This document shows positions 1 to 64,000 of a stretch of DNA of 64,000 nucleotides, one piece after another; positions within the stretch are counted from its first letter, which is position 1; each line of letters begins with the position of its first letter. Made by a program: the position numbers and the translations under genes. The stretch is from positions 3,720,001-3,784,000 of the forward strand of contig NZ_PGER01000001.1 of assembly GCF_002797935.1 (NCBI RefSeq). The letters are read 5' to 3'. This stretch comes from Flavobacterium sp. 1 (lineage in GTDB: Bacteria; Bacteroidota; Bacteroidia; Flavobacteriales; Flavobacteriaceae). The notes beneath the pieces are model-generated. The model had not been told where the DNA came from. It saw nothing but the letters and a program-made list of their open reading frames with translations, and did no database searches.

Positions 1-268
1 TTGCATATTCCATTTTCGCAAGGTTAAATGCAAAACTTGCGCTTTCACTTCCTGAACTTTCTCTGGTATGCCATTGAATTCTTTTGCGGATATTATTTGC
101 ACGTCCAACGTATATTGGTTTTCCGTTTTCGTAGAAAGCATAAATGCCACGATATTTTGGTAATTCGTTTCTTTTCAATAAATCAGATATTTCAAATTCT
201 TCAAATAATTCTTGAAATAATGAATCCATTTCTGTAATGTAAGGCTTCAATTGTTCTAATTTATCCAT
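1..268 (-). CDS. GIY-YIG nuclease domain protein, 3' end beyond window
   Basis: Reading leftward from an ATG at 268, 89 codons stay open to the window edge, so the C-terminus is missing. After about 40 N-terminal residues the translation has RGIYAFY, then PIYVGRANNIRKR and QWHT, which is the GIY-YIG core (GIY strand, YVG strand and the following catalytic Arg helix). Proteins with this domain cut DNA; free-standing small ones occur in mobile elements and repair. It is the first gene of the accessory region and points away from the rest. The class of GIY-YIG enzyme cannot be settled without the C-terminus. Confidence 0.8.
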   Translation of the reverse strand, partial: MDKLEQLKPYITEMDSLFQELFEEFEISDLLKRNELPKYRGIYAFYENGKPIYVGRANNIRKRIQWHTRESSGSESASFAFNLAKMEYA

Positions 269-526
269 ATAGTAGTTTTATTCGAAGTTGTTATACATTA
301 TGCGTATCTATTGCTAGTAACTAACAGATAAGACCTATTAAACTCAGTCGTTTTAAAAAATTAAAATTTACCTTGATACTGTATATACAAATATATACAA
401 CTGCTCCTACTATATCGAAAATCTCTTTAAAAAATCCATCATTTAAAAAATACACTCCAATTCTTTCATATATAATACATGGATTGAAACGATTTGTTTT
501 AATTCAGAGAAAAAAGAAATTATATT
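269..526. other. Intergenic, no gene supported
   Basis: This stretch separates the divergent GIY-YIG gene from the small plus-strand cluster. It is very AT-rich. A weak open frame at 373-564 has no recognisable domain and overlaps the better candidate at 527, so I do not call it. No clear promoter, terminator or RNA gene was seen. Confidence 0.4.
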
Positions 527-802
527 ATGAAAAAGAAAACACACTTACACACCAACTTTGTTAAGTTTATTGTTGAGAAATACAATAAAGAAAATCAAGA
601 ACTCAAAGACGAAGAAACAATAGAACCAAATGAAAATGAATTTGATGAATTTGATAAAATTATAAATAATGACAATGAGGTTCAAGATGAAAAGGATGAA
701 GACGAAGATGAGAATGTGGATGACCTTTTAATTGAATACAAAAAGGAATTAGAAAAAAAATATTGGAGAAAGAAAAATGATAAAATTTATAAAAGACGAT
801 AA
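527..802 (+). CDS. Small acidic hypothetical protein (91 aa)
   Basis: The ATG at 527 opens a 91-residue protein whose middle third (about residues 25-70) is almost all Glu, Asp and Asn, followed by a basic Lys/Arg tail. No domain is recognised. The last 26 bases overlap the next gene, as in a translationally coupled cluster that leads to the HUH protein at 1269. Acidic low-complexity proteins of this size are common next to replication and mobilisation genes of plasmids and phages, but nothing here proves such a role. It could also be a chance ORF in AT-rich DNA. Confidence 0.5.
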   Translation: MKKKTHLHTNFVKFIVEKYNKENQELKDEETIEPNENEFDEFDKIINNDNEVQDEKDEDEDENVDDLLIEYKKELEKKYWRKKNDKIYKRR

Positions 803-998
803 AATACTATACGATATAGAAACTATCAAACAAATCTTAAGAGTTCCTCGTTCAAAAGTTCAAAGAGAAATAAAAAAACAACAAACCGAAATTATTAAAT
901 ATAAGAACTTGTATTTATATCCAGAAACGACATTGTTTAAATTAATGGAAATCGTCCTTATTGAAAAATTAAATAAGTCAAATGATAGATTGGAATAA
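777..998 (+). CDS. Small helix-turn-helix-like protein (73 aa)
   Basis: The 73-residue product begins MIKFIKDDKILYDIETIKQIL and continues with RVPRSKVQREIKK, a pattern like the helix-turn-helix of small excisionase or MerR-type DNA-binding proteins (residues about 12-35). A short hydrophobic segment and a polar tail follow. It overlaps the acidic ORF at its start and the 50-aa ORF at its end (982-998), so the three are probably translated together. In plasmids and integrative elements such proteins usually regulate or assist replication or recombination. The family assignment is tentative. Confidence 0.5.
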   Translation: MIKFIKDDKILYDIETIKQILRVPRSKVQREIKKQQTEIIKYKNLYLYPETTLFKLMEIVLIEKLNKSNDRLE

Positions 999-1134
999 AA
1001 TTAGAAAATATCAAGTTTCCATCAAAAAGACCAAAGAGAAGTTACAAGCTGAAACGGATTTTAAGAAAAAAGAAAAGTTAAAACTTAAAATACAAATTGA
1101 TGAATTAAAGGTAAAAATTGAAAAACTGAATTAA
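982..1134 (+). CDS. Short coiled-coil ORF (50 aa)
   Basis: An ATG at 982 opens a 50-codon frame that overlaps the 3' end of the preceding gene by 17 bases. The product is highly charged (Lys, Glu, Gln, Leu) with a heptad-like pattern over its second half, so a single amphipathic helix or coiled coil is likely. It precedes the HUH protein by about 130 bp. The overlap and codon use resemble the two upstream ORFs, which supports it modestly. No function is assigned. Confidence 0.4.
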   Translation: MIDWNKIRKYQVSIKKTKEKLQAETDFKKKEKLKLKIQIDELKVKIEKLN

Positions 1135-1268
1135 AATATAATGAGTTCTCACACTCTGGAATAAAAGTGAATAGACGGCAATAAAAAGCAAACAGATTAA
1201 CAAATTCAACTGTATAGATATTTTATTTATCTGTATTGGTTGAATTATATAAAAATATTAAGTGATGA

Positions 1269-1754
1269 ATGACATTGATAAAAAAGAAAAACACTTTCAA
1301 AACACCCCAAATGATTGTTGATGACATAAGATATGGTTTTCACAGAATAACCTCCCAAAACAATCCCATTTATTCAATAACAATAACCAATACGGGTTGT
1401 AAAACAACCGAAGAACTAAGATTTTTTCTAACCAATAAACTTTTCAATCAAATCAATAAAGATTATAAGAACTCATTTGAAAAATTAAATTATCTTTTTG
1501 TTATAGAATATCCTACCAAGGTTTCAATGGGAAATCAAATTCCTGATAGTTGCGATGTTCATACTCATATTGTTTTAGAAACCACTATTTCACCTCAACA
1601 TTTAGAATACTACATTCAAACAACCTTTAAGAACCCTAATATTCACATTGAAGATATTACAAAGAGGGATGATAAAAATGAGTACGTTAATTACTTAATC
1701 AAACAAAAGGATTTACTCACCAATGACAATTATAATTATAAAATAAGTATATGA
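1269..1754 (+). CDS. HUH endonuclease-like replication or mobilisation protein (161 aa)
   Basis: Two of the three signatures of HUH nucleases are visible. A hydrophobic-flanked HTH triad sits in CDVHTHIVLET near residues 95-105, matching the metal-binding His-x-His motif. YVNYLIKQ near residues 140-147 matches motif 3, where a Tyr is the nucleophile and a Lys follows in the same helix. HUH proteins nick one DNA strand and stay bound through the Tyr, starting rolling-circle replication, conjugal transfer or transposition. The protein is short compared with plasmid Rep proteins (usually 200-350 aa) and lacks a helicase domain, so it may be an inovirus-type or minimal Rep or a truncated one. The small genes upstream fit a compact replicon module. 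Confidence 0.6.
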   Translation: MTLIKKKNTFKTPQMIVDDIRYGFHRITSQNNPIYSITITNTGCKTTEELRFFLTNKLFNQINKDYKNSFEKLNYLFVIEYPTKVSMGNQIPDSCDVHTHIVLETTISPQHLEYYIQTTFKNPNIHIEDITKRDDKNEYVNYLIKQKDLLTNDNYNYKISI

Positions 1755-1817
1755 AAAATAACAAAATTTGACTTTATGAGAGAACTACATTATACACATT
1801 ACTACACCCAAAAAAAG

Positions 1818-2477
1818 TTAGTTCTTTATCCGTGATTTTCTATTATTTTTATTCTGCATTCTAATGTTTTCTGATTTCCATAAATGATAATTAAACTTAT
1901 AAAACCACTTAAAAGCTATTTCTAGCTCATTAATTATTGTTTGCATATCTTTTGATTGATTCCATATTGCTTGAAAGTTTCCAAACGAAATATTTTCTCT
2001 TTCTTGTTTTGGTAATAACATTCCACTCACATAATTGTGCATAAGATTAATAATGTTGCTTTTGTATTTTGCATTAAATTCTGGAGTAATATCTTTTTCG
2101 TAATATGGGCCATTATGAAAAAATAAAAATCCATTTTTAGTGCATATATCAAAAAACTCCGTCATAAACTCATCTTTTAGATTACGTATATTTTCCCAAT
2201 GTCCAATATCTGTATCAAAGTATAATTCTCTTTTAAAAAAATCTAACCCAATCATAAAATGACAGCCTGTTTTAATAGATTTTGCAGTAACACTAATTAC
2301 AATGCCAGGCGACCAATAAAACTCAAAATCATCTTTAAAACTTGTTTTGCTTATTAAATAATCCCAAACTAAATATGTAGTATCAACAAAATCCTTGTAA
2401 CCCTCAGACTTTGGATCCTCCCATAGTTTATTAATGCAGTTGCAATAGTCACTTATTAGTTTATCATTTTTTTTCAT
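1818..2477 (-). CDS. Hypothetical protein, paralogue of the 228-aa protein at 7486-8172
   Basis: This 219-aa protein has no recognised domain and no signal or membrane segment. Its C-terminal half lines up with the protein at 7486-8172: K-S-[IL]-K-T-x-C near the middle, an x-N-I-R segment, then a G-F-[IL] strand, a helix with KSxI, and a shared ending (AFK..Y..NY.LWK). The two are therefore members of one diverged family. It lies 8 bases after the 170-aa gene 2486-2998 and is probably cotranscribed with it. The Lys/Arg-rich tail is unique to this copy. Function unknown; the other family member sits in a nuclease operon. Confidence 0.65.
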   Translation of the reverse strand: MKKNDKLISDYCNCINKLWEDPKSEGYKDFVDTTYLVWDYLISKTSFKDDFEFYWSPGIVISVTAKSIKTGCHFMIGLDFFKRELYFDTDIGHWENIRNLKDEFMTEFFDICTKNGFLFFHNGPYYEKDITPEFNAKYKSNIINLMHNYVSGMLLPKQERENISFGNFQAIWNQSKDMQTIINELEIAFKWFYKFNYHLWKSENIRMQNKNNRKSRIKN

Positions 2478-2485
2478 GCTATTAT

Positions 2486-2998
2486 CTAATTAACTACTAC
2501 AGTTGATAATGGGATTATATAAAAATCATCATCATTAAGATCCTCAAGATAATCATCATCAAAATAATTATCGAGAGTTTCTATCGAATTTTTATCTTTT
2601 AAAATTGATTTAAGAGTTTTAATTTTTTCAATAACATCCTCACTTCTAATAACCATATACATATTATGCTCACCGTCAATTATATTGCTTTCTGAATAAC
2701 AAGAAAGATTATCATTATTGAATCTTTTAATATATTGCTCAAGAAAATTAATGGATTTGCTAAATAATTCAGATTCAAAAATATCTTCCTCCAATTCATA
2801 GCAAATCTCATCTAATATAACCTCAACATCTTCAATATCTTCTACTGACATATCTAATTGGTCAAAAGTATCATTAAGTGTTAAACCGCTATACAGAGTA
2901 AATTTATTAATATCATCAATTTTAAGTTGAATTTCTCCATCTGAAATATCATCAGTTATTCTATAAACTTGGTCTTGTGTCAATTCAAATTGTTTCAT
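2486..2998 (-). CDS. Acidic hypothetical protein (170 aa)
   Basis: The protein is soluble-looking and strongly acidic: Asp and Glu are spread along its length, with a cluster (YFDDDYLEDLNDDDF) near residues 144-158. No catalytic motif or known domain is recognised. It is the first gene of a two-gene minus-strand unit with 1818-2477. Acidic partners of this sort are often antitoxins, immunity proteins or DNA mimics, but that is only an inference from charge. Start ATG at 2998 follows a short AT-rich leader. Confidence 0.6.
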   Translation of the reverse strand: MKQFELTQDQVYRITDDISDGEIQLKIDDINKFTLYSGLTLNDTFDQLDMSVEDIEDVEVILDEICYELEEDIFESELFSKSINFLEQYIKRFNNDNLSCYSESNIIDGEHNMYMVIRSEDVIEKIKTLKSILKDKNSIETLDNYFDDDYLEDLNDDDFYIIPLSTVVVN

Positions 2999-3051
2999 GT
3001 TTTTTTAATAGTTGGTTTAAAATTTTGTTGTTTTTTAATTGTAAATCTGAA

Positions 3052-3534
3052 TTAATTAAGTTTCCAATATGTCCCGTGATTTTTGTCAGTCCCTACTCTA
3101 AATTGTACTGTTAATTTTCCAGTCATAATTAAATCCTCTACAAACTGATTTGTGATAAAATTACATTTTACATTTTTAACATCCAATACTTTGGTAATAG
3201 ATTTTAATTCCCAACAGTCAATATCTAAAGAGTTGTTTCCATCACCTACAACCAATGAAACCACATCTTTTTTTACAGTTAAACTCAAATAATATCCATT
3301 GTATATTACACCCTTGTTTCCAGAAATATATGGAGTTTTGAATGTTGGAATTCCATCCACTTTTATTCCTAAATTGTTTTTTAAAGAATTGATAGAACCA
3401 CTAAAGAATTTTTTGTCTGTAACCAAACAAAACTTTTTAATTGTAAGTAATGCCATATTTAAAACAGGTTTTACTTTTTTGAAAATTTTTGGGTAAGTAG
3501 TGAATCCTCCGTCGAAAATAGATAATGTTCTCAT
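3052..3534 (-). CDS. Hypothetical protein (160 aa)
   Basis: The 160-aa product begins MRTLSIFDGGF and has alternating hydrophobic and polar residues over residues 60-155, which suggests a mostly beta-strand fold. It has no signal peptide, membrane segment or known motif. The gene lies 53 bases upstream of the acidic gene on the same strand, so it may head a three-gene transcription unit. A phage or plasmid origin is plausible from the surroundings, but no homologue is recognised. Confidence 0.55.
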   Translation of the reverse strand: MRTLSIFDGGFTTYPKIFKKVKPVLNMALLTIKKFCLVTDKKFFSGSINSLKNNLGIKVDGIPTFKTPYISGNKGVIYNGYYLSLTVKKDVVSLVVGDGNNSLDIDCWELKSITKVLDVKNVKCNFITNQFVEDLIMTGKLTVQFRVGTDKNHGTYWKLN

Positions 3535-3816
3535 AATTTTTATATTTAATGATTAGTAATTTTTAAGCAATAAAATCCCTGCTCACCAAAGGCAAGTTTT
3601 TTTAATTTTAATTTATAATCTTTTGAAAATTAACCTCTAATAGAAATATTTAGAGATGTGTTTTTGATTTCTTTGACAAAAGTAATATGAAAATAATTCA
3701 TTTTTTTAAAAAAATTAGAGGCAAAAAATTTGGAAAATTCGAACCCGTGATGAATACTGAAATTATAAAAAAAGTTGTTTTTAATTTTAATTCACTCCAA
3801 ATAAACAAAATCGGTT
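3535..3816. other. Intergenic, no gene supported
   Basis: About 280 bases without a convincing ORF. It contains several A and T runs. Near 3738-3750 a short string resembles the antisense of a tRNA T-loop (TTCGAACCCGTGA), but no acceptor stem, anticodon arm or full cloverleaf can be built around it. Confidence 0.4.
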
Positions 3817-4143
3817 TTACTGGGTTTGAAGGATTTTTTTAATTTTATCGTTCCTAACGATAGATTTTAATAAATTGAACACCGTAACATATTCATCGAT
3901 AGAAAACGTAAGGACAGAACTAAAAACAACAAAATAATACATAACCTCCCAATCTTTCAATAAGTAATTTTCAATTTTATTGGTTTCAAAATCTTTTATT
4001 ATTTTTTCAGTATCAAAACAAAGTAATATTTTGTGTAGTTGTTGAGGTCTTATTGTTTTACCTCTACCAATTATTATAATTTCATTGTCTTTAAGGTGGT
4101 ATTGTTTCAATTTCAATATTGTATATATAAAGAAAGGGGTCAA
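3817..4143 (-). pseudogene. Possible 5'-truncated hypothetical gene (108 codons)
   Basis: The open frame can only start at a TTG (4143) that lies inside the terminator hairpin of the upstream lipoprotein gene. The first in-frame ATG is about two-thirds of the way in (WEVMYYF). Codon use and hydrophobic pattern in the C-terminal half (YYFVVFSSVL) look protein-like. The likeliest reading is a gene whose 5' end was lost when the hairpin-bounded lipoprotein unit moved next to it; a chance ORF is also possible. No domain is recognised. Confidence 0.35.
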
Positions 4144-4164
4144 CTGTTGTTGACCCCTTTCTTT
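4129..4164 (-). terminator. Strong hairpin terminator of the lipoprotein gene
   Basis: A perfect 16-bp inverted repeat (arms 4129-4144 and 4149-4164, 4-base loop) with an AAAGAAAGGGG arm lies 4 bases after the stop codon of 4168-4923. A-rich and T-rich flanks would make it work in either direction. Confidence 0.85.
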
Positions 4165-4167
4165 ATT

Positions 4168-4923
4168 TTATTTTTTCCAATAATCAAACTTTGGTAATTC
4201 TTTTTTTAGACTATTAAGGCCATTATCAATTGTCTTTTCATCAGGATGACTAAAAAAATAGTTTGGTTTTTCCATCTGTAAGAACAATATTTTTTTAAAT
4301 CCTGATATGGCTTTTGATTTTGATAAATCATAATTATTAGTTCCGATTAACATTCCTTTATCTGTTTCTTCAAAAAATTCGGAATTTTCATCATATCCTT
4401 GATTTATAGTAATATAATCATCGATAAGAATAAAAATATCCCATTCGTATTTCTCCTTACCATTTTGGTAATTTATAAGGGCTGAGGTATATTCTATTTT
4501 AGGTTTCTTTTCTTCTATAATTATTTTATAACCATTCATTATTTTTCCACTATCAAAAGTTAAATCTGAAAGAGTTATATACTTATTGTCTTTTTTAATT
4601 CTATGTGTATATCTTATTAACCATCCATTTTTTACTTCTACTTTATTTAATATACTGTCATTTTGATCTTTTTCAATTCCTACACCGCTGAAATTTTCTT
4701 TTTCATCATTTCTTTTTATATTTTGAGTTGTATAGGGATTTTGATCACTATTATAATTTAGTTCGTTTGTTGGTCCTTTAATATGGAGTTGGTCGAGAGG
4801 ACATTCATTTTCTTTTTTTGTAATTTCATCTGTATTAACAACGTCTTTTTTGTCATTCTTACCTCCGCAAGAAATTAGTAATATCCCGCTAATCATAATT
4901 AGCATAAAATTGATTTTCTTCAT
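4168..4923 (-). CDS. Lipoprotein of unknown function (251 aa)
   Basis: The N-terminus is a signal peptide ending in a lipobox, ILLISC, with the lipidated Cys at residue 19 followed by GGKNDKKD. The mature part is hydrophilic and rich in Lys, Asp and Asn, with beta-type patterning and no recognised domain. It lies 21 bases after the FISUMP-domain gene on the same strand and the pair ends at a strong hairpin, so they form a two-gene operon. Attachment to the inner or outer membrane is expected; the function is unknown. Confidence 0.75.
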   Translation of the reverse strand: MKKINFMLIMISGILLISCGGKNDKKDVVNTDEITKKENECPLDQLHIKGPTNELNYNSDQNPYTTQNIKRNDEKENFSGVGIEKDQNDSILNKVEVKNGWLIRYTHRIKKDNKYITLSDLTFDSGKIMNGYKIIIEEKKPKIEYTSALINYQNGKEKYEWDIFILIDDYITINQGYDENSEFFEETDKGMLIGTNNYDLSKSKAISGFKKILFLQMEKPNYFFSHPDEKTIDNGLNSLKKELPKFDYWKK

Positions 4924-4944
4924 CTTAGTTATTTTTTTATAAAT

Positions 4945-6111
4945 TTATTGATTACAATATTTTTCTTTAAAACCTTTGCCTTTTTCATCACCATTACTCT
5001 GAGCTTCATTGAAATAAAAGCAGGCATTGTTTTTGTCTCCAATTTGAATATATGCTAATCCTAAACAAAGCACTAAATTTTTTGCATTCTCTTCATCTTG
5101 TTTGTAATTTAATTTGACAAGATTCCACCCTTCTTCGTAATCTTCAACAGCACCTTTCCAATCGTTTAACCTACCTTTTATCGCTCCTCTCAGATAAAAT
5201 CCATTATAATCTTCCGGAGCAAGTTTGATATAAGAATTGATTTCTTTAATAGCACCTTCGTTATCTTTTGCATTAAATTTATCAACACCGTTATTATAAT
5301 AATTTTTGATATCTAGCGAATTATCTTCTTTAACACATCTTATATAAATACCCCATTTCCACCTGTCTCCCCAATCTTTATTATCTTCCCAGATACTTTT
5401 GTTTCCATCCGAATATCTATTAAATGAAACATCATTATCACTATTGTCAAAATCTATATATTTATATTTTCTATTTTGTTCATCATAATACCAAAAAGAT
5501 GTTGTTAATCCAATAGAATCAAATCCTCCAAAATTCCCCATTGCTCTACTATCGAATCTCATTCCTGCCGCTAATAAATTGAATCCTGTTTTATTTGCTT
5601 TTTGTGCATTGACTTTATTGTATGTCCAACTATCTGAAACCTTTAAATAGTCGATATCCCCATTAACGGCATTCAATAAATTTACCCAATTTTCAAAAGT
5701 TGCGATTTTCCATCCTTTAGGTACTAAAACTCTGGAATCTGTTACCGCATAATAGTTATACATTTTGCCATATTTCCCACTTTGAGGATTGCCGTATTTT
5801 ACTTTATCTGACTCACTTAATTTATAGTAACACCAAGCAGGTTTTTTATTGTTTAGTGCATTTGTCCATTCGTCAGCTGTTTTTGCTTCTGGAATTGGGT
5901 CTCCATTTCTGAAATGACTGACATTTAGATTTTTTGTCATCCACTTCGCATCCCCTATATCTATAAATTGATATTCTTTTTCAATGGTTGCTTTTACTGA
6001 TCCAGTTGTTATTGCTTTTTTTACAGCTGGTTTCTTTGTTTGTCCTATTCCATTTGTTGATAAAAATAGAAGTCCAAACATTACTGATAAAAATACTTTT
6101 TTGGTTTTCAT
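4945..6111 (-). CDS. Secreted FISUMP-domain protein with C-terminal TPR repeats (388 aa)
   Basis: A signal peptide (MKTKKVFLSVMFGLLFLS..) starts the protein. Residues about 48-265 match the FISUMP domain (Fibrobacter succinogenes major paralogous domain): DIGDAKWMTKNLNV near the start, GKMYNYYAVTDSRVLVPKGWKIAT in the middle and WGIYIRCVKED at the end. The C-terminal 120 residues have tetratricopeptide-like helices (YNNGVDKFNAKDNEGAIKE; GFYLRGAIKGRLNDW; GLAYIQIGDKNNAC). FISUMP proteins are exported and often surface-attached, but their biochemical role is not known. It heads a two-gene operon with the lipoprotein downstream. Confidence 0.8.
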   Translation of the reverse strand: MKTKKVFLSVMFGLLFLSTNGIGQTKKPAVKKAITTGSVKATIEKEYQFIDIGDAKWMTKNLNVSHFRNGDPIPEAKTADEWTNALNNKKPAWCYYKLSESDKVKYGNPQSGKYGKMYNYYAVTDSRVLVPKGWKIATFENWVNLLNAVNGDIDYLKVSDSWTYNKVNAQKANKTGFNLLAAGMRFDSRAMGNFGGFDSIGLTTSFWYYDEQNRKYKYIDFDNSDNDVSFNRYSDGNKSIWEDNKDWGDRWKWGIYIRCVKEDNSLDIKNYYNNGVDKFNAKDNEGAIKEINSYIKLAPEDYNGFYLRGAIKGRLNDWKGAVEDYEEGWNLVKLNYKQDEENAKNLVLCLGLAYIQIGDKNNACFYFNEAQSNGDEKGKGFKEKYCNQ

Positions 6112-6225
6112 TGGTTTGTTAAAATTTTATGATAATGAAATTAATGTTTTTACTGCAAATATCTTACTCGGTGTTTCTTTGTTAATAATCAAGAGACAAT
6201 AAATATTTTTTGTAAATATATCTAC

Positions 6226-6254
6226 ATTATAGCAAATATGCTATAATATTTTTG
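6226..6254 (+). promoter_or_regulatory. Promoter with overlapping palindromic operator of the XRE gene
   Basis: An inverted repeat ATTATAGCA-N4-TGCTATAAT (6226-6247) runs directly into TATTTTTG (6247-6254), which fits the Bacteroidota -7 consensus TAnnTTTG. The ATG of the XRE gene is 25 bases further on. The overlap suggests repression by the XRE protein itself. Confidence 0.55.
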
Positions 6255-6278
6255 TCTTTATTATCTTCTTTTTGATAG

Positions 6279-6551
6279 ATGGAAAAGAATGATAATTTAT
6301 CCCGAAAATTTATCTTTGATGAGGAAGGATTGAGATTGTTGGCCAAACGAATAAAAGAAATACGTTCAAATAAAGGGATAACCCAAGAGGAATTGTCTTA
6401 TCGGTCGGAATTGACACTTTCTCAAATTGCAAGAATTGAAACTGTTAAAACAAATCCAACTATCAGTACAGTTTTTAAAATTATTCAATCATTAGAAGTT
6501 TCTCTGAATGAATTTTTTAGTTTTGATTTACCTCCAAATAAGGAAAACTGA
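6279..6551 (+). CDS. XRE-family helix-turn-helix regulator (90 aa)
   Basis: Residues about 20-75 form a Cro/C1-type helix-turn-helix: LAKRIKEIRSNKGITQEELSYRSELTLSQIARIE, with the recognition helix in TLSQIARIE, then NPTISTVFKIIQSLEVSLNEFF. The protein is a single DNA-binding domain with short tails, the usual size for this family. A palindrome covers its own -7 element, so autorepression is likely. It is transcribed away from the FISUMP gene and toward the recombinase scar. Such regulators are common in integrative elements and toxin-antitoxin loci; no toxin gene is paired with it on the same strand. Confidence 0.8.
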   Translation: MEKNDNLSRKFIFDEEGLRLLAKRIKEIRSNKGITQEELSYRSELTLSQIARIETVKTNPTISTVFKIIQSLEVSLNEFFSFDLPPNKEN

Positions 6552-6570
6552 GGTTTGAGGATATAAACTT

Positions 6571-6786
6571 TTATTGTTCTAAAAGTTTTTTAATCTTTTG
6601 AACTGTACCACTACTTTTGTCGGTTAGTTTCATTGTTTTTCTAGCGGAATAACCTTGTTTTAATAGTTTTACAACTTCTTTATGTTCGGTTAAAAGACTT
6701 TGTGCATCCTTTTTAAATCCGTCTTTTCTTAATTGTTCAGAGTTGACCAAATAGACCCAAATAAAAAAGTGATATTCGTGTTTCAC
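6571..6786 (-). pseudogene. 3' remnant of a serine recombinase
   Basis: The last 48 or so residues (from GFKKDAQSLLTEHKEVV to the end) match the C-terminal helix-turn-helix of the intact recombinase at 11037-11657 at most positions: LLKQGYS.RKTMKLT.KSSGTVQKIKKL. The first 22 residues are unrelated, the frame opens with GTG, and the catalytic resolvase domain is absent. It is a scar left by a related recombinase. It stands at the 3' side of the nuclease operon in the same orientation as the intact copy on the 5' side. Confidence 0.8.
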
Positions 6787-6835
6787 TTTTTCTTTTAATC
6801 ACTCCAAAACCACCCATTTTAAGTAAGGGAATGAT

Positions 6836-7459
6836 TTAAGAAATAATTTTACTTTTAATATTTTCGATTGCAATTCTATCCCATTCTTTATGAATATTAA
6901 TATGACATTCTTTGCACACAGAAACTAAGTCTTCCATATTTTCATTGAATAAATTATCATACGTTTTATGATGTACTTCGACTGCAGGATTTGTACTACA
7001 TTCTTGGCAAAGATTTTCATCTCGTTTTAAAACTTCATTTCTTATCGTTTTCCATTTGTCTGACTGAATATAATTTGAATATTTTCCAAATCTTGAACTT
7101 GTATAATTATCATCCTTTACACTTTCCCACAAATTTTTTAATTCTTCGTTTCTTTCATCATTCCAGTTTGAGTAATTATTGTGACTAAACTCGAATCTTA
7201 TTTTTGAAGAATGTTGTTTGTGACTTAACGGTCTCGTTCTATCCAAGCACCCCCCACAACTTTGACATTGTCGGTGAAGTCTAAGTCGTTCTTGATTTTT
7301 ATTATCGATTGTCACATTTAAAAAAGGATTTCTGCAACAATCTTCTATTTTAATTGGCATTAAATAGCTACAAGATATACATCTGAAAATGGTATGAAAT
7401 TTATGTTCGCTAACAATAACGAAGGTTTCACTGCCACATCTTATACATTTTTCCGACAT
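6836..7459 (-). CDS. Zinc-ribbon HNH endonuclease (207 aa)
   Basis: The N-terminal 75 residues hold several Cys pairs (C5/C8, C27/C30, C65/C68/C71), which look like zinc ribbons. The C-terminus is an HNH nuclease: CQEC (151-154), EVHHKTYDN with the catalytic His near 163-164, and CKECHINIH (182-190). HNH enzymes hydrolyse DNA with a metal ion held in this beta-beta-alpha fold; the outer Cys pairs stabilise it. Last of five minus-strand genes spaced 18-29 bp apart or overlapping, so it is probably an effector of that operon. The N-terminal ribbons may recognise nucleic acid. Substrate unknown. Confidence 0.8.
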   Translation of the reverse strand: MSEKCIRCGSETFVIVSEHKFHTIFRCISCSYLMPIKIEDCCRNPFLNVTIDNKNQERLRLHRQCQSCGGCLDRTRPLSHKQHSSKIRFEFSHNNYSNWNDERNEELKNLWESVKDDNYTSSRFGKYSNYIQSDKWKTIRNEVLKRDENLCQECSTNPAVEVHHKTYDNLFNENMEDLVSVCKECHINIHKEWDRIAIENIKSKIIS

Positions 7460-7485
7460 TGATATAGTTCTTAATAATTAGTAAT

Positions 7486-8172
7486 TCATTTTTTTTTCAA
7501 ATCACTTACTTTCCAAAGCTTATAGTTCAACTGATACATTATTTTGAATGCAGTACTGAACTCTCTAATTATTTCTTCTACATCTGTATCAAAAGGTAAA
7601 AATATTTTAAGTTCTCCAACGCTACTTGAACCTTCTCTAAAGTCTGGGTCAGTTTGGTCAAATATGTACTTTCTCATTATTCGATATATCATACTTTTAT
7701 TCGCAGAAAATAGTTGAGGAAACTCTCTTGTTCGATCAGTTCGGGTAAATTCATTTTCTTCATAAATAAAACCCTTATATTCTGATAAATCTAATAGAGA
7801 TTTCCAAAAATCATCTCCCATATATCTGATGTTATCGTTATGACTTATATAAGTGCAGATATATATACCGTCATTATCTATTCCCAATCTGTACTTACAA
7901 TTAGTTTTTAATGATTTGATAATTAATTCGGGACCAGAGAAATTTTGATAAAAATTAGAATATTCCCAATTATCTTTGAAATTACCATAAGCAAAACAAG
8001 CTTCAGCAATTTTAGCTAATGAATTAACACATTCAATAGTCGTTTTCCATGTCTCGTCCATGTCTCTCTGACTACTATCTCTCCACATAATTAGATAGTT
8101 ATTTATACTGTCAACTATTAAGTCAAAGTCAATGGAGAATTTTTCTATAGTTTTATTAAGTTTTAAATCCAA
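7486..8172 (-). CDS. Hypothetical protein of the nuclease operon (228 aa), paralogue of 1818-2477
   Basis: No known domain, signal peptide or membrane helix is visible. Its C-terminal 150 residues align with the protein at 1818-2477, including KSLKTNCKYRLGID, the following NIRYMGDDFW segment, GFIYEENEF, the KSMIYRIMRKY helix and the ending AFKIMYQLNYKLWK. The N-terminal 70 residues (a Trp-containing helical segment, MWRDSSQRDMDETWK) differ. It lies 18 bp after the Mrr-like nuclease gene and 26 bp before the HNH gene, so it is translated with them. A sensor, adaptor or immunity role is possible but not shown. Confidence 0.65.
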   Translation of the reverse strand: MDLKLNKTIEKFSIDFDLIVDSINNYLIMWRDSSQRDMDETWKTTIECVNSLAKIAEACFAYGNFKDNWEYSNFYQNFSGPELIIKSLKTNCKYRLGIDNDGIYICTYISHNDNIRYMGDDFWKSLLDLSEYKGFIYEENEFTRTDRTREFPQLFSANKSMIYRIMRKYIFDQTDPDFREGSSSVGELKIFLPFDTDVEEIIREFSTAFKIMYQLNYKLWKVSDLKKK

Positions 8173-8190
8173 GTGAAACTTTTTTATTAA

Positions 8191-9162
8191 TTATTTTTTT
8201 GGTTTAGTTATTTTATTAGTTTTCGGGTTGTAAATAAATAGCGTTTCTAGCTTTCGAGTTTGTTTATTTTCAGTTACATAAAACTCGCTAACTTCATCAT
8301 CTCTTATTATCATTTCACTTTCCAAATTATCTTCTATTTTTACGTTTATTGTATTCGCTTTGACAATTCCATTTTTATCTTTCAATGTTCTTCCTGAAAT
8401 CATTTGTGGGTAGATAAATCCAAATTTCACTAAAACATCAAATGTACCATTGAGTAATGTAATATGCTCATTGTTTAATCCTAGGATGTAAGAATTTGAA
8501 AACTGTAATCCAAAGTTTACAGGGAATGTGATTTCTTCATTATTCTTATTATCCATTTTCATCCATTCAAATAAGGCTAACCCAAAAATTTCTCTTCGAT
8601 ATTTGATGATTGCGTCATTGAGAATAATATTTATGTTAGTGACTGAATTGTCTATTTCGTTGTAAATCTCACCTTTGAATATTTTTTGAATCTCTTTTAA
8701 GTTATCTTCCGATGAATCAAAATGTAAAATCGAATTATTGATAATCGGTAAAATTTCGGGTTTTAATTGTCTTATTGGAAGAATATTTTCTAAATAATCA
8801 CGACTTAATTCCGTCGCAGTTAATAGCTCTATTCCATAATATCTAGCTGAGTTAATAGCGTCGGACTGAAACCCATTTGAACTTATAAATATCTTTTTGT
8901 TAATCTGTTTAATCCTATCACATTTTGATTGGAATGCTTCAATTTTTTCAACCGGTATTTTTTTGCTGTAATCTTTACATTCGATAGCAATATAGATTTC
9001 AAAATCATTAACTTTTGAGATTATAAGAATATCAATTTCACGATTATTACCACTTTCGTTTGGGATTTTATAATTACTCAGGATCTGAGTAGTTACAGAA
9101 TCCTTGAATGCTTCTTGAATTAATCTTATTGTTCTTTCAAATTGTGAACCTTTCTCTTTCAT
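8191..9162 (-). CDS. Mrr-like PD-(D/E)XK restriction endonuclease (323 aa)
   Basis: The first 125 residues have the Mrr-type nuclease pattern: GSQFERTIRLI with Glu9, NNREIDILI with Asp44, and YIAIECKDY with Glu61 and Lys63, giving the D...E-x-K active site. KIFISSNGFQSDAINSARYYGIELLTA is the typical following strand-helix segment of Mrr-cat proteins. The rest (130-323) has a beta-rich domain without a known match. Mrr-like enzymes cut DNA, often modified or foreign DNA. The start overlaps the stop of the RES-like gene (ATGA at 9159-9162), so the two are translationally coupled. No methyltransferase is nearby, which argues against a classical restriction-modification pair. Confidence 0.8.
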   Translation of the reverse strand: MKEKGSQFERTIRLIQEAFKDSVTTQILSNYKIPNESGNNREIDILIISKVNDFEIYIAIECKDYSKKIPVEKIEAFQSKCDRIKQINKKIFISSNGFQSDAINSARYYGIELLTATELSRDYLENILPIRQLKPEILPIINNSILHFDSSEDNLKEIQKIFKGEIYNEIDNSVTNINIILNDAIIKYRREIFGLALFEWMKMDNKNNEEITFPVNFGLQFSNSYILGLNNEHITLLNGTFDVLVKFGFIYPQMISGRTLKDKNGIVKANTINVKIEDNLESEMIIRDDEVSEFYVTENKQTRKLETLFIYNPKTNKITKPKK

Positions 9163-10064
9163 ACAGGGTTATTAGTTTCTTTTCTAAAAAATATTGTTTC
9201 TTCATCAAGATAGTTTCTCCATTTTATTCTTCCGTTTTGAATAAATCCAACTTTACCCAAATTAAATTGAATGACTCCATCTTTAATATCAGATACTTTA
9301 AATTTTAAAACCTTTTCAAATTTTAAGTTTTCAATTACGGAGTTGGGATGAAATGCCATATTGCATAATTTTGTATCAGTAAGAACACTTGGATAGATTA
9401 TAAAATCTCTATGTAAATCACCGTATAGCATTTCATTACTTAGCATTGATGTTAGGGGATAAGGATTCTTTTCAGAAATGAATTTGTGGCTTATAAATTT
9501 ATAAAGTGCCATGAAATGCTTGAATTTATCTTTACTCTGATAAGGTAAAGATTTAATGAGATATTCAAAAGAATCCTTTGCAATGATGTTCCATTCGTTT
9601 TCATCTGGTAAATCATAAGGAAGACAAATACCCGCTTTAACAGGTCGAGAAGCATTACCATTCCAAAAACTCAAATAACCTTCGTCTCCAATTTTCGGTT
9701 TACACTCTAATATCGCCGCATTTGGATTGTTTGAACAGTAAAAAACACTTTTCCCATTTAGATTTGCTCGACCTTTATCTTTACAAACTGAACTGGGAGG
9801 ATAAGAATAAGTGTGTATTAAAGATATATCCTCTTTTTCTCTATCAATGTTTAATCGAACTCTGAAAAAAATATGTTGATTAAATTTTTGAGGATTGAAT
9901 ATTCCGTATGAATAGGGAAGAATTTTTGCATAGTCATAGAATGTGTCATAAATCTCCCGATTAGATAAATTTGAGAAATCGTAATCATCAAGGGTTTTTA
10001 GTCCATTGAAATATATCTCAAAATCTGGGAATTCGTTTAAATCCTCTGTAGTTAAGTCACTCAT
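9159..10064 (-). CDS. RES-like domain protein (301 aa)
   Basis: Residues 66-125 resemble the RES domain: FFRVR near 67, GRANLNGKSVFYCSNNPNAA near 98-117 and a conserved Glu at about 120. In RES toxins the corresponding R..., G-R-x-N/x-G, Y-x-S and A..E residues bind and degrade NAD+. The protein is longer than typical RES toxins (150-240 aa), with about 65 extra residues at the N-terminus and a long helical C-terminal part. Its partner would normally be an XRE antitoxin; here it is followed by an Mrr-like nuclease with a 4-base overlap and preceded by a zinc-ribbon protein. The assignment rests on motif spacing only. Confidence 0.55.
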   Translation of the reverse strand: MSDLTTEDLNEFPDFEIYFNGLKTLDDYDFSNLSNREIYDTFYDYAKILPYSYGIFNPQKFNQHIFFRVRLNIDREKEDISLIHTYSYPPSSVCKDKGRANLNGKSVFYCSNNPNAAILECKPKIGDEGYLSFWNGNASRPVKAGICLPYDLPDENEWNIIAKDSFEYLIKSLPYQSKDKFKHFMALYKFISHKFISEKNPYPLTSMLSNEMLYGDLHRDFIIYPSVLTDTKLCNMAFHPNSVIENLKFEKVLKFKVSDIKDGVIQFNLGKVGFIQNGRIKWRNYLDEETIFFRKETNNPV

Positions 10065-10092
10065 AAGTTGCTGGATAAAAAAATATGCTTAG

Positions 10093-10773
10093 TCACGATA
10101 AAAACAAATGTGAGTATTTTGTTCGAAGGACTTTGCATAAGTCATCAAGAACATGAAATTCTTTAATTTTTTGGTTTTCATCTCTTTCTACCCAAATCAA
10201 ATCTACTTTCTCAAGATAATTTATTCTTGTCCAAATTTTATAACGGAAATCACTATTTATATCTTTATTATCATAAAAAACTTTTGATAATATTTCTGTT
10301 TTATTATTTGATTCAGCAATTATAATGAGCGTTTCTAGATGAGGTTCATCAAGTTCATTCCAGAAATTCCTTTCCAGAGCTAAATTCATTCTTTTATACT
10401 TTTGTTCTTTAGTTAAAGGTGGTTTTTTAATAACTTCTTTTTCGACTTTAAGTTTTGTGATTTGTTGATTTTTATAATCTTCAAGACAAACTTTACATAA
10501 AAAAAATTCTAACGACAATAATTCATCAGGATGGAAATCCTTTCTCATTCTATAAACATTTAATTCTTGAGAACATTTTACACATTTGGTTATTAAAGCA
10601 GAATTGCTACTAGCAATTTCTGTGACTTTTAGAAGTGAAATATCAAAACGAATCGCTATATCTCTAACATGATATGTATATTTCATTTTTTTATTAATAT
10701 CCCAATAACGTTCGCAAATTGCAATTAATGATATATCATCTGTATTTAAAACTATCGTAAATAAATTATCCAT
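10093..10773 (-). CDS. Zinc-ribbon, HTH-like protein, first gene of nuclease operon (226 aa)
   Basis: The protein has two Cys pairs, CVKC (64-67) and CKVC (93-96), that can form one zinc ribbon. Before it lies a segment resembling a helix-turn-helix (VRDIAIRFDISLLKVTEIASS, about residues 36-56). The linker has many Lys and Glu, and the C-terminal 90 residues look like a winged helix (IWTRINYLEKVDLIWVERDE). A DNA-binding regulator or target-recognition subunit is the best guess. It is 28 bp upstream of the RES-like gene and heads the operon. No family name can be given. Confidence 0.65.
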   Translation of the reverse strand: MDNLFTIVLNTDDISLIAICERYWDINKKMKYTYHVRDIAIRFDISLLKVTEIASSNSALITKCVKCSQELNVYRMRKDFHPDELLSLEFFLCKVCLEDYKNQQITKLKVEKEVIKKPPLTKEQKYKRMNLALERNFWNELDEPHLETLIIIAESNNKTEILSKVFYDNKDINSDFRYKIWTRINYLEKVDLIWVERDENQKIKEFHVLDDLCKVLRTKYSHLFLS

Positions 10774-10906
10774 GAATAATTAAGGTTTATCGCTGGTAAA
10801 TTTAATAATTATAATTTTTTAAAAACTTTTATTGAGAAATTTAACTCATTTTATAATAATCTTTTAAATAAAAACGAAATATTATAGCTGAACCAAAATA
10901 TTAAAT
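10774..10906. other. Intergenic between operon start and small plus-strand ORF
   Basis: This divergent gap should hold the promoter of the five-gene nuclease operon (minus strand). It is almost entirely A and T. I could not find a clean TAnnTTTG on the minus strand. Confidence 0.3.
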
Positions 10907-11044
10907 ATGACTGAATTAACTGTCTCAGAAGATGAAATTTATAGACTAGCTTTTGGAACTTATAATAATGAAGATTTTTTTGACAGACAACCACTTAGCA
11001 GAATGAAGCGGGATATACTATTGGAGTTGGGAATTATTAAATAA
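10907..11044 (+). CDS. Small ORF (45 aa), possibly a gene remnant
   Basis: An ATG at 10907 opens 45 codons ending IIK at 11044; the product starts MTELTVSEDEIYRLAFG and is soluble and charged. Its last 8 bases overlap the 3' end of the convergent recombinase gene. No domain is recognised. It could be a small regulator of the island or the 5' part of a gene truncated by insertion of the recombinase. Confidence 0.35.
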   Translation: MTELTVSEDEIYRLAFGTYNNEDFFDRQPLSRMKRDILLELGIIK

Positions 11045-11657
11045 TTAGTTTTTTTATTTTCTGTACTGTTCCGCTACTCTTTTCAGTCAATTTCATTGTC
11101 TTTCTAACTGAGTATCCTTGTTTTAATAATTTTACAACATCTTTATGTTCGGTTAGTAATGCTTCATTGTCTTTTTTGAAACCTATTTTTCTTCCAACTA
11201 CACCACCATTTTTTCTAAAACTTTCATACCCTGATTTTATTCTTTGTCTGATTTGAGTTTTTTCCATCTCACTAACGGAAGTTAAGATTTGAATTAAAAA
11301 CTGCGACATAGGGTTTATTTCGCATTTATCATTTAAGGTTTCAATATTGTGGTTTTTGATATAAAGAGAAATACAATTTTCATTTAGCAATTGAATAGTT
11401 TTTAAAACCTCAATTGTGTTCCTCCCAATACGGGATAATTCCCAACAAAGAACTTTATCAATTTTGTTAATTTTGACAAAATTTATCATTTCCATAAGTT
11501 GTGGTCTTTCTTCATTCGTTTTACCTCCAGAAATCTTTTCTTCAAAAATATTCACAATCTCATAATTATTCTTTTTTGAGAACTCCATTAGTTCTTCTGT
11601 CTGTCTTTTGAAATCCTGACTATTTGTTGAAACCCTTGAATATATAACTACTTTCAT
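11037..11657 (-). CDS. Serine recombinase, resolvase/invertase family (206 aa)
   Basis: The N-terminal domain has the resolvase signature YSRVSTNSQDFKRQ with the nucleophilic Ser near residue 10, then ELSRIGRNTIEVL with the conserved Arg residues of the active site, and an E-helix ending in MEKTQIRQRIKSG. The C-terminal 45 residues are a short helix-turn-helix (VVKLLKQGYSVRKTMKLTEKSSGTVQ). At 206 aa it is a small resolvase or invertase, not a large serine integrase. Repeated GTATC sites lie just upstream (11660-11739), where its recombination or operator site is expected. It flanks the nuclease operon, which probably moved with it. Confidence 0.9.
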   Translation of the reverse strand: MKVVIYSRVSTNSQDFKRQTEELMEFSKKNNYEIVNIFEEKISGGKTNEERPQLMEMINFVKINKIDKVLCWELSRIGRNTIEVLKTIQLLNENCISLYIKNHNIETLNDKCEINPMSQFLIQILTSVSEMEKTQIRQRIKSGYESFRKNGGVVGRKIGFKKDNEALLTEHKDVVKLLKQGYSVRKTMKLTEKSSGTVQKIKKLII

Positions 11658-11659
11658 TA

Positions 11660-11739
11660 TGTATCATTTTAATATTTTATATTACAAAGATACGAAAATT
11701 GTATCGCACCACCTCGCCATAAAAGATTAAAATGATACA
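11660..11739. promoter_or_regulatory. Candidate res/operator site of the serine recombinase
   Basis: A perfect 14-bp inverted repeat (11660-11673 with 11726-11739, arm TGTATCATTTTAAT) lies 3 bases before the recombinase start codon. Between its arms is a second inverted pair, GATAC (11689-11693) and GTATC (11701-11705). Four GTATC half-sites in alternating orientation within 80 bp match how resolvases bind their own promoter and crossover region. Confidence 0.5.
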
Positions 11740-11964
11740 CTTTTAGGTTTGGTACAAAAATAAAATTATTATGAGGTTTGAATTGATAAAAGTTATCAAT
11801 AAAGAGAATTGAATTTTGCAACTTAAAAACAATTAGTAAATGAGCTTGTGCGATATTTATGAGTATCAGAAATGAGTGTATAGAACAGATACTATTAACT
11901 TAAAACGACACAAAAAACGACACAATTAAAACAAAATCAATATTACGTACTAAATATCAATACT
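11740..11964. other. Junction between accessory island and core genes
   Basis: No gene. It holds a palindrome ATTGATAA-AAG-TTATCAAT (11782-11800) and a short tandem motif, AAAACGACACAA, that appears twice around 11903-11924. The right boundary of the island is probably here, but no tRNA gene or long direct repeat marks it. Confidence 0.35.
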
Positions 11965-12321
11965 TTATGAAGAATACTTATTTCTAAACCAAACCTTCTG
12001 CCATTCTCTTTTTAAGACTAAAAAAGAAACATCTTCAGCTAGAATTACTAAATCAGAACCATCTAATTTTTTTATTTGATCTTCTGAAACATCAATAATG
12101 TAAAGCAGGTTTAGATATTCGGCAAATTTGTACTGAATCATTCTATATATTTTCTCGTGCAATTGTATTTTTAATTCTTCGGGCGAAATACTCAGCGGAA
12201 AATCAACGCCTTCATTGGCCAAATTAAAATCCTTATTGATTTGCTCAATTAATTTCAGATACAATGTTTCGGCTTGCGCTTCAACAAGTAATGACTCAGT
12301 ATTTTTTGGTGCTGTAAACAT
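11965..12321 (-). CDS. Conserved hypothetical protein (118 aa)
   Basis: I place the start at the ATG at 12321 (MFTAPKNTES), not at an ATG 33 bases upstream, because the first 11 codons of the longer frame lie within a palindromic repeat (12334-12427). The product is soluble and helical, with no known domain; WQKVWFRNKYSS ends it. It lies downstream of the polyprenyl synthase gene on the same strand, separated by the repeat. It looks like a core gene rather than island cargo. Function unknown. Confidence 0.6.
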   Translation of the reverse strand: MFTAPKNTESLLVEAQAETLYLKLIEQINKDFNLANEGVDFPLSISPEELKIQLHEKIYRMIQYKFAEYLNLLYIIDVSEDQIKKLDGSDLVILAEDVSFLVLKREWQKVWFRNKYSS

Positions 12322-12333
12322 ATTTTTAATTTC

Positions 12334-12427
12334 AAAATTCAATGGCAATGGCAATGATAAAATCTATACCAAAATTCAATAGAAAAGTAAAATTAAATTT
12401 CCTAAATTGTTATTGCCATTGAATTTT
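12334..12427. repeat. Palindromic intergenic repeat
   Basis: A perfect 16-bp inverted repeat (12334-12349 and 12412-12427) with a central ATTGCCATTG-type sequence can fold into one large hairpin. Extra CAATGGCAATG copies at the left arm and GCCATTGTCATTG at the right suggest a multiplied short unit. It lies between two minus-strand genes. Confidence 0.6.
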
Positions 12428-12446
12428 GCCATTGTCATTGCAATTA

Positions 12447-13421
12447 CTAAACTTTTCTTCCCATCAGGTTTGCACCAAAAGTTTTTAGAATATTCTTTTT
12501 CTCTTCTGAAATTGTCATTTTTTCTAAAGTTTCAAAAGCCTTGAAAGTATACATTTCTATAGCTTCCTGAGTAGCTTTTGATGCTCCGGATTGGTTAAAA
12601 ACAGTTTTTGCAGTTTCAATTTTTTCTGAATTATCTTCCATCTGTAAACTAAATAATTTTTCTAATTCTGAAGCTTTTTTCGGGGTCGAAAATTCGATTG
12701 CTTTCAAATACAAATATGTTTTTTTATTTTCGATTATATCACCGCCTACTTGTTTTCCAAAAGTTTCAGGATCACCAAAAGCATCTAAATAATCATCCTG
12801 CAATTGGAAAGCTAATCCTAAATTGAGTCCGAAATCATAAATCAAATTAGCATTATCTACAGAGGTATTAGCAATAATCGCTCCCATTTTCATGGCTGCT
12901 GCAACTAAAACTGCCGTTTTATATTCGATCATTTTTAGATATTCCGGAATCGTAACATCGGTACGGGTTTCAAAGTCAACGTCCCATTGCTGTCCTTCAC
13001 AAACTTCGATAGCCGTTTTACTAAACAGTTTTGCCAAATCTCTAAAGACGATTGGCTCATATTGTTCAAAATATTGATAGGCTAAAATCAGCATCGCATC
13101 ACCCGAAAGGATTCCGGCATTGATATCCCATTTTTCATGAACTGTCTGTTTTCCTCTTCTTAAGGGAGCATCATCCATAATATCATCGTGAACCAGCGAA
13201 AAATTATGAAAAACTTCAACAGCCATGGCGGCAGGAAGTGCTTTTTTATAATCGGCATCAAATACTTCCGCTGACAATAAAGTCAATACAGGCCTCATTC
13301 TTTTTCCTCCTAAGCTCAATATGTAATCTATCGGTTCATATAGATTCTTTGGAGCTTTATTGATTTTTTGATTTTCTAAATATGTAATAAAAAATTCTTG
13401 ATACTGATGAATCGCGTGCAT
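12447..13421 (-). CDS. Polyprenyl (isoprenyl) diphosphate synthase (324 aa)
   Basis: Trans-isoprenyl diphosphate synthases join isopentenyl diphosphate units onto an allylic primer. The first Asp-rich motif is in LVHDDIMDDAPLRRGKQTVH (about residues 82-101), and the second is in LAFQLQDDYLDAFGD (about residues 205-219). GGKRMRPVLTLL near residue 34 is the conserved substrate-binding Lys/Arg segment. Length fits the short-chain FPP/GGPP or octaprenyl group; product chain length cannot be read from the sequence with certainty. In Bacteroidota it supplies precursors for quinone, carotenoid and lipid-carrier synthesis. It stands alone, minus strand, before the divergent efflux operon. Confidence 0.9.
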   Translation of the reverse strand: MHAIHQYQEFFITYLENQKINKAPKNLYEPIDYILSLGGKRMRPVLTLLSAEVFDADYKKALPAAMAVEVFHNFSLVHDDIMDDAPLRRGKQTVHEKWDINAGILSGDAMLILAYQYFEQYEPIVFRDLAKLFSKTAIEVCEGQQWDVDFETRTDVTIPEYLKMIEYKTAVLVAAAMKMGAIIANTSVDNANLIYDFGLNLGLAFQLQDDYLDAFGDPETFGKQVGGDIIENKKTYLYLKAIEFSTPKKASELEKLFSLQMEDNSEKIETAKTVFNQSGASKATQEAIEMYTFKAFETLEKMTISEEKKNILKTFGANLMGRKV

Positions 13422-13569
13422 AAAATGAGATATGGTTTACTCTTAGGAGTTTTCTTTTAGAATATATAAGGCTTCAAAGATACAATTCAAATGTGAATTA
13501 TTGAATTGTAAATTACTGTAAAAATGGAACTATAGTTTTTTCTTATAATAGATATCGAAAAAAAACATC

Positions 13570-13645
13570 GGAAACTTTGTTGGTTTTTAAAGTTTCCTTC
13601 TTACATTTGCAAAACACAAGAAACTTTACCAGTATCTAAAGTTTC
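13570..13645 (+). promoter_or_regulatory. Promoter and two TetR operators of efflux operon 1
   Basis: Operator 1 is GGAAACTTT-N10-AAAGTTTCC (13570-13597). Operator 2 is GAAACTTT-N10-AAAGTTTC (13620-13645). Between them is TACATTTG (13602-13609), fitting the -7 consensus, with TTG (13580-13582) 19 bases upstream as the -33 element. Operator 1 covers the -33 region and operator 2 the start of transcription, so a bound repressor would block initiation. Confidence 0.8.
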
Positions 13646-13711
13646 CGAAATACATTTTAAAAAATTAAAAAACCAAACATTTAGGAAACACTATTACTAA
13701 AATTAATCATT

Positions 13712-14233
13712 ATGGAAAATGCATGGGCTATTGATTCTAATGAATCAGACGTTATCATAAAATCTAGACATTCTCTAATAGGCTACTTGCCCGGAAACAA
13801 AAACAATTTAAAAGGGCATGTTGCCATACAGAATAATGAAGTTGAAGATGCTTCAATAGAATTTTCATTGAATGTAAATGATAAAAAAAACATTTCAATC
13901 GAAAAAAACAAAGAAGCCAAATTCACTGATCTCTTTGATAAAGATGAGGCGCCTTTGATAAAATTCAAATCAACTTCTTTTGAAAAAATAAACAAGAATA
14001 TTAATTTTTTGAAAGGTTTTCTGACCATCAAAAACATCACAAAAGCGGTCGAATTCGATACCGAGTTTATAGGATTCAATAATTATAATGGTGTGCAAAA
14101 AGCATCTTTTGAAATTACTGGAAACATCAACCGCAAAGATTTTGGTCTTAATTACAATGTGCTTAGACAAAATAAAAATGTGCCGATAAGTAAAGACATT
14201 AAGCTAATTGCCAATTTAGAATTCACACATTAA
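13712..14233 (+). CDS. YceI-family protein, efflux operon 1 (173 aa)
   Basis: The protein has the YceI lipocalin-like pattern: an N-terminal WAIDSNESDVIIKSRHSLIG strand pair, GHVAIQN, IEFSLNVND, IKFKSTSFEK, GFLTIKNITKAVEFD and GNINRKDFGLNYN. YceI proteins bind long isoprenoid-like ligands in a beta barrel. Unlike periplasmic YceI it lacks a signal peptide, so it should be cytosolic. It is the first gene of the operon and 47% or more of its residues match the copy at 24537. In a TetR-controlled efflux operon it may bind the inducing or exported compound; this is inferred from position. Confidence 0.8.
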   Translation: MENAWAIDSNESDVIIKSRHSLIGYLPGNKNNLKGHVAIQNNEVEDASIEFSLNVNDKKNISIEKNKEAKFTDLFDKDEAPLIKFKSTSFEKINKNINFLKGFLTIKNITKAVEFDTEFIGFNNYNGVQKASFEITGNINRKDFGLNYNVLRQNKNVPISKDIKLIANLEFTH

Positions 14234-14329
14234 GAATAACCAGCTCTTAAAAACCCAAAACTCATTTAATAACTAACTTTTACTGTATCAATAAATTTTA
14301 AGTTTTAATTACAATAAGTTACCATAAAA

Positions 14330-14926
14330 ATGAAAGAAAAAATTATAGCAAAAGCAGGCGAAATGTTTTTAAAACTAGGTTTTAAAAGCATTACTATGGA
14401 TGACATCGCTGGCGAAATGTGTATTTCTAAAAAAACAATTTACAAATATTTCTGCAACAAAGAAATACTGATTGAAGAGAGTGTACATTTAATTCATAAA
14501 GAAGTTCATCAACTTATAGGTGATGCAATTTCTAAAAACTACAATGCAATTGAAGAAAATTTTGAAATCAGACGCATGTTTGCCGAGCTATTTAAATCTT
14601 CTGATACGTCTCCAATCTTCCAATTAAAAAAACATTATCCTGAAATTTACAAAAATACTTTAAAATTTCAAATTGATGAATGTGAATTTTGTTTTAGACA
14701 AAATATTGAAAAAGGAATTGAACAAAAACTATATCGCAATAATTTGAATGTAGAAACTTATGTCAAATTCTATTACTATTTGATTTTTAGCATCAATGAA
14801 AATACTCGCTCTGAAAGTGAGGCAAAAAAATTAGAATGTGAAGCTTTAGAATATCATACCAGAGCCATGGCAACACCAGAGGGAATCATCGAACTGGAAA
14901 AACAATTACAAAACGTTAATATATAA
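14330..14926 (+). CDS. TetR-family repressor, efflux operon 1 (198 aa)
   Basis: Residues 1-50 are a TetR DNA-binding domain: AGEMFLKLGFKSITMDDIAGEMCISKKTIYKYFCNKEILIEES, with the recognition helix in SKKTIYKYF. The rest is an all-helical ligand-binding and dimer domain. It lies 96 bp after YceI and 6 bp before the TolC gene. Two matching inverted repeats at the operon promoter are the expected binding sites. The binding domain is nearly identical to that of the second operon's TetR, including the whole recognition helix, so the two should recognise the same DNA. Confidence 0.9.
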   Translation: MKEKIIAKAGEMFLKLGFKSITMDDIAGEMCISKKTIYKYFCNKEILIEESVHLIHKEVHQLIGDAISKNYNAIEENFEIRRMFAELFKSSDTSPIFQLKKHYPEIYKNTLKFQIDECEFCFRQNIEKGIEQKLYRNNLNVETYVKFYYYLIFSINENTRSESEAKKLECEALEYHTRAMATPEGIIELEKQLQNVNI

Positions 14927-14932
14927 ACATAA

Positions 14933-16270
14933 ATGAAAAAAACAATTCTCATACTTTTGTGTACAGCTGGTTTGACTTCCAATGCACAAGTAAAAGTTTT
15001 AACCTTAAAAGACGCCATAACTTATGCTTTAGAAAATAAAGCCGAGGCAAGAAAATCAAGGTTAGAAATAGAAAACAGCGAATACAAAATTCAAGAAATC
15101 CGTTCTAGAGCCTTACCTCAAATTACGGCAAATGGAAGTTTAACCTATAATCCTATTTTACAAACCAATGTAATTGACGGTTCCGCTTTTGGTGCGCCAG
15201 GAACTACCATTCAAGCATCATTTGGACAAAAATGGACTTCAGGTGCAGGAGTTTCGTTAAATCAGGCAATTTTTGACCAATCCGTTTTTACAGGATTGAG
15301 AGCTGCAAATTCTACTCGTGAATTTTACAAAATCAACAATCAGCTGACAGAAGAACAAGTTATCGAAAGAGTTGCCAACAATTATTATTCTGTATATGTA
15401 CAGCGTGAAAAATTAATTTTATTAGACAGCAATTATGTTAATACTTCAAAAGTCCGCAACATTGTGAAAGGGCAATTTGATAATGGATTAGCAAAAAAAA
15501 CTGACTTAGACCGTATTATCGTAAAAATGTCAAACATTGACACAGAACGCCAGCAGGTTAAAAATCAAATAGAACTTCAGGAAAACGCATTGAAATTTTA
15601 CATGGGAATGCCTATTGAAGCTAAATTTGATATCCCGCAGACTGAATTTGAAATAACACCGGAATTGTTTGCAGAAACTCCTAATACGGCTAACAGAACC
15701 GAATATCTTCTTTTGAAAAAACAAGAGGAATTATTAGAATTTCAAAAAACAGCTGTTAAAGCAGAATATTACCCAACGCTTTCATTAGTAGCAGGATATA
15801 ACTATATAGGACAAGGACCAGAAATGCCTTGGTTTGCAAAACCTTCTGATGGCGTGTACTGGTCTGATTACTCAGCAATCGGACTAAACTTAAAAATCCC
15901 AATTTTTAATGGTTTTGGAACCCGTGCCAGAGTAAGACAAGCCGATGTAGACATCAAATCGCTTCAAGAAGACATCAAAAACACACAGCTTTCACTTGAT
16001 TTGGATTATAGAAATGCAAAAGCTCAGATTGAAAACAACTATGTAACAATCACCAATCAAAAAGAAAACATGCGATTGGCCGAAGAGATCCTGAAAAATA
16101 CTAAAAACAATTATCTTCAGGGATTAGCTTCATTAACCGATTTATTGGACGCACAAAATGCATCACTCGAAGCACAAAACAATTATACCAGAGCAATCTT
16201 AAATTATAAAATAGCTGAAGTAGCATTAATCAAATCAAAAGGACAACTTAAAACACTAATAAATAATTAA
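14933..16270 (+). CDS. TolC-family outer-membrane efflux protein, operon 1 (445 aa)
   Basis: A signal peptide ends in SNAQ near residue 19. Two repeats of the outer-membrane efflux protein domain follow: the first contains LTLKDAITYALENKAEARKSRLEI and ANNYYSVYVQREKL, the second GTRARVRQADVDIKSLQEDI and NYLQGLASLTDLLDAQNASLEAQNNY. TolC proteins form a trimeric channel in the outer membrane and a long periplasmic alpha-helical barrel. One base separates its stop from the adaptor gene start. With the adaptor and RND pump of the same operon it would complete a tripartite exporter. Confidence 0.92.
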   Translation: MKKTILILLCTAGLTSNAQVKVLTLKDAITYALENKAEARKSRLEIENSEYKIQEIRSRALPQITANGSLTYNPILQTNVIDGSAFGAPGTTIQASFGQKWTSGAGVSLNQAIFDQSVFTGLRAANSTREFYKINNQLTEEQVIERVANNYYSVYVQREKLILLDSNYVNTSKVRNIVKGQFDNGLAKKTDLDRIIVKMSNIDTERQQVKNQIELQENALKFYMGMPIEAKFDIPQTEFEITPELFAETPNTANRTEYLLLKKQEELLEFQKTAVKAEYYPTLSLVAGYNYIGQGPEMPWFAKPSDGVYWSDYSAIGLNLKIPIFNGFGTRARVRQADVDIKSLQEDIKNTQLSLDLDYRNAKAQIENNYVTITNQKENMRLAEEILKNTKNNYLQGLASLTDLLDAQNASLEAQNNYTRAILNYKIAEVALIKSKGQLKTLINN

Positions 16271-16271
16271 A

Positions 16272-17336
16272 ATGAAAAAGACAATACTTACAATAATCGC
16301 AATAGTTGCTTCCTTAGGAGTAATTGGTTATGTTTTATCTAAAAACAAGGCAGAAAATAAAGCTAAAACAGATATTGTTGCCGAAAAAAACGCAGCCGTT
16401 TCTGTAAAGACAGCACAAGTAAAAACAGAAAATATTTCATTAGATTTTGTTGCTAACGGAAACTTTGCTCCTACTCAGGAACTGACTTTCTCTGCTGAAA
16501 AATCAGGAAAAGTAATTAAAGTTTTAGTTGATGAAGGAGATTATGTGAATGTTGGACAAACCTTGGTAATTGTGAGAAGCGACGTAATTAATGTAAATGC
16601 AAATACTGCAAAAGCAGCTTACGACAATGCTAAAAGCGATTACGCAAGATATGAGAATGCTTACCAAACTGGTGGTGTTACTAAACAGCAATTGGATCAG
16701 GCAAAACTGCAATTAACAAATGCGCAGGCAAACTTAACTCAAGCCAACATCAATGTAGGCGACACTAAGGTAAAAGCACCTATCAAAGGATTCATTAACA
16801 AAAGATTCATTGAACCAGGAACTATTCTAGCAGGAATGCCTCCAACACAAATGTTTGACATCGTTGATGTTTCTAAATTAAAATTAAAAGTCAGCGTAAA
16901 CGAAAGTCAGGTAGCTGGTCTAAAAATTGGGAATAGTGTACCTGTAACTTCAAGTGTTTTTCCTGATAAGGTTGTTACTGGTAAAATTATTTTTATCGCT
17001 CCAAAAGCAGATGAAAGCCTAAACTTCCCTATTGAAATTGAAATCACAAATAATGCTAACAGCAGTATTAAAGCGGGTATGTACGGTACGGCTAACTTTG
17101 GAACAAAACAAAAACAAGAATTAAAAGTGGTTCCTAGAAATGCTTTCGTAGGAAGTGTGAGCAGCAATCAGATTTTTGTGGTTGAAAATGGAATCGCTAA
17201 ACTGAAAAAAGTAACAGCGGGCAGAATTTTAGGTGACCAAGTTGAAATAATTAACGGATTATCTGATGGTGATACTGTAATTATAACAGGGCAGATCAAC
17301 TTACAAGATGGTAACGCTGTAGAAATTATTAAATAA
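16272..17336 (+). CDS. RND membrane-fusion (adaptor) protein, operon 1 (354 aa)
   Basis: The N-terminus carries an inner-membrane anchor (TILTIIAIVASLGVIGYVLS). A biotinyl/lipoyl-like half follows (GKVIKVLVDEGDYVNVGQTLVIV), then an alpha-hairpin (about 115-160), a second lipoyl half (TKVKAPIKGFINKRFIEPGTIL), a beta-barrel domain and a membrane-proximal domain (NAFVGSVSSNQIFVVENG). This order is that of AcrA/MexA-type adaptors, which link the RND pump to TolC through the periplasm. A hairpin lies between this gene and the pump gene. Confidence 0.92.
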   Translation: MKKTILTIIAIVASLGVIGYVLSKNKAENKAKTDIVAEKNAAVSVKTAQVKTENISLDFVANGNFAPTQELTFSAEKSGKVIKVLVDEGDYVNVGQTLVIVRSDVINVNANTAKAAYDNAKSDYARYENAYQTGGVTKQQLDQAKLQLTNAQANLTQANINVGDTKVKAPIKGFINKRFIEPGTILAGMPPTQMFDIVDVSKLKLKVSVNESQVAGLKIGNSVPVTSSVFPDKVVTGKIIFIAPKADESLNFPIEIEITNNANSSIKAGMYGTANFGTKQKQELKVVPRNAFVGSVSSNQIFVVENGIAKLKKVTAGRILGDQVEIINGLSDGDTVIITGQINLQDGNAVEIIK

Positions 17337-17337
17337 A

Positions 17338-17409
17338 AGTAATTAGTGACTAGTAATTAGTGATTAGCTATGAACTGTACTCAAGGCTAATCACCAGTCA
17401 CTAATTACT
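17338..17409. repeat. Long palindrome between adaptor and RND gene
   Basis: A perfect 14-bp inverted repeat (17338-17351, AGTAATTAGTGACT, with 17396-17409) encloses a second pair, GTGATTAGC (17360-17368) and GCTAATCAC (17386-17394). The folded transcript would have a stem of more than 20 pairs between the adaptor and pump genes. It has no T-run after it, so it is an mRNA stability element or repeat rather than a terminator. Confidence 0.65.
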
Positions 17410-17443
17410 CTTTACTATCCATATCACTATTTAAAAGAAAAAC

Positions 17444-20400
17444 ATGAAATTAGCAGAAATATCCATAAAACGTCCTTCGTTAGTAATCGTTCTTTTTACG
17501 ATACTAACTCTTGGAGGACTGTTCAGCTACAGCCAATTGGGCTATGAACTGATTCCTAAATTCGAGCAGAATGTAATTACGATTTCTACAATTTATCCTG
17601 GAGCTTCTCCAAGTGAGGTAGAAAATACCGTAACCAAAAAGATTGAAGACGGAATTGCTTCTTTAGAAAACATCAAAAAAATCGATTCTAAATCATACGA
17701 AAGTTTATCAATCGTATCGGTTACATTGACATCAAATGCCAAAATTGACATTTCGATGAATGATGCGCAGCGTAAAATCAATGCACTGGTGAGCGACTTG
17801 CCGGATGATGCCGAAACGCCGGCTTTAACCAAATTCTCCTTGAGTGATTTACCAATTATGACTATTGGTGCCAATGGCAAAATGGACGAAGCCACTTTTT
17901 ATGATTTAATTGACAAAAAGATTGCACCAATCTTATCGCGTGTGCAGGGTGTGGCTCAGGTAAATATCATCGGTGGTCAGGAACGTGAAATTCAGGTAAA
18001 CCTTGATGCAGTAAAAATGCAGGGTTACGGACTTTCGATTCCGCAGGTACAACAAATTATTTTGACATCAAACTTGGATTTCCCAACGGGTAACATTCAA
18101 ACCAGAAATCAAAAAATATTAATTCGTTTAGCGGGTAAATATAAAAGCGTAGACGAATTAAGAAACCTCGTAGTATCGTCTAAAAACGGAATCGAAGTTC
18201 GTTTAAATGATATTGCCGATGTTCAGGATACTCAAAAAATAGCTGAGAAAATCTCAAGAGTAGATCAAAAAAGCGCGATTATTTTACAGGTTATCAAACA
18301 GTCGGATGCAAATGCGGTGGCAGTAAGCGCTGATTTAAAAAGAACCATCACTAAATTGGAGAACGATTATAAAACATCGCAACTGGCTTTAGAAATTGCA
18401 AAAGACAGTACCGATTACACGCTTGAAGCAGCAGATTCTGTAATACACGATTTATTGATCGCAGTAATCTTGGTAGCATTTGTAATGTTATTCTTCCTGC
18501 ACAGTATTCGTAACTCGCTGATCGTAATGGTTTCGATTCCTGCTTCATTGATTGCCACTTTTATCGGAATTTACCTTTTGGGTTATACTTTAAACTTAAT
18601 GAGTTTATTAGGACTTTCTCTAGTAGTTGGTATTCTGGTCGATGATGCGATTGTAGTATTGGAAAATATTTACAGGCACATGGAAATGGGCAAAAGCCGT
18701 ATCCGTGCCTCTTATGACGGTACTGCCGAAATTGGAGGAACAGTAACTTCGATTACATTGGTAATTGTGGTGGTATTTTTACCAATTGCGATGAGTTCAG
18801 GATTGGTGTCAAACATTATTACACAATTCTGTGTTACCGTAATTATATCTACTTTATTGTCATTATTGGCTTCGTTTACAATTATTCCGTGGCTGTCTTC
18901 CCGTTTTGGAAAACTGGAACATATTGAAGGCAAAAACTTATTTGGAAGAACCATTCTAGGTTTCGAAAGTTATTTAACAAGTTTTACTAACTGGGTTTCA
19001 AATTTATTAAACTGGTGTTTGGATCATTATATCAAAACCATTGTTGTTGTTTTAGTCTTATTCTTTGGTTCGACTATCGGATTAATGGGTGGTGGTTTTA
19101 TCGGTGGGGAATTCTTTGCCTCTTCAGACAGTGGTGAGTTCTTAGTTCAAATCGAAATGCCAAAAGATGCTTCATTGGAACAATCAAACTTTATGACTCA
19201 AAAAGCAGAAGCCTTTTTGAAAAATGAAGAATATGTAAAAAGCCAAATTACTACAGTAGGCCAAACTTCAGAAGGTCTGGGAGGTTCACAAGCCACTGCA
19301 TATAAAGCAGAGATTGATGTAAAAATGATTGACCAGTCAGAACGTTCAGATGATGCTTCAGTATATGCAGCAAAAATCAAACGTAAACTGGAAAAAGTTT
19401 TAGTGGGGGCTAAAGTAAAAACAGTGCCTGTTGGTATTCTAGGTACTGCAGAAAATGCAAAACTTGGATTGATCGTTACAGGACCTTCTACTGAAGCGGC
19501 TATGGCTTTTGCTAAATTAGCCGAAGCGGAATTACGCAGCATTCCAGGAACAACGGAAATTAAATTAACCGTTGAAGATGGAAATCCTGAAATAAACATA
19601 CAAGTGGATCGTGATAAAATGGCTGCATTAGGACTTACGCTGCAAACAGTAGGTCTGACGATGCAGACTGCATACAGCGGAAACACTGACGGGAAGTTTA
19701 GAGCTGGTGAATATGAGTACGACATCAACATCAAATACAATGCTTTTGACAGAAAAAACATTACCGATGTGAGTAATCTGATTTTCGTTAACAGTGCAGG
19801 ACAGCAAATTAAACTGTCTCAATTTGCAGCTATTACCGAAGGTTCTGGCCCGAGCCAATTGGAACGCCGTGACAAATCGGCTTCGGTTACTGTTCAAGGA
19901 CAAAACGTTGGGGTTCCAACAGGAACAATTGTAACACAATGGCAAGCTAAATTAGACAAGCTCAAAAAACCAGTTGGTGTAAACTACATCTGGGGAGGTG
20001 ACCAAGAAAACCAAAGCGAAGGTTTTGGTACTTTAGGAATTGCTTTATTAGCAGCTATCATCTTGGTTTACTTGGTAATGGTTGGTTTGTATGACAGTTT
20101 TATGCACCCGTTTGTGGTATTGTTTGCTATTCCGCTTTCGTTCATTGGAGCGATGCTGGCTTTGGCTTTGACTAATAATACGCTGAATATATTTACCATT
20201 TTGGGTATCATCATGTTGATTGGTCTGGTGTGTAAGAATGCGATTATGCTTGTGGATTACACCAACCAGCGAAGAGCTGCAGGCGAAAGCATAAGAAGAG
20301 CATTAATCCAAGCGAATCATGCCCGTCTGCGTCCGATCTTGATGACAACAATTGCGATGGTTTTTGGTATGTTCCCTATCGCATTAGCTTCTGGAGCTGG

Positions 20401-20584
20401 TGCCGAATGGAAAAACGGTTTGGCTTGGGTAATTATTGGCGGATTGATTTCATCATTATTCCTTACCCTGATTATTGTTCCAGTGATTTATGAAATCATG
20501 GAGAAAATCAAAGCCAAATTAACTAAAGATGAAAAATCGATTATGAAGCCGAAATGGTTGCCGATTATGATCATAAAGAACTAA
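17444..20584 (+). CDS. RND efflux pump, HAE1 type, operon 1 (1046 aa)
   Basis: Length and motif order match AcrB-type pumps. The first membrane helix is near residue 10, GLSLVVGILVDDAIVVLENIYRHM (about residues 390-415) is transmembrane helix 4 with the two Asp of the proton relay, and IGLVCKNAIMLVDYTNQ (about 925-941) carries the relay Lys. The porter region has PGASPSEVENTVTKKIE and the second half begins GGGFIGGEFF. The pump uses the proton gradient to expel small molecules through adaptor and TolC. It ends 55 bp before a strong terminator. A drug or detergent-like substrate is likely but not readable. Confidence 0.95.
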   Translation: MKLAEISIKRPSLVIVLFTILTLGGLFSYSQLGYELIPKFEQNVITISTIYPGASPSEVENTVTKKIEDGIASLENIKKIDSKSYESLSIVSVTLTSNAKIDISMNDAQRKINALVSDLPDDAETPALTKFSLSDLPIMTIGANGKMDEATFYDLIDKKIAPILSRVQGVAQVNIIGGQEREIQVNLDAVKMQGYGLSIPQVQQIILTSNLDFPTGNIQTRNQKILIRLAGKYKSVDELRNLVVSSKNGIEVRLNDIADVQDTQKIAEKISRVDQKSAIILQVIKQSDANAVAVSADLKRTITKLENDYKTSQLALEIAKDSTDYTLEAADSVIHDLLIAVILVAFVMLFFLHSIRNSLIVMVSIPASLIATFIGIYLLGYTLNLMSLLGLSLVVGILVDDAIVVLENIYRHMEMGKSRIRASYDGTAEIGGTVTSITLVIVVVFLPIAMSSGLVSNIITQFCVTVIISTLLSLLASFTIIPWLSSRFGKLEHIEGKNLFGRTILGFESYLTSFTNWVSNLLNWCLDHYIKTIVVVLVLFFGSTIGLMGGGFIGGEFFASSDSGEFLVQIEMPKDASLEQSNFMTQKAEAFLKNEEYVKSQITTVGQTSEGLGGSQATAYKAEIDVKMIDQSERSDDASVYAAKIKRKLEKVLVGAKVKTVPVGILGTAENAKLGLIVTGPSTEAAMAFAKLAEAELRSIPGTTEIKLTVEDGNPEINIQVDRDKMAALGLTLQTVGLTMQTAYSGNTDGKFRAGEYEYDINIKYNAFDRKNITDVSNLIFVNSAGQQIKLSQFAAITEGSGPSQLERRDKSASVTVQGQNVGVPTGTIVTQWQAKLDKLKKPVGVNYIWGGDQENQSEGFGTLGIALLAAIILVYLVMVGLYDSFMHPFVVLFAIPLSFIGAMLALALTNNTLNIFTILGIIMLIGLVCKNAIMLVDYTNQRRAAGESIRRALIQANHARLRPILMTTIAMVFGMFPIALASGAGAEWKNGLAWVIIGGLISSLFLTLIIVPVIYEIMEKIKAKLTKDEKSIMKPKWLPIMIIKN

Positions 20585-20638
20585 GTGAAGACGGTTTTAA
20601 CCCGAAGCATACAGTATAATACCTGAATTAATTGTGAT

Positions 20639-20681
20639 AAAGAAACCGCCAGAAATCTGATTTTTGGCGGTTTCTTTTTTT
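20639..20681 (+). terminator. Rho-independent terminator of efflux operon 1
   Basis: Arms AGAAACCGCCA (20641-20651) and TGGCGGTTTCT (20665-20675) pair perfectly and are followed by a run of T. It is 55 bp after the RND stop codon. Confidence 0.9.
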
Positions 20682-20821
20682 TAGCGGGAATGGAATGAGT
20701 ATATTTGGAAGATAATACACTAACAAAATAATACATCTCCAAACTCAAACAGGCGAGCTTGTAAAAATTTGTTTAGTATATAAGTTGTGCATCACTTTAT
20801 CCAATAATAAATTAAAAAAGA

Positions 20822-21349
20822 ATGCAAAAGAGGACAATAATTATTTATTCATCTGTAGACGGTCAGACGAAAAAAATTTGTTGTCATATAAAGAATATTT
20901 TAATCCTAAATAATCATTTGGTCGATGTCTTTTCAGTAAATGATTTAACTCAAGAAATTACAGCGTTTGATAAAATAATTATTGCTTCCAGTATAAGGTA
21001 CGGAAAACATAACGAACAAATAGAAAAACTTATAAAAGAAAATTCGGAGTTTTTAAATTCTAAAAAAACGGCATTTATTTCTGTGAATTTGGTCGCACGC
21101 AAAGCTGAGAAAAGCAAACCTGATACAAACCCGTATGTAATAAAATTTTTTAATTCCATAGAATGGAAGCCAACACTTGCAGCTGTTTTTCCTGGAAAAT
21201 TAGATTATAAACTTTACAGTTTCAGAGATAGACTTTTAATAAAATTAATAATGATGATGACCAAAGGACCAATTAATTCAAAAACGGTTATAGAATATAC
21301 TAATTGGACTGAAGTAGATGAATTTGCAAAGAAATTTGCTGCAATATAA
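20822..21349 (+). CDS. hemG: Flavodoxin-like protoporphyrinogen oxidase HemG (175 aa)
   Basis: HemG oxidises protoporphyrinogen IX to protoporphyrin IX using FMN and passes electrons to menaquinone. The protein has the flavodoxin phosphate-binding loop near the N-terminus (IYSSVDGQTKKI), the ASIRYGKHNEQI segment, SVNLVARKAEKSKPDTNPYVIKF and FRDRLLIKLIMMMTKGP, each of which has a close counterpart in Escherichia coli HemG (ASIRYG, SVNLVARKPEK, DRFMIKLIMKM). Length is also as expected. It stands alone on the plus strand, 140 bp after a terminator. Menaquinone use fits the Bacteroidota. Confidence 0.9.
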   Translation: MQKRTIIIYSSVDGQTKKICCHIKNILILNNHLVDVFSVNDLTQEITAFDKIIIASSIRYGKHNEQIEKLIKENSEFLNSKKTAFISVNLVARKAEKSKPDTNPYVIKFFNSIEWKPTLAAVFPGKLDYKLYSFRDRLLIKLIMMMTKGPINSKTVIEYTNWTEVDEFAKKFAAI

Positions 21350-21449
21350 AAAGGAAAACTATCTGCGCTTACTTAAATTTATGGATACTATCCTAAATTA
21401 AATCCTGTTTTCATATTTGCCACTCGAGATAGCGAATAGACGAAGTAAA
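21350..21449. other. Intergenic left part of cassette-like repeat 1
   Basis: This stretch lies between hemG and the conserved part of the first repeat. It shares only short words (TTTGCCA, ATCCCAA region) with the second copy, so the left end of repeat 1 is diverged or truncated. Confidence 0.3.
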
Positions 21450-21516
21450 ACATCCCAAATACAAAACCAAATTCCCATTAAACCAATTGCACAAATTCGT
21501 TGTAGCTGTTGTGTGT
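21450..21516. repeat. Cassette-like intergenic repeat, copy 1
   Basis: About 67 bases match copy 2 (22227-22292) at most positions: CATCCCAAATACAAAACCAA, then CCCATTAAACCAATTGC, and GTTGTAGCTGTTGTG. It ends 5 bases before the stop codon of the minus-strand gene 21522-22142, that is, it is the 3' flank of that gene. Confidence 0.75.
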
Positions 21517-21521
21517 AGCTT

Positions 21522-22142
21522 TTATTCAGTTTTGGTGATAACGCAAACACCGTTAATTCCTAATATTCCATAATTTTCATATGCTTTTAAACCTCGAATG
21601 TTTTCAATTTTATAATTTGGGTTCTCGACATTTTTCATTAGAAACTTAGTGATTTTTTTATTTTCTTTGGGCATTTTTTCAATTAAACCATAACTATTTG
21701 TAATTCCTCTGTCAATTATTATTTTTTCGTTATCTATAATTGTGATTGATTTTCTTCTTATATAATTTTTGTTGAGAATTTTTTGTTCAACATATACAGT
21801 TTCATTGGTTTTGTCAATAAGTTCATTCTTGTTTTTACTTAGAGTTATTTTTCTGTTTTCTAAGTAATCCAATTTGTAAATTTTCAAATTGTTTTTTTCT
21901 ACTTCACTTAGGTTTTTAATTTCAATTATTACAGTTTCATTTTCTTTAAAATACTCAATTTTAAAACTGAAATTTATGCTTCCGTGAGTTGGAATATTTT
22001 GAAATTCAACTATTGAATCATTCAAAAATTTCATTCTGTATTCTTTCAGGTTTCCTGAAGAAAATGAATTGTAAAAAACATTCAAATTCTGTGAGTAAGA
22101 ATTCAAGTTTGTTACAAGAATAAGAAATAGTATTTTCTTCAT
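21522..22142 (-). CDS. Secreted hypothetical protein (206 aa)
   Basis: A signal peptide (MKKILFLILVTNLNSYSQ) begins the protein; the mature part is rich in Lys, Asn and Ile with no recognised domain. The last 25 residues (YENYGILGINGVCVITKTE) look faintly like the end of a TonB plug domain, which I regard as a weak similarity. It is flanked on its 3' side by repeat copy 1 and on its 5' side by repeat copy 2, 18-20 bp before the ATG. The setting is that of a small cargo gene in a repeat-bounded cassette. Confidence 0.6.
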   Translation of the reverse strand: MKKILFLILVTNLNSYSQNLNVFYNSFSSGNLKEYRMKFLNDSIVEFQNIPTHGSINFSFKIEYFKENETVIIEIKNLSEVEKNNLKIYKLDYLENRKITLSKNKNELIDKTNETVYVEQKILNKNYIRRKSITIIDNEKIIIDRGITNSYGLIEKMPKENKKITKFLMKNVENPNYKIENIRGLKAYENYGILGINGVCVITKTE

Positions 22143-22292
22143 TTATGAGGATTCTTATACACAACGTTCCAGCGCTAGACGCAGTTTGGGACTAAATTAA
22201 GCCCATTATTCGGATTTGCCAAATCATCCCAAATACAAAACCAACTTCTCATTAAGCCAATTGCCCAAATCAGTTGTAGCTGTTATGCGTTG
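22143..22292. repeat. Cassette-like intergenic repeat, copy 2, with paired ends
   Basis: It contains the 67-base core shared with copy 1 (22227-22292). Its ends pair: ACAACG-TTC-CAGC near 22159-22171 can pair with GCTG-TTATG-CGTTGT near 22277-22291, leaving an internal bulge between two short stems. The stop codon of 22270-22944 lies within it. The other end is just before the ATG of 21522-22142. The two-box stem with an unpaired spacer is the general shape of integron attC sites, but the boxes do not fit the usual consensus. Confidence 0.6.
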
Positions 22293-22944
22293 TTTTTCTT
22301 TCACTAACTATGTCTAATAAAGCTTTAGCATGTCTAAGTGAGTCGTTCTCGTCAAAATCTAAATCCACTTCGTGACCTAAGTCAATAAGTTTATTATTTC
22401 TATCTATTGAATAAAATTTATAGAAATTCTGTCCTGAAAGCACAAAGCTTTCTACTAATTTATTCACAGTGTCAACTTCCGGATTTCCTATTTCTTCAAA
22501 ACCTTTAACATAATTCAACATCTTAGTTTTGGTATTTACAAGATATAGATGAAAACCATGATTTTCACGAGGGTCACTGCCTCTTGGTATTAATATGTCC
22601 TTTACACCATCAAAATTATAGTCTTTAAATTCAATCTCTAGTTCTGGTTCAGCCATTCTAGAATTTCTACAAAACAACGAATCGTTTATTAAAGTATCTA
22701 TGATGTTTAAATGAATATGGTAAAGATTAATAACAGCAGTTGGCTTGTCAATGTCGTAAGAATCAGTCGTGTCAATAGTCGTCAAAGTAAAAATATAACT
22801 TGAGTCATTAAATAGTGTTACCTTTTTAAAATACTTGTCTAATTTTTTACTTCTTAGTTTTGTAACTGCCTCGCTTGCCTGATTATGTTGTTGTGAGCAG
22901 GTTATAAAAGCAAAAGTTAAAAATATGATTAATGTTGTCTTCAT
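22270..22944 (-). CDS. Lipoprotein of unknown function (224 aa)
   Basis: I choose the ATG at 22944 (MKTTLIIFLTFAFITC), which gives a proper signal peptide and lipobox with Cys16; a longer frame starting 51 bases upstream would bury it. The mature protein contains EIEFKDYNFDGVKDILIPRGSDP, a DxNxDGxxD-type calcium-binding-like loop seen in FG-GAP/VCBS-like proteins, and FHLYLVNTKTK after it. The stop codon and last nine codons fall inside repeat copy 2. AGTTATGCGTTA sits just before its ATG on the minus strand, similar to the end of the repeat. Function unknown. Confidence 0.65.
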   Translation of the reverse strand: MKTTLIIFLTFAFITCSQQHNQASEAVTKLRSKKLDKYFKKVTLFNDSSYIFTLTTIDTTDSYDIDKPTAVINLYHIHLNIIDTLINDSLFCRNSRMAEPELEIEFKDYNFDGVKDILIPRGSDPRENHGFHLYLVNTKTKMLNYVKGFEEIGNPEVDTVNKLVESFVLSGQNFYKFYSIDRNNKLIDLGHEVDLDFDENDSLRHAKALLDIVSERKTTHNSYN

Positions 22945-23431
22945 ATAAAATAACGCATAACTTATATATACACGAAACAAAGCTGCTATATGCATCTACT
23001 AGTTGGGCAGATTGTCGAAGGATTGTTTCGTTTTATGTTTTTTCAAATATAGAAAATAATAGTCACAAACCTACAAAGTGTAATTTTTGTTTATTTCTTT
23101 CATTTTAGGAAAATAAGGTGTTTTAAGGACATCCATATTAGTGAAGAAGGTTAACAAAATTTAAAAATGGTATTTTATGCTTAAACCAACTGCAATATTA
23201 TAGTTCAATCCTATTTCTTTGAAAAAGCGAGTAGTCATGGTTCCCGACTGCGTTATTTTGTTCGTTGTAAAGGCAAAAAATACGAGACAAATAGTACCGT
23301 TTATTTTGAAAAAATTTCCTGACCTAAAAAAAATTAAAAAAAAAGCCATTTCCGTAAAATATTTATCGCGTTCATTTGTCTACATAAATAGAGGCTCATT
23401 AAAATGAATTTAAAAACAAATAAAATATAAC
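22945..23431. other. Intergenic with no supported gene
   Basis: Two overlapping weak ORFs on opposite strands (23219-23407 and 23161-23349) are low in complexity. The minus-strand one ends in NIAVGLSIKYHF, like the last strand of an outer-membrane barrel, and could be a degraded gene fragment. No promoter with a full consensus was found for the gene at 23432. Confidence 0.35.
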
Positions 23432-23827
23432 ATGAAAAGAAAAGGTTTTAAAATAGCGGGAATGGTATTGCTTGGCATTGGAGCAGGTGCAGGATTTACT
23501 TTGGCAGTAATGCTGTTGTGGAATGCACTTATACCGAGCATATTCGGATTAGGAATTATCAGTTTTTGGCAGGCATTGGGATTACTCGTGCTTTCACGTC
23601 TTTTGTTCGGTGGTTTCGGGCATCATGGCGGTTCTGGATTTGGAGGCATGCGTCATAAAAATGGTATCCGCGAAAAATGGATGAGCATGACTCCCGAACA
23701 GCAAAAAGAATTTATAGATAAACGCAAAGAACACATGTGCGGCGGAAGATTCGGCCGCAGACGTTTCTTTGGAGATAGGGATTTTGATTTTGACAGTACT
23801 GACATCGACAAAAAAGATAATGAGTAA
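23432..23827 (+). CDS. Small membrane protein coupled to a sigma factor (131 aa)
   Basis: Two transmembrane helices are predicted by eye, about residues 7-30 (IAGMVLLGIGAGAGFTLAVMLLW) and 38-60 (GLGIISFWQALGLLVLSRLLFGG). The tail is rich in Gly, His and Arg, with a segment MTPEQQKEFIDKRKEHMC that resembles the Spy/CpxP-like metal-sensing motif. The last codons overlap the sigma-factor start (ATGAGTAA, 23820-23827). Such coupling often links a membrane sensor or anti-sigma protein to its sigma factor, so a regulatory role is likely, though no anti-sigma domain is recognised. Confidence 0.7.
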   Translation: MKRKGFKIAGMVLLGIGAGAGFTLAVMLLWNALIPSIFGLGIISFWQALGLLVLSRLLFGGFGHHGGSGFGGMRHKNGIREKWMSMTPEQQKEFIDKRKEHMCGGRFGRRRFFGDRDFDFDSTDIDKKDNE

Positions 23828-24380
23828 TAAAAAACAGCAAGATGTCGGATCGCTGGTAACAGCTTATAAACCTAGGTTGAACGCGTTTATCCGTAAACGC
23901 GTTTCAAACAAGGAAGATGCCGAAGACATTTTGCAGGACGTTTTTTATCAACTGGCAAAAGTGGATACTGCGATGAATCCGATAGAGCAGGTAGCTGCTT
24001 GGCTGTATCGGGTGGCCCGCAACATGATAATCAATAAACAAATTAAGAAGCATGAAGAAGAATTACCTTCCTACCAAAACGACGACGACGAGGTGATCAA
24101 AGATATTTCGGAAATGCTTTTCAGCACACAAACGGCACCATCTCCCGAAACGGAATACTTACGTTCTCTAATGTGGGTTGAACTAGAAAACGCATTATCT
24201 GAATTACCACTGGTGCAAAGAGAAGTTTTTGAAAAAAACGAATTGGATGGTTTGTCATTCAAAGAAATATCGAATGAAACGGGTGTTCCTGTCAAAACAT
24301 TACTTTCGCGAAAGCATTATGCTGTTTTGCATCTACGAAAAAGATTATCCGAATTGTATGAAGAAATCATTTACTCCTAA
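23820..24380 (+). CDS. Sigma-70 family RNA polymerase sigma factor (186 aa)
   Basis: Region 2 is visible as AFIRKRVSNKEDAEDILQDVFYQL (about residues 19-42) with AAWLYRVARNMIINK for -10 recognition. Region 4 is LSELPLVQREVFEKNELDGLSFKEISNETGVPVKTLLSRKHYAVLHLRKRL near the C-terminus, a helix-turn-helix for the -35. The length and absence of regions 1 and 3 make it an ECF-type factor. I use the ATG at 23820 because the longer frame overlaps the upstream gene by 59 bases and its N-terminus is unlike a sigma factor. Its partner is the membrane protein just before. Confidence 0.9.
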   Translation: MSNKKQQDVGSLVTAYKPRLNAFIRKRVSNKEDAEDILQDVFYQLAKVDTAMNPIEQVAAWLYRVARNMIINKQIKKHEEELPSYQNDDDEVIKDISEMLFSTQTAPSPETEYLRSLMWVELENALSELPLVQREVFEKNELDGLSFKEISNETGVPVKTLLSRKHYAVLHLRKRLSELYEEIIYS

Positions 24381-24460
24381 TTTTTTCAGCTATTACAATT
24401 AACAATTCGGGCAAAAATCACAATATAATTATCTAATTTTTAATAGAATACAATTAAAGA

Positions 24461-24504
24461 AACGGAAACTTTATTTGTTTTTAAAGTTTCCGTTGCTATA
24501 TTTG
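24461..24504 (+). promoter_or_regulatory. Promoter and TetR operator of efflux operon 2
   Basis: The inverted repeat (24461-24494) has arms of 12 bases around GGAAACTTT-N10-AAAGTTTCC, the same core as in operon 1. TATATTTG (24497-24504) is the -7 element and TTG (24475-24477), 19 bases upstream, the -33. The operator therefore covers the -33 element. Only one operator copy was seen here. Confidence 0.8.
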
Positions 24505-24536
24505 CATTACAAAAATATTACAAAACTGTAGAAATC

Positions 24537-25040
24537 ATGGAAAACGAATGGAAAATTGATTCGGAAGAATCAGACGTATTGATAAAAACGAGACATTCTT
24601 TGATTGACTATATGTCTGGTTCCAAAAATAATTTTAAAGGTCACGTTGCCATACAAAATCACGAAGTTGAAAATGCTTCTATCGAATTTTCATTGAAAGC
24701 AAACGACAAGAGCAGAAATTCTGATTTGAAATTGATTGACTTTTTTGATTATGACGAAACCCCTGTTATTCAGTTCAAATCGACTTCTTTCGAAAAAATA
24801 AACAAAAACATCAATTTCCTGAAAGGGCATCTCACCATCAAAAACATTACAAAAGAAGTGGAATTAGACACCGAATTTATTGGTTACAACAACTACAACG
24901 GCGTTCAAAAAGCATCATTTGAAATTACGGGAAACATCAGCCGTAAGGATTTTGGTCTGAATTATAATCCCTATCATGGAGGATACGCAGTAGGTTCTGA
25001 CATTAAGCTGATAGCTAATTTAGAATTTGTTCATCATTAA
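24537..25040 (+). CDS. YceI-family protein, efflux operon 2 (167 aa)
   Basis: It has the same strand pattern as the copy at 13712: WKIDSEESDVLIKTRHSLIDY, GHVAIQNHEVENASIEFSL, IQFKSTSFEKINKNINFLKGHLTIKNITKEVELD, then NISRKDFGLNYNPYHGG. The isoprenoid-binding barrel of the family is expected; no signal peptide is present, so it is cytosolic. The GG-Y stretch near the C-terminus is closer to typical YceI proteins than the first copy. First gene of the operon, directly after the operator. Confidence 0.8.
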   Translation: MENEWKIDSEESDVLIKTRHSLIDYMSGSKNNFKGHVAIQNHEVENASIEFSLKANDKSRNSDLKLIDFFDYDETPVIQFKSTSFEKINKNINFLKGHLTIKNITKEVELDTEFIGYNNYNGVQKASFEITGNISRKDFGLNYNPYHGGYAVGSDIKLIANLEFVHH

Positions 25041-25121
25041 AAACAGTGGGAAACGATTTGAAAGTCATAATCCCCTATTTATATTAAAAAACCACTAACA
25101 AACAAAAAGTTACAACCGACA

Positions 25122-25718
25122 ATGAAAGACAAAATTGTATCCAAAGCTAGTGATCTGTTTTTAAAACTAGGTTTTAAAAGCGTCACTATGGATGATATTG
25201 CTGGCGAAATGTGCATATCCAAAAAAACCATTTACAAATACTTTTGCAATAAAGAAGTATTGATTGAGGAAAGCACAGAGCTCGTTCATAAAACCGTTCA
25301 TGAAGTCATTGATACCATTGTCGCCAAAAATCACAACGCAATTGAAGAGAATTTTGAAATCAGAAAAATGTTCAAAGAGATGTTTCAAGCAACAGACACT
25401 TCGCCTTTATATCAATTAAAAAAGCATTATCCCGAAATCTATCAAAAAGTAATGTCTCGGGAAATTGATGAATGTAATTTGTGTTTTAAACAAAATATAG
25501 AAAAAGGAATTGAACAAGATTTATATCGAAAAGAGCTTGATGTAGATATCTATGTTAAATTCTATTATTTATTAATTTTTAGCATTAAAGAAAATACCAT
25601 TTCTGAAAAGGATTCTGTAAAACTAGAATTAGAAGCATTGGAATATCACACTAGAGCCATGGCAACACCAAAAGGAATAGTCGAACTCGAAAAGCAATTA
25701 CTTAAAACTAATATATAA
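25122..25718 (+). CDS. TetR-family repressor, efflux operon 2 (198 aa)
   Basis: The same length as the operon-1 repressor and highly similar along its whole length. Its DNA-binding domain, KSVTMDDIAGEMCISKKTIYKYFCNKEVLIEES, differs from operon 1 only by Ile/Val exchanges in this part. The ligand-binding half diverges more, so effectors could differ. The stop shares its last base with the ATG of the TolC gene (TAATG). It is expected to bind the operator at 24461-24494 and, given the identical recognition helix, the operators of operon 1 too. Confidence 0.9.
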   Translation: MKDKIVSKASDLFLKLGFKSVTMDDIAGEMCISKKTIYKYFCNKEVLIEESTELVHKTVHEVIDTIVAKNHNAIEENFEIRKMFKEMFQATDTSPLYQLKKHYPEIYQKVMSREIDECNLCFKQNIEKGIEQDLYRKELDVDIYVKFYYLLIFSIKENTISEKDSVKLELEALEYHTRAMATPKGIVELEKQLLKTNI

Positions 25719-27070
25719 TGAAGAATCTATTTATATTAACCCTTACTCTATTTACAATGAGTGGTTTTGCTCAAGACACGAGCACTAGTGAACAAAAGAA
25801 AAACTATTCATTTACCTTACAGCAAGCTATAGATCATGCTCTTGAAAACAACTATTCAGCGATCAATTCAGGACGTGATATAGAAGCCGCCAAAGAGAAA
25901 AAGTGGGAGACAACAGCAATGGGACTTCCTCAACTTAACGCAGGAGTCGATTTTACTAATAATTTTGTATTACAAAAATCAGTAGTTCCTGCAGAATTCT
26001 TTGGAGGAAATCCGGGTGAATATGCCGAAGTTGCTTTTGGAACCAAATACAATATGGTCGCGAAATCGACTTTAAGCCAGCTTATTTTTGACGGATCTTA
26101 TATTGTAGCGCTGCAAGCTTCAAAAACGTATTTGAAATATTATGAAAATGCAAAACGAAGAACGGATATTGACGTCAAAGAAATGGTTGTTAACTCCTAT
26201 GGAAATGTTTTGTTGGCCAAAGAAAACATTGCTATTCTAGAAAAAAATATTGCTTCATTACAAAAAACATTGAACGATACGAGAGCTACCTATAAAAACG
26301 GTTTAATCGAAGAAGAAAACGTAGAGCAATTGGAAATTACTTTGGCTTCCTTAGAAAGCACTTTAAATTACAACAACCGTTTACTGGATATTACCTATAA
26401 AATGCTAAAAATTAATCTTGGCATTGACATCAACGCTGCAATTACTTTGAAGGACAACTTAGATGATTTGACCACCCAAAACATGGATCTTGCTTTTTCC
26501 AAAACAGAATTTGATGTCAATAACAACATCAGTTATAAAATAGCCACCAATTTTGAAGAGCAGAGAACATTAGAATACAAACTTCAAAGAAGTAAAGCAC
26601 TGCCTTCTTTATCGGCGAATTTTAATTTTGGATATACCGCTTTTAAGGACCATTTCGAATTTTTTTCCAAAAATCAAAACTGGTTCAATTATTCCAATCT
26701 TGGTCTTAGTTTAAATGTGCCGATATTTAGCAGTTTGGCCAGAAGTTCCAGAACACAGCAGGCTAAAATTGCTTTGGATCAGGCCAAAACGCAATTGAAT
26801 GAAACCGAACAAAAACTGAAACTGCAGTATGCTGCCGCAAAAACCGAATACGAATACAGCATCGCCGATTATGAAACTGCCAAAAGCAATCTGAATCTGG
26901 CAGAAAGAATTGAGAAAAAACAGCAAATCAAATTCACCGAAGGACTTTCAACAAGCTTTGACTTTAATGATGCGCAACGCCAATTGTACACCGCTCAACA
27001 GAAATACCTGCAGACAATGGTAAACATAATCAATAAAAAAGCCAGTTTAGAAAAAATCATCACTCAATAA
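25718..27070 (+). CDS. TolC-family outer-membrane efflux protein, operon 2 (450 aa)
   Basis: A signal peptide (MKNLFILTLTLFTMSGFAQ) is followed by two OEP domains: FTLQQAIDHALENNYSAINSGRDIEAAKEKK and NSYGNVLLAKENIAIL in the first, SRTQQAKIALDQAKTQLNETEQ and KFTEGLSTSFDFNDAQRQLYTAQQKY in the second. The channel would span the outer membrane and meet the adaptor in the periplasm. It overlaps the TetR gene by one base and leads into the lipoprotein adaptor gene 23 bp later. Confidence 0.92.
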   Translation: MKNLFILTLTLFTMSGFAQDTSTSEQKKNYSFTLQQAIDHALENNYSAINSGRDIEAAKEKKWETTAMGLPQLNAGVDFTNNFVLQKSVVPAEFFGGNPGEYAEVAFGTKYNMVAKSTLSQLIFDGSYIVALQASKTYLKYYENAKRRTDIDVKEMVVNSYGNVLLAKENIAILEKNIASLQKTLNDTRATYKNGLIEEENVEQLEITLASLESTLNYNNRLLDITYKMLKINLGIDINAAITLKDNLDDLTTQNMDLAFSKTEFDVNNNISYKIATNFEEQRTLEYKLQRSKALPSLSANFNFGYTAFKDHFEFFSKNQNWFNYSNLGLSLNVPIFSSLARSSRTQQAKIALDQAKTQLNETEQKLKLQYAAAKTEYEYSIADYETAKSNLNLAERIEKKQQIKFTEGLSTSFDFNDAQRQLYTAQQKYLQTMVNIINKKASLEKIITQ

Positions 27071-27093
27071 CGACACCAATAAAATTTAAAAAT

Positions 27094-28236
27094 ATGAAAA
27101 AGATACTAATCCTGATCACACTTTCAATTGTATTGATTTCCTGTAATTCATCAGAAAAAAACCAAACAATCGACAGCATTATTGCATCCAAAGACGTAAA
27201 AGCAATAACTGCCAAAAAAGCCGAATTACAGCTGCAGCTTACCCAAATCGACGAAGCATTGGCTGCTTTGGACGTAAACAAAGAAATCGAAGCATTGGTT
27301 ACTGCCGTAAAACTGAAAGACACTTTATTCAACCATTATCTTGAGGTTCAGGGAAGCATTAACACCAATGAAAATGTATTAGTTCAGCCTGAATTCCCAG
27401 GAAACTTAGTGGAATTGAATGTGAAAGCCGGACAAAAGGTAAGCAAAGGACAAGTTTTGGGACGCACAGATGATGGCGGTATGAGCCAGCAGTTAGCCAG
27501 TGCCGAAAACCAATATGCCTTAGCCAAAACTACATTTGAACGCCAAAAAAATCTTTGGAGCCAAAAAATCGGTTCCGAAATACAATACCTCCAAGCACAA
27601 ACGCAAATGATTTCAGCGCAAAAAGGAGTGGCTCAAATCAAAGCACAAATTGCAAAAACGGTAATCAGAGCCCCTTTTTCAGGAACTATTGACGAAGTTT
27701 TTGTAGAGAAAGGCGAAGTAGTTGCCGCAAGTCCAAAAGGATTAATGCGAATCGTGAATTTAGGAAATATGTATGTTTCCACTTCCATTCCCGAAACCTA
27801 TATCGGAAAATTGAACATTGGCACTGAAGTGGATGTTTACTTAACTTCATTAGACAAAACTTACAAAGGTAAAGTCCGCCAAATAGGTAATTTTATAAAT
27901 CCAAACAATAGAAGTTTCGGAATCGAAGTTAGCGTTCCCAATCCGGAAAACTTATTGCGTCCTAACCAAGTTGCAAAAATGAAAGTGATTGATTATGTGA
28001 GCAAAAACGCCGTAGTTGTTCCTACTAATGTAATTCAGCAGGATTCCAAGAAAAACAGTTTTGTGTACACTGTGGCTAATTCTAACGGAAAATCAGGCAT
28101 TGCTAAAAAAGTAATTGTTAAAACTGGCCAGTCATCAGATAATGTAACCGAAATTTTAAGCGGATTGGATTCGGATGCCATAATAGTTACCGAAGGGATG
28201 AACACTATTTCGGACGGGATGAAATTGAATTTTTAA
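27094..28236 (+). CDS. RND adaptor lipoprotein, operon 2 (380 aa)
   Basis: Unlike the adaptor of operon 1, it has a lipobox (VLISC, Cys17), so it is anchored by lipid rather than by a helix. An N-terminal coiled coil (about residues 30-70, rich in Ala, Lys and Leu) precedes the lipoyl half GNLVELNVKAGQKVSKGQVLGR, the hairpin, the second lipoyl half TVIRAPFSGTIDEVFVEKGEV and the barrel domain. It links the pump at 28330 to TolC. A hairpin in the 93-bp gap separates it from the pump gene. Confidence 0.92.
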   Translation: MKKILILITLSIVLISCNSSEKNQTIDSIIASKDVKAITAKKAELQLQLTQIDEALAALDVNKEIEALVTAVKLKDTLFNHYLEVQGSINTNENVLVQPEFPGNLVELNVKAGQKVSKGQVLGRTDDGGMSQQLASAENQYALAKTTFERQKNLWSQKIGSEIQYLQAQTQMISAQKGVAQIKAQIAKTVIRAPFSGTIDEVFVEKGEVVAASPKGLMRIVNLGNMYVSTSIPETYIGKLNIGTEVDVYLTSLDKTYKGKVRQIGNFINPNNRSFGIEVSVPNPENLLRPNQVAKMKVIDYVSKNAVVVPTNVIQQDSKKNSFVYTVANSNGKSGIAKKVIVKTGQSSDNVTEILSGLDSDAIIVTEGMNTISDGMKLNF

Positions 28237-28257
28237 AAAGTTTAAAATTGTTTAACT

Positions 28258-28320
28258 GTTTAAGGTTGTTTAAAACACAACCCTATTTAAACTTTTAAAC
28301 AACATTAAACCACCTTAAAC
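28258..28320. repeat. Imperfect palindrome between adaptor and RND gene, operon 2
   Basis: GTTTAAGGTTGTTTAA (28258-28273) pairs with TTAAACCACCTTAAAC (28305-28320) with a single mismatch. Several further GTTTAA words fill the gap. It sits at the same place in the operon as the palindrome 17338-17409 of operon 1 but has a different sequence. Confidence 0.6.
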
Positions 28321-28329
28321 CAAAAATAT

Positions 28330-31300
28330 ATGTCACATCAAAATAAAGAATTCGGAATATCAAGTTGGGCTGTCGAAAACCGCGTTACAGTCTATATCCT
28401 GACTTTACTGATTGTAATCACAGGAACCATTGCCTATGTTACGATGCCTCGCGAGGACTTTCCGGAAATTATAGAAAACAAGGTTTACATTTCGTCTGTT
28501 TTCCCTGGGAATTCAGCCGAAGATGTGGAGAAATTAATCATCAAACCTCTTGAAAAGGAAATCAAGAACATTAGCGGAGTCGATAAAATTACATCAAGCT
28601 CTTTTCAGGATTATGGAATGATAATCGTTGAGTTTGAAGATAAAGTTACCATTTTGGATGCCAAAACCAAAATTAAGGACAAAGTAGATATCGTAAAAGC
28701 TGATACCGATTGGCCTAATCTTGACAACGGAAGCAAAGTGGAACCCAGCGTATTTGAATTGAACATTTCGGAAGAAGTGCCGATTCTCAACATCAATCTG
28801 CAGGGAAACTACACGACGCAGCAACTTAAAAAATATGGAGAACTGCTTCAGGACGATATTGAAGAAATCCCTGAAGTGAAAAAAGTGGACATTCTGGGCG
28901 TTGATGATAAAGAGGTGGAAATTGCCGTTGATATTTTCAAAATGACGGCCGCCCAAGTTTCTTTTGACGATATTCAAAGTGCTGTCAAATATGAGAATAT
29001 GACGCTTTCGGGAGGTAATTTAATTTCTCAGGGCTCTCGAAACAACATCAGAATCGTTGGTGAAATAAAAGATCCTAAGGAACTCGAAAACATCATCGTA
29101 AAACACAATGGCGGAACCGTTTACCTGAAAGATATTGCAGTGGTTAGTTTCAAAGAAAAAGAAAAAACCACTTATGCCCGTGAGAAAGGAACCGAAGTAG
29201 TGATGCTGAACGTAAAGAAACGTTCCAATCAAAATATGATTTCGGCTATTGAACAGGTAAAAGAAAAAATTGAGGAGGCCAAAGCTTCCTATCTGCCTTC
29301 AAATCTTAAAATTGAATTAACAAACGACCAATCTTCCCGTGTAGAACATCAGGTTGATGAACTTTCGAACCATATCATTTTCGGGATTGTGCTGGTAATG
29401 ATTGTACTGATGTTTACAATGGGACTTCGAAACTCGTTGTTTGTGGGTGCAGCCATTCCATTATCGATGCTGATGGCTTTTAGTATACTATCGGCATTTG
29501 GACTTACGCTGAACACTATGGTGCTTTTCGGATTAGTAATGGGACTGGGAATGCTCGTGGATGACGGAATTGTCGTAGTCGATAATGTATTTGCCAATAT
29601 GAAAAAAGGAATGCCAAGAATACAAGCATCAAAAACAGGAATTGGTGAAATCGCCTGGCCGGTAATTTCCTCTACCGCTACAACCTTGATGGCATTCTTA
29701 CCTTTTGCATTATGGCCTGGAACTATGGGTAAATTCATGAAATATTTCCCAATGACATTAACGGTAACATTATCAGCATCTTTGTTTGTCGCAATGGTCG
29801 TCAATGCAGCAATGACAGGAGGCTCAATGGATATTGAAGACCGAAATGTGACTAAAAAATCGGCCAAGACCTACTCAATAATTTTTACTATTATCGCTGT
29901 TATTTTTGTGCTTCTCGGAAATATTTATGATTCTAAATTTGCAAAAGCCATTGGACACTTAGCCATTATTTCTCTTGGACTGATGTGGCTGTACAAATTG
30001 AAATTGTACCAATGGACACAAGATTTTCAGCACAGCTTTTTCCCTAGAATGGAAGACAGATACAAAACCTTTTTGGCAAAAATTTTGACCAAAAGAAGAG
30101 CTTGGTATGCTTTGGCGGGAATTATTGGTCTGTTATTTTTCTCTTTTATCCTTTTGGGAATATTCCCTAGAAAAGTGCTCTTCTTTCCTGACAATATCCC
30201 GAATCAGGTAATCACTTATATCGAATACCCGCAAGGAACCGATATTGAAAAAACCAATAAGGCTACCCTATTTGTGGAAAAACAGGTTATCGAAGTTTTA
30301 AAAAAATATATTGATCCAAAAACAGATAAAAACTATCTGGCCGAATCCATCGTGTCGCAAGTGGGTGTTGGAGCCGGTAACCCGAATGTTGATGCTGGAT
30401 CAGCTTCGGAAACGCCTTTTAAAGGAAAAGTGACCGTAAATTTCTCCGAATTTAAATTCAGAAGAGGCATCAACACCGCTGATATTTTGGAAGAAATCAG
30501 AGGAAAAGTAAAAGGAATTGCCGGAGCTACGGTTACGGTCGAAAAAGACGCCAACGGACCACCGGCAGGTTACCCGATCAGTATTCAGCTGACAGGTATC
30601 GATTATGACGAAATGCTGAAAGAAGCAGACAAGATGATTACTTTTATCAATTCCAAAAACATTCCCGGAATTGAGCGTTTGAGTATTGATGTTAATAAAG
30701 AAAGCCCGGAACTTGAGGTAAAAGTAGACCGTGTAAGTGCGGGAAGTTTAGGGGTTTCGACAGGGCAGCTGGGATTCAATTTGCGCCGTTCGGTATATGG
30801 TCAGGAAATCTCGACTTACAAAGAAGGTGATGACGACTACAACATCACGATGCGTATGCAGGATGATCAGCGTAAAAACGAAAACATATTATTCAATCAG
30901 GCACTGACTTTTAGAAATCCTGCTAACGGACAAATGATGCAGGTGCCAATTTCGGCGGTTTCCGAAACAGAGAAAACCACAACCTATAATCAAATCAAGA
31001 GAAAAAACCAAAAACGTATTATGACGGTTTACTCTAATGTTTTGACGGGTTACAATGGAGATGAAATCACCAAACAAATTGCCACCGATTTAAAAGGATA
31101 TGAATTGCCAAAAACAATTACCTATTCCTTCTCGGGAGTACAGGAAGAGCAAGGCAAAAACCAAAGTTTCCTGATGTATGCGCTCTTTTTGGCTTTGGCC
31201 GGAATTACGATTATTATTGTATTGCAGTTTAATTCGGTTTCCAAAACGATGGTGATCCTGTTTACGGTAATCCTGAGTTTTAGCGGGGTCTTTTATGGAT

Positions 31301-31794
31301 ACGTCATTGCCAACATGGATTTTGTAATCCTGATGACGATGATGGGAATCATTTCGCTGGCGGGTATTGTGGTGAAAAATGGTATCGTATTAATGGACTT
31401 CTTTGTTCTCTTATTAGACAAAAAAGTTGCCGATAATCATCTGGAAAGCCATGACGATTTAACGATAGAAGAAATCAAAGAAGTGATAATCGAATCGGGT
31501 AAATCAAGGCTGCGTCCTGTATTACTGACTGCTTTGACAGCCGTTTTGGGATTAATCCCGCTGGCCATCGGACTGAATTTTGACTTTTTCTCTTTGATAA
31601 CCAACTTGAATCCACATATTTTCATGGGTGGGGACAACGTGATTTTCTGGGGTCCTTTGGCCTGGACCATCATCTTCGGGTTGACTTATGCCACGGTATT
31701 GACCTTGGTAATGGTACCGGTAATGTTCTATCTCGTTAAAAGAACGAAGTATTGGTTGAGAGATCGAAGACAAATTCAAGCCGATAAAATATAG
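28330..31794 (+). CDS. RND efflux pump, operon 2 (1154 aa)
   Basis: GLVMGLGMLVDDGIVVVDNVFANM (about residues 398-421) has the two relay Asp in helix 4, and ISLAGIVVKNGIVLMDFFVLL (about 1012-1032) the relay Lys. SVFPGNSAEDVEKLIIKPLE is the porter segment. It is about 110 residues longer than the operon-1 pump. Much of the excess is near residues 510-600 (after DIEDRNVTKKSAKTYS), where two extra hydrophobic segments occur, and in a loop near 1040-1105. It exports a small molecule using the proton gradient. Similarity to operon 1 is at family level only, so substrates may differ. Confidence 0.94.
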   Translation: MSHQNKEFGISSWAVENRVTVYILTLLIVITGTIAYVTMPREDFPEIIENKVYISSVFPGNSAEDVEKLIIKPLEKEIKNISGVDKITSSSFQDYGMIIVEFEDKVTILDAKTKIKDKVDIVKADTDWPNLDNGSKVEPSVFELNISEEVPILNINLQGNYTTQQLKKYGELLQDDIEEIPEVKKVDILGVDDKEVEIAVDIFKMTAAQVSFDDIQSAVKYENMTLSGGNLISQGSRNNIRIVGEIKDPKELENIIVKHNGGTVYLKDIAVVSFKEKEKTTYAREKGTEVVMLNVKKRSNQNMISAIEQVKEKIEEAKASYLPSNLKIELTNDQSSRVEHQVDELSNHIIFGIVLVMIVLMFTMGLRNSLFVGAAIPLSMLMAFSILSAFGLTLNTMVLFGLVMGLGMLVDDGIVVVDNVFANMKKGMPRIQASKTGIGEIAWPVISSTATTLMAFLPFALWPGTMGKFMKYFPMTLTVTLSASLFVAMVVNAAMTGGSMDIEDRNVTKKSAKTYSIIFTIIAVIFVLLGNIYDSKFAKAIGHLAIISLGLMWLYKLKLYQWTQDFQHSFFPRMEDRYKTFLAKILTKRRAWYALAGIIGLLFFSFILLGIFPRKVLFFPDNIPNQVITYIEYPQGTDIEKTNKATLFVEKQVIEVLKKYIDPKTDKNYLAESIVSQVGVGAGNPNVDAGSASETPFKGKVTVNFSEFKFRRGINTADILEEIRGKVKGIAGATVTVEKDANGPPAGYPISIQLTGIDYDEMLKEADKMITFINSKNIPGIERLSIDVNKESPELEVKVDRVSAGSLGVSTGQLGFNLRRSVYGQEISTYKEGDDDYNITMRMQDDQRKNENILFNQALTFRNPANGQMMQVPISAVSETEKTTTYNQIKRKNQKRIMTVYSNVLTGYNGDEITKQIATDLKGYELPKTITYSFSGVQEEQGKNQSFLMYALFLALAGITIIIVLQFNSVSKTMVILFTVILSFSGVFYGYVIANMDFVILMTMMGIISLAGIVVKNGIVLMDFFVLLLDKKVADNHLESHDDLTIEEIKEVIIESGKSRLRPVLLTALTAVLGLIPLAIGLNFDFFSLITNLNPHIFMGGDNVIFWGPLAWTIIFGLTYATVLTLVMVPVMFYLVKRTKYWLRDRRQIQADKI

Positions 31795-31811
31795 ATTTTT
31801 AAAATCTTTCT

Positions 31812-31850
31812 AAAAACCCACCTGAAATTTGATTTTGGGTGGGTTTTTGT
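31812..31850 (+). terminator. Rho-independent terminator of efflux operon 2
   Basis: AAAAACCCACC (31812-31822) pairs with GGTGGGTTTTT (31838-31848), followed by T residues. It lies 17 bases after the RND stop codon. Confidence 0.9.
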
Positions 31851-31889
31851 TTTCTAATCAAGTTTTCCAAAAATTACCTTTACCGGCTG

Positions 31890-31958
31890 TTAGCCCTGAT
31901 GGAAGTGACATCCCGTCCCGTCTTTTTTGACAGGACGGAATATAGCGGACAGCAGGAA
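31890..31958 (+). ncRNA. Flavo-1-like structured RNA/repeat, copy 1
   Basis: The element starts TTAGCCCTGATGGAAG and ends TATAGCGGACAGCAGGAAC. Both ends recur in the element at 58961-59036. The inner part GTCCCGTC..GACAGGACGG forms a hairpin. From memory the layout (GCCCTGAT..GCGGcATCC..hairpin..AGCGGAtAGCAGGa) fits the Flavo-1 RNA motif of Flavobacteria, which has no known function. The name is recalled, not searched. Confidence 0.5.
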
Positions 31959-32072
31959 CCCATATTTCCCAATAAAGCCAATTGTTTCGCTCCTTATTAT
32001 TATTTTTAATTTTAGAGTTTTGTGCTTTACCTTTGCCAGAATTAAAAAATCCATTAAAGTCCCAAATTCAAG

Positions 32073-33311
32073 ATGAAGAGAGAGCATTATATCCCATTTG
32101 ATAAGGAATTCTTACTCGAAGAGCAACTGGCTGAATTTGCCGGTGATAAAAAGCAGACCGAAAATTTCAAAAAGCTGTTTGACATCATTGAACATTATTT
32201 TCACTATGAAGCGTTTAATCTGATTCGGAATATAAAACAGCATTACGCTTTTTTTGATCCTGATTTGCATCCAAAAGAAAGAGAGACTTTTAAGGGCAAA
32301 AGTGATTTTGCGCTTTTCAAAGAAAATCTGCTTAAAGTTCTGGATTTAAGCAATTATAGTCGTGTAAGTCAGGAAACTTTGGATCAGGCTTTCCAAGATT
32401 CAGATTTGATAGGCTTAAAACTGGCTATTGACTTGGATGTTTATAAGGATTATGAAATTTATGTGAGAGGTCAGCATACTGCCAAAGAAAAGGTTAGCCG
32501 ATACGTTTTTTGGAAGAAAAAAATTGAGGTCGAATATTATGACCGCGTGATGATTTACCTTAGCTATCATGATGCTGATTATTACAAAAAAAACAAACTC
32601 AAAAAAAACAAATCACTAATCGAACCTGGAACTGTAGTTTTAAAAATCTTTAAACGCGTTCCCAAAAACGATCTCGAAACGATTTTTCCAAATGCCATTC
32701 CCAAAATGTCGTTAACCGACAAACTATTATTATGGGTTCCAGGTGTTGTGGGGGGGATTTCATTGTTGATCACCAAGGTAATTCCAGCATTGATTACAAT
32801 GCAATCGGCATACGAATCTGGGGAAACTATAGATTTGTTGAACAGCAAAACGTCGTTGAACCAAGGATTAATTGCGCTTGGAATTTTGGGTGCGTACTTG
32901 TTCCGCCAATACAACAACTTTGTAAACAAGAAAATCAGATATTCCAAAATGCTTTCGGACAGTTTGTATTTTAAGAATCTTGGAAACAACAGCGGTGCGT
33001 TTTATTCTTTGCTGAATTCTTCAGAAGAAGAAGTCCTAAAGGAAACCATATTGGCGTATTCTTTTTTGAGCAAAAGCGGAACTCCGTTGACCGAAGATGA
33101 ACTCGATTATCAAATTGAATCCTGGTTTAAAACCAAACACAATACAGACCTTGATTTTGATGTAAAAGAAGCATTGCTTAAATTAAAAAACAGCGGTCTT
33201 GCATTTGAAACCAATGGAAAATGGGAAGTGATTTCCATAGGGAAAGCACTAGTAAGAATGGACGAAATTTGGGACGGGGTTTTTGAGTATAATCAATTCG
33301 TTAGGGATTAG
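32073..33311 (+). CDS. DUF3754 (TMEM143-like) membrane protein (412 aa)
   Basis: The N-terminal half is soluble, beginning MKREHYIPFDKEFLLEEQLA and including YVFWKKKIEVEYYDRVMIYLSYH. GTVVLKIFKRVPKNDLETIFPNA follows and is typical of the DUF3754 family. Then come two hydrophobic segments near residues 223-247 (LLLWVPGVVGGISLLITKVIPALI) and 260-275 (QGLIALGILGAYLF), and a soluble C-terminal domain (SGTPLTEDELDYQIESWF). It is monocistronic with an RNA-like element upstream. The physiological role of this family is not established. Confidence 0.7.
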   Translation: MKREHYIPFDKEFLLEEQLAEFAGDKKQTENFKKLFDIIEHYFHYEAFNLIRNIKQHYAFFDPDLHPKERETFKGKSDFALFKENLLKVLDLSNYSRVSQETLDQAFQDSDLIGLKLAIDLDVYKDYEIYVRGQHTAKEKVSRYVFWKKKIEVEYYDRVMIYLSYHDADYYKKNKLKKNKSLIEPGTVVLKIFKRVPKNDLETIFPNAIPKMSLTDKLLLWVPGVVGGISLLITKVIPALITMQSAYESGETIDLLNSKTSLNQGLIALGILGAYLFRQYNNFVNKKIRYSKMLSDSLYFKNLGNNSGAFYSLLNSSEEEVLKETILAYSFLSKSGTPLTEDELDYQIESWFKTKHNTDLDFDVKEALLKLKNSGLAFETNGKWEVISIGKALVRMDEIWDGVFEYNQFVRD

Positions 33312-33328
33312 ACAATCGAGAATTCAAG

Positions 33329-35479
33329 CTATACTAAACTCTGCTTATTCCACAAATCAAAATACTTCCCTTTTTGTTCTAACAAATCAGTATGATTACC
33401 CGATTCTACAATCATTCCATTTTCCATAACGAGAATGGTATTTGCATTGGCTATGGTACTCAAACGATGGGCAATTACGATAACCGTTTTACCTTGTGCC
33501 TTAAAATTGTCAATCACTTCTTTTACAATTCGTTCTGAGTTGGTGTCCAAGGATGACGTCGCTTCATCCATCAATAAAACCTCTGGATTTTTATATAAGG
33601 CTCTGGCAATGGCAATACGCTGTTTTTGCCCACCTGAAAGCATCGCTCCGTTTTCGCCTATTTGGGTTTCAAATCCATTAGGCAATTTTTCGACAAATTC
33701 CGTAATTGCTAATTGTTTGGACAAATCCAATACCCGTTGAATGTTTGGAAACGAATCGCCTAAAGCAATATTTTCAATAATATTTCCAGAAAATAAATTG
33801 AGCTGCTGCGGAATCACCCCAATGCAGTTGCGTAAACTTTGGTAATGAACAAACTGCGTATCATAATCTCCTATGTAGATTTTGCCCTCTTTTATGGGAT
33901 ACAAATTTTGCAAAAGTGAAATCAAAGTTGTTTTCCCGCTCCCGCTTTCTCCCACAATAGCAGTAGTTTCATTTTTCTTAAATACCGCATTGAAATTTTT
34001 GAATACTTCTGTTCTCGAACCATATCGAAAAGACACATTTTCAAATTTTATATCGCCAATACTTTCTCTTTGCAGTTCCACTTTGTTTTCAGTTTCCTCT
34101 CTTTCCAAATCCATAATTTCAAAAAGCCGGTCGGCAGCAATCAAGGCATTTTGTGCCGTTTTGTTCATCCCGATTAAGGAAGCAACTGGTGAAGTAAAAT
34201 AACCAATCAAAGCATAAAACGAAAATAATTCTCCAGGCGTAATCGCTCTGTCTATCACATAACCCGAACCTATCCACATTAAAACAACCGTAAATATTGA
34301 AGCCAGAAATTGAGTAGAAGTTCCTGCGAAAATTCCATTCAACCCCGATTTATAAGTAGTAAACAATAATTTCACAAACTTATTTTCAGTTTTCAAATTT
34401 GAGAATTCTTCAATGCCAAATTCCTTTACCGTACGAACATGGGTAACACTTTCGACCAATTGAGTCTGCAATTCGGCTGCGTTTTCCATAATGGTTCGTT
34501 CTACTTTTTTATTGAATTTGTTCAAAATAAAATAAATCAAAGTATAAAACGGAATTACAAGCAAAATTACCAAAGCCAATTTCCAGTAATAAGTAAACAT
34601 CAAGGTAAATGAAAAAATCACAATAAACACATTGACAATCATCTCTATCGCAACTTCATTGATAAACGAACGTATTTTGACGGCATCATTAATTCTCGAA
34701 GTAATTTCCCCGATTTGCATTGTATCAAAAAAACGTTGTGGTAAGTGAAGTAAATGCTTATAGTAGCCCAAAATCAATTTGGCATCTATCAATTGTCCAG
34801 TTTTCATGACAAAAACACTCTTTTTGGACCCGATGTAAGCTTGAAGCAAAATAATGACAATCATGGAAACACTCAATAAATTGAGCAAGTTTCTATTGCC
34901 TTCAACCAAAACATAATCCGTAATTTTTTGGATATAAATAGACATCGCCAATCCCAAAACAGTAAAAAGAATGGCACCAACCAATGCCTGAATCAAAATG
35001 GTTTTGTGGGGCTGTACCAAATGCCAGAATCGTTTTATGGGAGAAACTTTCTCATTATAAGTTCTAAAATCATCATTTGGAGCAAAAAGAACCAAAACAC
35101 CTGTCCATATTTTTTGAAATTCTTCAAAAGTGTAGGTTTCCATTTTGCCAAAAGCAGGATCCATAACTTCAATTTTTCCTTTCCCTACAGAATAAATCAC
35201 CACATAATGATGCAGTTGTTCTTTGACCACTACATGAGCAATAGCAGGAAGCGGAATTTTATCTATGGCATCCATTCCTCCTTTTACGCCCTTGGCTGTA
35301 AAATCCATTTTTTCGGCAGCTTCAATTATTCCCAGTACATTCGTACCGCGTTTATCAGTATTGGCATATTGACGAATTCTCGCTATTGGGAGATTAACTT
35401 GGTAATGATTTCCAATAGAAGCGAGACAAGCAGCCCCACAATCTTTAATATCATGTTGTTTTATTTTTATGGAGGCCAT
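33329..35479 (-). CDS. Peptidase C39-containing ABC exporter (716 aa)
   Basis: This is a bacteriocin-type exporter that cleaves double-glycine leaders while exporting the peptide. The N-terminal C39 peptidase has Gln8, Cys14 (KDCGAACLA), His91 (LHHYVVIY) and Asp107 (VMDPAF). Six membrane helices occupy about residues 155-430. The ATPase has Walker A GESGSGKTT, the signature LSGGQKQR, Walker B VLLMDEATSSLD and the H-loop His in VIAHRLS. It is the last gene of the minus-strand operon: precursors, small membrane protein, HlyD, exporter. Its expected substrates are the double-glycine peptides upstream and possibly the precursor at 41108, whose leader ends NGG. Confidence 0.95.
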   Translation of the reverse strand: MASIKIKQHDIKDCGAACLASIGNHYQVNLPIARIRQYANTDKRGTNVLGIIEAAEKMDFTAKGVKGGMDAIDKIPLPAIAHVVVKEQLHHYVVIYSVGKGKIEVMDPAFGKMETYTFEEFQKIWTGVLVLFAPNDDFRTYNEKVSPIKRFWHLVQPHKTILIQALVGAILFTVLGLAMSIYIQKITDYVLVEGNRNLLNLLSVSMIVIILLQAYIGSKKSVFVMKTGQLIDAKLILGYYKHLLHLPQRFFDTMQIGEITSRINDAVKIRSFINEVAIEMIVNVFIVIFSFTLMFTYYWKLALVILLVIPFYTLIYFILNKFNKKVERTIMENAAELQTQLVESVTHVRTVKEFGIEEFSNLKTENKFVKLLFTTYKSGLNGIFAGTSTQFLASIFTVVLMWIGSGYVIDRAITPGELFSFYALIGYFTSPVASLIGMNKTAQNALIAADRLFEIMDLEREETENKVELQRESIGDIKFENVSFRYGSRTEVFKNFNAVFKKNETTAIVGESGSGKTTLISLLQNLYPIKEGKIYIGDYDTQFVHYQSLRNCIGVIPQQLNLFSGNIIENIALGDSFPNIQRVLDLSKQLAITEFVEKLPNGFETQIGENGAMLSGGQKQRIAIARALYKNPEVLLMDEATSSLDTNSERIVKEVIDNFKAQGKTVIVIAHRLSTIANANTILVMENGMIVESGNHTDLLEQKGKYFDLWNKQSLV

Positions 35480-35555
35480 TAAAGAGTATAGATAATAGAA
35501 GAAAGATTTTAGACTTTCCCTGAATTAAAATATTATTTTACAATTATTTCCAAAC

Positions 35556-36698
35556 TTAAGATTTTGGGGCAATTTGTTTCGGGTTCAACCAATCATCCAT
35601 TTTGTCAAACAACAAATCATAAAGACTTCTTCTTGTTATCATATAACGGGTCGTGAGAGTCATTCCTTTTGAAATTTGGGTTTTATACCCTGATTGCAAT
35701 TGCATAGCGGTACTATTCAAAGCGCAACGTACTTTAAAAAAAGTTTGATTTTCCTGAATCGTAATATTACGGTCAATGTCAATTACTTTCCCTTCCAGTA
35801 ATCCCCATTGATTGTAATTAAACGCATCGAGTTGAAATTTTACTTTTTGATTATTATGTATTAATCCAATATCATTAGGCGAAACCGTGCTTTCCACAAT
35901 AAGCTGATCTGTAGCCGAAATTGTGGCAATAGGTTGTGACGCATTTAAAAATGAACCTACTTGAATTCCAGAAAAGCCCTCTACTGTCCCAGATAAAGGA
36001 GCAATTATGACATAATTTTTAGCTTCTACATTTATTTTTTGCAATGTCCCATTTAGATTTTGCAATTGCTCCTCGAGTTCTCTCTTTTTGTTTTGCCATT
36101 CAGATCGCTGATTTTTTTCCAATCCGGATAATGCCTGTTGTGCATAAGTAAATTCAAAACTGTATTTTTCGAACTCAGCTTTCGCAATTACGCCTTTGTC
36201 ATACAATTGTTTGTTTCGGTCGAATCCTGTTTTAGCTTGAGCAATTTTACTAAGCAGCTCCTCGCGTTTGCTGGAATAACTAAACCATTCCTGCTGCAAT
36301 TCTGGTGTTTTTAGTAAATTACTTTTACCCAAAATAACCAATGACAAATCCTGAATCTGGTTTTGAATAGTAGCCGAAAGTGTTTGATTGGTTGCTTTCT
36401 CAGTATCCAGATTATCCAGAGTGAGCTGCACAAGAGTATCGCCTTTTTGCACCATCCTATTGTTCTTGAGATTTACAAAAGTTACTTTGCCATTGACCAA
36501 ACTAGTGAGTGGCACATTATCGGTAGTCGAGCGTACCATACCACGACTTTGACTACTGATATCTACTTTAATAACGGGCAATAATGCCAGAAAAGCTAAA
36601 ATTCCTAAAACCACCACCAAGTATATGGAAATGCTCTTGGTTTTGTTTTTGGCGATAAGATTCTCTAGGGTATTTATGGGGTCTGAACTGAAGTTCAT
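35556..36698 (-). CDS. HlyD-family adaptor of the C39 exporter (380 aa)
   Basis: The protein has a cytosolic N-terminus (MNFSSDPINTLENL), one membrane helix (about residues 23-45, ISIYLVVVLGILAFLALLP), a lipoyl half GKVTFVNLKNNRMVQKGDTLVQL, a long coiled-coil hairpin (about 85-225) and the second lipoyl half NYVIIAPLSGTVEGFSGIQVGSF. It would connect the exporter to an outer-membrane TolC. The start overlaps the stop of the small membrane protein gene by 4 bases. A truncated second copy of its first 45 codons lies at 37647-37808. No TolC gene is in this locus, so it must borrow one. Confidence 0.92.
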   Translation of the reverse strand: MNFSSDPINTLENLIAKNKTKSISIYLVVVLGILAFLALLPVIKVDISSQSRGMVRSTTDNVPLTSLVNGKVTFVNLKNNRMVQKGDTLVQLTLDNLDTEKATNQTLSATIQNQIQDLSLVILGKSNLLKTPELQQEWFSYSSKREELLSKIAQAKTGFDRNKQLYDKGVIAKAEFEKYSFEFTYAQQALSGLEKNQRSEWQNKKRELEEQLQNLNGTLQKINVEAKNYVIIAPLSGTVEGFSGIQVGSFLNASQPIATISATDQLIVESTVSPNDIGLIHNNQKVKFQLDAFNYNQWGLLEGKVIDIDRNITIQENQTFFKVRCALNSTAMQLQSGYKTQISKGMTLTTRYMITRRSLYDLLFDKMDDWLNPKQIAPKS

Positions 36699-36892
36699 TC
36701 TTGTTTTATTTTAAAATACGCCTTTACAAATATGAATGTCAATAGAATCTCATAAGCTCTATAAATCCAAATATTTGTATCAAAGCTACAAACATCATAC
36801 GTTAACTTTGGTTTTATTACAGATTTAATTAAATCAATAATAGCAACTGCGGAGAATACAAGCAATAATATTTTAATTGTTTTCGTTTTCAA
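36695..36892 (-). CDS. Small two-helix membrane protein, copy 1 (65 aa)
   Basis: Two hydrophobic segments (about residues 6-21 and 45-62) enclose a loop with CSFDTNIWIYRAYE. The start is a TTG at 36892; no nearby ATG keeps the first helix. The stop overlaps the HlyD start by 4 bases, showing coupling. Its paralogue at 37846-38055 shares the Cys, the D-x-NIWIYR-x-Y motif and the second helix. Placement between precursor peptides and exporter suggests a role in export or self-protection. The family is not one I recognise. Confidence 0.65.
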   Translation of the reverse strand: MKTKTIKILLLVFSAVAIIDLIKSVIKPKLTYDVCSFDTNIWIYRAYEILLTFIFVKAYFKIKQE

Positions 36893-36931
36893 TTTAAGAC
36901 TTATTAATTATTAACCTCTTTTAATAGAATG

Positions 36932-36974
36932 AAGAGTTATTTTTTTTACTATAAAAGCAAGAAAAATAACTCTT
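36932..36974 (-). terminator. Hairpin after precursor pair 1
   Basis: Arms 36932-36944 (AAGAGTTATTTTT) and 36962-36974 pair perfectly over 13 bp, 26 bp downstream of the precursor stop on the minus strand. A partial terminator here would give many precursor transcripts and few exporter transcripts. Confidence 0.65.
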
Positions 36975-36999
36975 TTTCATTTATTTAAAAGAATCTAAG

Positions 37000-37152
37000 T
37001 TATAGTGCAAAAATTGCAACAAGACCAAACAAAGTAGCAGTTTGTTTAACAGTCGTTGCTAATGCTCTTCCCATTCTGTACCCCCATTCTTCAGAAGTAC
37101 CACCTTCAATATTCAATAATTCAAATTCGTTTAATTCAATTAAATTTTCCAT
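37000..37152 (-). CDS. Double-glycine precursor peptide 1 (50 aa)
   Basis: The leader MENLIELNEFELLNIEGG ends in Gly-Gly with hydrophobic residues at -4, -7 and -12, the layout recognised by C39 peptidases. The remaining 32 residues start TSEEWGYRMGRAL and end in a hydrophobic stretch (TLFGLVAIFAL), giving a likely amphipathic helix. There is no Cys, and no LanM- or LanB-type leader motif. It is therefore probably an unmodified class II bacteriocin-like or signalling peptide. It is 18 bp after precursor 2. Too short for a routine gene call, but the leader is clear. Confidence 0.8.
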   Translation of the reverse strand: MENLIELNEFELLNIEGGTSEEWGYRMGRALATTVKQTATLFGLVAIFAL

Positions 37153-37170
37153 TTTTTTATTTTTTATTAG

Positions 37171-37332
37171 TTAAAGATTCTCTAAAAAGCCATTGACAAA
37201 CCCATACGCAAACATACCAAATTCTCTTGAAGCATGCCACGCTGCATAAGGAGATAAAAGATTTATTCCCCCGTCAACTTCTTGTACTTCCAGAGCATTA
37301 AGCTCTACTAATTTTAAATTATCTAAATTCAT
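37171..37332 (-). CDS. Double-glycine precursor peptide 2 (53 aa)
   Basis: The leader MNLDNLKLVELNALEVQEVDGG ends in Gly-Gly with Leu and Val at the key upstream positions. The core of 31 residues starts INLLSPYAAWHASREFG and ends FVNGFLENL; it has no Cys and a single His. It is first in the pair, directly after the conserved 300-bp upstream region. The leader part lies inside the duplicated segment and is nearly identical to that of peptide 4. The cores differ completely, as is usual for such families. Confidence 0.8.
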   Translation of the reverse strand: MNLDNLKLVELNALEVQEVDGGINLLSPYAAWHASREFGMFAYGFVNGFLENL

Positions 37333-37632
37333 TTTTATGTTTTTTAAATATTAATTAATCGTTTGTAACAAAATCCTTTTCTCACGAACATTTGTTTTTC
37401 ACAGACTTTATTCAGGCACTTGTGTTCCCTTTGCTCTGTTTTTTTATAGGGTTACATAACAGCTGTAGCAATCCCTCATAATTGACCTAATTACAATTGC
37501 AGAAAATGATTTAACTTTCAGAGTAACGTCTTACCAAAAAACTGTTTCACTATCCTGATGCCAAAACTAGTCGAAACTTCCTATCTAAAGCAAACTATTG
37601 CTGTCGGGATTCGGGAATTCAGACATGATTTT
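37268..37632. repeat. Direct repeat A: promoter region plus leader of precursor 2
   Basis: This segment matches 38755-39120 throughout. From 37490 to 37625 the two copies are identical over 136 bases; the rest has scattered differences. It covers the leader codons of precursor 2 and about 300 bases upstream. The copies have no ORF in the identical part. Confidence 0.9.
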
Positions 37633-37646
37633 TAAAAATATTCAGC

Positions 37647-37808
37647 TCATAAAACAAGTAGACTGCTAATGTCTAATTTAATAACCGTCAATAGTGGCAG
37701 AAAAAACAAAACTGCAATAAGAAATACTAAATAGAAGGAGATACTCTTGATTTTGTTTCTGGCAAAAAGATTTTCTAGGGTGTTTATGGGGTCTGAACTG
37801 AAGTTCAT
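37647..37808 (-). pseudogene. Truncated second HlyD (53 codons)
   Basis: From an ATG at 37808 the first 48 or so residues (MNFSSDPINTLENLFARNKIKSISFYLV..., through TVIKLDISS) match the N-terminus of the HlyD at 35556-36698, including the membrane helix. After DISS the frame departs (LLVL) and stops at 37647, close to the start of direct repeat A. It is what remains of a second adaptor gene after loss of its other 330 codons. Confidence 0.9.
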
Positions 37809-37845
37809 AGATTTTAAATTGTTTTTTTAGATAAGATCTTTTATT

Positions 37846-38055
37846 TCAAGTTAATTTTTTTGAGTCTAAGCTTTTTTGATGAAAATATAATTTGATGAAT
37901 GCAATTGCAATTAAAAATCGATAACTCCTATAAATCCAAATATTGACATCCCAACAGAATAATTCATGCGTGTCACGTTTATCAAATAGTGAATAAAAAA
38001 AATCTATTGTAAACAACACACCTATTAGAAGATAAAAGTTTTTTGAAAATTTCAT
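37846..38055 (-). CDS. Small two-helix membrane protein, copy 2 (69 aa)
   Basis: Two hydrophobic segments (about residues 7-23 and 45-61) enclose CWDVNIWIYRSY, matching copy 1. It precedes the truncated HlyD just as copy 1 precedes the intact one, though 37 bases now separate them. The gene is intact, so selection may act on it even though its HlyD partner is lost; this would fit an immunity function. No recognised family. Confidence 0.65.
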   Translation of the reverse strand: MKFSKNFYLLIGVLFTIDFFYSLFDKRDTHELFCWDVNIWIYRSYRFLIAIAFIKLYFHQKSLDSKKLT

Positions 38056-38414
38056 TAAAATTTTAATTTAAAGCTTATGAAAAGCTAGTTTTTACTTGTA
38101 AAGAATAGCTGTTGCTACGAAATCAGGAGAATTCGCAGAGCAGGATATCTTTTTTAATGTGTTTTTATATAAGATCAATAATATGAGTTTTTGTCTTGTT
38201 GCAAACATATTAGCCATAGTAGATATAGATGAGATTTTGATTGTTAAAAAAATAAATTATTTAATTAGTAAATCTTTTACAAAATGTTTAAATGCTGGGT
38301 AAAAACTTATCAAATAGTTAATTAAAAAAATTAGAAAAAAAATTATTGAAACTTTAATAACCTTTGACAAAAAAAACTTTAATTTTTGTAATATATTCAT
38401 AGTTGTAAAATTAA
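38056..38414. other. Intergenic between second membrane protein and precursor 3
   Basis: About 360 bases without a supported ORF. It is AT-rich with long A and T runs. It corresponds in position to the much shorter gap 36893-36999 of the other copy. It may hold a separate promoter for the small membrane protein, but no -7 consensus was placed with confidence. Confidence 0.35.
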
Positions 38415-38438
38415 AAAAAGGGAAATGATTCCCTTTTT
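38415..38438 (-). terminator. Hairpin after precursor pair 2
   Basis: AAAAAGGGAA (38415-38424) and TTCCCTTTTT (38429-38438) pair perfectly with a 4-base loop, and on the minus strand a T run follows. It lies 21 bp after the stop of precursor 3, so it repeats the precursor-terminator arrangement of the first copy. Confidence 0.8.
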
Positions 38439-38458
38439 AGAGTTAAATGATTAAATGA

Positions 38459-38623
38459 TTATGCAAATGGAATTCCATAAACGAAATTCATTTTATATTT
38501 CCAAGTAAGATAATAAGCAGCATCATACCAAAAACTTGTTTCAGTGGTGATCTGTCCTCCTGAAATAGTAATAATTTCTTTGGTATTTAATTCTATCAAA
38601 AATTCAGTAGTTATATTTGTCAT
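38459..38623 (-). CDS. Double-glycine precursor peptide 3 (54 aa)
   Basis: The leader (MTNITTEFLIELNTKEIITISGG) ends Gly-Gly and shares LIELN with precursor 1. The 31-residue core QITTETSFWYDAAYYLTWKYK... is aromatic-rich with no Cys, ending IPFA. It is the distal member of the second pair, as precursor 1 is in the first. The expected processing is by the C39 exporter at 33329-35479, the only one in the window. Confidence 0.75.
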   Translation of the reverse strand: MTNITTEFLIELNTKEIITISGGQITTETSFWYDAAYYLTWKYKMNFVYGIPFA

Positions 38624-38641
38624 AAGAATATTTTATTAAAA

Positions 38642-38820
38642 TTATAATGTATGCCATGCATCTCTAGCACCTCTTTTGATATCAGACCAATTGTTAATTA
38701 TACCCGCTCCAACAAAGGCTATTGCAGCATAAGCTACATCATCTATCCCAAACACCCCCCGTCAACTTCTTGCACTTCCTGAGCATTAAGCTCTACTAAT
38801 TTTAAATTATCTAAATTCAT
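38642..38820 (-). pseudogene. Double-glycine precursor peptide 4 with frameshift in G6 tract
   Basis: The frame from ATG 38818-38820 gives the leader MNLDNLKLVELNAQEVQEVDGG, almost the same as in precursor 2, then meets a stop four codons later. Adding one G to the G6 run (38755-38760 on the plus strand as C6) restores a frame that reads VFGIDDVAYAAIAFVGAGI and ends DAWHTL with a stop at 38642; total 59 aa. The G run encodes the cleavage-site glycines. Either the run varies in length in nature or one base was missed in sequencing. Confidence 0.75.
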
Positions 38821-39120
38821 TTTTACGTTTTTTTAAATGTTAATTAATCGTTTGTAACAAAATCGTTTTCTCGAGAACATTTATTTTTCACAGACTTTAT
38901 TCAGGCACTTGTGTTCCCTTTGCTCTGTTTTTTATAGGGTTACAGTACAGCTGAAACAATCCCACATAATTGGCCAAATTACAATTGCAGAAAATGATTT
39001 AACTTTCAGAGTAACGTCTTACCAAAAAACTGTTTCACTATCCTGATGCCAAAACTAGTCGAAACTTCCTATCTAAAGCAAACTATTGCTGTCGGGATTC
39101 GGGAATTCAGACACGATTTT
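38755..39120. repeat. Direct repeat B: promoter region plus leader of precursor 4
   Basis: Second copy of the segment at 37268-37632 (see there). The identical 136-base block is 38978-39113. It lies upstream of the second precursor pair, so both pairs have the same upstream region. Confidence 0.9.
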
Positions 39121-39222
39121 CAGGAATTAAGGGATTGGCGTTTTTATAAACGCCTCAATATCAAAGTTATAATACACTTATAAGAAAATCATTATTTTTA
39201 TTAAAAATAGTATTGTTTGCTG

Positions 39223-39230
39223 TATTTTTG
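39223..39230 (+). promoter_or_regulatory. -7 element of the AraC/TPR regulator gene
   Basis: TATTTTTG fits TAnnTTTG and lies 16 bases before the preferred ATG (39247). No clear -33 TTG was found. Confidence 0.45.
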
Positions 39231-39246
39231 TGAAAAACCAAACCCA

Positions 39247-40989
39247 ATGACCTACTTAAACTGGAAGAAAATACTTTTTTTACTCTTAATTCCATTTACT
39301 TTATTTGGACAGGTATCAAAAAAAGAACTTTCAAGGCTTCCTTATGATACCTTAAAAAAAATATTTATCAAAAATGATAGGGATACTAAATTACAAAAAG
39401 AGATTGCAAATGCCTATTTAATAAAAGCGAAAAACGAGCAAAATCCTATTAGAATAGCAAAAGGGTATTATATGTATTCTGTGTTAAATACAGGAAACAA
39501 ATCAATTTATTTTTTAGATAGTGTAATTAAATATTCCATAAAAACTAACGATATCGATTTTCCCGCAGTTGCTTATACAGAAAAAGGGTACGAATTAAAA
39601 TCTCAATTTAAATATAATGAAGCAATTGATAATTTTATTTTGGCTGAAAAATATGCTTTAAAGAACAACATTGACTATTACTTTGAGATAAAATATTCTA
39701 TTGCAGTATTACGATCTGAAGAGTTGGGCGAAACAATTGAAGCATTAAATTTATATAGAGAATGCTTGAAATACTATAAAAAAAAGGAGTTAAGAACTCC
39801 TAAATATTCTATAATGTATCAAAATACACTATTCGCTCTTGCAGATGCATTTAAAACATTAAATCAAACCGACTCTGCAACTTATTATAATAGACTAGGA
39901 TATACAGAGTCCAAAATGACTAAAAATGAGATATACAATTCCCTTTTCATTTTAAATGAAGGTGCTAATTTAGTCTTGAAAAAAAAATACAAAACAGCTC
40001 TTGACAGTATTAAAAAAGCATTGCCAAAAATAATAGTCTATAAAGATGAAGGAAACACTTTGGCTGCCTATTACTATTTAGGAAAGGCCTATGAGGGACT
40101 TGGAAATAAACACTTGGCAATAAAAAACTTCATTAAAGTAGATTCCCTTTATAACAAAACAAAAAGAATTACTCCAGAATTCACAAGTGGTTATTCTTTT
40201 CTAATCTCTTATTTCAAAGAAAAGGGTGACAAAGGGAATCAATTAAAATATCTCACAAAATATATGTACATAGACAGTACTTTGCAAAAAAATTATAAAG
40301 AATTAACAAAAAAATTACAAAAAGAATATGACACACCCCATTTGATTTCCGATAAAGAAAGCTTGATTCAATCTCTTGAAAGTGAAAGAACAACATCATA
40401 CTGGGGAATTGGAGGTTTGTTTTTAATTACCATTTCCGTTACTAGTTTAGGTATTTATCAACACAATCTGAAAAAAAAGTATAAATCCAGTTTTGAAAAA
40501 ATCATAAACCAAACGGAGCAATCCAAAAACAACATAACAAATATACCCAACGATGAAATCGAAATTGAAGCCAATAATTCCAATGTAGACATTGGTATTG
40601 CTGAAGAACTGGTAAAACAAATTCTTGAAAAACTCAAACGATTTGAATCCAAAAAAGAATACTTACAATCTAATATTACAGTACAAACCCTTTCAAATAC
40701 ATTTGAAACAAACAGCAAATACATTTCAAAAATTGTAAATACCCATAAAGGAAAAACATTTATTCAATACATCAATGATTTAAGAATTGAGTATGCCATT
40801 ATTCAATTACAAAAAGACAATAAGCTTCGTAAATACACTATTCATGCTCTCTCTTTAGAGTACGGATTTAATAATGCTGAATCCTTTTCAACCGCTTTTT
40901 ACAAAAAAACAGGCATAAAACCCACTTATTTCATCAAAGAATTAGAGACTCAAACAAAAAACATAATCAAATCAAAATCAATCATTTGA
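39247..40989 (+). CDS. TPR - transmembrane - AraC-type regulator (580 aa)
   Basis: I prefer the ATG at 39247 (MTYLNWKKILFLL) to a TTG 30 bases upstream because the -7 element lies between them. A signal or anchor segment begins the protein, then TPR-like helices (FKYNEAIDNFILAEKYALKNN, YYLGKAYEGLGNKHLAIKNF) to about residue 365. One membrane helix follows (about 386-405, YWGIGGLFLITISVTSLGIY), then a cytosolic part ending in an AraC domain: TVQTLSNTFETNSKYISKIVN and LSLEYGFNNAESFSTAFYKKTG. It may sense a periplasmic signal and control the adjacent peptide genes. This domain order is common among Bacteroidota regulators. Confidence 0.85.
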   Translation: MTYLNWKKILFLLLIPFTLFGQVSKKELSRLPYDTLKKIFIKNDRDTKLQKEIANAYLIKAKNEQNPIRIAKGYYMYSVLNTGNKSIYFLDSVIKYSIKTNDIDFPAVAYTEKGYELKSQFKYNEAIDNFILAEKYALKNNIDYYFEIKYSIAVLRSEELGETIEALNLYRECLKYYKKKELRTPKYSIMYQNTLFALADAFKTLNQTDSATYYNRLGYTESKMTKNEIYNSLFILNEGANLVLKKKYKTALDSIKKALPKIIVYKDEGNTLAAYYYLGKAYEGLGNKHLAIKNFIKVDSLYNKTKRITPEFTSGYSFLISYFKEKGDKGNQLKYLTKYMYIDSTLQKNYKELTKKLQKEYDTPHLISDKESLIQSLESERTTSYWGIGGLFLITISVTSLGIYQHNLKKKYKSSFEKIINQTEQSKNNITNIPNDEIEIEANNSNVDIGIAEELVKQILEKLKRFESKKEYLQSNITVQTLSNTFETNSKYISKIVNTHKGKTFIQYINDLRIEYAIIQLQKDNKLRKYTIHALSLEYGFNNAESFSTAFYKKTGIKPTYFIKELETQTKNIIKSKSII

Positions 40990-40996
40990 ATAATAT

Positions 40997-41030
40997 TTGC
41001 TTATCGAAATTCCTGAATTTCGATAAGCAA
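40997..41030. terminator. Perfect hairpin terminator after the regulator gene
   Basis: Arms of 16 bases (40997-41012 and 41015-41030) around TTGCTTATCGAAATTC pair perfectly with a 2-base centre, 8 bases after the regulator stop. No strong T run follows, so it may stabilise the 3' end or terminate with help. Confidence 0.65.
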
Positions 41031-41066
41031 ACCAAAGTATTTTAATTTTAAAAATAAAAGTTACTA

Positions 41067-41074
41067 TAAATTTG
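41067..41074 (+). promoter_or_regulatory. -7 element of the RiPP operon
   Basis: TAAATTTG fits TAnnTTTG and lies 33 bases before the precursor ATG. The -33 region has no good TTG, as if an activator, perhaps the AraC protein upstream, were needed. Confidence 0.5.
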
Positions 41075-41107
41075 CAGTAATTAATAACAACCAAAATATT
41101 AAAAATT

Positions 41108-41272
41108 ATGAAAACGGACAAAGAGAAAAAAGCTAACAAAAAATTTGATTTAGAAAAAATGAATGTAGCAAAATTAAAAAACATCCATTTGATCAATGGA
41201 GGATTCGGTAAAGATGAAGATGTTGTAACTGTTACAGAAACAAAAACAATTATTGTTAAAGTTACTCGATAG
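41108..41272 (+). CDS. Cys-free RiPP precursor with FDLE leader motif (54 aa)
   Basis: The leader is basic (MKTDKEKKANKK), then KFDLEKMNVAKLKNIHLINGG. FDLE resembles the FNLD box that LanB dehydratases bind in class I lanthipeptide leaders, and the leader ends in Gly-Gly. The 22-residue core, from FGKDEDVVTVTE to IIVKVTR, has five Thr, no Ser and no Cys. Without Cys no lanthionine ring can be formed inside the peptide. It is the first gene of a run to the split LanB genes, so its Thr residues are the likely targets of dehydration. Confidence 0.75.
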   Translation: MKTDKEKKANKKFDLEKMNVAKLKNIHLINGGFGKDEDVVTVTETKTIIVKVTR

Positions 41273-41294
41273 ACATTTAAAACTCTAACACTTT

Positions 41295-42995
41295 ATGAAG
41301 TCCAGTTATAATCTATTTTTATTTGTATTATTGTTGTTTTCTGGATGCAAATCTGCAAAACAACCGATTTTAATTTCTGATATTTCACAAAATTCAAAAA
41401 AAATATTACAATATTGGTATCAAAAAGATTATGACCAAGATGGAAATCCTGGTATTTCTTTAGACAAATGGTATGCCCAAAATAAAAACAAACCCAAAAG
41501 CAAAAATATTACAGTTGCGGTAATTGACACTCAAATTGATAAAAACCATGAAGATTTAAAAGACAACATCTGGATCAATCCAAAAGAAATTGTTAATAAC
41601 GGCATCGATGACGACCATAATGGTTACATTGATGATATAAATGGATGGAATTTTACAGGAACCAAAAATGGAGGTTATATAGTATGGGGAAATTTTGAAT
41701 ATGTTCGCTTTGTGAGAATGTGGAATCCATTATTTAAAAACAAAATTGAAAATGAAATTCCAGTTAAAGACTTACCAAACTATAAAGAATACTTAAGAGC
41801 AGAAAAAATACTGAAAGAAAAAACTATTTACTACAAAAATTTACTTAAAATCACAAAACATTGCATGGTCACTTATTCGTTGGCAAAAGATAGTTTAAAA
41901 CATTATTTTCCAAAAGAAGACTATACTTATCAGGAATTGGATAGCATGTATAAAAAACACAAGATAAACAACAAAACATTCGGTCAAAGGAGCGATGATA
42001 AGGATACAGATTTTGGCACACTAATAGACGGCATGATGGTTAATTTTGAAGTTAATCAAAAAGACTTCAAACAGATTAATGAAAACGCCACACAGTCAGA
42101 TTCTGTCGTCAATAAAAATCTTAACCTGAATTATAATGAACGTATTTCTATAGGAGACAATCCTGACTTTCTTGAAAAGGGTTATGGCACAAACAATATT
42201 AGCATAAACAAAGAAGGGTATAGAAATATACAAAATCATAGTACTGAAGTCTCAGGTATTATAGCAGCCAACAGAAACAATAATATTGGCATAAAAGGAA
42301 TTGCTGAAAATGCAAAAATAATGCCTTTGTGTATTTCCTTTTCTGGTGATGAGCACGATAAAGATATTACTATGGCGATACGTTATGCGGTGGATAATGG
42401 GGCCAAAATAATCAATATGTCTTTTGGGAAAGAATTCTCATTGCACAAAGAATGGGTATTCGAAGCTTTTAAGTACGCTGAAGAGCACAATGTTCTACTG
42501 GTTCATTGCGCTGGAAATAATGGATTTAATGTTGATGAAAATCCGTATTACCCGAGTGATAATAGTTTTAATGGAACTAAAGAAGTATGCAATAATTTCA
42601 TCAATGTAGGATCCATTTCTTCTAGACTAGACAGTACATTTGTATCCACTTTTTCTAATTATGGAAAGCAAAACGTAGATTTATTTGCCCCTGGCGAAGA
42701 AATCTATACTACTTCCACAGGAAACAACACCTATGTCTCAGATTCAGGAACCTCGCTTGCAGGCCCAATGGTTTCCGGAACCGCTGCATTAATCTGGTCG
42801 TACTATCCAAACCTTACAGCAACTGAAGTCAAACAGATCATTCTGGATTCGGGTACTGCTTATGATTTAGAAGTTATTGTTCCTGACACAACTGACAAAA
42901 AAGTCCCATTCTCGGAATTATCCAAATCAGGAAAAGTTTTAAATGTATATAATGCCATGCAAATGGCTGAGAAAGTGAGTAAACATAAATCTTAA
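41295..42995 (+). CDS. Lipoprotein subtilisin-like (S8) protease 1 (566 aa)
   Basis: A lipoprotein signal ends at Cys18 (LLFSGC). The catalytic triad is Asp78 in VAVIDTQIDKNHEDL, His315 in NHSTEVSG and Ser487 in SGTSLAGPM, with oxyanion Asn408 in HCAGNNG. About 235 residues separate Asp from His, far more than the usual 30-40, so there is a large family-specific insertion (residues about 125-310). It shares one base with the next gene (TAATG). In lanthipeptide clusters S8 enzymes (LanP) remove leaders; here a membrane-tethered enzyme would act outside the cytosol. Confidence 0.9.
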   Translation: MKSSYNLFLFVLLLFSGCKSAKQPILISDISQNSKKILQYWYQKDYDQDGNPGISLDKWYAQNKNKPKSKNITVAVIDTQIDKNHEDLKDNIWINPKEIVNNGIDDDHNGYIDDINGWNFTGTKNGGYIVWGNFEYVRFVRMWNPLFKNKIENEIPVKDLPNYKEYLRAEKILKEKTIYYKNLLKITKHCMVTYSLAKDSLKHYFPKEDYTYQELDSMYKKHKINNKTFGQRSDDKDTDFGTLIDGMMVNFEVNQKDFKQINENATQSDSVVNKNLNLNYNERISIGDNPDFLEKGYGTNNISINKEGYRNIQNHSTEVSGIIAANRNNNIGIKGIAENAKIMPLCISFSGDEHDKDITMAIRYAVDNGAKIINMSFGKEFSLHKEWVFEAFKYAEEHNVLLVHCAGNNGFNVDENPYYPSDNSFNGTKEVCNNFINVGSISSRLDSTFVSTFSNYGKQNVDLFAPGEEIYTTSTGNNTYVSDSGTSLAGPMVSGTAALIWSYYPNLTATEVKQIILDSGTAYDLEVIVPDTTDKKVPFSELSKSGKVLNVYNAMQMAEKVSKHKS

Positions 42996-44701
42996 TGAAA
43001 TCTATTTATACTTTTCTTTTCTTTTTAATTTTTTTCATAAGTTGCAAAACAACAATAGATCCTACATCTATTCCTTTGAAGTCTACCTTTACAAAGGAGC
43101 TTAATCCTTTGAACATGCAAACATGGCATCAAAAAGACTACCAGCAAGATACTATCCCAGGAATTTCTCTGGATAAATGGTATAGTCTAAACAAAAAGAA
43201 ACCCAAAAGTAAAAGCATCATTGTTGCAGTAATCGACACTCAAATCGATTTGAATCACGAAGATTTACAAGGCCAAATATGGACAAACCCCAATGAAATT
43301 CCAAACAATGGTATTGATGATGACAAAAACGGCTATATAGACGACATCAATGGCTGGAGTTTTACAGGAACAAAAAGTGGTGGCTATGTTGTATGGAATA
43401 GATATGAATACGTGCGAATCGTAAAAGATTGGGAATCATTATTTAAGAATAAAACAGAATCTCAGATCGGCACTCAAGACTTGTATAAATATAAAGAATA
43501 CCAAAGGGCATTAAAAACACTGGAAGAAAAAGACAAGTATTATCAAAATTGGTTAAAATCCTTAAAGCACAGTGTAGCCATCTATCCCTTGGTAAAAGAT
43601 ACCTTAAAACATTTTTTTCCTAAAGAAGATTATACCTATGAACAACTGGATAGTATGTATAAAAAATATAAAATAAATGATAAAAGGTACAGACAGAGAC
43701 GTGATGACAATGATAAAGATCTTGGAGCATTAATCGATTATATGATGGGTAATCTTGAAGTTAATGAAAAAACTTTAGAGGATATAAAAGACAAAGAAAT
43801 TCAACTAGACTCTGTTGTCAATAAAAATTTGAATTTAAATTATAACGAACGACTCTCTATTGGTGATAATCCAACAATCCTAGAAAAAGGATATGGTAAT
43901 AACAAAGTTAGCAATACGATAAAAGGTGTAAGAACTATTCAAGATCATAACACAATGGTATCTGGTATTATTGCTGCGAACAGGAATAATAGCAAAGGAA
44001 TAAAAGGGATTGCACAGAATGTAAAAGTCATGCCCTTGAACATTTCTCCATCGGGAGACGAACATGACAAAGACATCACTATGGCGATTCGCTATGCTGT
44101 GGATAATGGTGCAAAAATAATCAATATGTCCTTTGGTAAAGAATTCACAATGCACAAAGAATGGGTTTATGAGGCTTTTAAATATGCTGAAAAACACAAT
44201 GTACTACTCGTTCACAGTGCAGGAAATGATAGTCAAAGTGTAGATGAAAACCCCTCTTATCCTAGTGATATTAGCTATGATGGTTCTAAAGAAATGTGTA
44301 ACAATTTCATCAATGTAGGTTCTATAACCCACAAACTAAGCAGTACATTTGTGTCAGATTTTACTAATTATGGAAAGCAAAATGTAGATTTATTTGCCCC
44401 TGGAGATAAAATTTACACCACAGGAGCAGGCAATATTTATAAAACGGAGTCTGGCACTTCACTTGCGGCTCCAATGGTTTCTGGAACCGCTGCATTAATC
44501 TGGTCGTACTATCCAAACCTTACAGCGACTGAAGTCAAACAAATCATTCTGGATTCGGGTACTGCTTATGATTTAGAAGTTCTAGTTCCGGGGATAAAAG
44601 ACAAAAAAGTTCCTTTCTCGGAATTATCCAAATCCGGAAAAGTATTAAATGTATATAATGCTATGCAAATGGCTGAGAAAGTGAGTAAACATAAAAAGTA
44701 A
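42995..44701 (+). CDS. Lipoprotein subtilisin-like (S8) protease 2 (568 aa)
   Basis: This paralogue has a lipobox (FISC, Cys17) and the same architecture: Asp81 in VAVIDTQIDLNHEDL, His near 318 in DHNTMVSG, Ser near 489 in SGTSLAAPM, and the same long insertion. The final 100 residues are almost identical to protease 1, while the middle is more diverged. It overlaps the preceding and following genes by one base each, so the four genes are translated as a tight unit. Either both enzymes cut the product or one protects or matures the other. Confidence 0.9.
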   Translation: MKSIYTFLFFLIFFISCKTTIDPTSIPLKSTFTKELNPLNMQTWHQKDYQQDTIPGISLDKWYSLNKKKPKSKSIIVAVIDTQIDLNHEDLQGQIWTNPNEIPNNGIDDDKNGYIDDINGWSFTGTKSGGYVVWNRYEYVRIVKDWESLFKNKTESQIGTQDLYKYKEYQRALKTLEEKDKYYQNWLKSLKHSVAIYPLVKDTLKHFFPKEDYTYEQLDSMYKKYKINDKRYRQRRDDNDKDLGALIDYMMGNLEVNEKTLEDIKDKEIQLDSVVNKNLNLNYNERLSIGDNPTILEKGYGNNKVSNTIKGVRTIQDHNTMVSGIIAANRNNSKGIKGIAQNVKVMPLNISPSGDEHDKDITMAIRYAVDNGAKIINMSFGKEFTMHKEWVYEAFKYAEKHNVLLVHSAGNDSQSVDENPSYPSDISYDGSKEMCNNFINVGSITHKLSSTFVSDFTNYGKQNVDLFAPGDKIYTTGAGNIYKTESGTSLAAPMVSGTAALIWSYYPNLTATEVKQIILDSGTAYDLEVLVPGIKDKKVPFSELSKSGKVLNVYNAMQMAEKVSKHKK

Positions 44702-46911
44702 TGAACAAATACAAAGTTCTGCCTTTCCAACACTATGTTTTAAGAACTCCATTATTTCCAATTTCTTTCTACAGCAATTTAGCAGCCAATTATTCATTCG
44801 AAAACCTTTTGCTACAGTTAGAAAATGACTATGTTCGAGAAGCTATTCACTTAGCTTCTCCTGAACTGCTCTCAGCTTTAGGCAAATGTAAATCAAACCC
44901 ATCAACCGTATCTGATAAAAAAAAGCTAGCTTTAGAACTCAGCTTTCTTAAATATTTATCCAGAATGTCTGCTCGCTGTACTCCTTTCGGAATATTTGCA
45001 GGTTGTACAGTGGGAAAAATAACTCCAGAGACAAACATTACACTTGAATCTCAAGAAAACCACTCTCGGCATACACAATTTGACATGCAGTTTTGGGTAG
45101 CCTTATTGCAAGACTTTTCGAGACGAAAAGAGGTCATCCCACATTTAAAATATTATCCTAATACTTCAATTTATGAATTAGGTAACTTTTATCGATTTGT
45201 AGAATACAAATACATAAAAACAAAAAGAGAACACCATATTTCGGCAATACGTAAATCCGATTTACTAGCTCTTTTATTGGCCAAAACCAAATCAGGCATA
45301 ACTGTTCCTGAAATGATTTGTTTATTAGCTGATGATGGTTCCGAAACTGAAGAAGCATTAGAATATATCAATCAACTCATCGATTTTCAATTTCTAGTAA
45401 GCGAATTGGATGCAACGGTAACAGGAGATGACGATTGGGGCAGCGTTTTTACTATTCTGAATAAAATTCCAGCTTTAAAAGAGGAATGCGAACTTTTGCA
45501 AAAAATAAAAGAACAGTTTTCAGCATTAGACGCAAGTCTAAATCCTTTCGAAAATAAGTACGAGAAAATAAAAACTGAAATTCAAAAATTAGGTATTGAA
45601 TATGACAACAAATATCTTTTTCAAACAGATTTAAACACAACTGATTTTGTAAATACATTAAGCGACAACGTATCTAGAAAAGTACTTCAAGCCATTCGAT
45701 TTTTAAATGGAATTCAGAAACAAAAAGAATCTGTGAATCAAATCCATTTCATTAAGGCATTTACCAAAAGATATGAATCAAGAGAAATGCCTTTGACCAC
45801 AGTCTTAGACACGGAGACTGGTATTGGCTATCTTCAAAATCAAGAGATGAACGACACTCATGATCTTTTAGAACAATTCTCATTTGCAACTAAAATTTCA
45901 GACGAAAAAAATCAAAATTGGACTGATTTTGACTTTATTTTGGAAACAAAACTGCAGGAATCTCTTTTAAAAAAAGAAAACATCATAACCCTCTCTGAAA
46001 AAGATTTTCCTGAATTTGACCATAATTGGAATAATGCTCCTGCAACCTTTTCGGTCATGATAGAATGTTTAAGAAAGGATGAACGTGAAATTATTGCAAT
46101 AGAGTCTTCGGGCAGTATAAGTGCCGCAAAATTACTTGCCCGTTTTTGTAATGGCAATAAAGCAATTCACAACTTAAGTTCAGAAATCATACAAAAGGAA
46201 ACGATCTATCATAAAGATAAAATTCTAGCCGAAATCGTTCATATTCCAGAATCGAGAACTGGAAATATTTTAAGAAGACCCGTTTTAAGAGAATTTGAAA
46301 TTCCTTATTTATCAAATTCAGGAGTACCCGCAGAATATCAAATTGGGCTGGATGATTTAATGGTCTCCATTAAAAATGACACTATTGTATTACGTTCTAA
46401 AAAACACAATAAAGAAATCATTCCATGCTTGTCAAACGCACATAATTATTCCAATAAATCATTGCCCATTTATCACTTTTTGGCTGATTTACAGTCCCAA
46501 AATGTAAAACCAATTTATAGTTTCTCATGGGGAGTCTTAGAAAGCCATTATAACTATTTCCCAAGGGTCGTATACAGAGATATCATTCTTAGCAAAGCAA
46601 GATGGAGCGTAACCAAAAAAGAAATGGAATCTTTTTATAAACAAAACAGCTCTTCTCTAGTGGAAATCTTTACAATTTGGCGAACTATGCGTAACATTCC
46701 CCAATATGTAAATTGGATACATTTTGACAATACTCTTTTAATCGATTTTAAGAATGAAATTGGAATTCAGCTATTCTTAAAATCAATACAAAGTCAAAAT
46801 ATAATCGACTTAGAAGAATTTTTATTTACAGAAGAATCAGTTGTTAAAGATAAAAACGGAGAAAACTTCGCCAATCAAATTATACTTTCATTTTATAAAG
46901 AACAAACTTAG
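44701..46911 (+). CDS. LanB-type dehydratase, glutamylation half (736 aa)
   Basis: LanB enzymes activate Ser/Thr of a precursor using glutamyl-tRNA and then eliminate glutamate. This protein is the N-terminal (glutamylation) part: it starts with the family pattern FQHYVLRTPLFPISFY and has the YLSRMSARCTPFGIFAG motif with Arg92 and TPFG at 94-97. EIPYLSNSGVPAEYQIGLDDLMVSI and PIYHFLADLQSQNVKPIYSF occur later. The elimination part is missing here and is encoded by the next gene (4-bp gap). Split LanB proteins are known from thiopeptide and some lanthipeptide systems. Confidence 0.9.
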   Translation: MNKYKVLPFQHYVLRTPLFPISFYSNLAANYSFENLLLQLENDYVREAIHLASPELLSALGKCKSNPSTVSDKKKLALELSFLKYLSRMSARCTPFGIFAGCTVGKITPETNITLESQENHSRHTQFDMQFWVALLQDFSRRKEVIPHLKYYPNTSIYELGNFYRFVEYKYIKTKREHHISAIRKSDLLALLLAKTKSGITVPEMICLLADDGSETEEALEYINQLIDFQFLVSELDATVTGDDDWGSVFTILNKIPALKEECELLQKIKEQFSALDASLNPFENKYEKIKTEIQKLGIEYDNKYLFQTDLNTTDFVNTLSDNVSRKVLQAIRFLNGIQKQKESVNQIHFIKAFTKRYESREMPLTTVLDTETGIGYLQNQEMNDTHDLLEQFSFATKISDEKNQNWTDFDFILETKLQESLLKKENIITLSEKDFPEFDHNWNNAPATFSVMIECLRKDEREIIAIESSGSISAAKLLARFCNGNKAIHNLSSEIIQKETIYHKDKILAEIVHIPESRTGNILRRPVLREFEIPYLSNSGVPAEYQIGLDDLMVSIKNDTIVLRSKKHNKEIIPCLSNAHNYSNKSLPIYHFLADLQSQNVKPIYSFSWGVLESHYNYFPRVVYRDIILSKARWSVTKKEMESFYKQNSSSLVEIFTIWRTMRNIPQYVNWIHFDNTLLIDFKNEIGIQLFLKSIQSQNIIDLEEFLFTEESVVKDKNGENFANQIILSFYKEQT

Positions 46912-46914
46912 AAT

Positions 46915-47772
46915 ATGAAGAGAGATTTTTGCTTAGGAAGCGAATGGTTATACTATAAAATCTATACTGGCGTTAAAACTGCCGATATCATTTTACTTGA
47001 AAAACTAAATCCAGTAATACAAGAATTAAGAGACGAAAATAAAATCCAAAAATGGTTTTTCATTAGATACAAAGACCCTGAGGAGCATCTTAGAATTCGA
47101 ATTTATTGTGCAAATTCAGAAAACACATCCCTTATTATTGCGCAATTGTACCCTGTTTTAAACACATTACTCCAAGATAATATTGTTTGGAAAGTTCAAA
47201 CAGATACTTATCAAAGAGAAATGGAACGATATGGAAAAAACACTATTGAAGATTCCGAAACTTTATTCTGGCAGGATAGCGAAATGATATTAAATTATCT
47301 ATCTCTAAAATTAAATTTTACAAAAAATAAGATGGAATTAATTTTTAGTTTTCTTTCGATTGACAGTTTTTTAAATTCATTTTCGTTAAGTAATATTCAG
47401 AAATTGACTTTAATGGATGAATTACAAGCTTCTTTCAAAAAGGAATTTGATGCAGATAAAACTCTTAAAAAAGAAATGGCTAACCATTATAAAGAATTGT
47501 CTCAGGAAGTACAGTTTTTCTTGTCGGGAACAGCTTTAAATGATTTTCCTAAAATTTATGTAGCGATACAAGAAAAACAAAATCAAACTAATAAAACAAT
47601 CTTGTTAATAAAAGATAAATTAACAATTCCATTATCTGATTTTCTAATGAGTCATATTCACATGATGATGAATCGTCAATACACATCAAAACAAAGAATG
47701 TATGAGTTATTAATCTATGATCATTTATTCAGATACTACAAAAGCATTGAGCACTTTAAAACCAATAAATAA
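46915..47772 (+). CDS. LanB-type elimination domain protein (285 aa)
   Basis: The protein matches the C-terminal domain of LanB, also found as stand-alone thiopeptide-type biosynthesis protein. It opens EWLYYKIYTGVKTADIILLEKLNPVI and has KWFFIRYKDPEEHLRIRIYC (about residues 44-63), then YQREMERYGKNTIEDSETLFWQDS, which is the conserved Glu/Arg-containing elimination segment. The C-terminus has SHIHMMMNRQ. It would remove glutamate to give dehydrobutyrine from the precursor's Thr. No LanC cyclase gene is next to it. The gene ends 2 bases before a hairpin terminator. Confidence 0.88.
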   Translation: MKRDFCLGSEWLYYKIYTGVKTADIILLEKLNPVIQELRDENKIQKWFFIRYKDPEEHLRIRIYCANSENTSLIIAQLYPVLNTLLQDNIVWKVQTDTYQREMERYGKNTIEDSETLFWQDSEMILNYLSLKLNFTKNKMELIFSFLSIDSFLNSFSLSNIQKLTLMDELQASFKKEFDADKTLKKEMANHYKELSQEVQFFLSGTALNDFPKIYVAIQEKQNQTNKTILLIKDKLTIPLSDFLMSHIHMMMNRQYTSKQRMYELLIYDHLFRYYKSIEHFKTNK

Positions 47773-47774
47773 TT

Positions 47775-47805
47775 AAGGAGAAAATCGTTTTTATTTTCTC
47801 CTTTT
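47775..47805 (+). terminator. Terminator of the RiPP operon
   Basis: AAGGAGAAAAT (47775-47785) pairs with ATTTTCTCCTT (47793-47803) with a T-rich flank, right after the elimination-domain stop. It can also serve the convergent minus-strand gene. Confidence 0.8.
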
Positions 47806-47824
47806 CTAAAATAAGCCATAAATA

Positions 47825-48097
47825 CTATTCCGCAGTAACTGGATCAATTATTTCAGAAACTAGGCTGATTTTATTAGCGGGAAACCCACCTTGACTTGCA
47901 TGTTCCCGAATCATTTCTTCATTTGGGGCAATGTAAACACAATAAATCTTATCATCAGTCACATAACTGTGTTTCCATTGTATTTCCGGTCCCATTTTTC
48001 TTAAGACATCGCAAGACGCATTCGAAATCTCCTTTAATTGTTCTGGTGTCAAATTCCCTGCGTTAGGAATTTCTCTTTCAATAACATACTTTGGCAT
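47825..48097 (-). CDS. DUF4242 protein (90 aa)
   Basis: The protein has the DUF4242 pattern: MPKYVIEREIPNAGNLTPEQL, then MGPEIQWKHSYVTDDKIYCVYIAPNEEMIREHASQGGFP. Members are small ferredoxin-like folds; one from Streptomyces (SCO4226) was described as a nickel-binding protein, with His and Cys in similar places. It stands alone on the minus strand, convergent to the RiPP operon. It belongs to core genome rather than to the peptide locus. Confidence 0.75.
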   Translation of the reverse strand: MPKYVIEREIPNAGNLTPEQLKEISNASCDVLRKMGPEIQWKHSYVTDDKIYCVYIAPNEEMIREHASQGGFPANKISLVSEIIDPVTAE

Positions 48098-48465
48098 ACT
48101 AATTAGATTAAAAAAGTTAGAATAAAATAATTATAGAAAACCTCTTTTGGTTTTGCTTTGACCATTAATTAAAGAAATTAAGAAAGATTCATGCAGAAAG
48201 GGGCAGTTATACGATTATATTTCAAATGCATAAAAAGTGAAACGCATTGAAACAATCAAAATCGGCTAATACAGTAACCCATAAAAGCCGATTTCTTAAC
48301 AAACACAAACTTTATAATTTAGAGTTCTGACAAATAGATATTTAAACTAACTGATTCTCTATTTCACCCCTAAACCATGCGCCATATTTGTTTAATAAAG
48401 ATACAATAAATTCAGTTAAACATGTTTTGCCTTAACAAAGTTATAACATTGAAAATCAGAATAAA
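48098..48465. other. Intergenic, no gene supported
   Basis: About 370 bases upstream of the DUF4242 gene and downstream of the MORN-repeat gene. A short pair AATCGGCT/AGCCGATT (near 48262-48295) could form a weak hairpin. No ORF, tRNA or promoter was recognised. Confidence 0.35.
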
Positions 48466-48499
48466 AAAAGGAGAAAATCAACAAAGACTTTCTCCTTTT
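48466..48499 (-). terminator. Terminator of the MORN-repeat gene
   Basis: AAAAGGAGAAA (48466-48476) and TTTCTCCTTTT (48489-48499) pair perfectly; the hairpin lies 23 bases after the stop codon at 48522 on the minus strand. Confidence 0.8.
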
Positions 48500-48521
48500 C
48501 TTAAATTAACTATGTATTATG

Positions 48522-48884
48522 CTATTCGTTTGAAGTTGCAAAAGCATCTTGTCTCCAATTTTTAACTTTTTCAATCTTATTATTAGAAAAATCTACTTCA
48601 CAAAGACTATTTTTTCCGGTTTTTTGTGACCAAAAAAACCATTTTCCTGTTTTTACTCCAGCAACATATTCACCTGAGGCAATTTTATCTCCAGCTTCGT
48701 TATAAGAAACCCAAATTCCTTCTAATTTTCCGTTTTCAAAATATCCTTCCTGTTGCACTTGCCCATTTTCATAAAAATAAGTCGCTTTTAATTTTTTACC
48801 AAAAGGCTCCAAAACCGGTTTCGCATCTTGGGCAAAAATTGCTCCTGAAAATAATACCGCGGCCAAAATCATAATCTTTTTCAT
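48522..48884 (-). CDS. Secreted MORN-repeat (YwqK-like) protein (120 aa)
   Basis: I use the ATG at 48884 (MKKIMILAAVLFSGAIFAQ), which gives a signal peptide; a frame starting 81 bases upstream would hide it. The mature part has MORN-like repeats: KATYFYENGQVQQEGYFENGKLEGIW and GDKIASGEYVAGVKTGKWFFW. Proteins with this repeat are often labelled toxin-antitoxin system YwqK family antitoxins, but that name is not evidence of function here. It is monocistronic and ends at a hairpin. Confidence 0.8.
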   Translation of the reverse strand: MKKIMILAAVLFSGAIFAQDAKPVLEPFGKKLKATYFYENGQVQQEGYFENGKLEGIWVSYNEAGDKIASGEYVAGVKTGKWFFWSQKTGKNSLCEVDFSNNKIEKVKNWRQDAFATSNE

Positions 48885-49134
48885 ATCGTTAGTTTTTAAT
48901 TGTTTGTATCTTACTGTATCAAAATTAGGAACAAATTTTACATTAAAAAAACTTTTACTTAACAATTTAGTAACATAGACAAAAGCTTAACATTGGAAAT
49001 CAAAAAGAAAGAAATACACTGCAAAATAATCACAAAACTTACTGTTCTTTAAAATTAAAAGCCTATTTGAAGAAATTAAAAAAGTAATAAATGTAAAAAA
49101 TAAACTTTGACAATCTAATATTGAGAATTAGTCC

Positions 49135-49142
49135 TAAATTTG
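49135..49142 (+). promoter_or_regulatory. -7 element upstream of aspS
   Basis: TAAATTTG fits TAnnTTTG and lies 36 bases before the ATG. The nearest TTTG upstream (49106-49109) is 25 bases away, longer than the usual 19-20. Confidence 0.5.
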
Positions 49143-49178
49143 CAGTCGCGCTAAAAAGCAAAAACTAAAATTTATATC

Positions 49179-50933
49179 ATGTACAGAAGTCATAATTGCG
49201 GCGAATTAAATGCCTCACATATCAATACAGAAGTTACGCTTGCCGGTTGGGTTCAAAAATCTAGAGATAAAGGATTTATGAATTGGGTTGATTTACGCGA
49301 CCGTTACGGAATTACTCAATTGATTTTTGACGAAAGCCGTTCTATAAAAGAAGTTTTTGAAACTGCCAAAACATTGGGACGCGAATATGTGATTCAGGTA
49401 AAAGGAACTGTTATTGAGCGTGAAGCCAAAAACAAAAACATTCCAACTGGTGAAATTGAAATATTAGTTACCGAACTTAATATATTAAACGCCGCTTTAA
49501 CCCCTCCGTTTACTATTGAAGATGAAACTGACGGCGGTGAAGACATCCGAATGAAATACCGTTACTTGGACATTCGTAGAAATCCAGTAAAAAACAGTTT
49601 GCTTTTCCGCCACAAGGTAGCAATGGAAGTGCGTAAATACCTTTCGGATCTTGATTTCTGCGAAGTGGAAACTCCATACTTAATCAAATCAACTCCAGAA
49701 GGAGCAAGAGATTTTGTCGTTCCTTCCCGTATGAACGAAGGACAGTTTTATGCTTTACCGCAATCACCGCAAACTTTCAAACAATTATTGATGGTGGGCG
49801 GAATGGATAAATATTTTCAGATTGTAAAATGTTTCCGTGACGAGGATTTGCGTGCAGACCGTCAGCCAGAGTTTACGCAAATTGACTGCGAAATGGCTTT
49901 TGTGGAGCAAGAAGACATTTTGAATGTTTTTGAAGGTTTGACCCGTCATTTATTAAAAGAAATAAAAGGTGTAGATGTAGATAAATTCCCGAGAATTACC
50001 TACGATTACGCTATGAAAACCTACGGAAATGACAAACCGGACATTCGTTTCGGAATGAAATTTGGTGAATTAAATGAATTTGCACAGCACAAAGATTTCC
50101 CAGTTTTCAATACTGCCGAATTAGTTGTGGGAATAGCAGTTCCTGAAGCGGGAAATTATACCCGTAAGGAAATTGATGCTTTAATTGACTGGGTAAAACG
50201 TCCGCAAGTTGGCGCTAGCGGAATGGTTTATGTAAAATGTAACGAAGACGGCACTTTCAAATCATCAGTAGATAAGTTCTACGATCAGGAAGATTTAACC
50301 AATTGGGCAAAAACTACTGGAGCAAAACCGGGAGATATGATTTTTGTTCTTTCTGGATCTGCCGATAAAACAAGAGCACAATTAAGCGCACTACGTATGG
50401 AATTAGCTACTCGTTTGGGGTTAAGAAATCCAGCTGAATTTGCGCCTCTTTGGGTTATTGATTTTCCATTATTGGAATTTGATGAAGAAAGTGGACGTTA
50501 TCATGCAATGCACCATCCATTTACATCTCCAAAACCGGAAGACATGCACTTATTAGAAACCAATCCCGGAAAAGTTCGTGCCAATGCCTACGATATGGTT
50601 TTAAACGGAAATGAAATTGGCGGTGGATCAATCCGTATTCATGATAAAGCGACACAACAGTTAATGTTTAAATATTTAGGTTTTACAGAAGAAGAAGCCA
50701 AAGCACAATTTGGATTCTTAATGGATGCCTTTCAATTTGGAGCACCTCCTCACGGTGGTTTGGCTTTTGGATTGGATCGTTTGGTTGCTATTTTAGGGGG
50801 GCAGGAAACAATTCGTGATTTTATTGCTTTTCCAAAAAACAACTCTGGGAGAGATGTAATGATTGATGCTCCATCTGTTATAGATGAATCTCAATTAAAG
50901 GAATTACATATTAAATTAGATTCAAACAATTAG
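49179..50933 (+). CDS. aspS: Aspartyl-tRNA synthetase (584 aa)
   Basis: Class IIb synthetase that charges tRNA-Asp. The N-terminal OB-fold anticodon-binding domain includes [32 protein letters not shown]. Motif 2 is [21 protein letters not shown], with the Arg that contacts ATP. The large bacterial GAD insertion (about residues 290-420) follows. Motif 3 is [14 protein letters not shown] near the C-terminus. Length is typical of bacterial AspRS. The Bacteroidota also use AspRS for tRNA-Asn in some lineages; this cannot be judged here. Monocistronic. Confidence 0.97.
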
Positions 50934-51005
50934 GTAAAAACACTTGAATATCAATAATTTTAGAAAAAAAAAATAGCATAATGATTTTCGTATTATATTA
51001 AAGGT

Positions 51006-51013
51006 TACATTTG
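51006..51013 (+). promoter_or_regulatory. -7 element of the cold-shock gene
   Basis: TACATTTG fits TAnnTTTG; it lies 29 bases before the ATG of the cold-shock protein. No convincing -33 TTG. Confidence 0.5.
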
Positions 51014-51042
51014 TGATATTATAAATTATTATTACTATTACA

Positions 51043-51237
51043 ATGCGTACAGGTACAGTTAAATTTTTCAATGAATCTAAAGGTTACGGATTCATTACAG
51101 ACGAAGAAACAGGAAAAGACATTTTTGTTCATGCTTCAGGCATCAACGCGGAAGAATTACGCGAAGGTGACAGAGTTAGCTATGAAGAAGAAGAAGGAAG
51201 AAAAGGTAAAGTTGCTGCTAAAGTAGCAGTACTTTAA
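51043..51237 (+). CDS. Cold-shock domain protein (64 aa)
   Basis: The protein is a single cold-shock domain that binds single-stranded RNA or DNA. RNP1 is GYGFIT and RNP2 is DIFVHAS; the start GTVKFFNESKG is typical. It has the short length of bacterial CspA-type proteins. It is monocistronic with a consensus -7 element and a strong terminator, so it is probably highly expressed. The specific paralogue (CspA, CspC or other) cannot be told. Confidence 0.95.
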   Translation: MRTGTVKFFNESKGYGFITDEETGKDIFVHASGINAEELREGDRVSYEEEEGRKGKVAAKVAVL

Positions 51238-51276
51238 GCATAAAAATCGCTTACTGTTTTATTGCAAAAAACGTCT

Positions 51277-51311
51277 AAAAAACGTTCCGATACATCGGAA
51301 CGTTTTTTTTT
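51277..51311 (+). terminator. Terminator of the cold-shock gene
   Basis: AACGTTCCGA (51281-51290) pairs with TCGGAACGTT (51295-51304) with a 4-base loop, followed by a T run. Confidence 0.92.
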
Positions 51312-51408
51312 GTGCCATGCTAAAAAACCAGCACCAATAACCTTATTTATAATGAATAAAAATTATGATTGTATTAAGTTAATGTTTCCACTAAATCCGT
51401 TACAAAAC

Positions 51409-51439
51409 TTGTGTTTTAATAACACTAAAGCTATCTTTG
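51409..51439 (+). promoter_or_regulatory. Promoter of the nuo operon
   Basis: TTG at 51409-51411 and TATCTTTG at 51432-51439 are 20 bases apart, a good -33/-7 pair for the Bacteroidota sigma factor. The nuoA ATG is 31 bases downstream. Confidence 0.7.
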
Positions 51440-51469
51440 TAACTTAATTTAAAGTAAAAATTAATAATT

Positions 51470-51835
51470 ATGCAATCCGAACAATTAAACTATATCCCAG
51501 TCTTTATGCAGCTTGTTCTAGCTGTAGGATTTGTTGTAGGTATGATCATTATTTCAGGTAAATTAGGACCAAAAAGACTATCTGAAAATAAAGATAAAAA
51601 CTTCGAATGCGGAATTGAATCAGTTGGAAATGCAAGAATACCTTTTTCGGTAAAATATTTCATAGTAGCTATCTTATTTGTTCTTTTTGATGTCGAGGTA
51701 ATATTTTTATATCCTTGGGCAGTGAATTTCAAAGAGTTAGGCATCGAAGGAATGATAAAAATGGTTATCTTTATGATGTTGCTTTTAGTTGGCTTTTTCT
51801 ACATCATCAAGAAGAAAGCCTTAGAATGGGAATAA
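51470..51835 (+). CDS. nuoA: NADH dehydrogenase I subunit A (121 aa)
   Basis: Complex I oxidises NADH or a related donor, reduces quinone and pumps ions. NuoA is a small membrane subunit of its arm junction. The first helix begins at residue 11 (FMQLVLAVGFVVGMIIIS). KNFECGIESVGNARIPFSVKYFIVAILFVLFDVEVIFLYPWAV has the conserved E-C-G and D-x-E-x-x-F-L-Y-P-W segments. Three helices in total. It opens the nuoA-N operon and has its own promoter. Confidence 0.96.
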   Translation: MQSEQLNYIPVFMQLVLAVGFVVGMIIISGKLGPKRLSENKDKNFECGIESVGNARIPFSVKYFIVAILFVLFDVEVIFLYPWAVNFKELGIEGMIKMVIFMMLLLVGFFYIIKKKALEWE

Positions 51836-51922
51836 AATTATTTTAAATTATAAATGTTGAATTACAAACTAATTGAAACATTCAAAAAATTTAAAATTCA
51901 ACATTCAAAATAAAAAAACAAA

Positions 51923-52471
51923 ATGAGTGATTCAAAAATAAATATGGTTGCCCCGCCAGAAGGTGTTGTTGGAGAAGGATTCTTTGCCACAAAACTGAAT
52001 GACGTTGTTGGATTAGCACGTGCCAATTCGCTTTGGCCATTACCATTTGCAACATCTTGTTGCGGAATCGAATTTATGGCAACAATGGCTTCACATTATG
52101 ATTTAGCGCGTTTTGGGTCTGAAAGAGTGAGTTTCTCTCCTCGCCAAGCCGACATGCTATTGGTAATGGGAACTATTTCAAAAAAAATGGCTCCTATTTT
52201 ACGTCAAGTATACGAACAAATGGCCGAACCTAGATGGGTAATCGCTGTCGGTGCCTGCGCATCATCAGGAGGAATTTTCGATACTTACTCCGTATTGCAG
52301 GGAATTGACAAAGTAATACCTGTTGATGTATATGTTCCTGGCTGTCCTCCGCGTCCTGAACAAATTGTAGATGGCGTTATGAAATTACAAGAATTAGTAA
52401 AAAGCGAATCTGTAAGAAGAAGAAGCTCACCTGAATACAAAGAATTATTGGCATCTTACAACATTCAATAA
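51923..52471 (+). CDS. nuoB: NADH dehydrogenase I subunit B (182 aa)
   Basis: NuoB carries cluster N2, the last iron-sulfur cluster before quinone. Its ligands are visible as TSCCGIEF (two adjacent Cys), GACASSGG and [10 protein letters not shown]. Two Arg-rich patches contact NuoD and quinone. The length is typical. It is 87 bp after nuoA, the longest gap between the first five genes, and 4 bp before nuoC. Confidence 0.97.
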
Positions 52472-52475
52472 GAAA

Positions 52476-53009
52476 ATGGCATTAGAGACAACAGAAATTC
52501 AAGAGAAGTTAATCGAAAATTTTGGTTCAAAGGTTTTACAATTTAACCAGGAGAAAGATATTTTTACATTTGAAGTGGATTCGGATATCATTACAGCCGT
52601 TATCCTTTTTTTAAAGAATGATTCCACTTTACGTTTTCATTTTTTAACCGATTTATGCGCAGTACATTATCCCGAAAATGACGAAAACAGACAATTTGCT
52701 GTTGTTTATCATTTACACAATTGGTACGAAAATAAACGCATTAGAATTAAATCTTTCTTAAACGGCACCAATCCAGAAATTAAAAGTTTATCAAATATTT
52801 TTTTATGTTCCAATTGGATGGAAAGAGAAACGTATGATTTTTACGGAATAAACTTCATAGGACATCCTCAATTGAAGCGTATCTTGAATATGGACGAAAT
52901 GATTTCTTTCCCAATGCGCAAAGAATTCCCTATGGAAGACAGTGGAAGAACGGATAAAGACGACAGGTATTTTGGTAGAACAATAATCAACCAAGAACTA
53001 AAAAAATAA
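52476..53009 (+). CDS. nuoC: NADH dehydrogenase I subunit C (177 aa)
   Basis: The 30-kDa subunit of the peripheral arm. RFHFLTDLCAVHYPE and WMERETYDFYGINFIGHPQLKRILNMDEM are the conserved segments; the latter ERE-x-YD-x-x-G-I-x-F motif is diagnostic. It is separate from NuoD, unlike the fused NuoCD of enterobacteria. It is 4 bp after nuoB and 23 bp before nuoD. Confidence 0.95.
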   Translation: MALETTEIQEKLIENFGSKVLQFNQEKDIFTFEVDSDIITAVILFLKNDSTLRFHFLTDLCAVHYPENDENRQFAVVYHLHNWYENKRIRIKSFLNGTNPEIKSLSNIFLCSNWMERETYDFYGINFIGHPQLKRILNMDEMISFPMRKEFPMEDSGRTDKDDRYFGRTIINQELKK

Positions 53010-53032
53010 ATATAATTTTTCACATTAGATAA

Positions 53033-54271
53033 ATGTCAGAACTATTATTACCACCAGAGCATCGCTATGCTAAAATAATCAAAGAGCGACACAATGAAGA
53101 CGGAAGCGAGCTTTCTATTCTGAATTTAGGTCCAACGCATCCTGCAACGCATGGTATTTTCCAAAATATCCTGTTGATGGATGGTGAAAAAATTCTTGAA
53201 GCTGAGCCAACTATTGGTTACATTCACAGAGCTTTTGAAAAAATTGCCGAAAACCGTCCCTTTTACCAAATCACGCCTCTTACCGATAGAATGAACTACT
53301 GTTCATCTCCTATCAACAATATGGGATGGTGGATGACATTAGAAAAATTATTGGATATTGAAGTTCCTAAAAGAGCTCAATACCTGAGAGTTATTATAAT
53401 GGAATTGGCTCGTATTACCGATCACTTGATTTGTAATTCCATTCTAGGTGTTGATACCGGAGCTTACACTGGATTCCTTTATGTATTTCAATTTAGAGAA
53501 AAAGTATACGAAATTTACGAAGAAATTTGCGGAGCCCGTCTTACTACTAATATGGGAAGAATTGGCGGTTTCGAAAGAGACTGGTCACCAGAAGCTTTTA
53601 GAAAACTAGATGACTTTTTAAGAGATTTCCCAATTGCTTGGAAAGAATTTGAAAACTTATTCGAAAGAAACAGAATATTTATCGATAGAACTGTAAATGT
53701 TGGAGCTATCTCTGCTGAAAAAGCAATGGCTTATGGATTTACAGGACCAAATTTACGTGCTGCAGGTGTCGATTACGATGTACGTGTAGCACAGCCTTAC
53801 AGTTCTTATGAAGATTTTGATTTTATAGTTCCAGTAGGAAAATCTGGAGACACTTACGACCGTTTCTGCGTTAGAAACGCTGAAGTTTGGGAAAGTTTAA
53901 GCATTATCCGTCAAGCATTAGATAAAATGCCAGAAGGAAATGAATACCATGCCGAAGTTCCAGAATATTACCTTCCTCCAAAAGAAGACGTTTATACCAA
54001 TATGGAATCATTGATATACCATTTCAAAATTGTGATGGGTGAAATTCCTGTTCCAGTTGCCGAAATTTACCATCCCGTAGAAGGAGGAAATGGAGAATTA
54101 GGATTTTATTTAGTGACAGACGGAAGCAGAACCCCTTATAGATTGCATTTTAGAAGACCTTGCTTTATTTTTTATCAAGCTTATCCGGAAATGATTAAAG
54201 GATCAATGTTATCTGATGCGATTGTTATTTTATCGAGTTTAAATGTTATTGCAGGAGAATTAGACGCATAA
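53033..54271 (+). CDS. nuoD: NADH dehydrogenase I subunit D (412 aa)
   Basis: The 49-kDa subunit forms the quinone cavity with Nuo[19 protein letters not shown] holds the HxxTHG-type loop that binds quinone, and [13 protein letters not shown] and MTRMNYC-like [13 protein letters not shown] follow. [28 protein letters not shown] and the C-terminal [24 protein letters not shown] are typical. Full length for the family. Confidence 0.97.
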
Positions 54272-54274
54272 ATT

Positions 54275-54805
54275 ATGGTACACACACATTACAAACAAGA
54301 AATAAACATGACTGAAGGATTGATGTCCCGCATCAATGAATTAATCAGCCATTACCCAGAAGATAAAAGAAAATCAGCTTTACTTCCCGTTTTACATGAA
54401 GTTCAAGACGCACACGACAATTGGCTGAGTATTGAACTGCAAGATAAAGTTGCCGAAATTTTACATATCAAACCTATAGAAGTGTATGAAGTAGTTACTT
54501 TTTACACGATGTATAACCAAAGACCAATTGGCAAATACATGTTTGAATTTTGTCAAACTTCTCCTTGCTGTTTAAACGGTGTAGAGGATTTGATGGATTA
54601 TACCTGCGGAAAATTAGGTGTTCCTGTTGGAGAACCAACAGCTGACGGTCTTTTTGAAGTTAGAGGAGTTGAATGTTTAGGTGCTTGCGGATATGCTCCA
54701 ATGATGCAATTGGGAGATTTTTACAAAGAACATTTGAACAAAGAAAAAATCGACCAGTTAATTGCCGATTGTAAAGACGATAAAATAATATTACACGATA
54801 AATAA
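54275..54805 (+). CDS. nuoE: NADH dehydrogenase I subunit E (176 aa)
   Basis: The 24-kDa thioredoxin-fold subunit that carries a 2Fe-2S cluster. Ligands are in QTSPCCLNGVEDL and ECLGACGYAPMMQLG; KPIEVYEVVTFYTMYNQRPIG is the conserved helix-strand before them. The start at 54275 is 3 bases after the nuoD stop; an in-frame ATG at 54308 (MTEGLM) is an alternative. It works with NuoF in electron entry. Confidence 0.95.
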   Translation: MVHTHYKQEINMTEGLMSRINELISHYPEDKRKSALLPVLHEVQDAHDNWLSIELQDKVAEILHIKPIEVYEVVTFYTMYNQRPIGKYMFEFCQTSPCCLNGVEDLMDYTCGKLGVPVGEPTADGLFEVRGVECLGACGYAPMMQLGDFYKEHLNKEKIDQLIADCKDDKIILHDK

Positions 54806-54806
54806 T

Positions 54807-56174
54807 ATGTCACAAAAAATATTATTAGACAAAATCAATATTCCAGGGATTAAAACCTATGAAGTGTATCGCCAAAACGGTGGTTACGCTTCTGTAGAAA
54901 AAGCATTGAAAACCTTAACTCCAGACGAAGTTGTTGAAGAAGTAAAAACTTCGGGATTACGTGGTCGTGGTGGTGCTGGTTTCCCAGCTGGAATGAAATG
55001 GAGTTTTATTGATAAAAAATCAGGAAAACCAAGACATTTGGTTTGCAATGCCGATGAATCTGAACCAGGAACTTTCAAAGATCGTTATCTGATGGAATAT
55101 ATTCCTCACTTATTGATTGAGGGAATGATTACTTCCAGTTATGCATTGGGTGCTAATCTTTCGTATATCTATATTCGTGGAGAATACATGTGGGTTTTCA
55201 AAATATTAGAAAGAGCCATTGCCGAAGCAAAAGCAGCTGGCTTTTTAGGAAAAAACATATTGGGTTCTGGATATGATTTAGAATTACACGTTCATTGTGG
55301 TGCCGGAGCTTATATCTGTGGCGAAGAAACGGCGCTGATCGAATCATTAGAAGGAAAAAGAGGAAACCCTCGTATTAAACCGCCATTTCCAGCAGTTTCA
55401 GGACTTTGGGCAAATCCAACTGTAGTAAATAATGTAGAAACTATCGCAGCTGTGCCGTGGATTATAAACAATTCGGGGGCGGATTATGCCAAAATTGGTA
55501 TCGGAAGATCTACAGGAACCAAATTAATCTCTGCTTCGGGACATATCAAAAACCCTGGTGTTTATGAAATTGAATTAGGACTAAGCGTCTATGAATTCAT
55601 GAATTCTGACGAATATCTTGGCGGAATGAGTTCTGACCGTCCATTAAAAGCATTTGTGCCTGGAGGAAGTTCTGTTCCTGTTTTACCAGCACATTTAATT
55701 TATAAAACTGCAGCAGGCGAAGATCGTTTGATGTCTTACGAATCCCTAAGCGATGGTGGTTTTGCCACAGGATCTATGTTGGGTTCTGGAGGATTTATTG
55801 TTTATAACGACACTTCTTGCATTGTTCGCAATACTTGGAATTTCTCCCGTTTTTATCACCATGAAAGCTGTGGTCAATGTACTCCATGCAGAGAAGGAAC
55901 AGGATGGATGGAAAAAGTATTGCACAGAATTGAAAACGGACACGGACGTGAAGAAGATATCGATTTGCTACTGAGTATTCAAAGTAAAATTGAAGGAAAC
56001 ACGATTTGTCCTCTTGGAGACGCAGCAGCTTGGCCGGTAGCGGCAGCTATTCGTCACTTTAGAGATGAATTCGAATATCACATTCGTTTCCCTGAAAAAA
56101 TAAAAAACAGAGACCATTTTGTTGCAGAGCCTTTTGAAAAAGTAAAGCACTTAGTTTCTAAAGAAATAGTATAA
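54807..56174 (+). CDS. nuoF: NADH dehydrogenase I subunit F (455 aa)
   Basis: The 51-kDa subunit binds NADH and FMN and has one 4Fe-4S cluster. SGLRGRGGAGFPAGMKWSF is the Gly-rich NADH-binding segment, CNADESEPGTFKDR the FMN-binding one, GAYICGEETALIESLEGKRG a further conserved part, and ESCGQCTPCREGTGWM with a later Cys (NTICPLGD) ligates the cluster. It starts 1 base after nuoE. The presence of nuoE and nuoF means a full NADH-type complex I rather than the 11-subunit form. Confidence 0.97.
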   Translation: MSQKILLDKINIPGIKTYEVYRQNGGYASVEKALKTLTPDEVVEEVKTSGLRGRGGAGFPAGMKWSFIDKKSGKPRHLVCNADESEPGTFKDRYLMEYIPHLLIEGMITSSYALGANLSYIYIRGEYMWVFKILERAIAEAKAAGFLGKNILGSGYDLELHVHCGAGAYICGEETALIESLEGKRGNPRIKPPFPAVSGLWANPTVVNNVETIAAVPWIINNSGADYAKIGIGRSTGTKLISASGHIKNPGVYEIELGLSVYEFMNSDEYLGGMSSDRPLKAFVPGGSSVPVLPAHLIYKTAAGEDRLMSYESLSDGGFATGSMLGSGGFIVYNDTSCIVRNTWNFSRFYHHESCGQCTPCREGTGWMEKVLHRIENGHGREEDIDLLLSIQSKIEGNTICPLGDAAAWPVAAAIRHFRDEFEYHIRFPEKIKNRDHFVAEPFEKVKHLVSKEIV

Positions 56175-56191
56175 AGAAAGAATTTCAGACA

Positions 56192-57223
56192 ATGAAAGTA
56201 ACCATAGACGGTCAAGAAATTGAAGTAGAAGCAGGGACAACGATCTTGCAGGCTGCGCGCATGATTGGTGGAGAAGTTGTTCCGCCAGCGATGTGCTATT
56301 ATTCTAAATTAAAAGGAAGCGGTGGAAAATGCCGTTGTTGTTTGGTCGATGTGACTAAAGGCAGTGACGCTGATCCAAGACCTATGCCAAAATTGATGGC
56401 ATCTTGCGTAACAGGCTGTCAGGACGGAATGGAAATCGCCAGTAAAGCATCTCCAAGAGTTCAGGAAGCAAGAAAATCGGTGACAGAATTTTTGTTAATC
56501 AATCACCCGCTGGATTGTCCTATTTGCGACCAAGCCGGAGAATGTGATTTGCAAAACTTAAGTTTTGAACACGGAAAATCAGAATCCCGTTTTATTGAAG
56601 AAAAAAGAACTTTTGAACCTGAAGATATTGGCCCGAACATTCAGCTGCACATGAATCGCTGTATTTTATGTCAAAGATGTGTACAAGTTGCGGATCAATT
56701 GACAGACGATCGTGTTCATGGTGTAATGGATCGCGGTGATCATGCTAATATCTCGACTTGTATTTCAAAAGCCATAACTAATGAGTTTTCTGGAAATATG
56801 ATTGATGTGTGTCCGGTTGGCGCTTTGACTGATAAAACTTTTAGATTTAAATCTAGAGTTTGGTTTAACAAGCCTTATAATGCGCATAGAGAATGTACAA
56901 CACCAGGCTGCTGTGGGAAAACAACTGTTTGGATGTTTGGAAACGAAATTCAACGTGTTACTGGCCGTAAAGATGAATTCCACGAAGTAGAAGAATTCAT
57001 TTGTAACAGTTGTCGTTTTGACCACAAAGATGTTGCAGACTGGGTAATTGAAGGACCGCGTGAATTTGAAAAAGATTCGGTTATCAATCAAAATAATTAT
57101 ACTCAAAAATTAGAAAAAGTAGAAATAGCTACTGAGAAAAACATACTTTTGGGTAGAGACCAAGATCGTAAAAAAATAAGTATGGCTTCAAATCCATTGG
57201 ACACTAACACTAATAAATCTTAA
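56192..57223 (+). CDS. nuoG: NADH dehydrogenase I subunit G, short form (343 aa)
   Basis: The iron-sulfur part is complete: CYYSKLKGSGGKCRCCLVD for 2Fe-2S, HPLDCPICDQAGECDLQN for the His-Cys3 4Fe-4S, and CILCQRCVQVAD for another. CTTPGCCGKTTVW then begins the molybdopterin-like region, but the protein stops at 343 aa whereas NuoG of many bacteria is 700-900 aa. The short form without the large molybdopterin-oxidoreductase domain is known in Bacteroidota. It lies 2 bp before nuoH. Confidence 0.93.
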   Translation: MKVTIDGQEIEVEAGTTILQAARMIGGEVVPPAMCYYSKLKGSGGKCRCCLVDVTKGSDADPRPMPKLMASCVTGCQDGMEIASKASPRVQEARKSVTEFLLINHPLDCPICDQAGECDLQNLSFEHGKSESRFIEEKRTFEPEDIGPNIQLHMNRCILCQRCVQVADQLTDDRVHGVMDRGDHANISTCISKAITNEFSGNMIDVCPVGALTDKTFRFKSRVWFNKPYNAHRECTTPGCCGKTTVWMFGNEIQRVTGRKDEFHEVEEFICNSCRFDHKDVADWVIEGPREFEKDSVINQNNYTQKLEKVEIATEKNILLGRDQDRKKISMASNPLDTNTNKS

Positions 57224-57225
57224 AA

Positions 57226-58278
57226 ATGGACAGTACATTTGTTATAGAAAAAGGTGTGTTTATAGTTGTTATTTTTGCTCTTACTATGCTGATGGCTATG
57301 TATTCTACATGGGCAGAACGCAAAGTGGCCGCTTGGCTGCAGGATAGAATTGGACCTAACAGAGCAGGACCTTGGGGATTGCTTCAGCCACTTGCTGATG
57401 GAGGTAAATTATTTGCAAAAGAAGAATTTATTCCAAACACTCCTAATAAATTTTTATTTGTTGTTGGACCAGCGATTGCAATGAGTACGGCTTTGATGAC
57501 TAGTGCGGTTATTCCATGGGGAGATAAATTACACTTGTTCGGAAGAGATATTCTGCTACAGGCAACAGACGTAAATATTGCTATCTTATATGTTTTTGGA
57601 GTGGTTTCGTTAGGAGTTTACGGCATCATGATTGGTGGTTGGGCTTCGAATAACAAGTTCTCTTTGATGGGAGCTATTAGAGCGGCATCACAAATGGTTT
57701 CTTATGAAGTAGCCATGGGATTATCCATAATCGCTTTGACTATGATGACTGGAACTTTAAGTTTAAAAGAAATTTCAATACAACAGTCCGAATGGCATTG
57801 GAATGTTTTGTATCAGCCGTTAACTTTCCTAATTTTCTTGATTTGTTCTTTTGCGGAGCTAAACAGAACTCCTTTTGACTTAGCAGAATGTGAATCGGAA
57901 TTAATTGGCGGTTATCATACAGAATATTCTTCAATGAAAATGGGATTCTATTTATTTGCTGAATATGCAAATATGTTTATTTCCTCTACTATTATGGCTG
58001 TGTTATTTTTTGGTGGCTATAATTATCCAGGAATGGCATGGGCGGTAGAAAACTTGGGAGTAAATATTGCGAACGTAATTGGAATGATGGCGCTGTTTGC
58101 TAAATTATGCGGTTTTATTTTCTTTATCATGTGGGTTCGCTGGACGATTCCAAGATTTAGATATGACCAATTGATGCACTTGGGATGGAGAATTTTGATT
58201 CCGCTTGCGATTGTAAATATTATGATAACCGGAGTTGTGCTTTTAAGAAGTGAAATTGCTGTTTATTTAGGATTTTAG
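57226..58278 (+). CDS. nuoH: NADH dehydrogenase I subunit H (350 aa)
   Basis: NuoH is the membrane subunit at the quinone site. Helix 1 is near residue 10, then TWAERKVAAWLQDRIGPNRAGPWGLLQPLADGGKLFAKEEF is the family signature. AELNRTPFDLAECESELIGGYHTEYSSM has the charged loop that couples electron and ion transfer. FIMWVRWTIPRFRYDQLMHLGWR precedes the last helix. About eight helices. The following gene of the operon (nuoI) is displaced by a 776-bp insertion. Confidence 0.97.
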   Translation: MDSTFVIEKGVFIVVIFALTMLMAMYSTWAERKVAAWLQDRIGPNRAGPWGLLQPLADGGKLFAKEEFIPNTPNKFLFVVGPAIAMSTALMTSAVIPWGDKLHLFGRDILLQATDVNIAILYVFGVVSLGVYGIMIGGWASNNKFSLMGAIRAASQMVSYEVAMGLSIIALTMMTGTLSLKEISIQQSEWHWNVLYQPLTFLIFLICSFAELNRTPFDLAECESELIGGYHTEYSSMKMGFYLFAEYANMFISSTIMAVLFFGGYNYPGMAWAVENLGVNIANVIGMMALFAKLCGFIFFIMWVRWTIPRFRYDQLMHLGWRILIPLAIVNIMITGVVLLRSEIAVYLGF

Positions 58279-58413
58279 TCTTTTATAGACAAGAGGTGGT
58301 CATAATTTTGCAAGAACAAACACAAAAACGCAACTTAAGTTGCTAAAAACAATATAGTAAGGCAGTCACAAATTGTGACCGCCTCATAAAACAAAAATTG
58401 AATTAACTGATTT
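58279..58413. promoter_or_regulatory. Palindromes upstream of the ORF6N gene
   Basis: A perfect 14-bp palindrome GCAACTTAAGTTGC (58330-58343) and a hairpin GGCaGTCAC..GTGACcGCC (58361-58383, one mismatch) lie between nuoH and the inserted gene. They could be an operator and a weak terminator, or the boundary of the inserted segment. No -7 consensus was found. Confidence 0.45.
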
Positions 58414-58938
58414 ATGAGTGAAGAATTAATCATAACCGAAGAATTTATAATGAGCAAAATATTGCTGATTAGAGATACGAAAGTGATGATTGATTCAGAT
58501 TTAGCTGTCCTTTATGGAGTAGAAACTAAACAACTCAAAAGACAAGTCAGAAGAAATATAGAACGATTCCCTGAAGATTTCATGTTTGAATTAAACAAAA
58601 ATGAAGTAGAAATCTTAAGGAGCCAATTTGGTACCTTAAAACAAGGAGCACATTCAAAATATACTCCGATGGTGTTTACAGAACAAGGAGTCGCAATGTT
58701 GTCGAGTGTATTAAATAGCGCTACGGCTATAAAGGTAAACATTCAAATTATAAGGGTTTTTACTAAAATTAGAGTTATGTTATCCGATACAATGACAATG
58801 AAATTAGATATTGAGGAGATAAAAAACAAACTCACTAACCAAAGCAGAAACATAGAATTGGTTTTCACCTATTTAGATGAGTTGATGGAGAAACAGGATA
58901 ATAAGATTGAAAGAAATAAAATTGGGTATAAAAAATAA
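58414..58938 (+). CDS. ORF6N-domain protein inserted in the nuo operon (174 aa)
   Basis: Residues 12-95 match the ORF6N domain: KILLIRDTKVMIDSDLAVLYGVETKQLKRQVRRNIERFPEDFMFELNKNEV and YTPMVFTEQGVAMLSSVLNSATAIKVNIQIIRVF. The C-terminus is a coiled coil. ORF6N domains are DNA-binding modules found in phages and in bacterial genomes of this phylum, often near KilA-N and Bro domains. It has no role in complex I. It lies between nuoH and nuoI with an RNA-like repeat behind it, so it is an intrusion that the operon tolerates. Confidence 0.85.
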   Translation: MSEELIITEEFIMSKILLIRDTKVMIDSDLAVLYGVETKQLKRQVRRNIERFPEDFMFELNKNEVEILRSQFGTLKQGAHSKYTPMVFTEQGVAMLSSVLNSATAIKVNIQIIRVFTKIRVMLSDTMTMKLDIEEIKNKLTNQSRNIELVFTYLDELMEKQDNKIERNKIGYKK

Positions 58939-58960
58939 AGTTAATTAGTTCACGAATGCC

Positions 58961-59036
58961 TTAGCCCTGATAGAAGCGGCATCCTTTTATTTTTTTCTTT
59001 AAAAAATAAAAGATACAGCGGATAGCAGGATTAGCT
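58961..59036 (+). ncRNA. Flavo-1-like structured RNA/repeat, copy 2
   Basis: It starts TTAGCCCTGATAGAAGCGG and ends ACAGCGGATAGCAGGATTAG, the same ends as the element at 31890. The middle ATCCTTTTATTTTT..AAAAAATAAAAGAT forms an A/T hairpin. It lies between the ORF6N gene and nuoI, 18 bases before the nuoI ATG. Confidence 0.5.
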
Positions 59037-59054
59037 ACAAATAAAAAATATAAA

Positions 59055-59600
59055 ATGTCAATAGAAACTATATCCTTATCGGGAAGAAAAAAAATGGTCT
59101 CCAATAAAGAGATGACTTTTTTGGAACGCATGTATCTGATTGCGATTGTAAAAGGGTTGGCCATTACTATAAAACACCTTTTTAAAAGAAAAGCGACGAT
59201 TCAATATCCTGAGCAAGTTCGTGAGATGAGTCCTGTTTATCGTGGTCAACATATGTTGAAACGTGATGAACAAGGCAGAGAAAACTGTACTGCGTGCGGA
59301 TTATGCGCCTTATCTTGCCCTGCTGAAGCGATTACAATGAAAGCTGGTGAGCGCAAGGCTAATGAAATGCATTTGTATAGAGAGGAAAAATATGCCGAGA
59401 TATATGAAATCAATATGCTGAGATGTATTTTTTGCGGGCTTTGCGAAGAAGCTTGTCCAAAAGATGCTATTTATTTGACTATTTCTAAAGAATTAGTTCC
59501 TTCTAGCTATGAAAGAGAAGATTTTATTTTTGGAAAAGACAAACTGGTTATGCCACTAGAAATGGCGATGAAAAACACTCAACTTAAAAACGCTAACTAA
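59055..59600 (+). CDS. nuoI: NADH dehydrogenase I subunit I (181 aa)
   Basis: NuoI carries two 4Fe-4S clusters (N6a, N6b) in the peripheral arm. The eight ligands are in CTACGLCALSCP and CIFCGLCEEACP. The N-terminal helical segment (ERMYLIAIVKGLAITIKHLFKRK) and YRGQHMLKRDEQGRENC are typical. It shares one base with nuoJ (TAATG). It is isolated from nuoH by the ORF6N insertion. Confidence 0.96.
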   Translation: MSIETISLSGRKKMVSNKEMTFLERMYLIAIVKGLAITIKHLFKRKATIQYPEQVREMSPVYRGQHMLKRDEQGRENCTACGLCALSCPAEAITMKAGERKANEMHLYREEKYAEIYEINMLRCIFCGLCEEACPKDAIYLTISKELVPSSYEREDFIFGKDKLVMPLEMAMKNTQLKNAN

Positions 59601-60109
59601 TGTCAACAGTACTTGTTTTATTTTGTGTATTGTCTGCAATCACGCTGCTAACTGCATTTTTAACTATTTTTAGCAGAAACCCAATACATAGCGCTATTTA
59701 CTTAGTGATTTGTTTTTTCTCTATAGCAGGACATTATTTATTATTGAACGCCCAGTTTTTGGCCATTGTACATATCATTGTCTATTCGGGAGCGATTATG
59801 ATTTTATTGCTCTTCACCATAATGCTTATGAATCTTAATGAAGCTGATGAAGTTCATAAACCAAGGTTCACGAGATTGGGAGCTATTGTTTCCTTTTGTT
59901 TGGTTTGTTTGGTTTTGATAAAAATCTTTATTGACTCGAAACCTATTGTAGAATATGATTATACGGGTGAAGATTACCAATCGATAAAAGTACTCGGAAA
60001 AGCATTATTGAATGAATATATGGTTCCGTTTGAATTTGCTTCTATCTTGTTATTGGTCGCAATGATTGGAACTGTGTTATTGTCTAAAAAAGAAAAATTA
60101 GAAAAATAA
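59600..60109 (+). CDS. nuoJ: NADH dehydrogenase I subunit J (169 aa)
   Basis: A membrane subunit with five helices, starting [77 protein letters not shown] is the conserved stretch with the pi-bulge helix. It overlaps nuoI and nuoK by one base each. Confidence 0.95.
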
Positions 60110-60429
60110 TGAACAATATTTTAACTCAAATTGGTATAGAGAACTATATCTTCCTGTGTGTAACGCTTTTTTGCATTGGTATTTTTGGAGTTTTATACAG
60201 ACGAAATGCAATTATCGTATTCATGTCTATCGAAATCATGCTGAATGCTGTTAACTTATTGTTCGTGGCTTTCTCTACGTACCACCAAGACACACAAGGG
60301 CAGGTATTCGTATTTTTCTCCATGGCTGTAGCGGCTGCCGAGGTTGCGGTTGGACTGGCTATATTAGTTTCGATATTTAGAAATATTGGATCAATTAGCA
60401 TCGATAATTTAAAAAACTTAAAAGGATAA
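60109..60429 (+). CDS. nuoK: NADH dehydrogenase I subunit K (106 aa)
   Basis: A three-helix membrane subunit. [33 protein letters not shown] has the conserved Glu in helix 2 that takes part in ion movement, and [19 protein letters not shown] the second Glu. It ends directly before nuoL. Confidence 0.96.
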
Positions 60430-62319
60430 ATGGCAATGGATACCAATTTAGCTTTAGTCTTACTATTAACTCCTTTTTTAGGATTTTTAATTAATATTTT
60501 CTTTGGAAAAAGTTTAGGAAAATCTGTTTCAGGAATCATTGGAACGCTTTCGGTAGTAATTTCCTTTGTTGTTGCGATTTCCTTTTTTCTTCAAATCAGT
60601 CAAACAAAACAAGCTATAAACATTCAATTATTTGATTGGATTCAGATTAGCAATTTCAATGTGAGTTTTGGTTTTTTACTGGATCAATTATCAATTTTAT
60701 GGTTGCTTTTTGTAACAGGAATTGGATCATTGATACATTTATATTCTATCAGCTACATGCATGATGACGAGAATATGCACAAGTTTTTTGCTTATTTGAA
60801 TTTGTTTATCTTTTTCATGATTTCATTAGTAGTTGGAAGCAACTTATTGGTGATGTTCATTGGTTGGGAAGGAGTTGGACTTTGTTCTTACTTATTGATT
60901 GGATTTTGGTATAAAAACCAAGACTACAATGATGCCGCCAAAAAAGCTTTTATCATGAACCGTATTGGGGATTTAGGATTGCTAATTGGAATCTTTATCT
61001 TGGGAAGCATGTTCTCTACATTGGATTTTGCCACTTTGAAAACTGCTATTGCTGGAGCCAGTAATGTAGATACATTTTGGTTAAGCATTGCAACTTTGGC
61101 TTTGTTTATTGGAGCTTGCGGAAAATCGGCACAAATTCCATTATACACTTGGCTGCCAGATGCGATGGCAGGACCTACTCCTGTTTCAGCATTGATTCAC
61201 GCTGCTACGATGGTAACAGCTGGTATTTTTATGATAACCAGAATGCATTTCTTATTTGACTTAACACCCGAAATACAAACAATAATTGCCGTAGTTGGAG
61301 GTGTAACTTCATTAGTTGCTGCAACTATTGGTTTAGTTCAAACTGATATTAAAAAAGTACTGGCCTACTCTACTGTTTCTCAATTGGGATTAATGTTTTT
61401 GGCTTTAGGTTTTGGCGCTTATGAAGTAGCAGTATTTCACGTAATCACTCACGCTTTCTTCAAAGCTTGTTTATTCTTGGGTTCAGGATCTGTGATTCAC
61501 GGATTACATGGAGAACAGGATATGCGAAAAATGGGCGGATTGAGAAAGGCGATGCCAATCACTTTTTGGACAATGCTTATTTCTTCATTAGCAATTTCGG
61601 GAGTTCCTGTATTTTCAGGTTTCTTTTCTAAAGATGAAATTTTGATGACAGCTTTCCATCATAACATCCCGCTTTGGGTTATTGCATCTGTAGCTTCTAT
61701 AATGACTGCTTTCTATATGTTTAGATTAATGTTCTTGACCTTCTTTAATGATTTTAGAGGAACTGAAGAACAAAAACATCATTTGCATGAAAGCCCAGCT
61801 TTAATTACTTTCCCTTTGATTGTATTGGCTATTTTGGCTGCTGTTGGAGGTTTGATCAGTTTGCCTGGAAATAGCTGGCTGAATCATTATTTAGCTCCTT
61901 TATTTTCAAATGCAGCGCATGAAGAACATACACTAGGAACTACCGAATATATCCTTATGGCAATTGCCGTTGTTGGCGGATTAGTTGGAATTGGGATTGC
62001 TTATGCTAAATATTTCAAGCAAAATGAAGTACCAAGTGAAGATGCTGAAATAACAGGAGTTGCAAAAGTGCTTTACAACAAATACTATATTGACGAACTA
62101 TACGATTCTTTATTTGTAGCACCAATTAATGGTCTATCAAAATTCTTTAGAGACTATGTAGAAACCGGAATTTCTTTCGTAGTCTTTGGATTAGGAAAAG
62201 TAACCAGCGAACTTAGTTACCAAGGTAAAAAAATCCAGAATGGAAGTGTTGGACTATACCTATTTGCTTTTGTTTTAGGCATGTGTGCCATTATTTCTTA
62301 TTTATTTCTAGCTCAATAA
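60430..62319 (+). CDS. nuoL: NADH dehydrogenase I subunit L (629 aa)
   Basis: The distal antiporter-like subunit, with about 16 helices. LLVMFIGWEGVGLCSYLLIGFW has the ion-pathway Glu, KKAFIMNRIGDLG and SAQIPLYTWLPDAMAGPTPVSALIHAATMVTAGIFM are family signatures, and VFHVITHAFFKACLFLGSGSVIH carries conserved His and Lys. The long lateral helix near the C-terminus is expected at about residues 520-560. The start follows the nuoK stop with no gap. Confidence 0.97.
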   Translation: MAMDTNLALVLLLTPFLGFLINIFFGKSLGKSVSGIIGTLSVVISFVVAISFFLQISQTKQAINIQLFDWIQISNFNVSFGFLLDQLSILWLLFVTGIGSLIHLYSISYMHDDENMHKFFAYLNLFIFFMISLVVGSNLLVMFIGWEGVGLCSYLLIGFWYKNQDYNDAAKKAFIMNRIGDLGLLIGIFILGSMFSTLDFATLKTAIAGASNVDTFWLSIATLALFIGACGKSAQIPLYTWLPDAMAGPTPVSALIHAATMVTAGIFMITRMHFLFDLTPEIQTIIAVVGGVTSLVAATIGLVQTDIKKVLAYSTVSQLGLMFLALGFGAYEVAVFHVITHAFFKACLFLGSGSVIHGLHGEQDMRKMGGLRKAMPITFWTMLISSLAISGVPVFSGFFSKDEILMTAFHHNIPLWVIASVASIMTAFYMFRLMFLTFFNDFRGTEEQKHHLHESPALITFPLIVLAILAAVGGLISLPGNSWLNHYLAPLFSNAAHEEHTLGTTEYILMAIAVVGGLVGIGIAYAKYFKQNEVPSEDAEITGVAKVLYNKYYIDELYDSLFVAPINGLSKFFRDYVETGISFVVFGLGKVTSELSYQGKKIQNGSVGLYLFAFVLGMCAIISYLFLAQ

Positions 62320-62328
62320 TTATATACT

Positions 62329-63770
62329 ATGAACGTATCTCTAATATTAATCATCCTTTTAGTTGGCGCATTTGCAACTTATTTAGCTGGTGACAAGCTC
62401 GCTTCAAAAGTGGCATTATTTTTTGGGTTGGCTTCTTTGGGTTGCTCAATTGTTTTGTTAAATCATTTTAATTTAGGAGAAAACATTAGCTATATAAGCC
62501 AATGGATTACTTTACCTAAAGTTTCATTTGCATTACAAGCAGACGGATTATCGATAGCAATGGTTTTATTGACAACTGCCTTGACTCCTATTATAATCTT
62601 ATCTTCTTTTTTGGTAATGATTTCAAAAATGCAAAAGCAATTTATGCTTTAATATTATTCATGTCTTTTGCAATGACAGGAACTTTCTTGGCAAGCGACG
62701 GACTTTTATATTATATCTTCTGGGAATTATCTTTGATTCCAATTTACTTTATCGCCTTGATTTGGGGTAACGGAGATGCTGAAGAACGCAAAAAAGCAGT
62801 GGTTAAATTTTTTATCTATACGCTTGCGGGCTCCTTATTCATGCTGGTTGCATTTATTTATATGTACCAAAAAGCAGGAAGCTTCCTAATCGAAGATTTA
62901 TATAAACTGAACTTAACTGTTGACGAACAAAAATGGATTTTTACAGCTTTCTTCTTAGCTTATGCTATTAAGATTCCTTTGATTCCTTTCCATACTTGGC
63001 AGGCGAATGTTTACCAAAAAGCACCAACTCTTGGAACAATGCTTTTGTCTGGGATTATGTTAAAAATGGGATTGTACAGTCTTATCCGCTGGCAACTGCC
63101 TTTGGCTCCGTTAGCTGCCAAAGAATACATGTTCATATTTATTGGAGTGGGTATTGCTGGAGTAATTTATGGTTCAATAGTTGCATTGAGACAAAAAGAC
63201 CTTAAAAAATTATTAGCTTATTCATCTCTTGCTCACGTTGGTCTAATCGCTGCCGGAACTTACACTTTAACCCTTGATGGTTTTAGAGGAGCTGTTTTAC
63301 AAATGATTGCTCACGGATTTGTGGTAGTTGGATTGTTTTTTGCTGCTGAAATCATTTTTAGAAGATACGAAACCAGAGCAATTGCAGAGTTGGGTGGCAT
63401 TCGCTCTCAATCTCCAAAATTCACTTCTATGTTTTTAATTTTGGTATTGGCTTCTGTGGCTTTGCCAACAACTTTTAACTTTATTGGTGAATTTACCGTA
63501 TTGTATAGTCTTTATCAAATCAATATTTGGTTTGCGATTTTGGGCGGAACGACTATCATTTTAGGAGCTTATTATATGCTAAAAATGTTTCAACACTCTA
63601 TGTTAGGAGAAACTAATACAAAAGTATTTGCTGATGTTACTTTCTCTGAAGGCTTGACAATGGTGCTAATTATTGCAGTATTGTTTTTCTTCGGAATGTA
63701 TCCAAAACCAATCAATGATTTAATAACGCCTAGTCTTGAAATCATTTTAAAGGTGATAAATAAGGCATAG
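62329..63770 (+). pseudogene. nuoM: NADH dehydrogenase I subunit M with an apparent frameshift
   Basis: Two frames are needed. The first (62329-62652) encodes the N-terminal helices through ALTPIIILSS; it then runs out of frame and stops. The second (open before 62661, to 63770) continues with FMSFAMTGTFLASDGLLYYIFWELSLIPIYFIALIWG, KAPTLGTMLLSGIMLKMGLYSLIRW and SSLAHVGLIAAGTYT, all typical NuoM. The break lies at a T6 run near 62607-62612: one extra T would join the frames as SSFFGNDFKNAKAIYALILFM. NuoM is an antiporter-like subunit needed for a working complex I, so a missed base in the sequence is more likely than a dead gene. Confidence 0.9.
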
Positions 63771-63943
63771 AAGTTTGATTTTAGAATGAAGATTAACGAT
63801 TTTTTATTTCAGACATTAAATCTAAAAAAGAAATCTTTCAAGTATAAAAAATAAAGAATAATAAAATAAATTAGGTCAAACCAGATTACCATTGTTACCA
63901 TTTATCAATGCTAAATCTAAAATCCTAAATTAAAAAATAAAAA
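63771..63943. other. Gap between nuoM and nuoN
   Basis: A 173-base AT-rich gap, unusually long for this tightly packed operon. A short inverted pair GATTTTAGA (63777-63785) and TCTAAAATC (63916-63924) brackets it. No ORF or promoter was recognised. Confidence 0.35.
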
Positions 63944-64000
63944 ATGACAACATTAATAGCTGTAATAGGATTAGGTGTTTTATGCCTCATATTTGAAATC
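63944..64000 (+). CDS. nuoN: NADH dehydrogenase I subunit N, 5' end only
   Basis: An ATG at 63944 opens a frame (MTTLIAVIGLGVLCLIFEI) that is open to the window edge and begins with a membrane helix. Only 19 codons are visible. The identity rests on position: nuoN follows nuoM in nearly all complete nuo operons. Confidence 0.7.
   Translation, partial: MTTLIAVIGLGVLCLIFEI

Follow-up and report, generated by a model that had tools for sequence, protein, structure and literature searches.

Comparison of a 64,000-nucleotide stretch of Flavobacterium sp. 1 (the window) with related loci leads us to propose, at about even confidence, that a LanB-dehydrated, ring-optional peptide autoinduces its own operon together with the adjacent bacteriocin genes. 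The proposal builds on what the sequences themselves establish, i.e. the gene set, the catalytic residues, the absence of LanC, a fixed spacing between palindrome and promoter, and covariation of the TPR domain of a regulator with the core peptide. The split class I LanB would convert core threonines to dehydrobutyrine, with no thioether ring because neither Cys nor LanC is present. Export, with the divergent C39 exporter as the leading candidate, would remove the GG leader, and finishing or trimming of the peptide would fall to the S8 lipoproteases in the cell envelope. The membrane-spanning regulator would sense the mature peptide through a TPR domain facing the periplasm, and its cytoplasmic HTH would bind the palindromes and activate the precursor-S8-LanB operon as well as the divergent GG bacteriocin-like peptide and exporter genes, closing an autoinducing circuit.

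Slightly more tentative, just short of even, is the broader claim of a new form of Bacteroidota peptide signalling, in which a LanB-dehydrated, ring-optional pheromone and a transmembrane TPR-AraC receptor would sustain palindrome-driven autoinduction and drive class II-like bacteriocin/exporter operons, and in which pheromone, TPR domain and protease would be swapped between strains as a specificity cassette, with LanB generic. If true, this would provide a LanB product with dehydroamino acids as its end point, a natural set of nearly identical dehydratases whose substrates either contain or lack Cys, suited to studies of LanC-independent cyclisation, and a testable circuit with defined receptor, operator and target genes; to our knowledge, few peptide-signalling circuits are known in Bacteroidota.

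The initial annotation had described a 54-residue precursor with FDLE in the leader, a Gly-Gly end and a 22-residue core with five Thr and neither Cys nor Ser, and this is confirmed in the sequence, the core being FGKDEDVVTVTETKTIIVKVTR, downstream of the leader end INGG. F-x-[LI]-[ED]-like leader motifs recur in most of the precursors listed, FxLD-like motifs being a trait of class I lanthipeptides. The precursor matched no Pfam family at E 0.001 and a single NCBIfam entry far under its cut-off (E 0.026; 14.7 against 130 bits), the precursor of a relative matched no family even at E 5, and source annotations of precursors in the family, where given, mostly read 'hypothetical protein'.

The two S8 lipoproteins and the separate, tightly joined LanB halves described there are likewise borne out, by profile matches, coordinates (Table 1) and lipoprotein-type N-termini on both S8 proteins, as judged by eye. 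The precursor and S8 protease a are 22 bases apart, the junctions of protease a with b and of b with LanB-N are 1-base overlaps, and 3 bases separate LanB-N from LanB-C. Aligned to the active-site residues of NisB, LanB-N keeps Y85, R88, R92, T94, D310 and R481, and LanB-C keeps R51, H58, R60, R62, E102, R105 and H249, i.e. both the glutamylation and the elimination active site of class I lanthipeptide enzymes are present; R15 of LanB-N is likewise invariant but lies outside the NisB alignment. In S8 protease a, Cys18 is invariant across 12 aligned S8 proteins and the Asp-to-His stretch spans about 237 residues. An S8 structure model reached pLDDT 58.7, and a PatG-like macrocyclase role of the S8 insertion would be speculative. 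The pairing of the proteases, singled out earlier as unusual, reflects a local duplication and was rejected as a defining feature, since most of the 47 loci carry one S8 gene (one in 34, two in 6, three in 2, none intact in 5).

Table 1. Features of the operon and of the adjacent divergent genes, in window coordinates
Feature	Position	Strand	Evidence or remark
C39 peptidase-containing ABC exporter	33329..35479	-	candidate exporter and GG-cleaving protease
HlyD membrane-fusion protein	35556..36698	-	partner of the C39 exporter
GG-leader bacteriocin-like peptide	37000..37152	-	weak Bacteriocin_IIc match below cut-off
GG-leader bacteriocin-like peptide	37171..37332	-	MNLDNLKLVELN-type leader
Putative -7 box	37569-37562	-	gap 34 to palindrome 37604..37623
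Second divergent palindrome copy	37604..37623	.	inside 95% identical 366-bp duplication
GG-leader bacteriocin-like peptide	38459..38623	-	sequence
Putative -7 box TAGTTTTG	39057-39050	-	gap 34 to palindrome 39092..39111
Divergent palindrome	39092..39111	.	2 mismatches
TPR-AraC one-component regulator	39247..40989	+	HTH_18 above cut-off; TPR matches below cut-off
Palindrome TCGAAATTCCTGAATTTCGA, putative operator	41004..41023	.	0 mismatches to TCGRAATTCNNGAATTYCGA
Putative -7 box TAnnTTTG (TAAATTTG)	41067..41074	+	43 bp 3' of palindrome
Precursor gene	41108-41272	+	54 aa product, Cys-free, GG-type leader
Precursor leader	41108-41203	+	32 aa, FDLE motif, GG at end; conserved in relatives
Core peptide	41204..41269	+	22 aa, five Thr, no Cys/Ser
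S8 lipoprotein protease a	41295..42995	+	Pfam Peptidase_S8, E 4e-49; D78/H315/S487
S8 lipoprotein protease b	42995..44701	+	Pfam Peptidase_S8, E 2e-48; 72% identity to a
LanB glutamylation half (LanB-N)	44701..46911	+	PF04738, E 1e-135
LanB glutamate-elimination half (LanB-C)	46915..47772	+	PF14028, E 1.5e-64; TIGR03891, E 8e-61

The regulator, its divergent genes and covariation with the core

Absent from the initial annotation were the regulator, the palindromes and the divergent bacteriocin-like and exporter genes, which hold most of the functional information. For the regulator, ATG 39247 is preferred as start over the TTG 30 bp earlier with which the listed ORF begins. The protein has a signal-like N-terminus, a TPR region (aa ~33-349), a TM segment near aa 385-403 assigned from hydropathy and followed by LKKK, and a C-terminal AraC-type HTH with helices at aa 453-579; the TPR domain is predicted to lie outside the cytoplasmic membrane. 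Its AlphaFold model (pLDDT 84.8) superposes on Rap and NprR, the TPR fold matches in the PDB comparison being generic. A putative TPR receptor with DNA-binding output is found beside a peptide gene, as in peptide-pheromone systems, its stop codon lying 100-160 bp ahead of the precursor in 42 of 46 upstream regions, and the window copy is the sole full-length regulator match in its own genome, giving one regulator and one precursor in adjacent genes.

Among the divergent genes, the C39 exporter is a candidate for both exporter and GG-cleaving protease of the peptides; it (at least 75% identity) or its HlyD partner (at least 55%) occurs in 11 of 28 relative Flavobacterium loci. GG bacteriocin-like peptides often follow the divergent promoter, with none detected by the search pattern at 16 of 36 divergent sites.

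Core sequences covary more strongly with the TPR half of the regulator than with LanB or the regulator's own HTH half (partial Mantel, profile and bootstrap), the bootstrap interval for the difference between TPR and S8 including 0. In 18 path-disjoint pairs the core correlates with TPR at rho 0.67 and with HTH at rho 0.62, and the ratio tests are not significant (TPR/HTH p 0.43; TPR/LanB p 0.22). When cores are predicted from the nearest neighbour, TPR performs no differently from HTH at the level of significance (10 better, 5 worse, p 0.23), nor does it from S8 (10 vs 7, p 0.13). Linkage alone as the source of the covariation was rejected in part, since the lowest value within the regulator falls at its HTH end, although this end is closest to the precursor. 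Relative to LanB, the regulator, the precursor and S8 seem to be exchanged together as one cassette, an effect that inflates the covariation and is not fully separable from it.

These data bear on a second reading, unlikely but of appreciable weight, in which the antimicrobial would be none other than the dehydrated peptide and the regulator senses another cue (another peptide or envelope stress), co-controlling RiPP and bacteriocin-like genes. LanB products are often antimicrobial, and the RiPP and GG-peptide genes adjoin with palindromes in common. Moreover, no extra palindrome at ≤2 mismatches lies ahead of another operon in the own genome, leaving few other genes for the circuit to control. 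The core-TPR covariation exceeding that with LanB, S8 and HTH (over S8, the bootstrap includes 0) speaks against this reading, as does the adjacent pairing of single regulator and precursor. No additional family of at least 80 aa recurs in at least 5 of 28 loci.

Cysteine, LanC and the predicted product

The LanB pair occurs in 46 further loci of the genus (28 Flavobacterium strains and 18 other genomes), nearly always accompanied by the rest of the gene set, and LanB-C is present in all 47 loci. By locus (n=44), cores contain Cys in 34, are Cys-free in 9 and of both types in 1, and 33 of 36 Cys-bearing cores carry [ST][ST]x1-2C. The LanB tree implies 6 or more switches between these states; besides the window, eight Cys-free loci and the mixed one are spread over several LanB branches. 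LanC was not found in 33 of 48 LanB-bearing genomes (21/28 and 12/20, a few genomes possibly being in both lists). Of the two traits to be checked in related clusters, the lack of LanC held in most genomes and the lack of Cys did not: the window core is Cys-free as claimed, whereas Cys is optional in relatives with the same enzymes. Since most relatives have Cys yet most of the genomes lack LanC, 'ring-optional' fits better than 'Cys-free'.

No LanC (PF05147) match was obtained in the window's complete 5.35-Mb genome, which also has no second LanB-N besides the window copy; the same profile gave matches in 1 of 14 Flavobacterium genomes in a control search. With LanC lacking and LanB-N single, a ring-free dehydrobutyrine-containing peptide is the likeliest product of the window. 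As SSxxC-like Cys cores prevail among relatives, a thioether ring may have been the ancestral product of the family, and a spontaneous Dha-Cys ring is possible in the Cys-bearing relatives.

We give little credence to an ordinary class I lanthipeptide that obtains its Cys or cyclase from elsewhere (an unlinked LanC, another peptide or a small thiol). The [ST][ST]x1-2C cores of relatives are compatible with it, as is the presence of LanC in 7 of 28 family Flavobacterium strain genomes and 8 of 20 further genus genomes; the LanC-less own genome and Cys-free window core speak against it. In three genomes LanC lies ~10-26 kb from the family operon, and as partner of the operon it was rejected, being part of another LanB cluster in two (G438, G497) and isolated in the third (G514); in the remaining LanC-bearing genomes, LanC and operon were compared by listed contig and position only.

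The family is invisible to LanC-anchored mining: a 2020 survey, in the part of its text available to us, began from LanC and dropped ORFs lacking a core Cys (PMC7268733).

Palindromes and the remaining alternatives

The 20-bp palindrome stands 41-45 bp ahead of the precursor promoter in 40 of 46 cases and, divergently, 32-35 bp from the second promoter in 34 of 40; at ≤3 mismatches it lies 3' of 46/48 regulator copies. The TAnnTTTG element that follows it in the window is presumably a -7 box of the Bacteroidota type. In the own genome, 41004..41023 is the sole site with ≤1 mismatch to TCGAAATTCNNGAATTTCGA, and three of the four best palindromes fall inside 3.4 kb at this locus; at ≤3 mismatches, 18 sites were found as compared to 10 for a reversed-pattern control. 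A site at 3392622 (2 mismatches) lies inside an apparent coding gene, as judged by eye, and was rejected as operator and taken as chance. Both divergent window sites carry 2 mismatches and descend from one duplication.

That the palindromes are terminators of the regulator gene rather than operators is very doubtful. Long perfect inverted repeats (arms of 16-23 bp) in the window and three relatives (L041, L046, L064) do resemble hairpins; however, the spacing to the promoter box is nearly fixed, whereas the distance from the regulator stop varies, and the same motif occurs 5' of the regulator in opposite orientation. A general terminator or repeat is likewise unlikely, because the palindrome is unique in its genome at ≤1 mismatch.

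Thiopeptide/pyritide-like or PEARL-type chemistry is barely credible. The former is marked by a cycloaddition enzyme beside a split LanB and by a Ser-derived Dha pair; here the operon has one PF14028 gene, the core offers no Ser as Dha partner, and no second PF14028-type or other modifying enzyme recurs in at least 5 of 28 loci. Unlike the short LanBs of PEARL systems, which have no elimination partner, LanB-N is adjoined by an intact, dedicated elimination half with conserved residues, even though pearlins and pyritides, in the available part of the report, came from LanB-type clusters without LanC or Cys (PMC11002830). Equally remote is a decaying operon that lost Cys through drift and makes no product: some relatives are broken (the L038 precursor stops within the leader; L055 and L113 hold S8 fragments), but none of the five genes of the window's operon is disrupted and their active-site residues are preserved, further Cys-free loci exist, and 23 of the 48 precursor database homologues besides the window's own have no Cys in the last 26 residues.

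Relation to known systems

No published description of the operon was found among the matches listed (titles and abstract openings, subscription papers being mostly outside reach). It may be among the 29 Flavobacterium-specific RiPP families given in the available part of a Flavobacteriaceae survey (PMC10734526). With class I lanthipeptides (NisB/NisC; MadB, PMC12241602; Chryseobacterium and Runella, PMC9993889) it shares, as far as the accessible text of these reports goes, the LanB active sites, an FxLD/E-like leader and the GG end. It differs in having LanB in two genes, no LanC and optional Cys. An S8-type protease is common to both, as LanP is of this type, and the TPR-AraC regulator takes the place of the LanRK pair. 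The proposed self-induction resembles that of nisin, in which the modified peptide induces its own operon via a histidine kinase pair, but would use a one-component transmembrane TPR-AraC receptor and include divergent bacteriocin-like genes. The pheromone-controlled class II bacteriocin loci blp and pln similarly unite GG peptides, a C39 exporter, an inducing peptide and repeated operators; here the inducer is putatively LanB-modified and there is no two-component system.

Pearlins and pyritides also involve LanB homologues without LanC or Cys, going by the portion of that report at hand (PMC11002830), whereas here the dehydratase, though split, is complete down to its elimination half, and no sign of partner chemistry was seen. 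In the RRNPP and TprA-PhrA systems, as described in the available sections, a TPR receptor with HTH likewise stands beside a peptide gene, and TprA systems control lantibiotic genes (PMC13361665, PMC5436883). In the present Bacteroidota system, by comparison, the receptor is membrane-spanning with its TPR domain predicted outside, the DNA-binding part is of the AraC type, and the peptide is predicted to be LanB-modified.

Operon, enzymes and relatives

The RiPP operon with a split LanB and two S8 proteases proposed in the initial annotation is real, and its five genes are tightly packed (Table). The genome is complete, a single contig of 5351669 bases, and the window covers its positions 3720001-3784000. 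In this genome LanB-N (the glutamylation half of the dehydratase), the precursor and the full-length regulator, a membrane-spanning TPR-AraC protein, each occur once. The nearest named LanB relatives are from Flavobacterium. An S8 paralogue outside the operon (C1:4271287-4272762, 44% identity) may have given rise to the proteases in the operon.

Table. Features in the window
Feature	Position	Remark
Palindrome copy	37604-37623	identical to 39092-39111
Palindrome copy	39092-39111
Palindrome copy	41004-41023	between regulator stop and precursor
Duplicate copies	37268-37632, 38756-39120	ahead of GG-peptide genes
Truncated HlyD N-terminus	37647-37808
Regulator	39247-40989	plus strand
Precursor	41108-41272
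S8a	41295-42995	lipoprotein protease
S8b	42995-44701	lipoprotein protease
LanB-N	44701-46911
LanB-C	46915-47772	elimination half
Low-G+C stretch	1-11657	holds the resolvase below and unassigned genes; resembles an integrated element
Resolvase	11037-11657	Pfam E 1e-34
Tandem gene sets	13712-20584, 24537-31794	within 13712-31794
ORF6N-domain gene	58414-58938	Pfam ORF6N, E 4e-35

Two profiles, one built from 14 sequences of LanB-N and one from 13 of LanB-C, were aligned to NisB (4wd9), whose residue numbers are counted along the alignments. LanB-N Y85, R88, R92, T94, D310 and R481 align with NisB Y80, R83, R87, T89, D299 and R464, and LanB-C R51, H58, R60, R62, E102, R105 and H249 with NisB R775, H782, R784, R786, E823, R826 and H961. 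Since all are invariant in these alignments, both dehydration steps of the window LanB look intact. In NisB, Y80, R83, R87 and H961 are reported to be important, and mutants of R775 and D299 still to dehydrate fully and that of R784 nearly so (PMC4341554). The lipid-attachment Cys is retained in both S8 proteins, as are Asp, His and Ser (S8a D78, H315, S487); ~237 residues separate Asp from His.

Across 47 loci (the window, 28 Flavobacterium-named and 18 further), LanB-C is always present, the regulator is intact in 45 and split in two more, and a precursor was recognised in 44. The twin proteases, initially singled out as unusual, do not hold as a trait: one S8 gene is found in 34 loci, two in 6, three in 2 and no intact copy in 5. 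The regulator of locus L058 is only 33% identical and lies 2.6 kb away from S8. Within flanks of up to 10 kb of the 28 Flavobacterium-named loci, the recurring ORFs of at least 80 aa are LanB-N (28), LanB-C (28), regulator (27), S8 (26), HlyD (10) and C39-type ABC (6), with no other family in five or more. LanB-N matches, other LanB kinds included, occur in 74 of 398 genomes of the genus. One genome (L114) carries two regulators and three precursors in tandem, one of them coreless, likely a duplicated regulator-precursor cassette. The combination of TPR-AraC regulator and Cys-free GG precursor is also seen with remoter LanB kinds (35-40% identity), namely those of Flavobacterium reichenbachii (L063, 13143-15128) and Chryseobacterium sp. 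S0630 (L061, 5661-7710); the former has a variant of the palindrome (gap 33 bp), and LanC was not found in the S0630 genome.

Elsewhere in the window, the ORF6N-domain gene lies inside the nuo operon for NADH dehydrogenase, flanked by two of its subunit genes (named by eye), and the two tandem sets share a similar order of YceI, TetR-type regulator, TolC-like, membrane-fusion and RND-type transporter genes (YceI pair Pfam-checked, the rest by eye).

Core composition and the cyclase

As first described, the window core, FGKDEDVVTVTETKTIIVKVTR, is free of Cys and Ser and holds five Thr, behind a leader reading K-F-D-L-E ... VAKLKN ... INGG. In the family, the mean distance is 0.42 for the conserved leader and 0.81 for the hypervariable core; Thr is present in 46 of 46 cores, each with at least three Ser/Thr. 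A Cys occurs in 36 of the 46, singly in 32 of these. Because 33 of the 36 Cys cores contain [ST][ST]x1-2C, against 7.8% of shuffled cores, the Cys-bearing relatives look designed for one small C-terminal ring even without LanC, and the Dha-Cys ring may form spontaneously.

The notion of a Cys-free system stands in part: Cys-free cores recur (9 of 44 loci on the LanB-N tree), but 34 loci have Cys and one has both. At least six changes of Cys state occur along this tree, and close LanB pairs have opposite states (L032/L035, 12% different; L067/L115, 10%). The 48 precursor homologues in the database, where named by the source mostly 'hypothetical protein' and once given another, unlikely name, divide into 25 with and 23 without Cys in the last 26 residues. 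Taken together, the frequent changes and mixed homologues suggest that the dehydratase of this family would serve ring-capable and ring-free substrates alike.

A LanC gene elsewhere in the genome, which the initial annotation proposed to look for, was not found, a profile search with PF05147 giving no match in the complete genome. LanC occurs in 9 of 31 genomes reached through LanB loci (7 of the 28 with the family operon) and in 8 of 20 genomes of a second set, so that 33 of 48 LanB-bearing genomes are LanC-free, a count in which a few genomes may appear twice. LanC surroundings were viewed in three genomes, the others being compared by contig and position; in all three it lies within about 10-26 kb of the family operon, as a member of another LanB cluster in G438 and G497 and alone in G514.

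Regulator, palindromes and divergent genes

Among 36 loci, pairwise core distance correlates most strongly with that of the regulator's TPR half (r 0.57), ahead of S8 (0.45), leader (0.36), its C-terminal HTH half (0.34) and LanB-N (0.32). The TPR term given LanB-N, S8 and HTH is 0.43 (p 0.0005), that of LanB-N given TPR 0.03; the TPR term is 0.42 in Cys cores alone (29 loci) and 0.43 in a thinned set (25 loci). In 80-residue steps, r is highest over aa 101-180 of the TPR half (0.61; 0.55 as a partial on LanB-N) and is lowest in the regulator at the HTH end (0.31; partial 0.16), although this end lies nearest the precursor in DNA. The first half of S8 gives 0.45 (partial 0.36), LanB-N 0.21-0.34 (with partials necessarily close to 0) and LanB-C 0.19-0.38. 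In bootstraps TPR minus HTH is 0.14-0.50 and TPR minus S8 -0.03 to 0.43. Arguing against a link specific to TPR, HTH does nearly as well in 18 path-disjoint pairs (0.62 vs 0.67 for TPR), the ratio tests lack significance, and TPR is not separated from HTH or S8 by nearest-neighbour tests. An exchange of regulator, precursor and protease as one cassette is suggested by pairs such as L067/L115, whose LanB proteins differ by 10% but whose TPR halves differ by 53%.

A palindrome, consensus TCGRAATTCNNGAATTYCGA, lies downstream of 46 of 48 regulator copies (up to 3 mismatches, 2- or 3-bp spacer). The Bacteroidota-type -7 box TAnnTTTG starts 41-45 bp past it in 40 copies; in two it starts at 31-35 bp and in one at 52-56 bp, which amounts to shifts of about one helical turn. 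Shuffled sequences contain the box in 8.7% of cases, the actual upstream regions in 41 of 46; the 2-bp-spacer motif at up to 3 mismatches occurs in 42 of 52 scanned regions vs 0.05% of shuffles. In the own genome, the copy before the precursor is the only match at up to 1 mismatch; at up to 2 there are four, the three tabulated and one in an apparent coding gene, and at up to 3 there are 18 vs 10 for a reversed-pattern control. Divergent palindromes stand ahead of 40 of the 46 regulators, and in 34 of these cases a -7 box follows at 32-35 bp on the minus strand. Both spacers of a regulator copy are 2-bp in 34 cases, 3-bp in 3 and unequal in 2, as would be expected if one protein read both.

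In the window, the box 34 bp off the 39092 site points on the minus strand at GG-leader peptides, and the 37604 site, within a 366-bp duplication (95% identical), stands before the next GG peptides, HlyD and the C39 exporter. The GG-peptide gene copy from 38820 (minus strand) ends prematurely. GG-type ORFs lie up to 1.6 kb beyond 20 of 36 divergent sites, vs 8.6% of 3000 random stretches, and at 10 of 18 further sites of that spacing; at two of the latter, L126 and L127, the ORF is the RiPP precursor. Three of four scanned GG peptides from relatives, and one of the three in the window, gave weak matches to class IIb/IIc bacteriocins, all under curated cut-offs.

Proposed circuit and known systems

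An autoinducing peptide circuit agrees with the evidence; we give this reading even chances, its chemistry, export route and ligand being inferred. The Thr of the peptide would be dehydrated, and the product exported and then trimmed; the TPR domain would sense the mature peptide, which would turn on its own synthesis together with the divergent bacteriocin-like and exporter genes. The alternative that the peptide itself is the antimicrobial appears less likely to us. Earlier mining began from LanC and dropped Cys-free cores, so such a system could be missed (PMC7268733); new chemistry has come before from LanB clusters that lack LanC and Cys (PMC11002830). The window system has neither LanC nor Cys, both of them defining for class I lanthipeptides, and neither pearlin nor pyritide fits it as tested. 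As a peptide circuit it would work like nisin autoinduction and like the RRNPP and TprA-PhrA systems.
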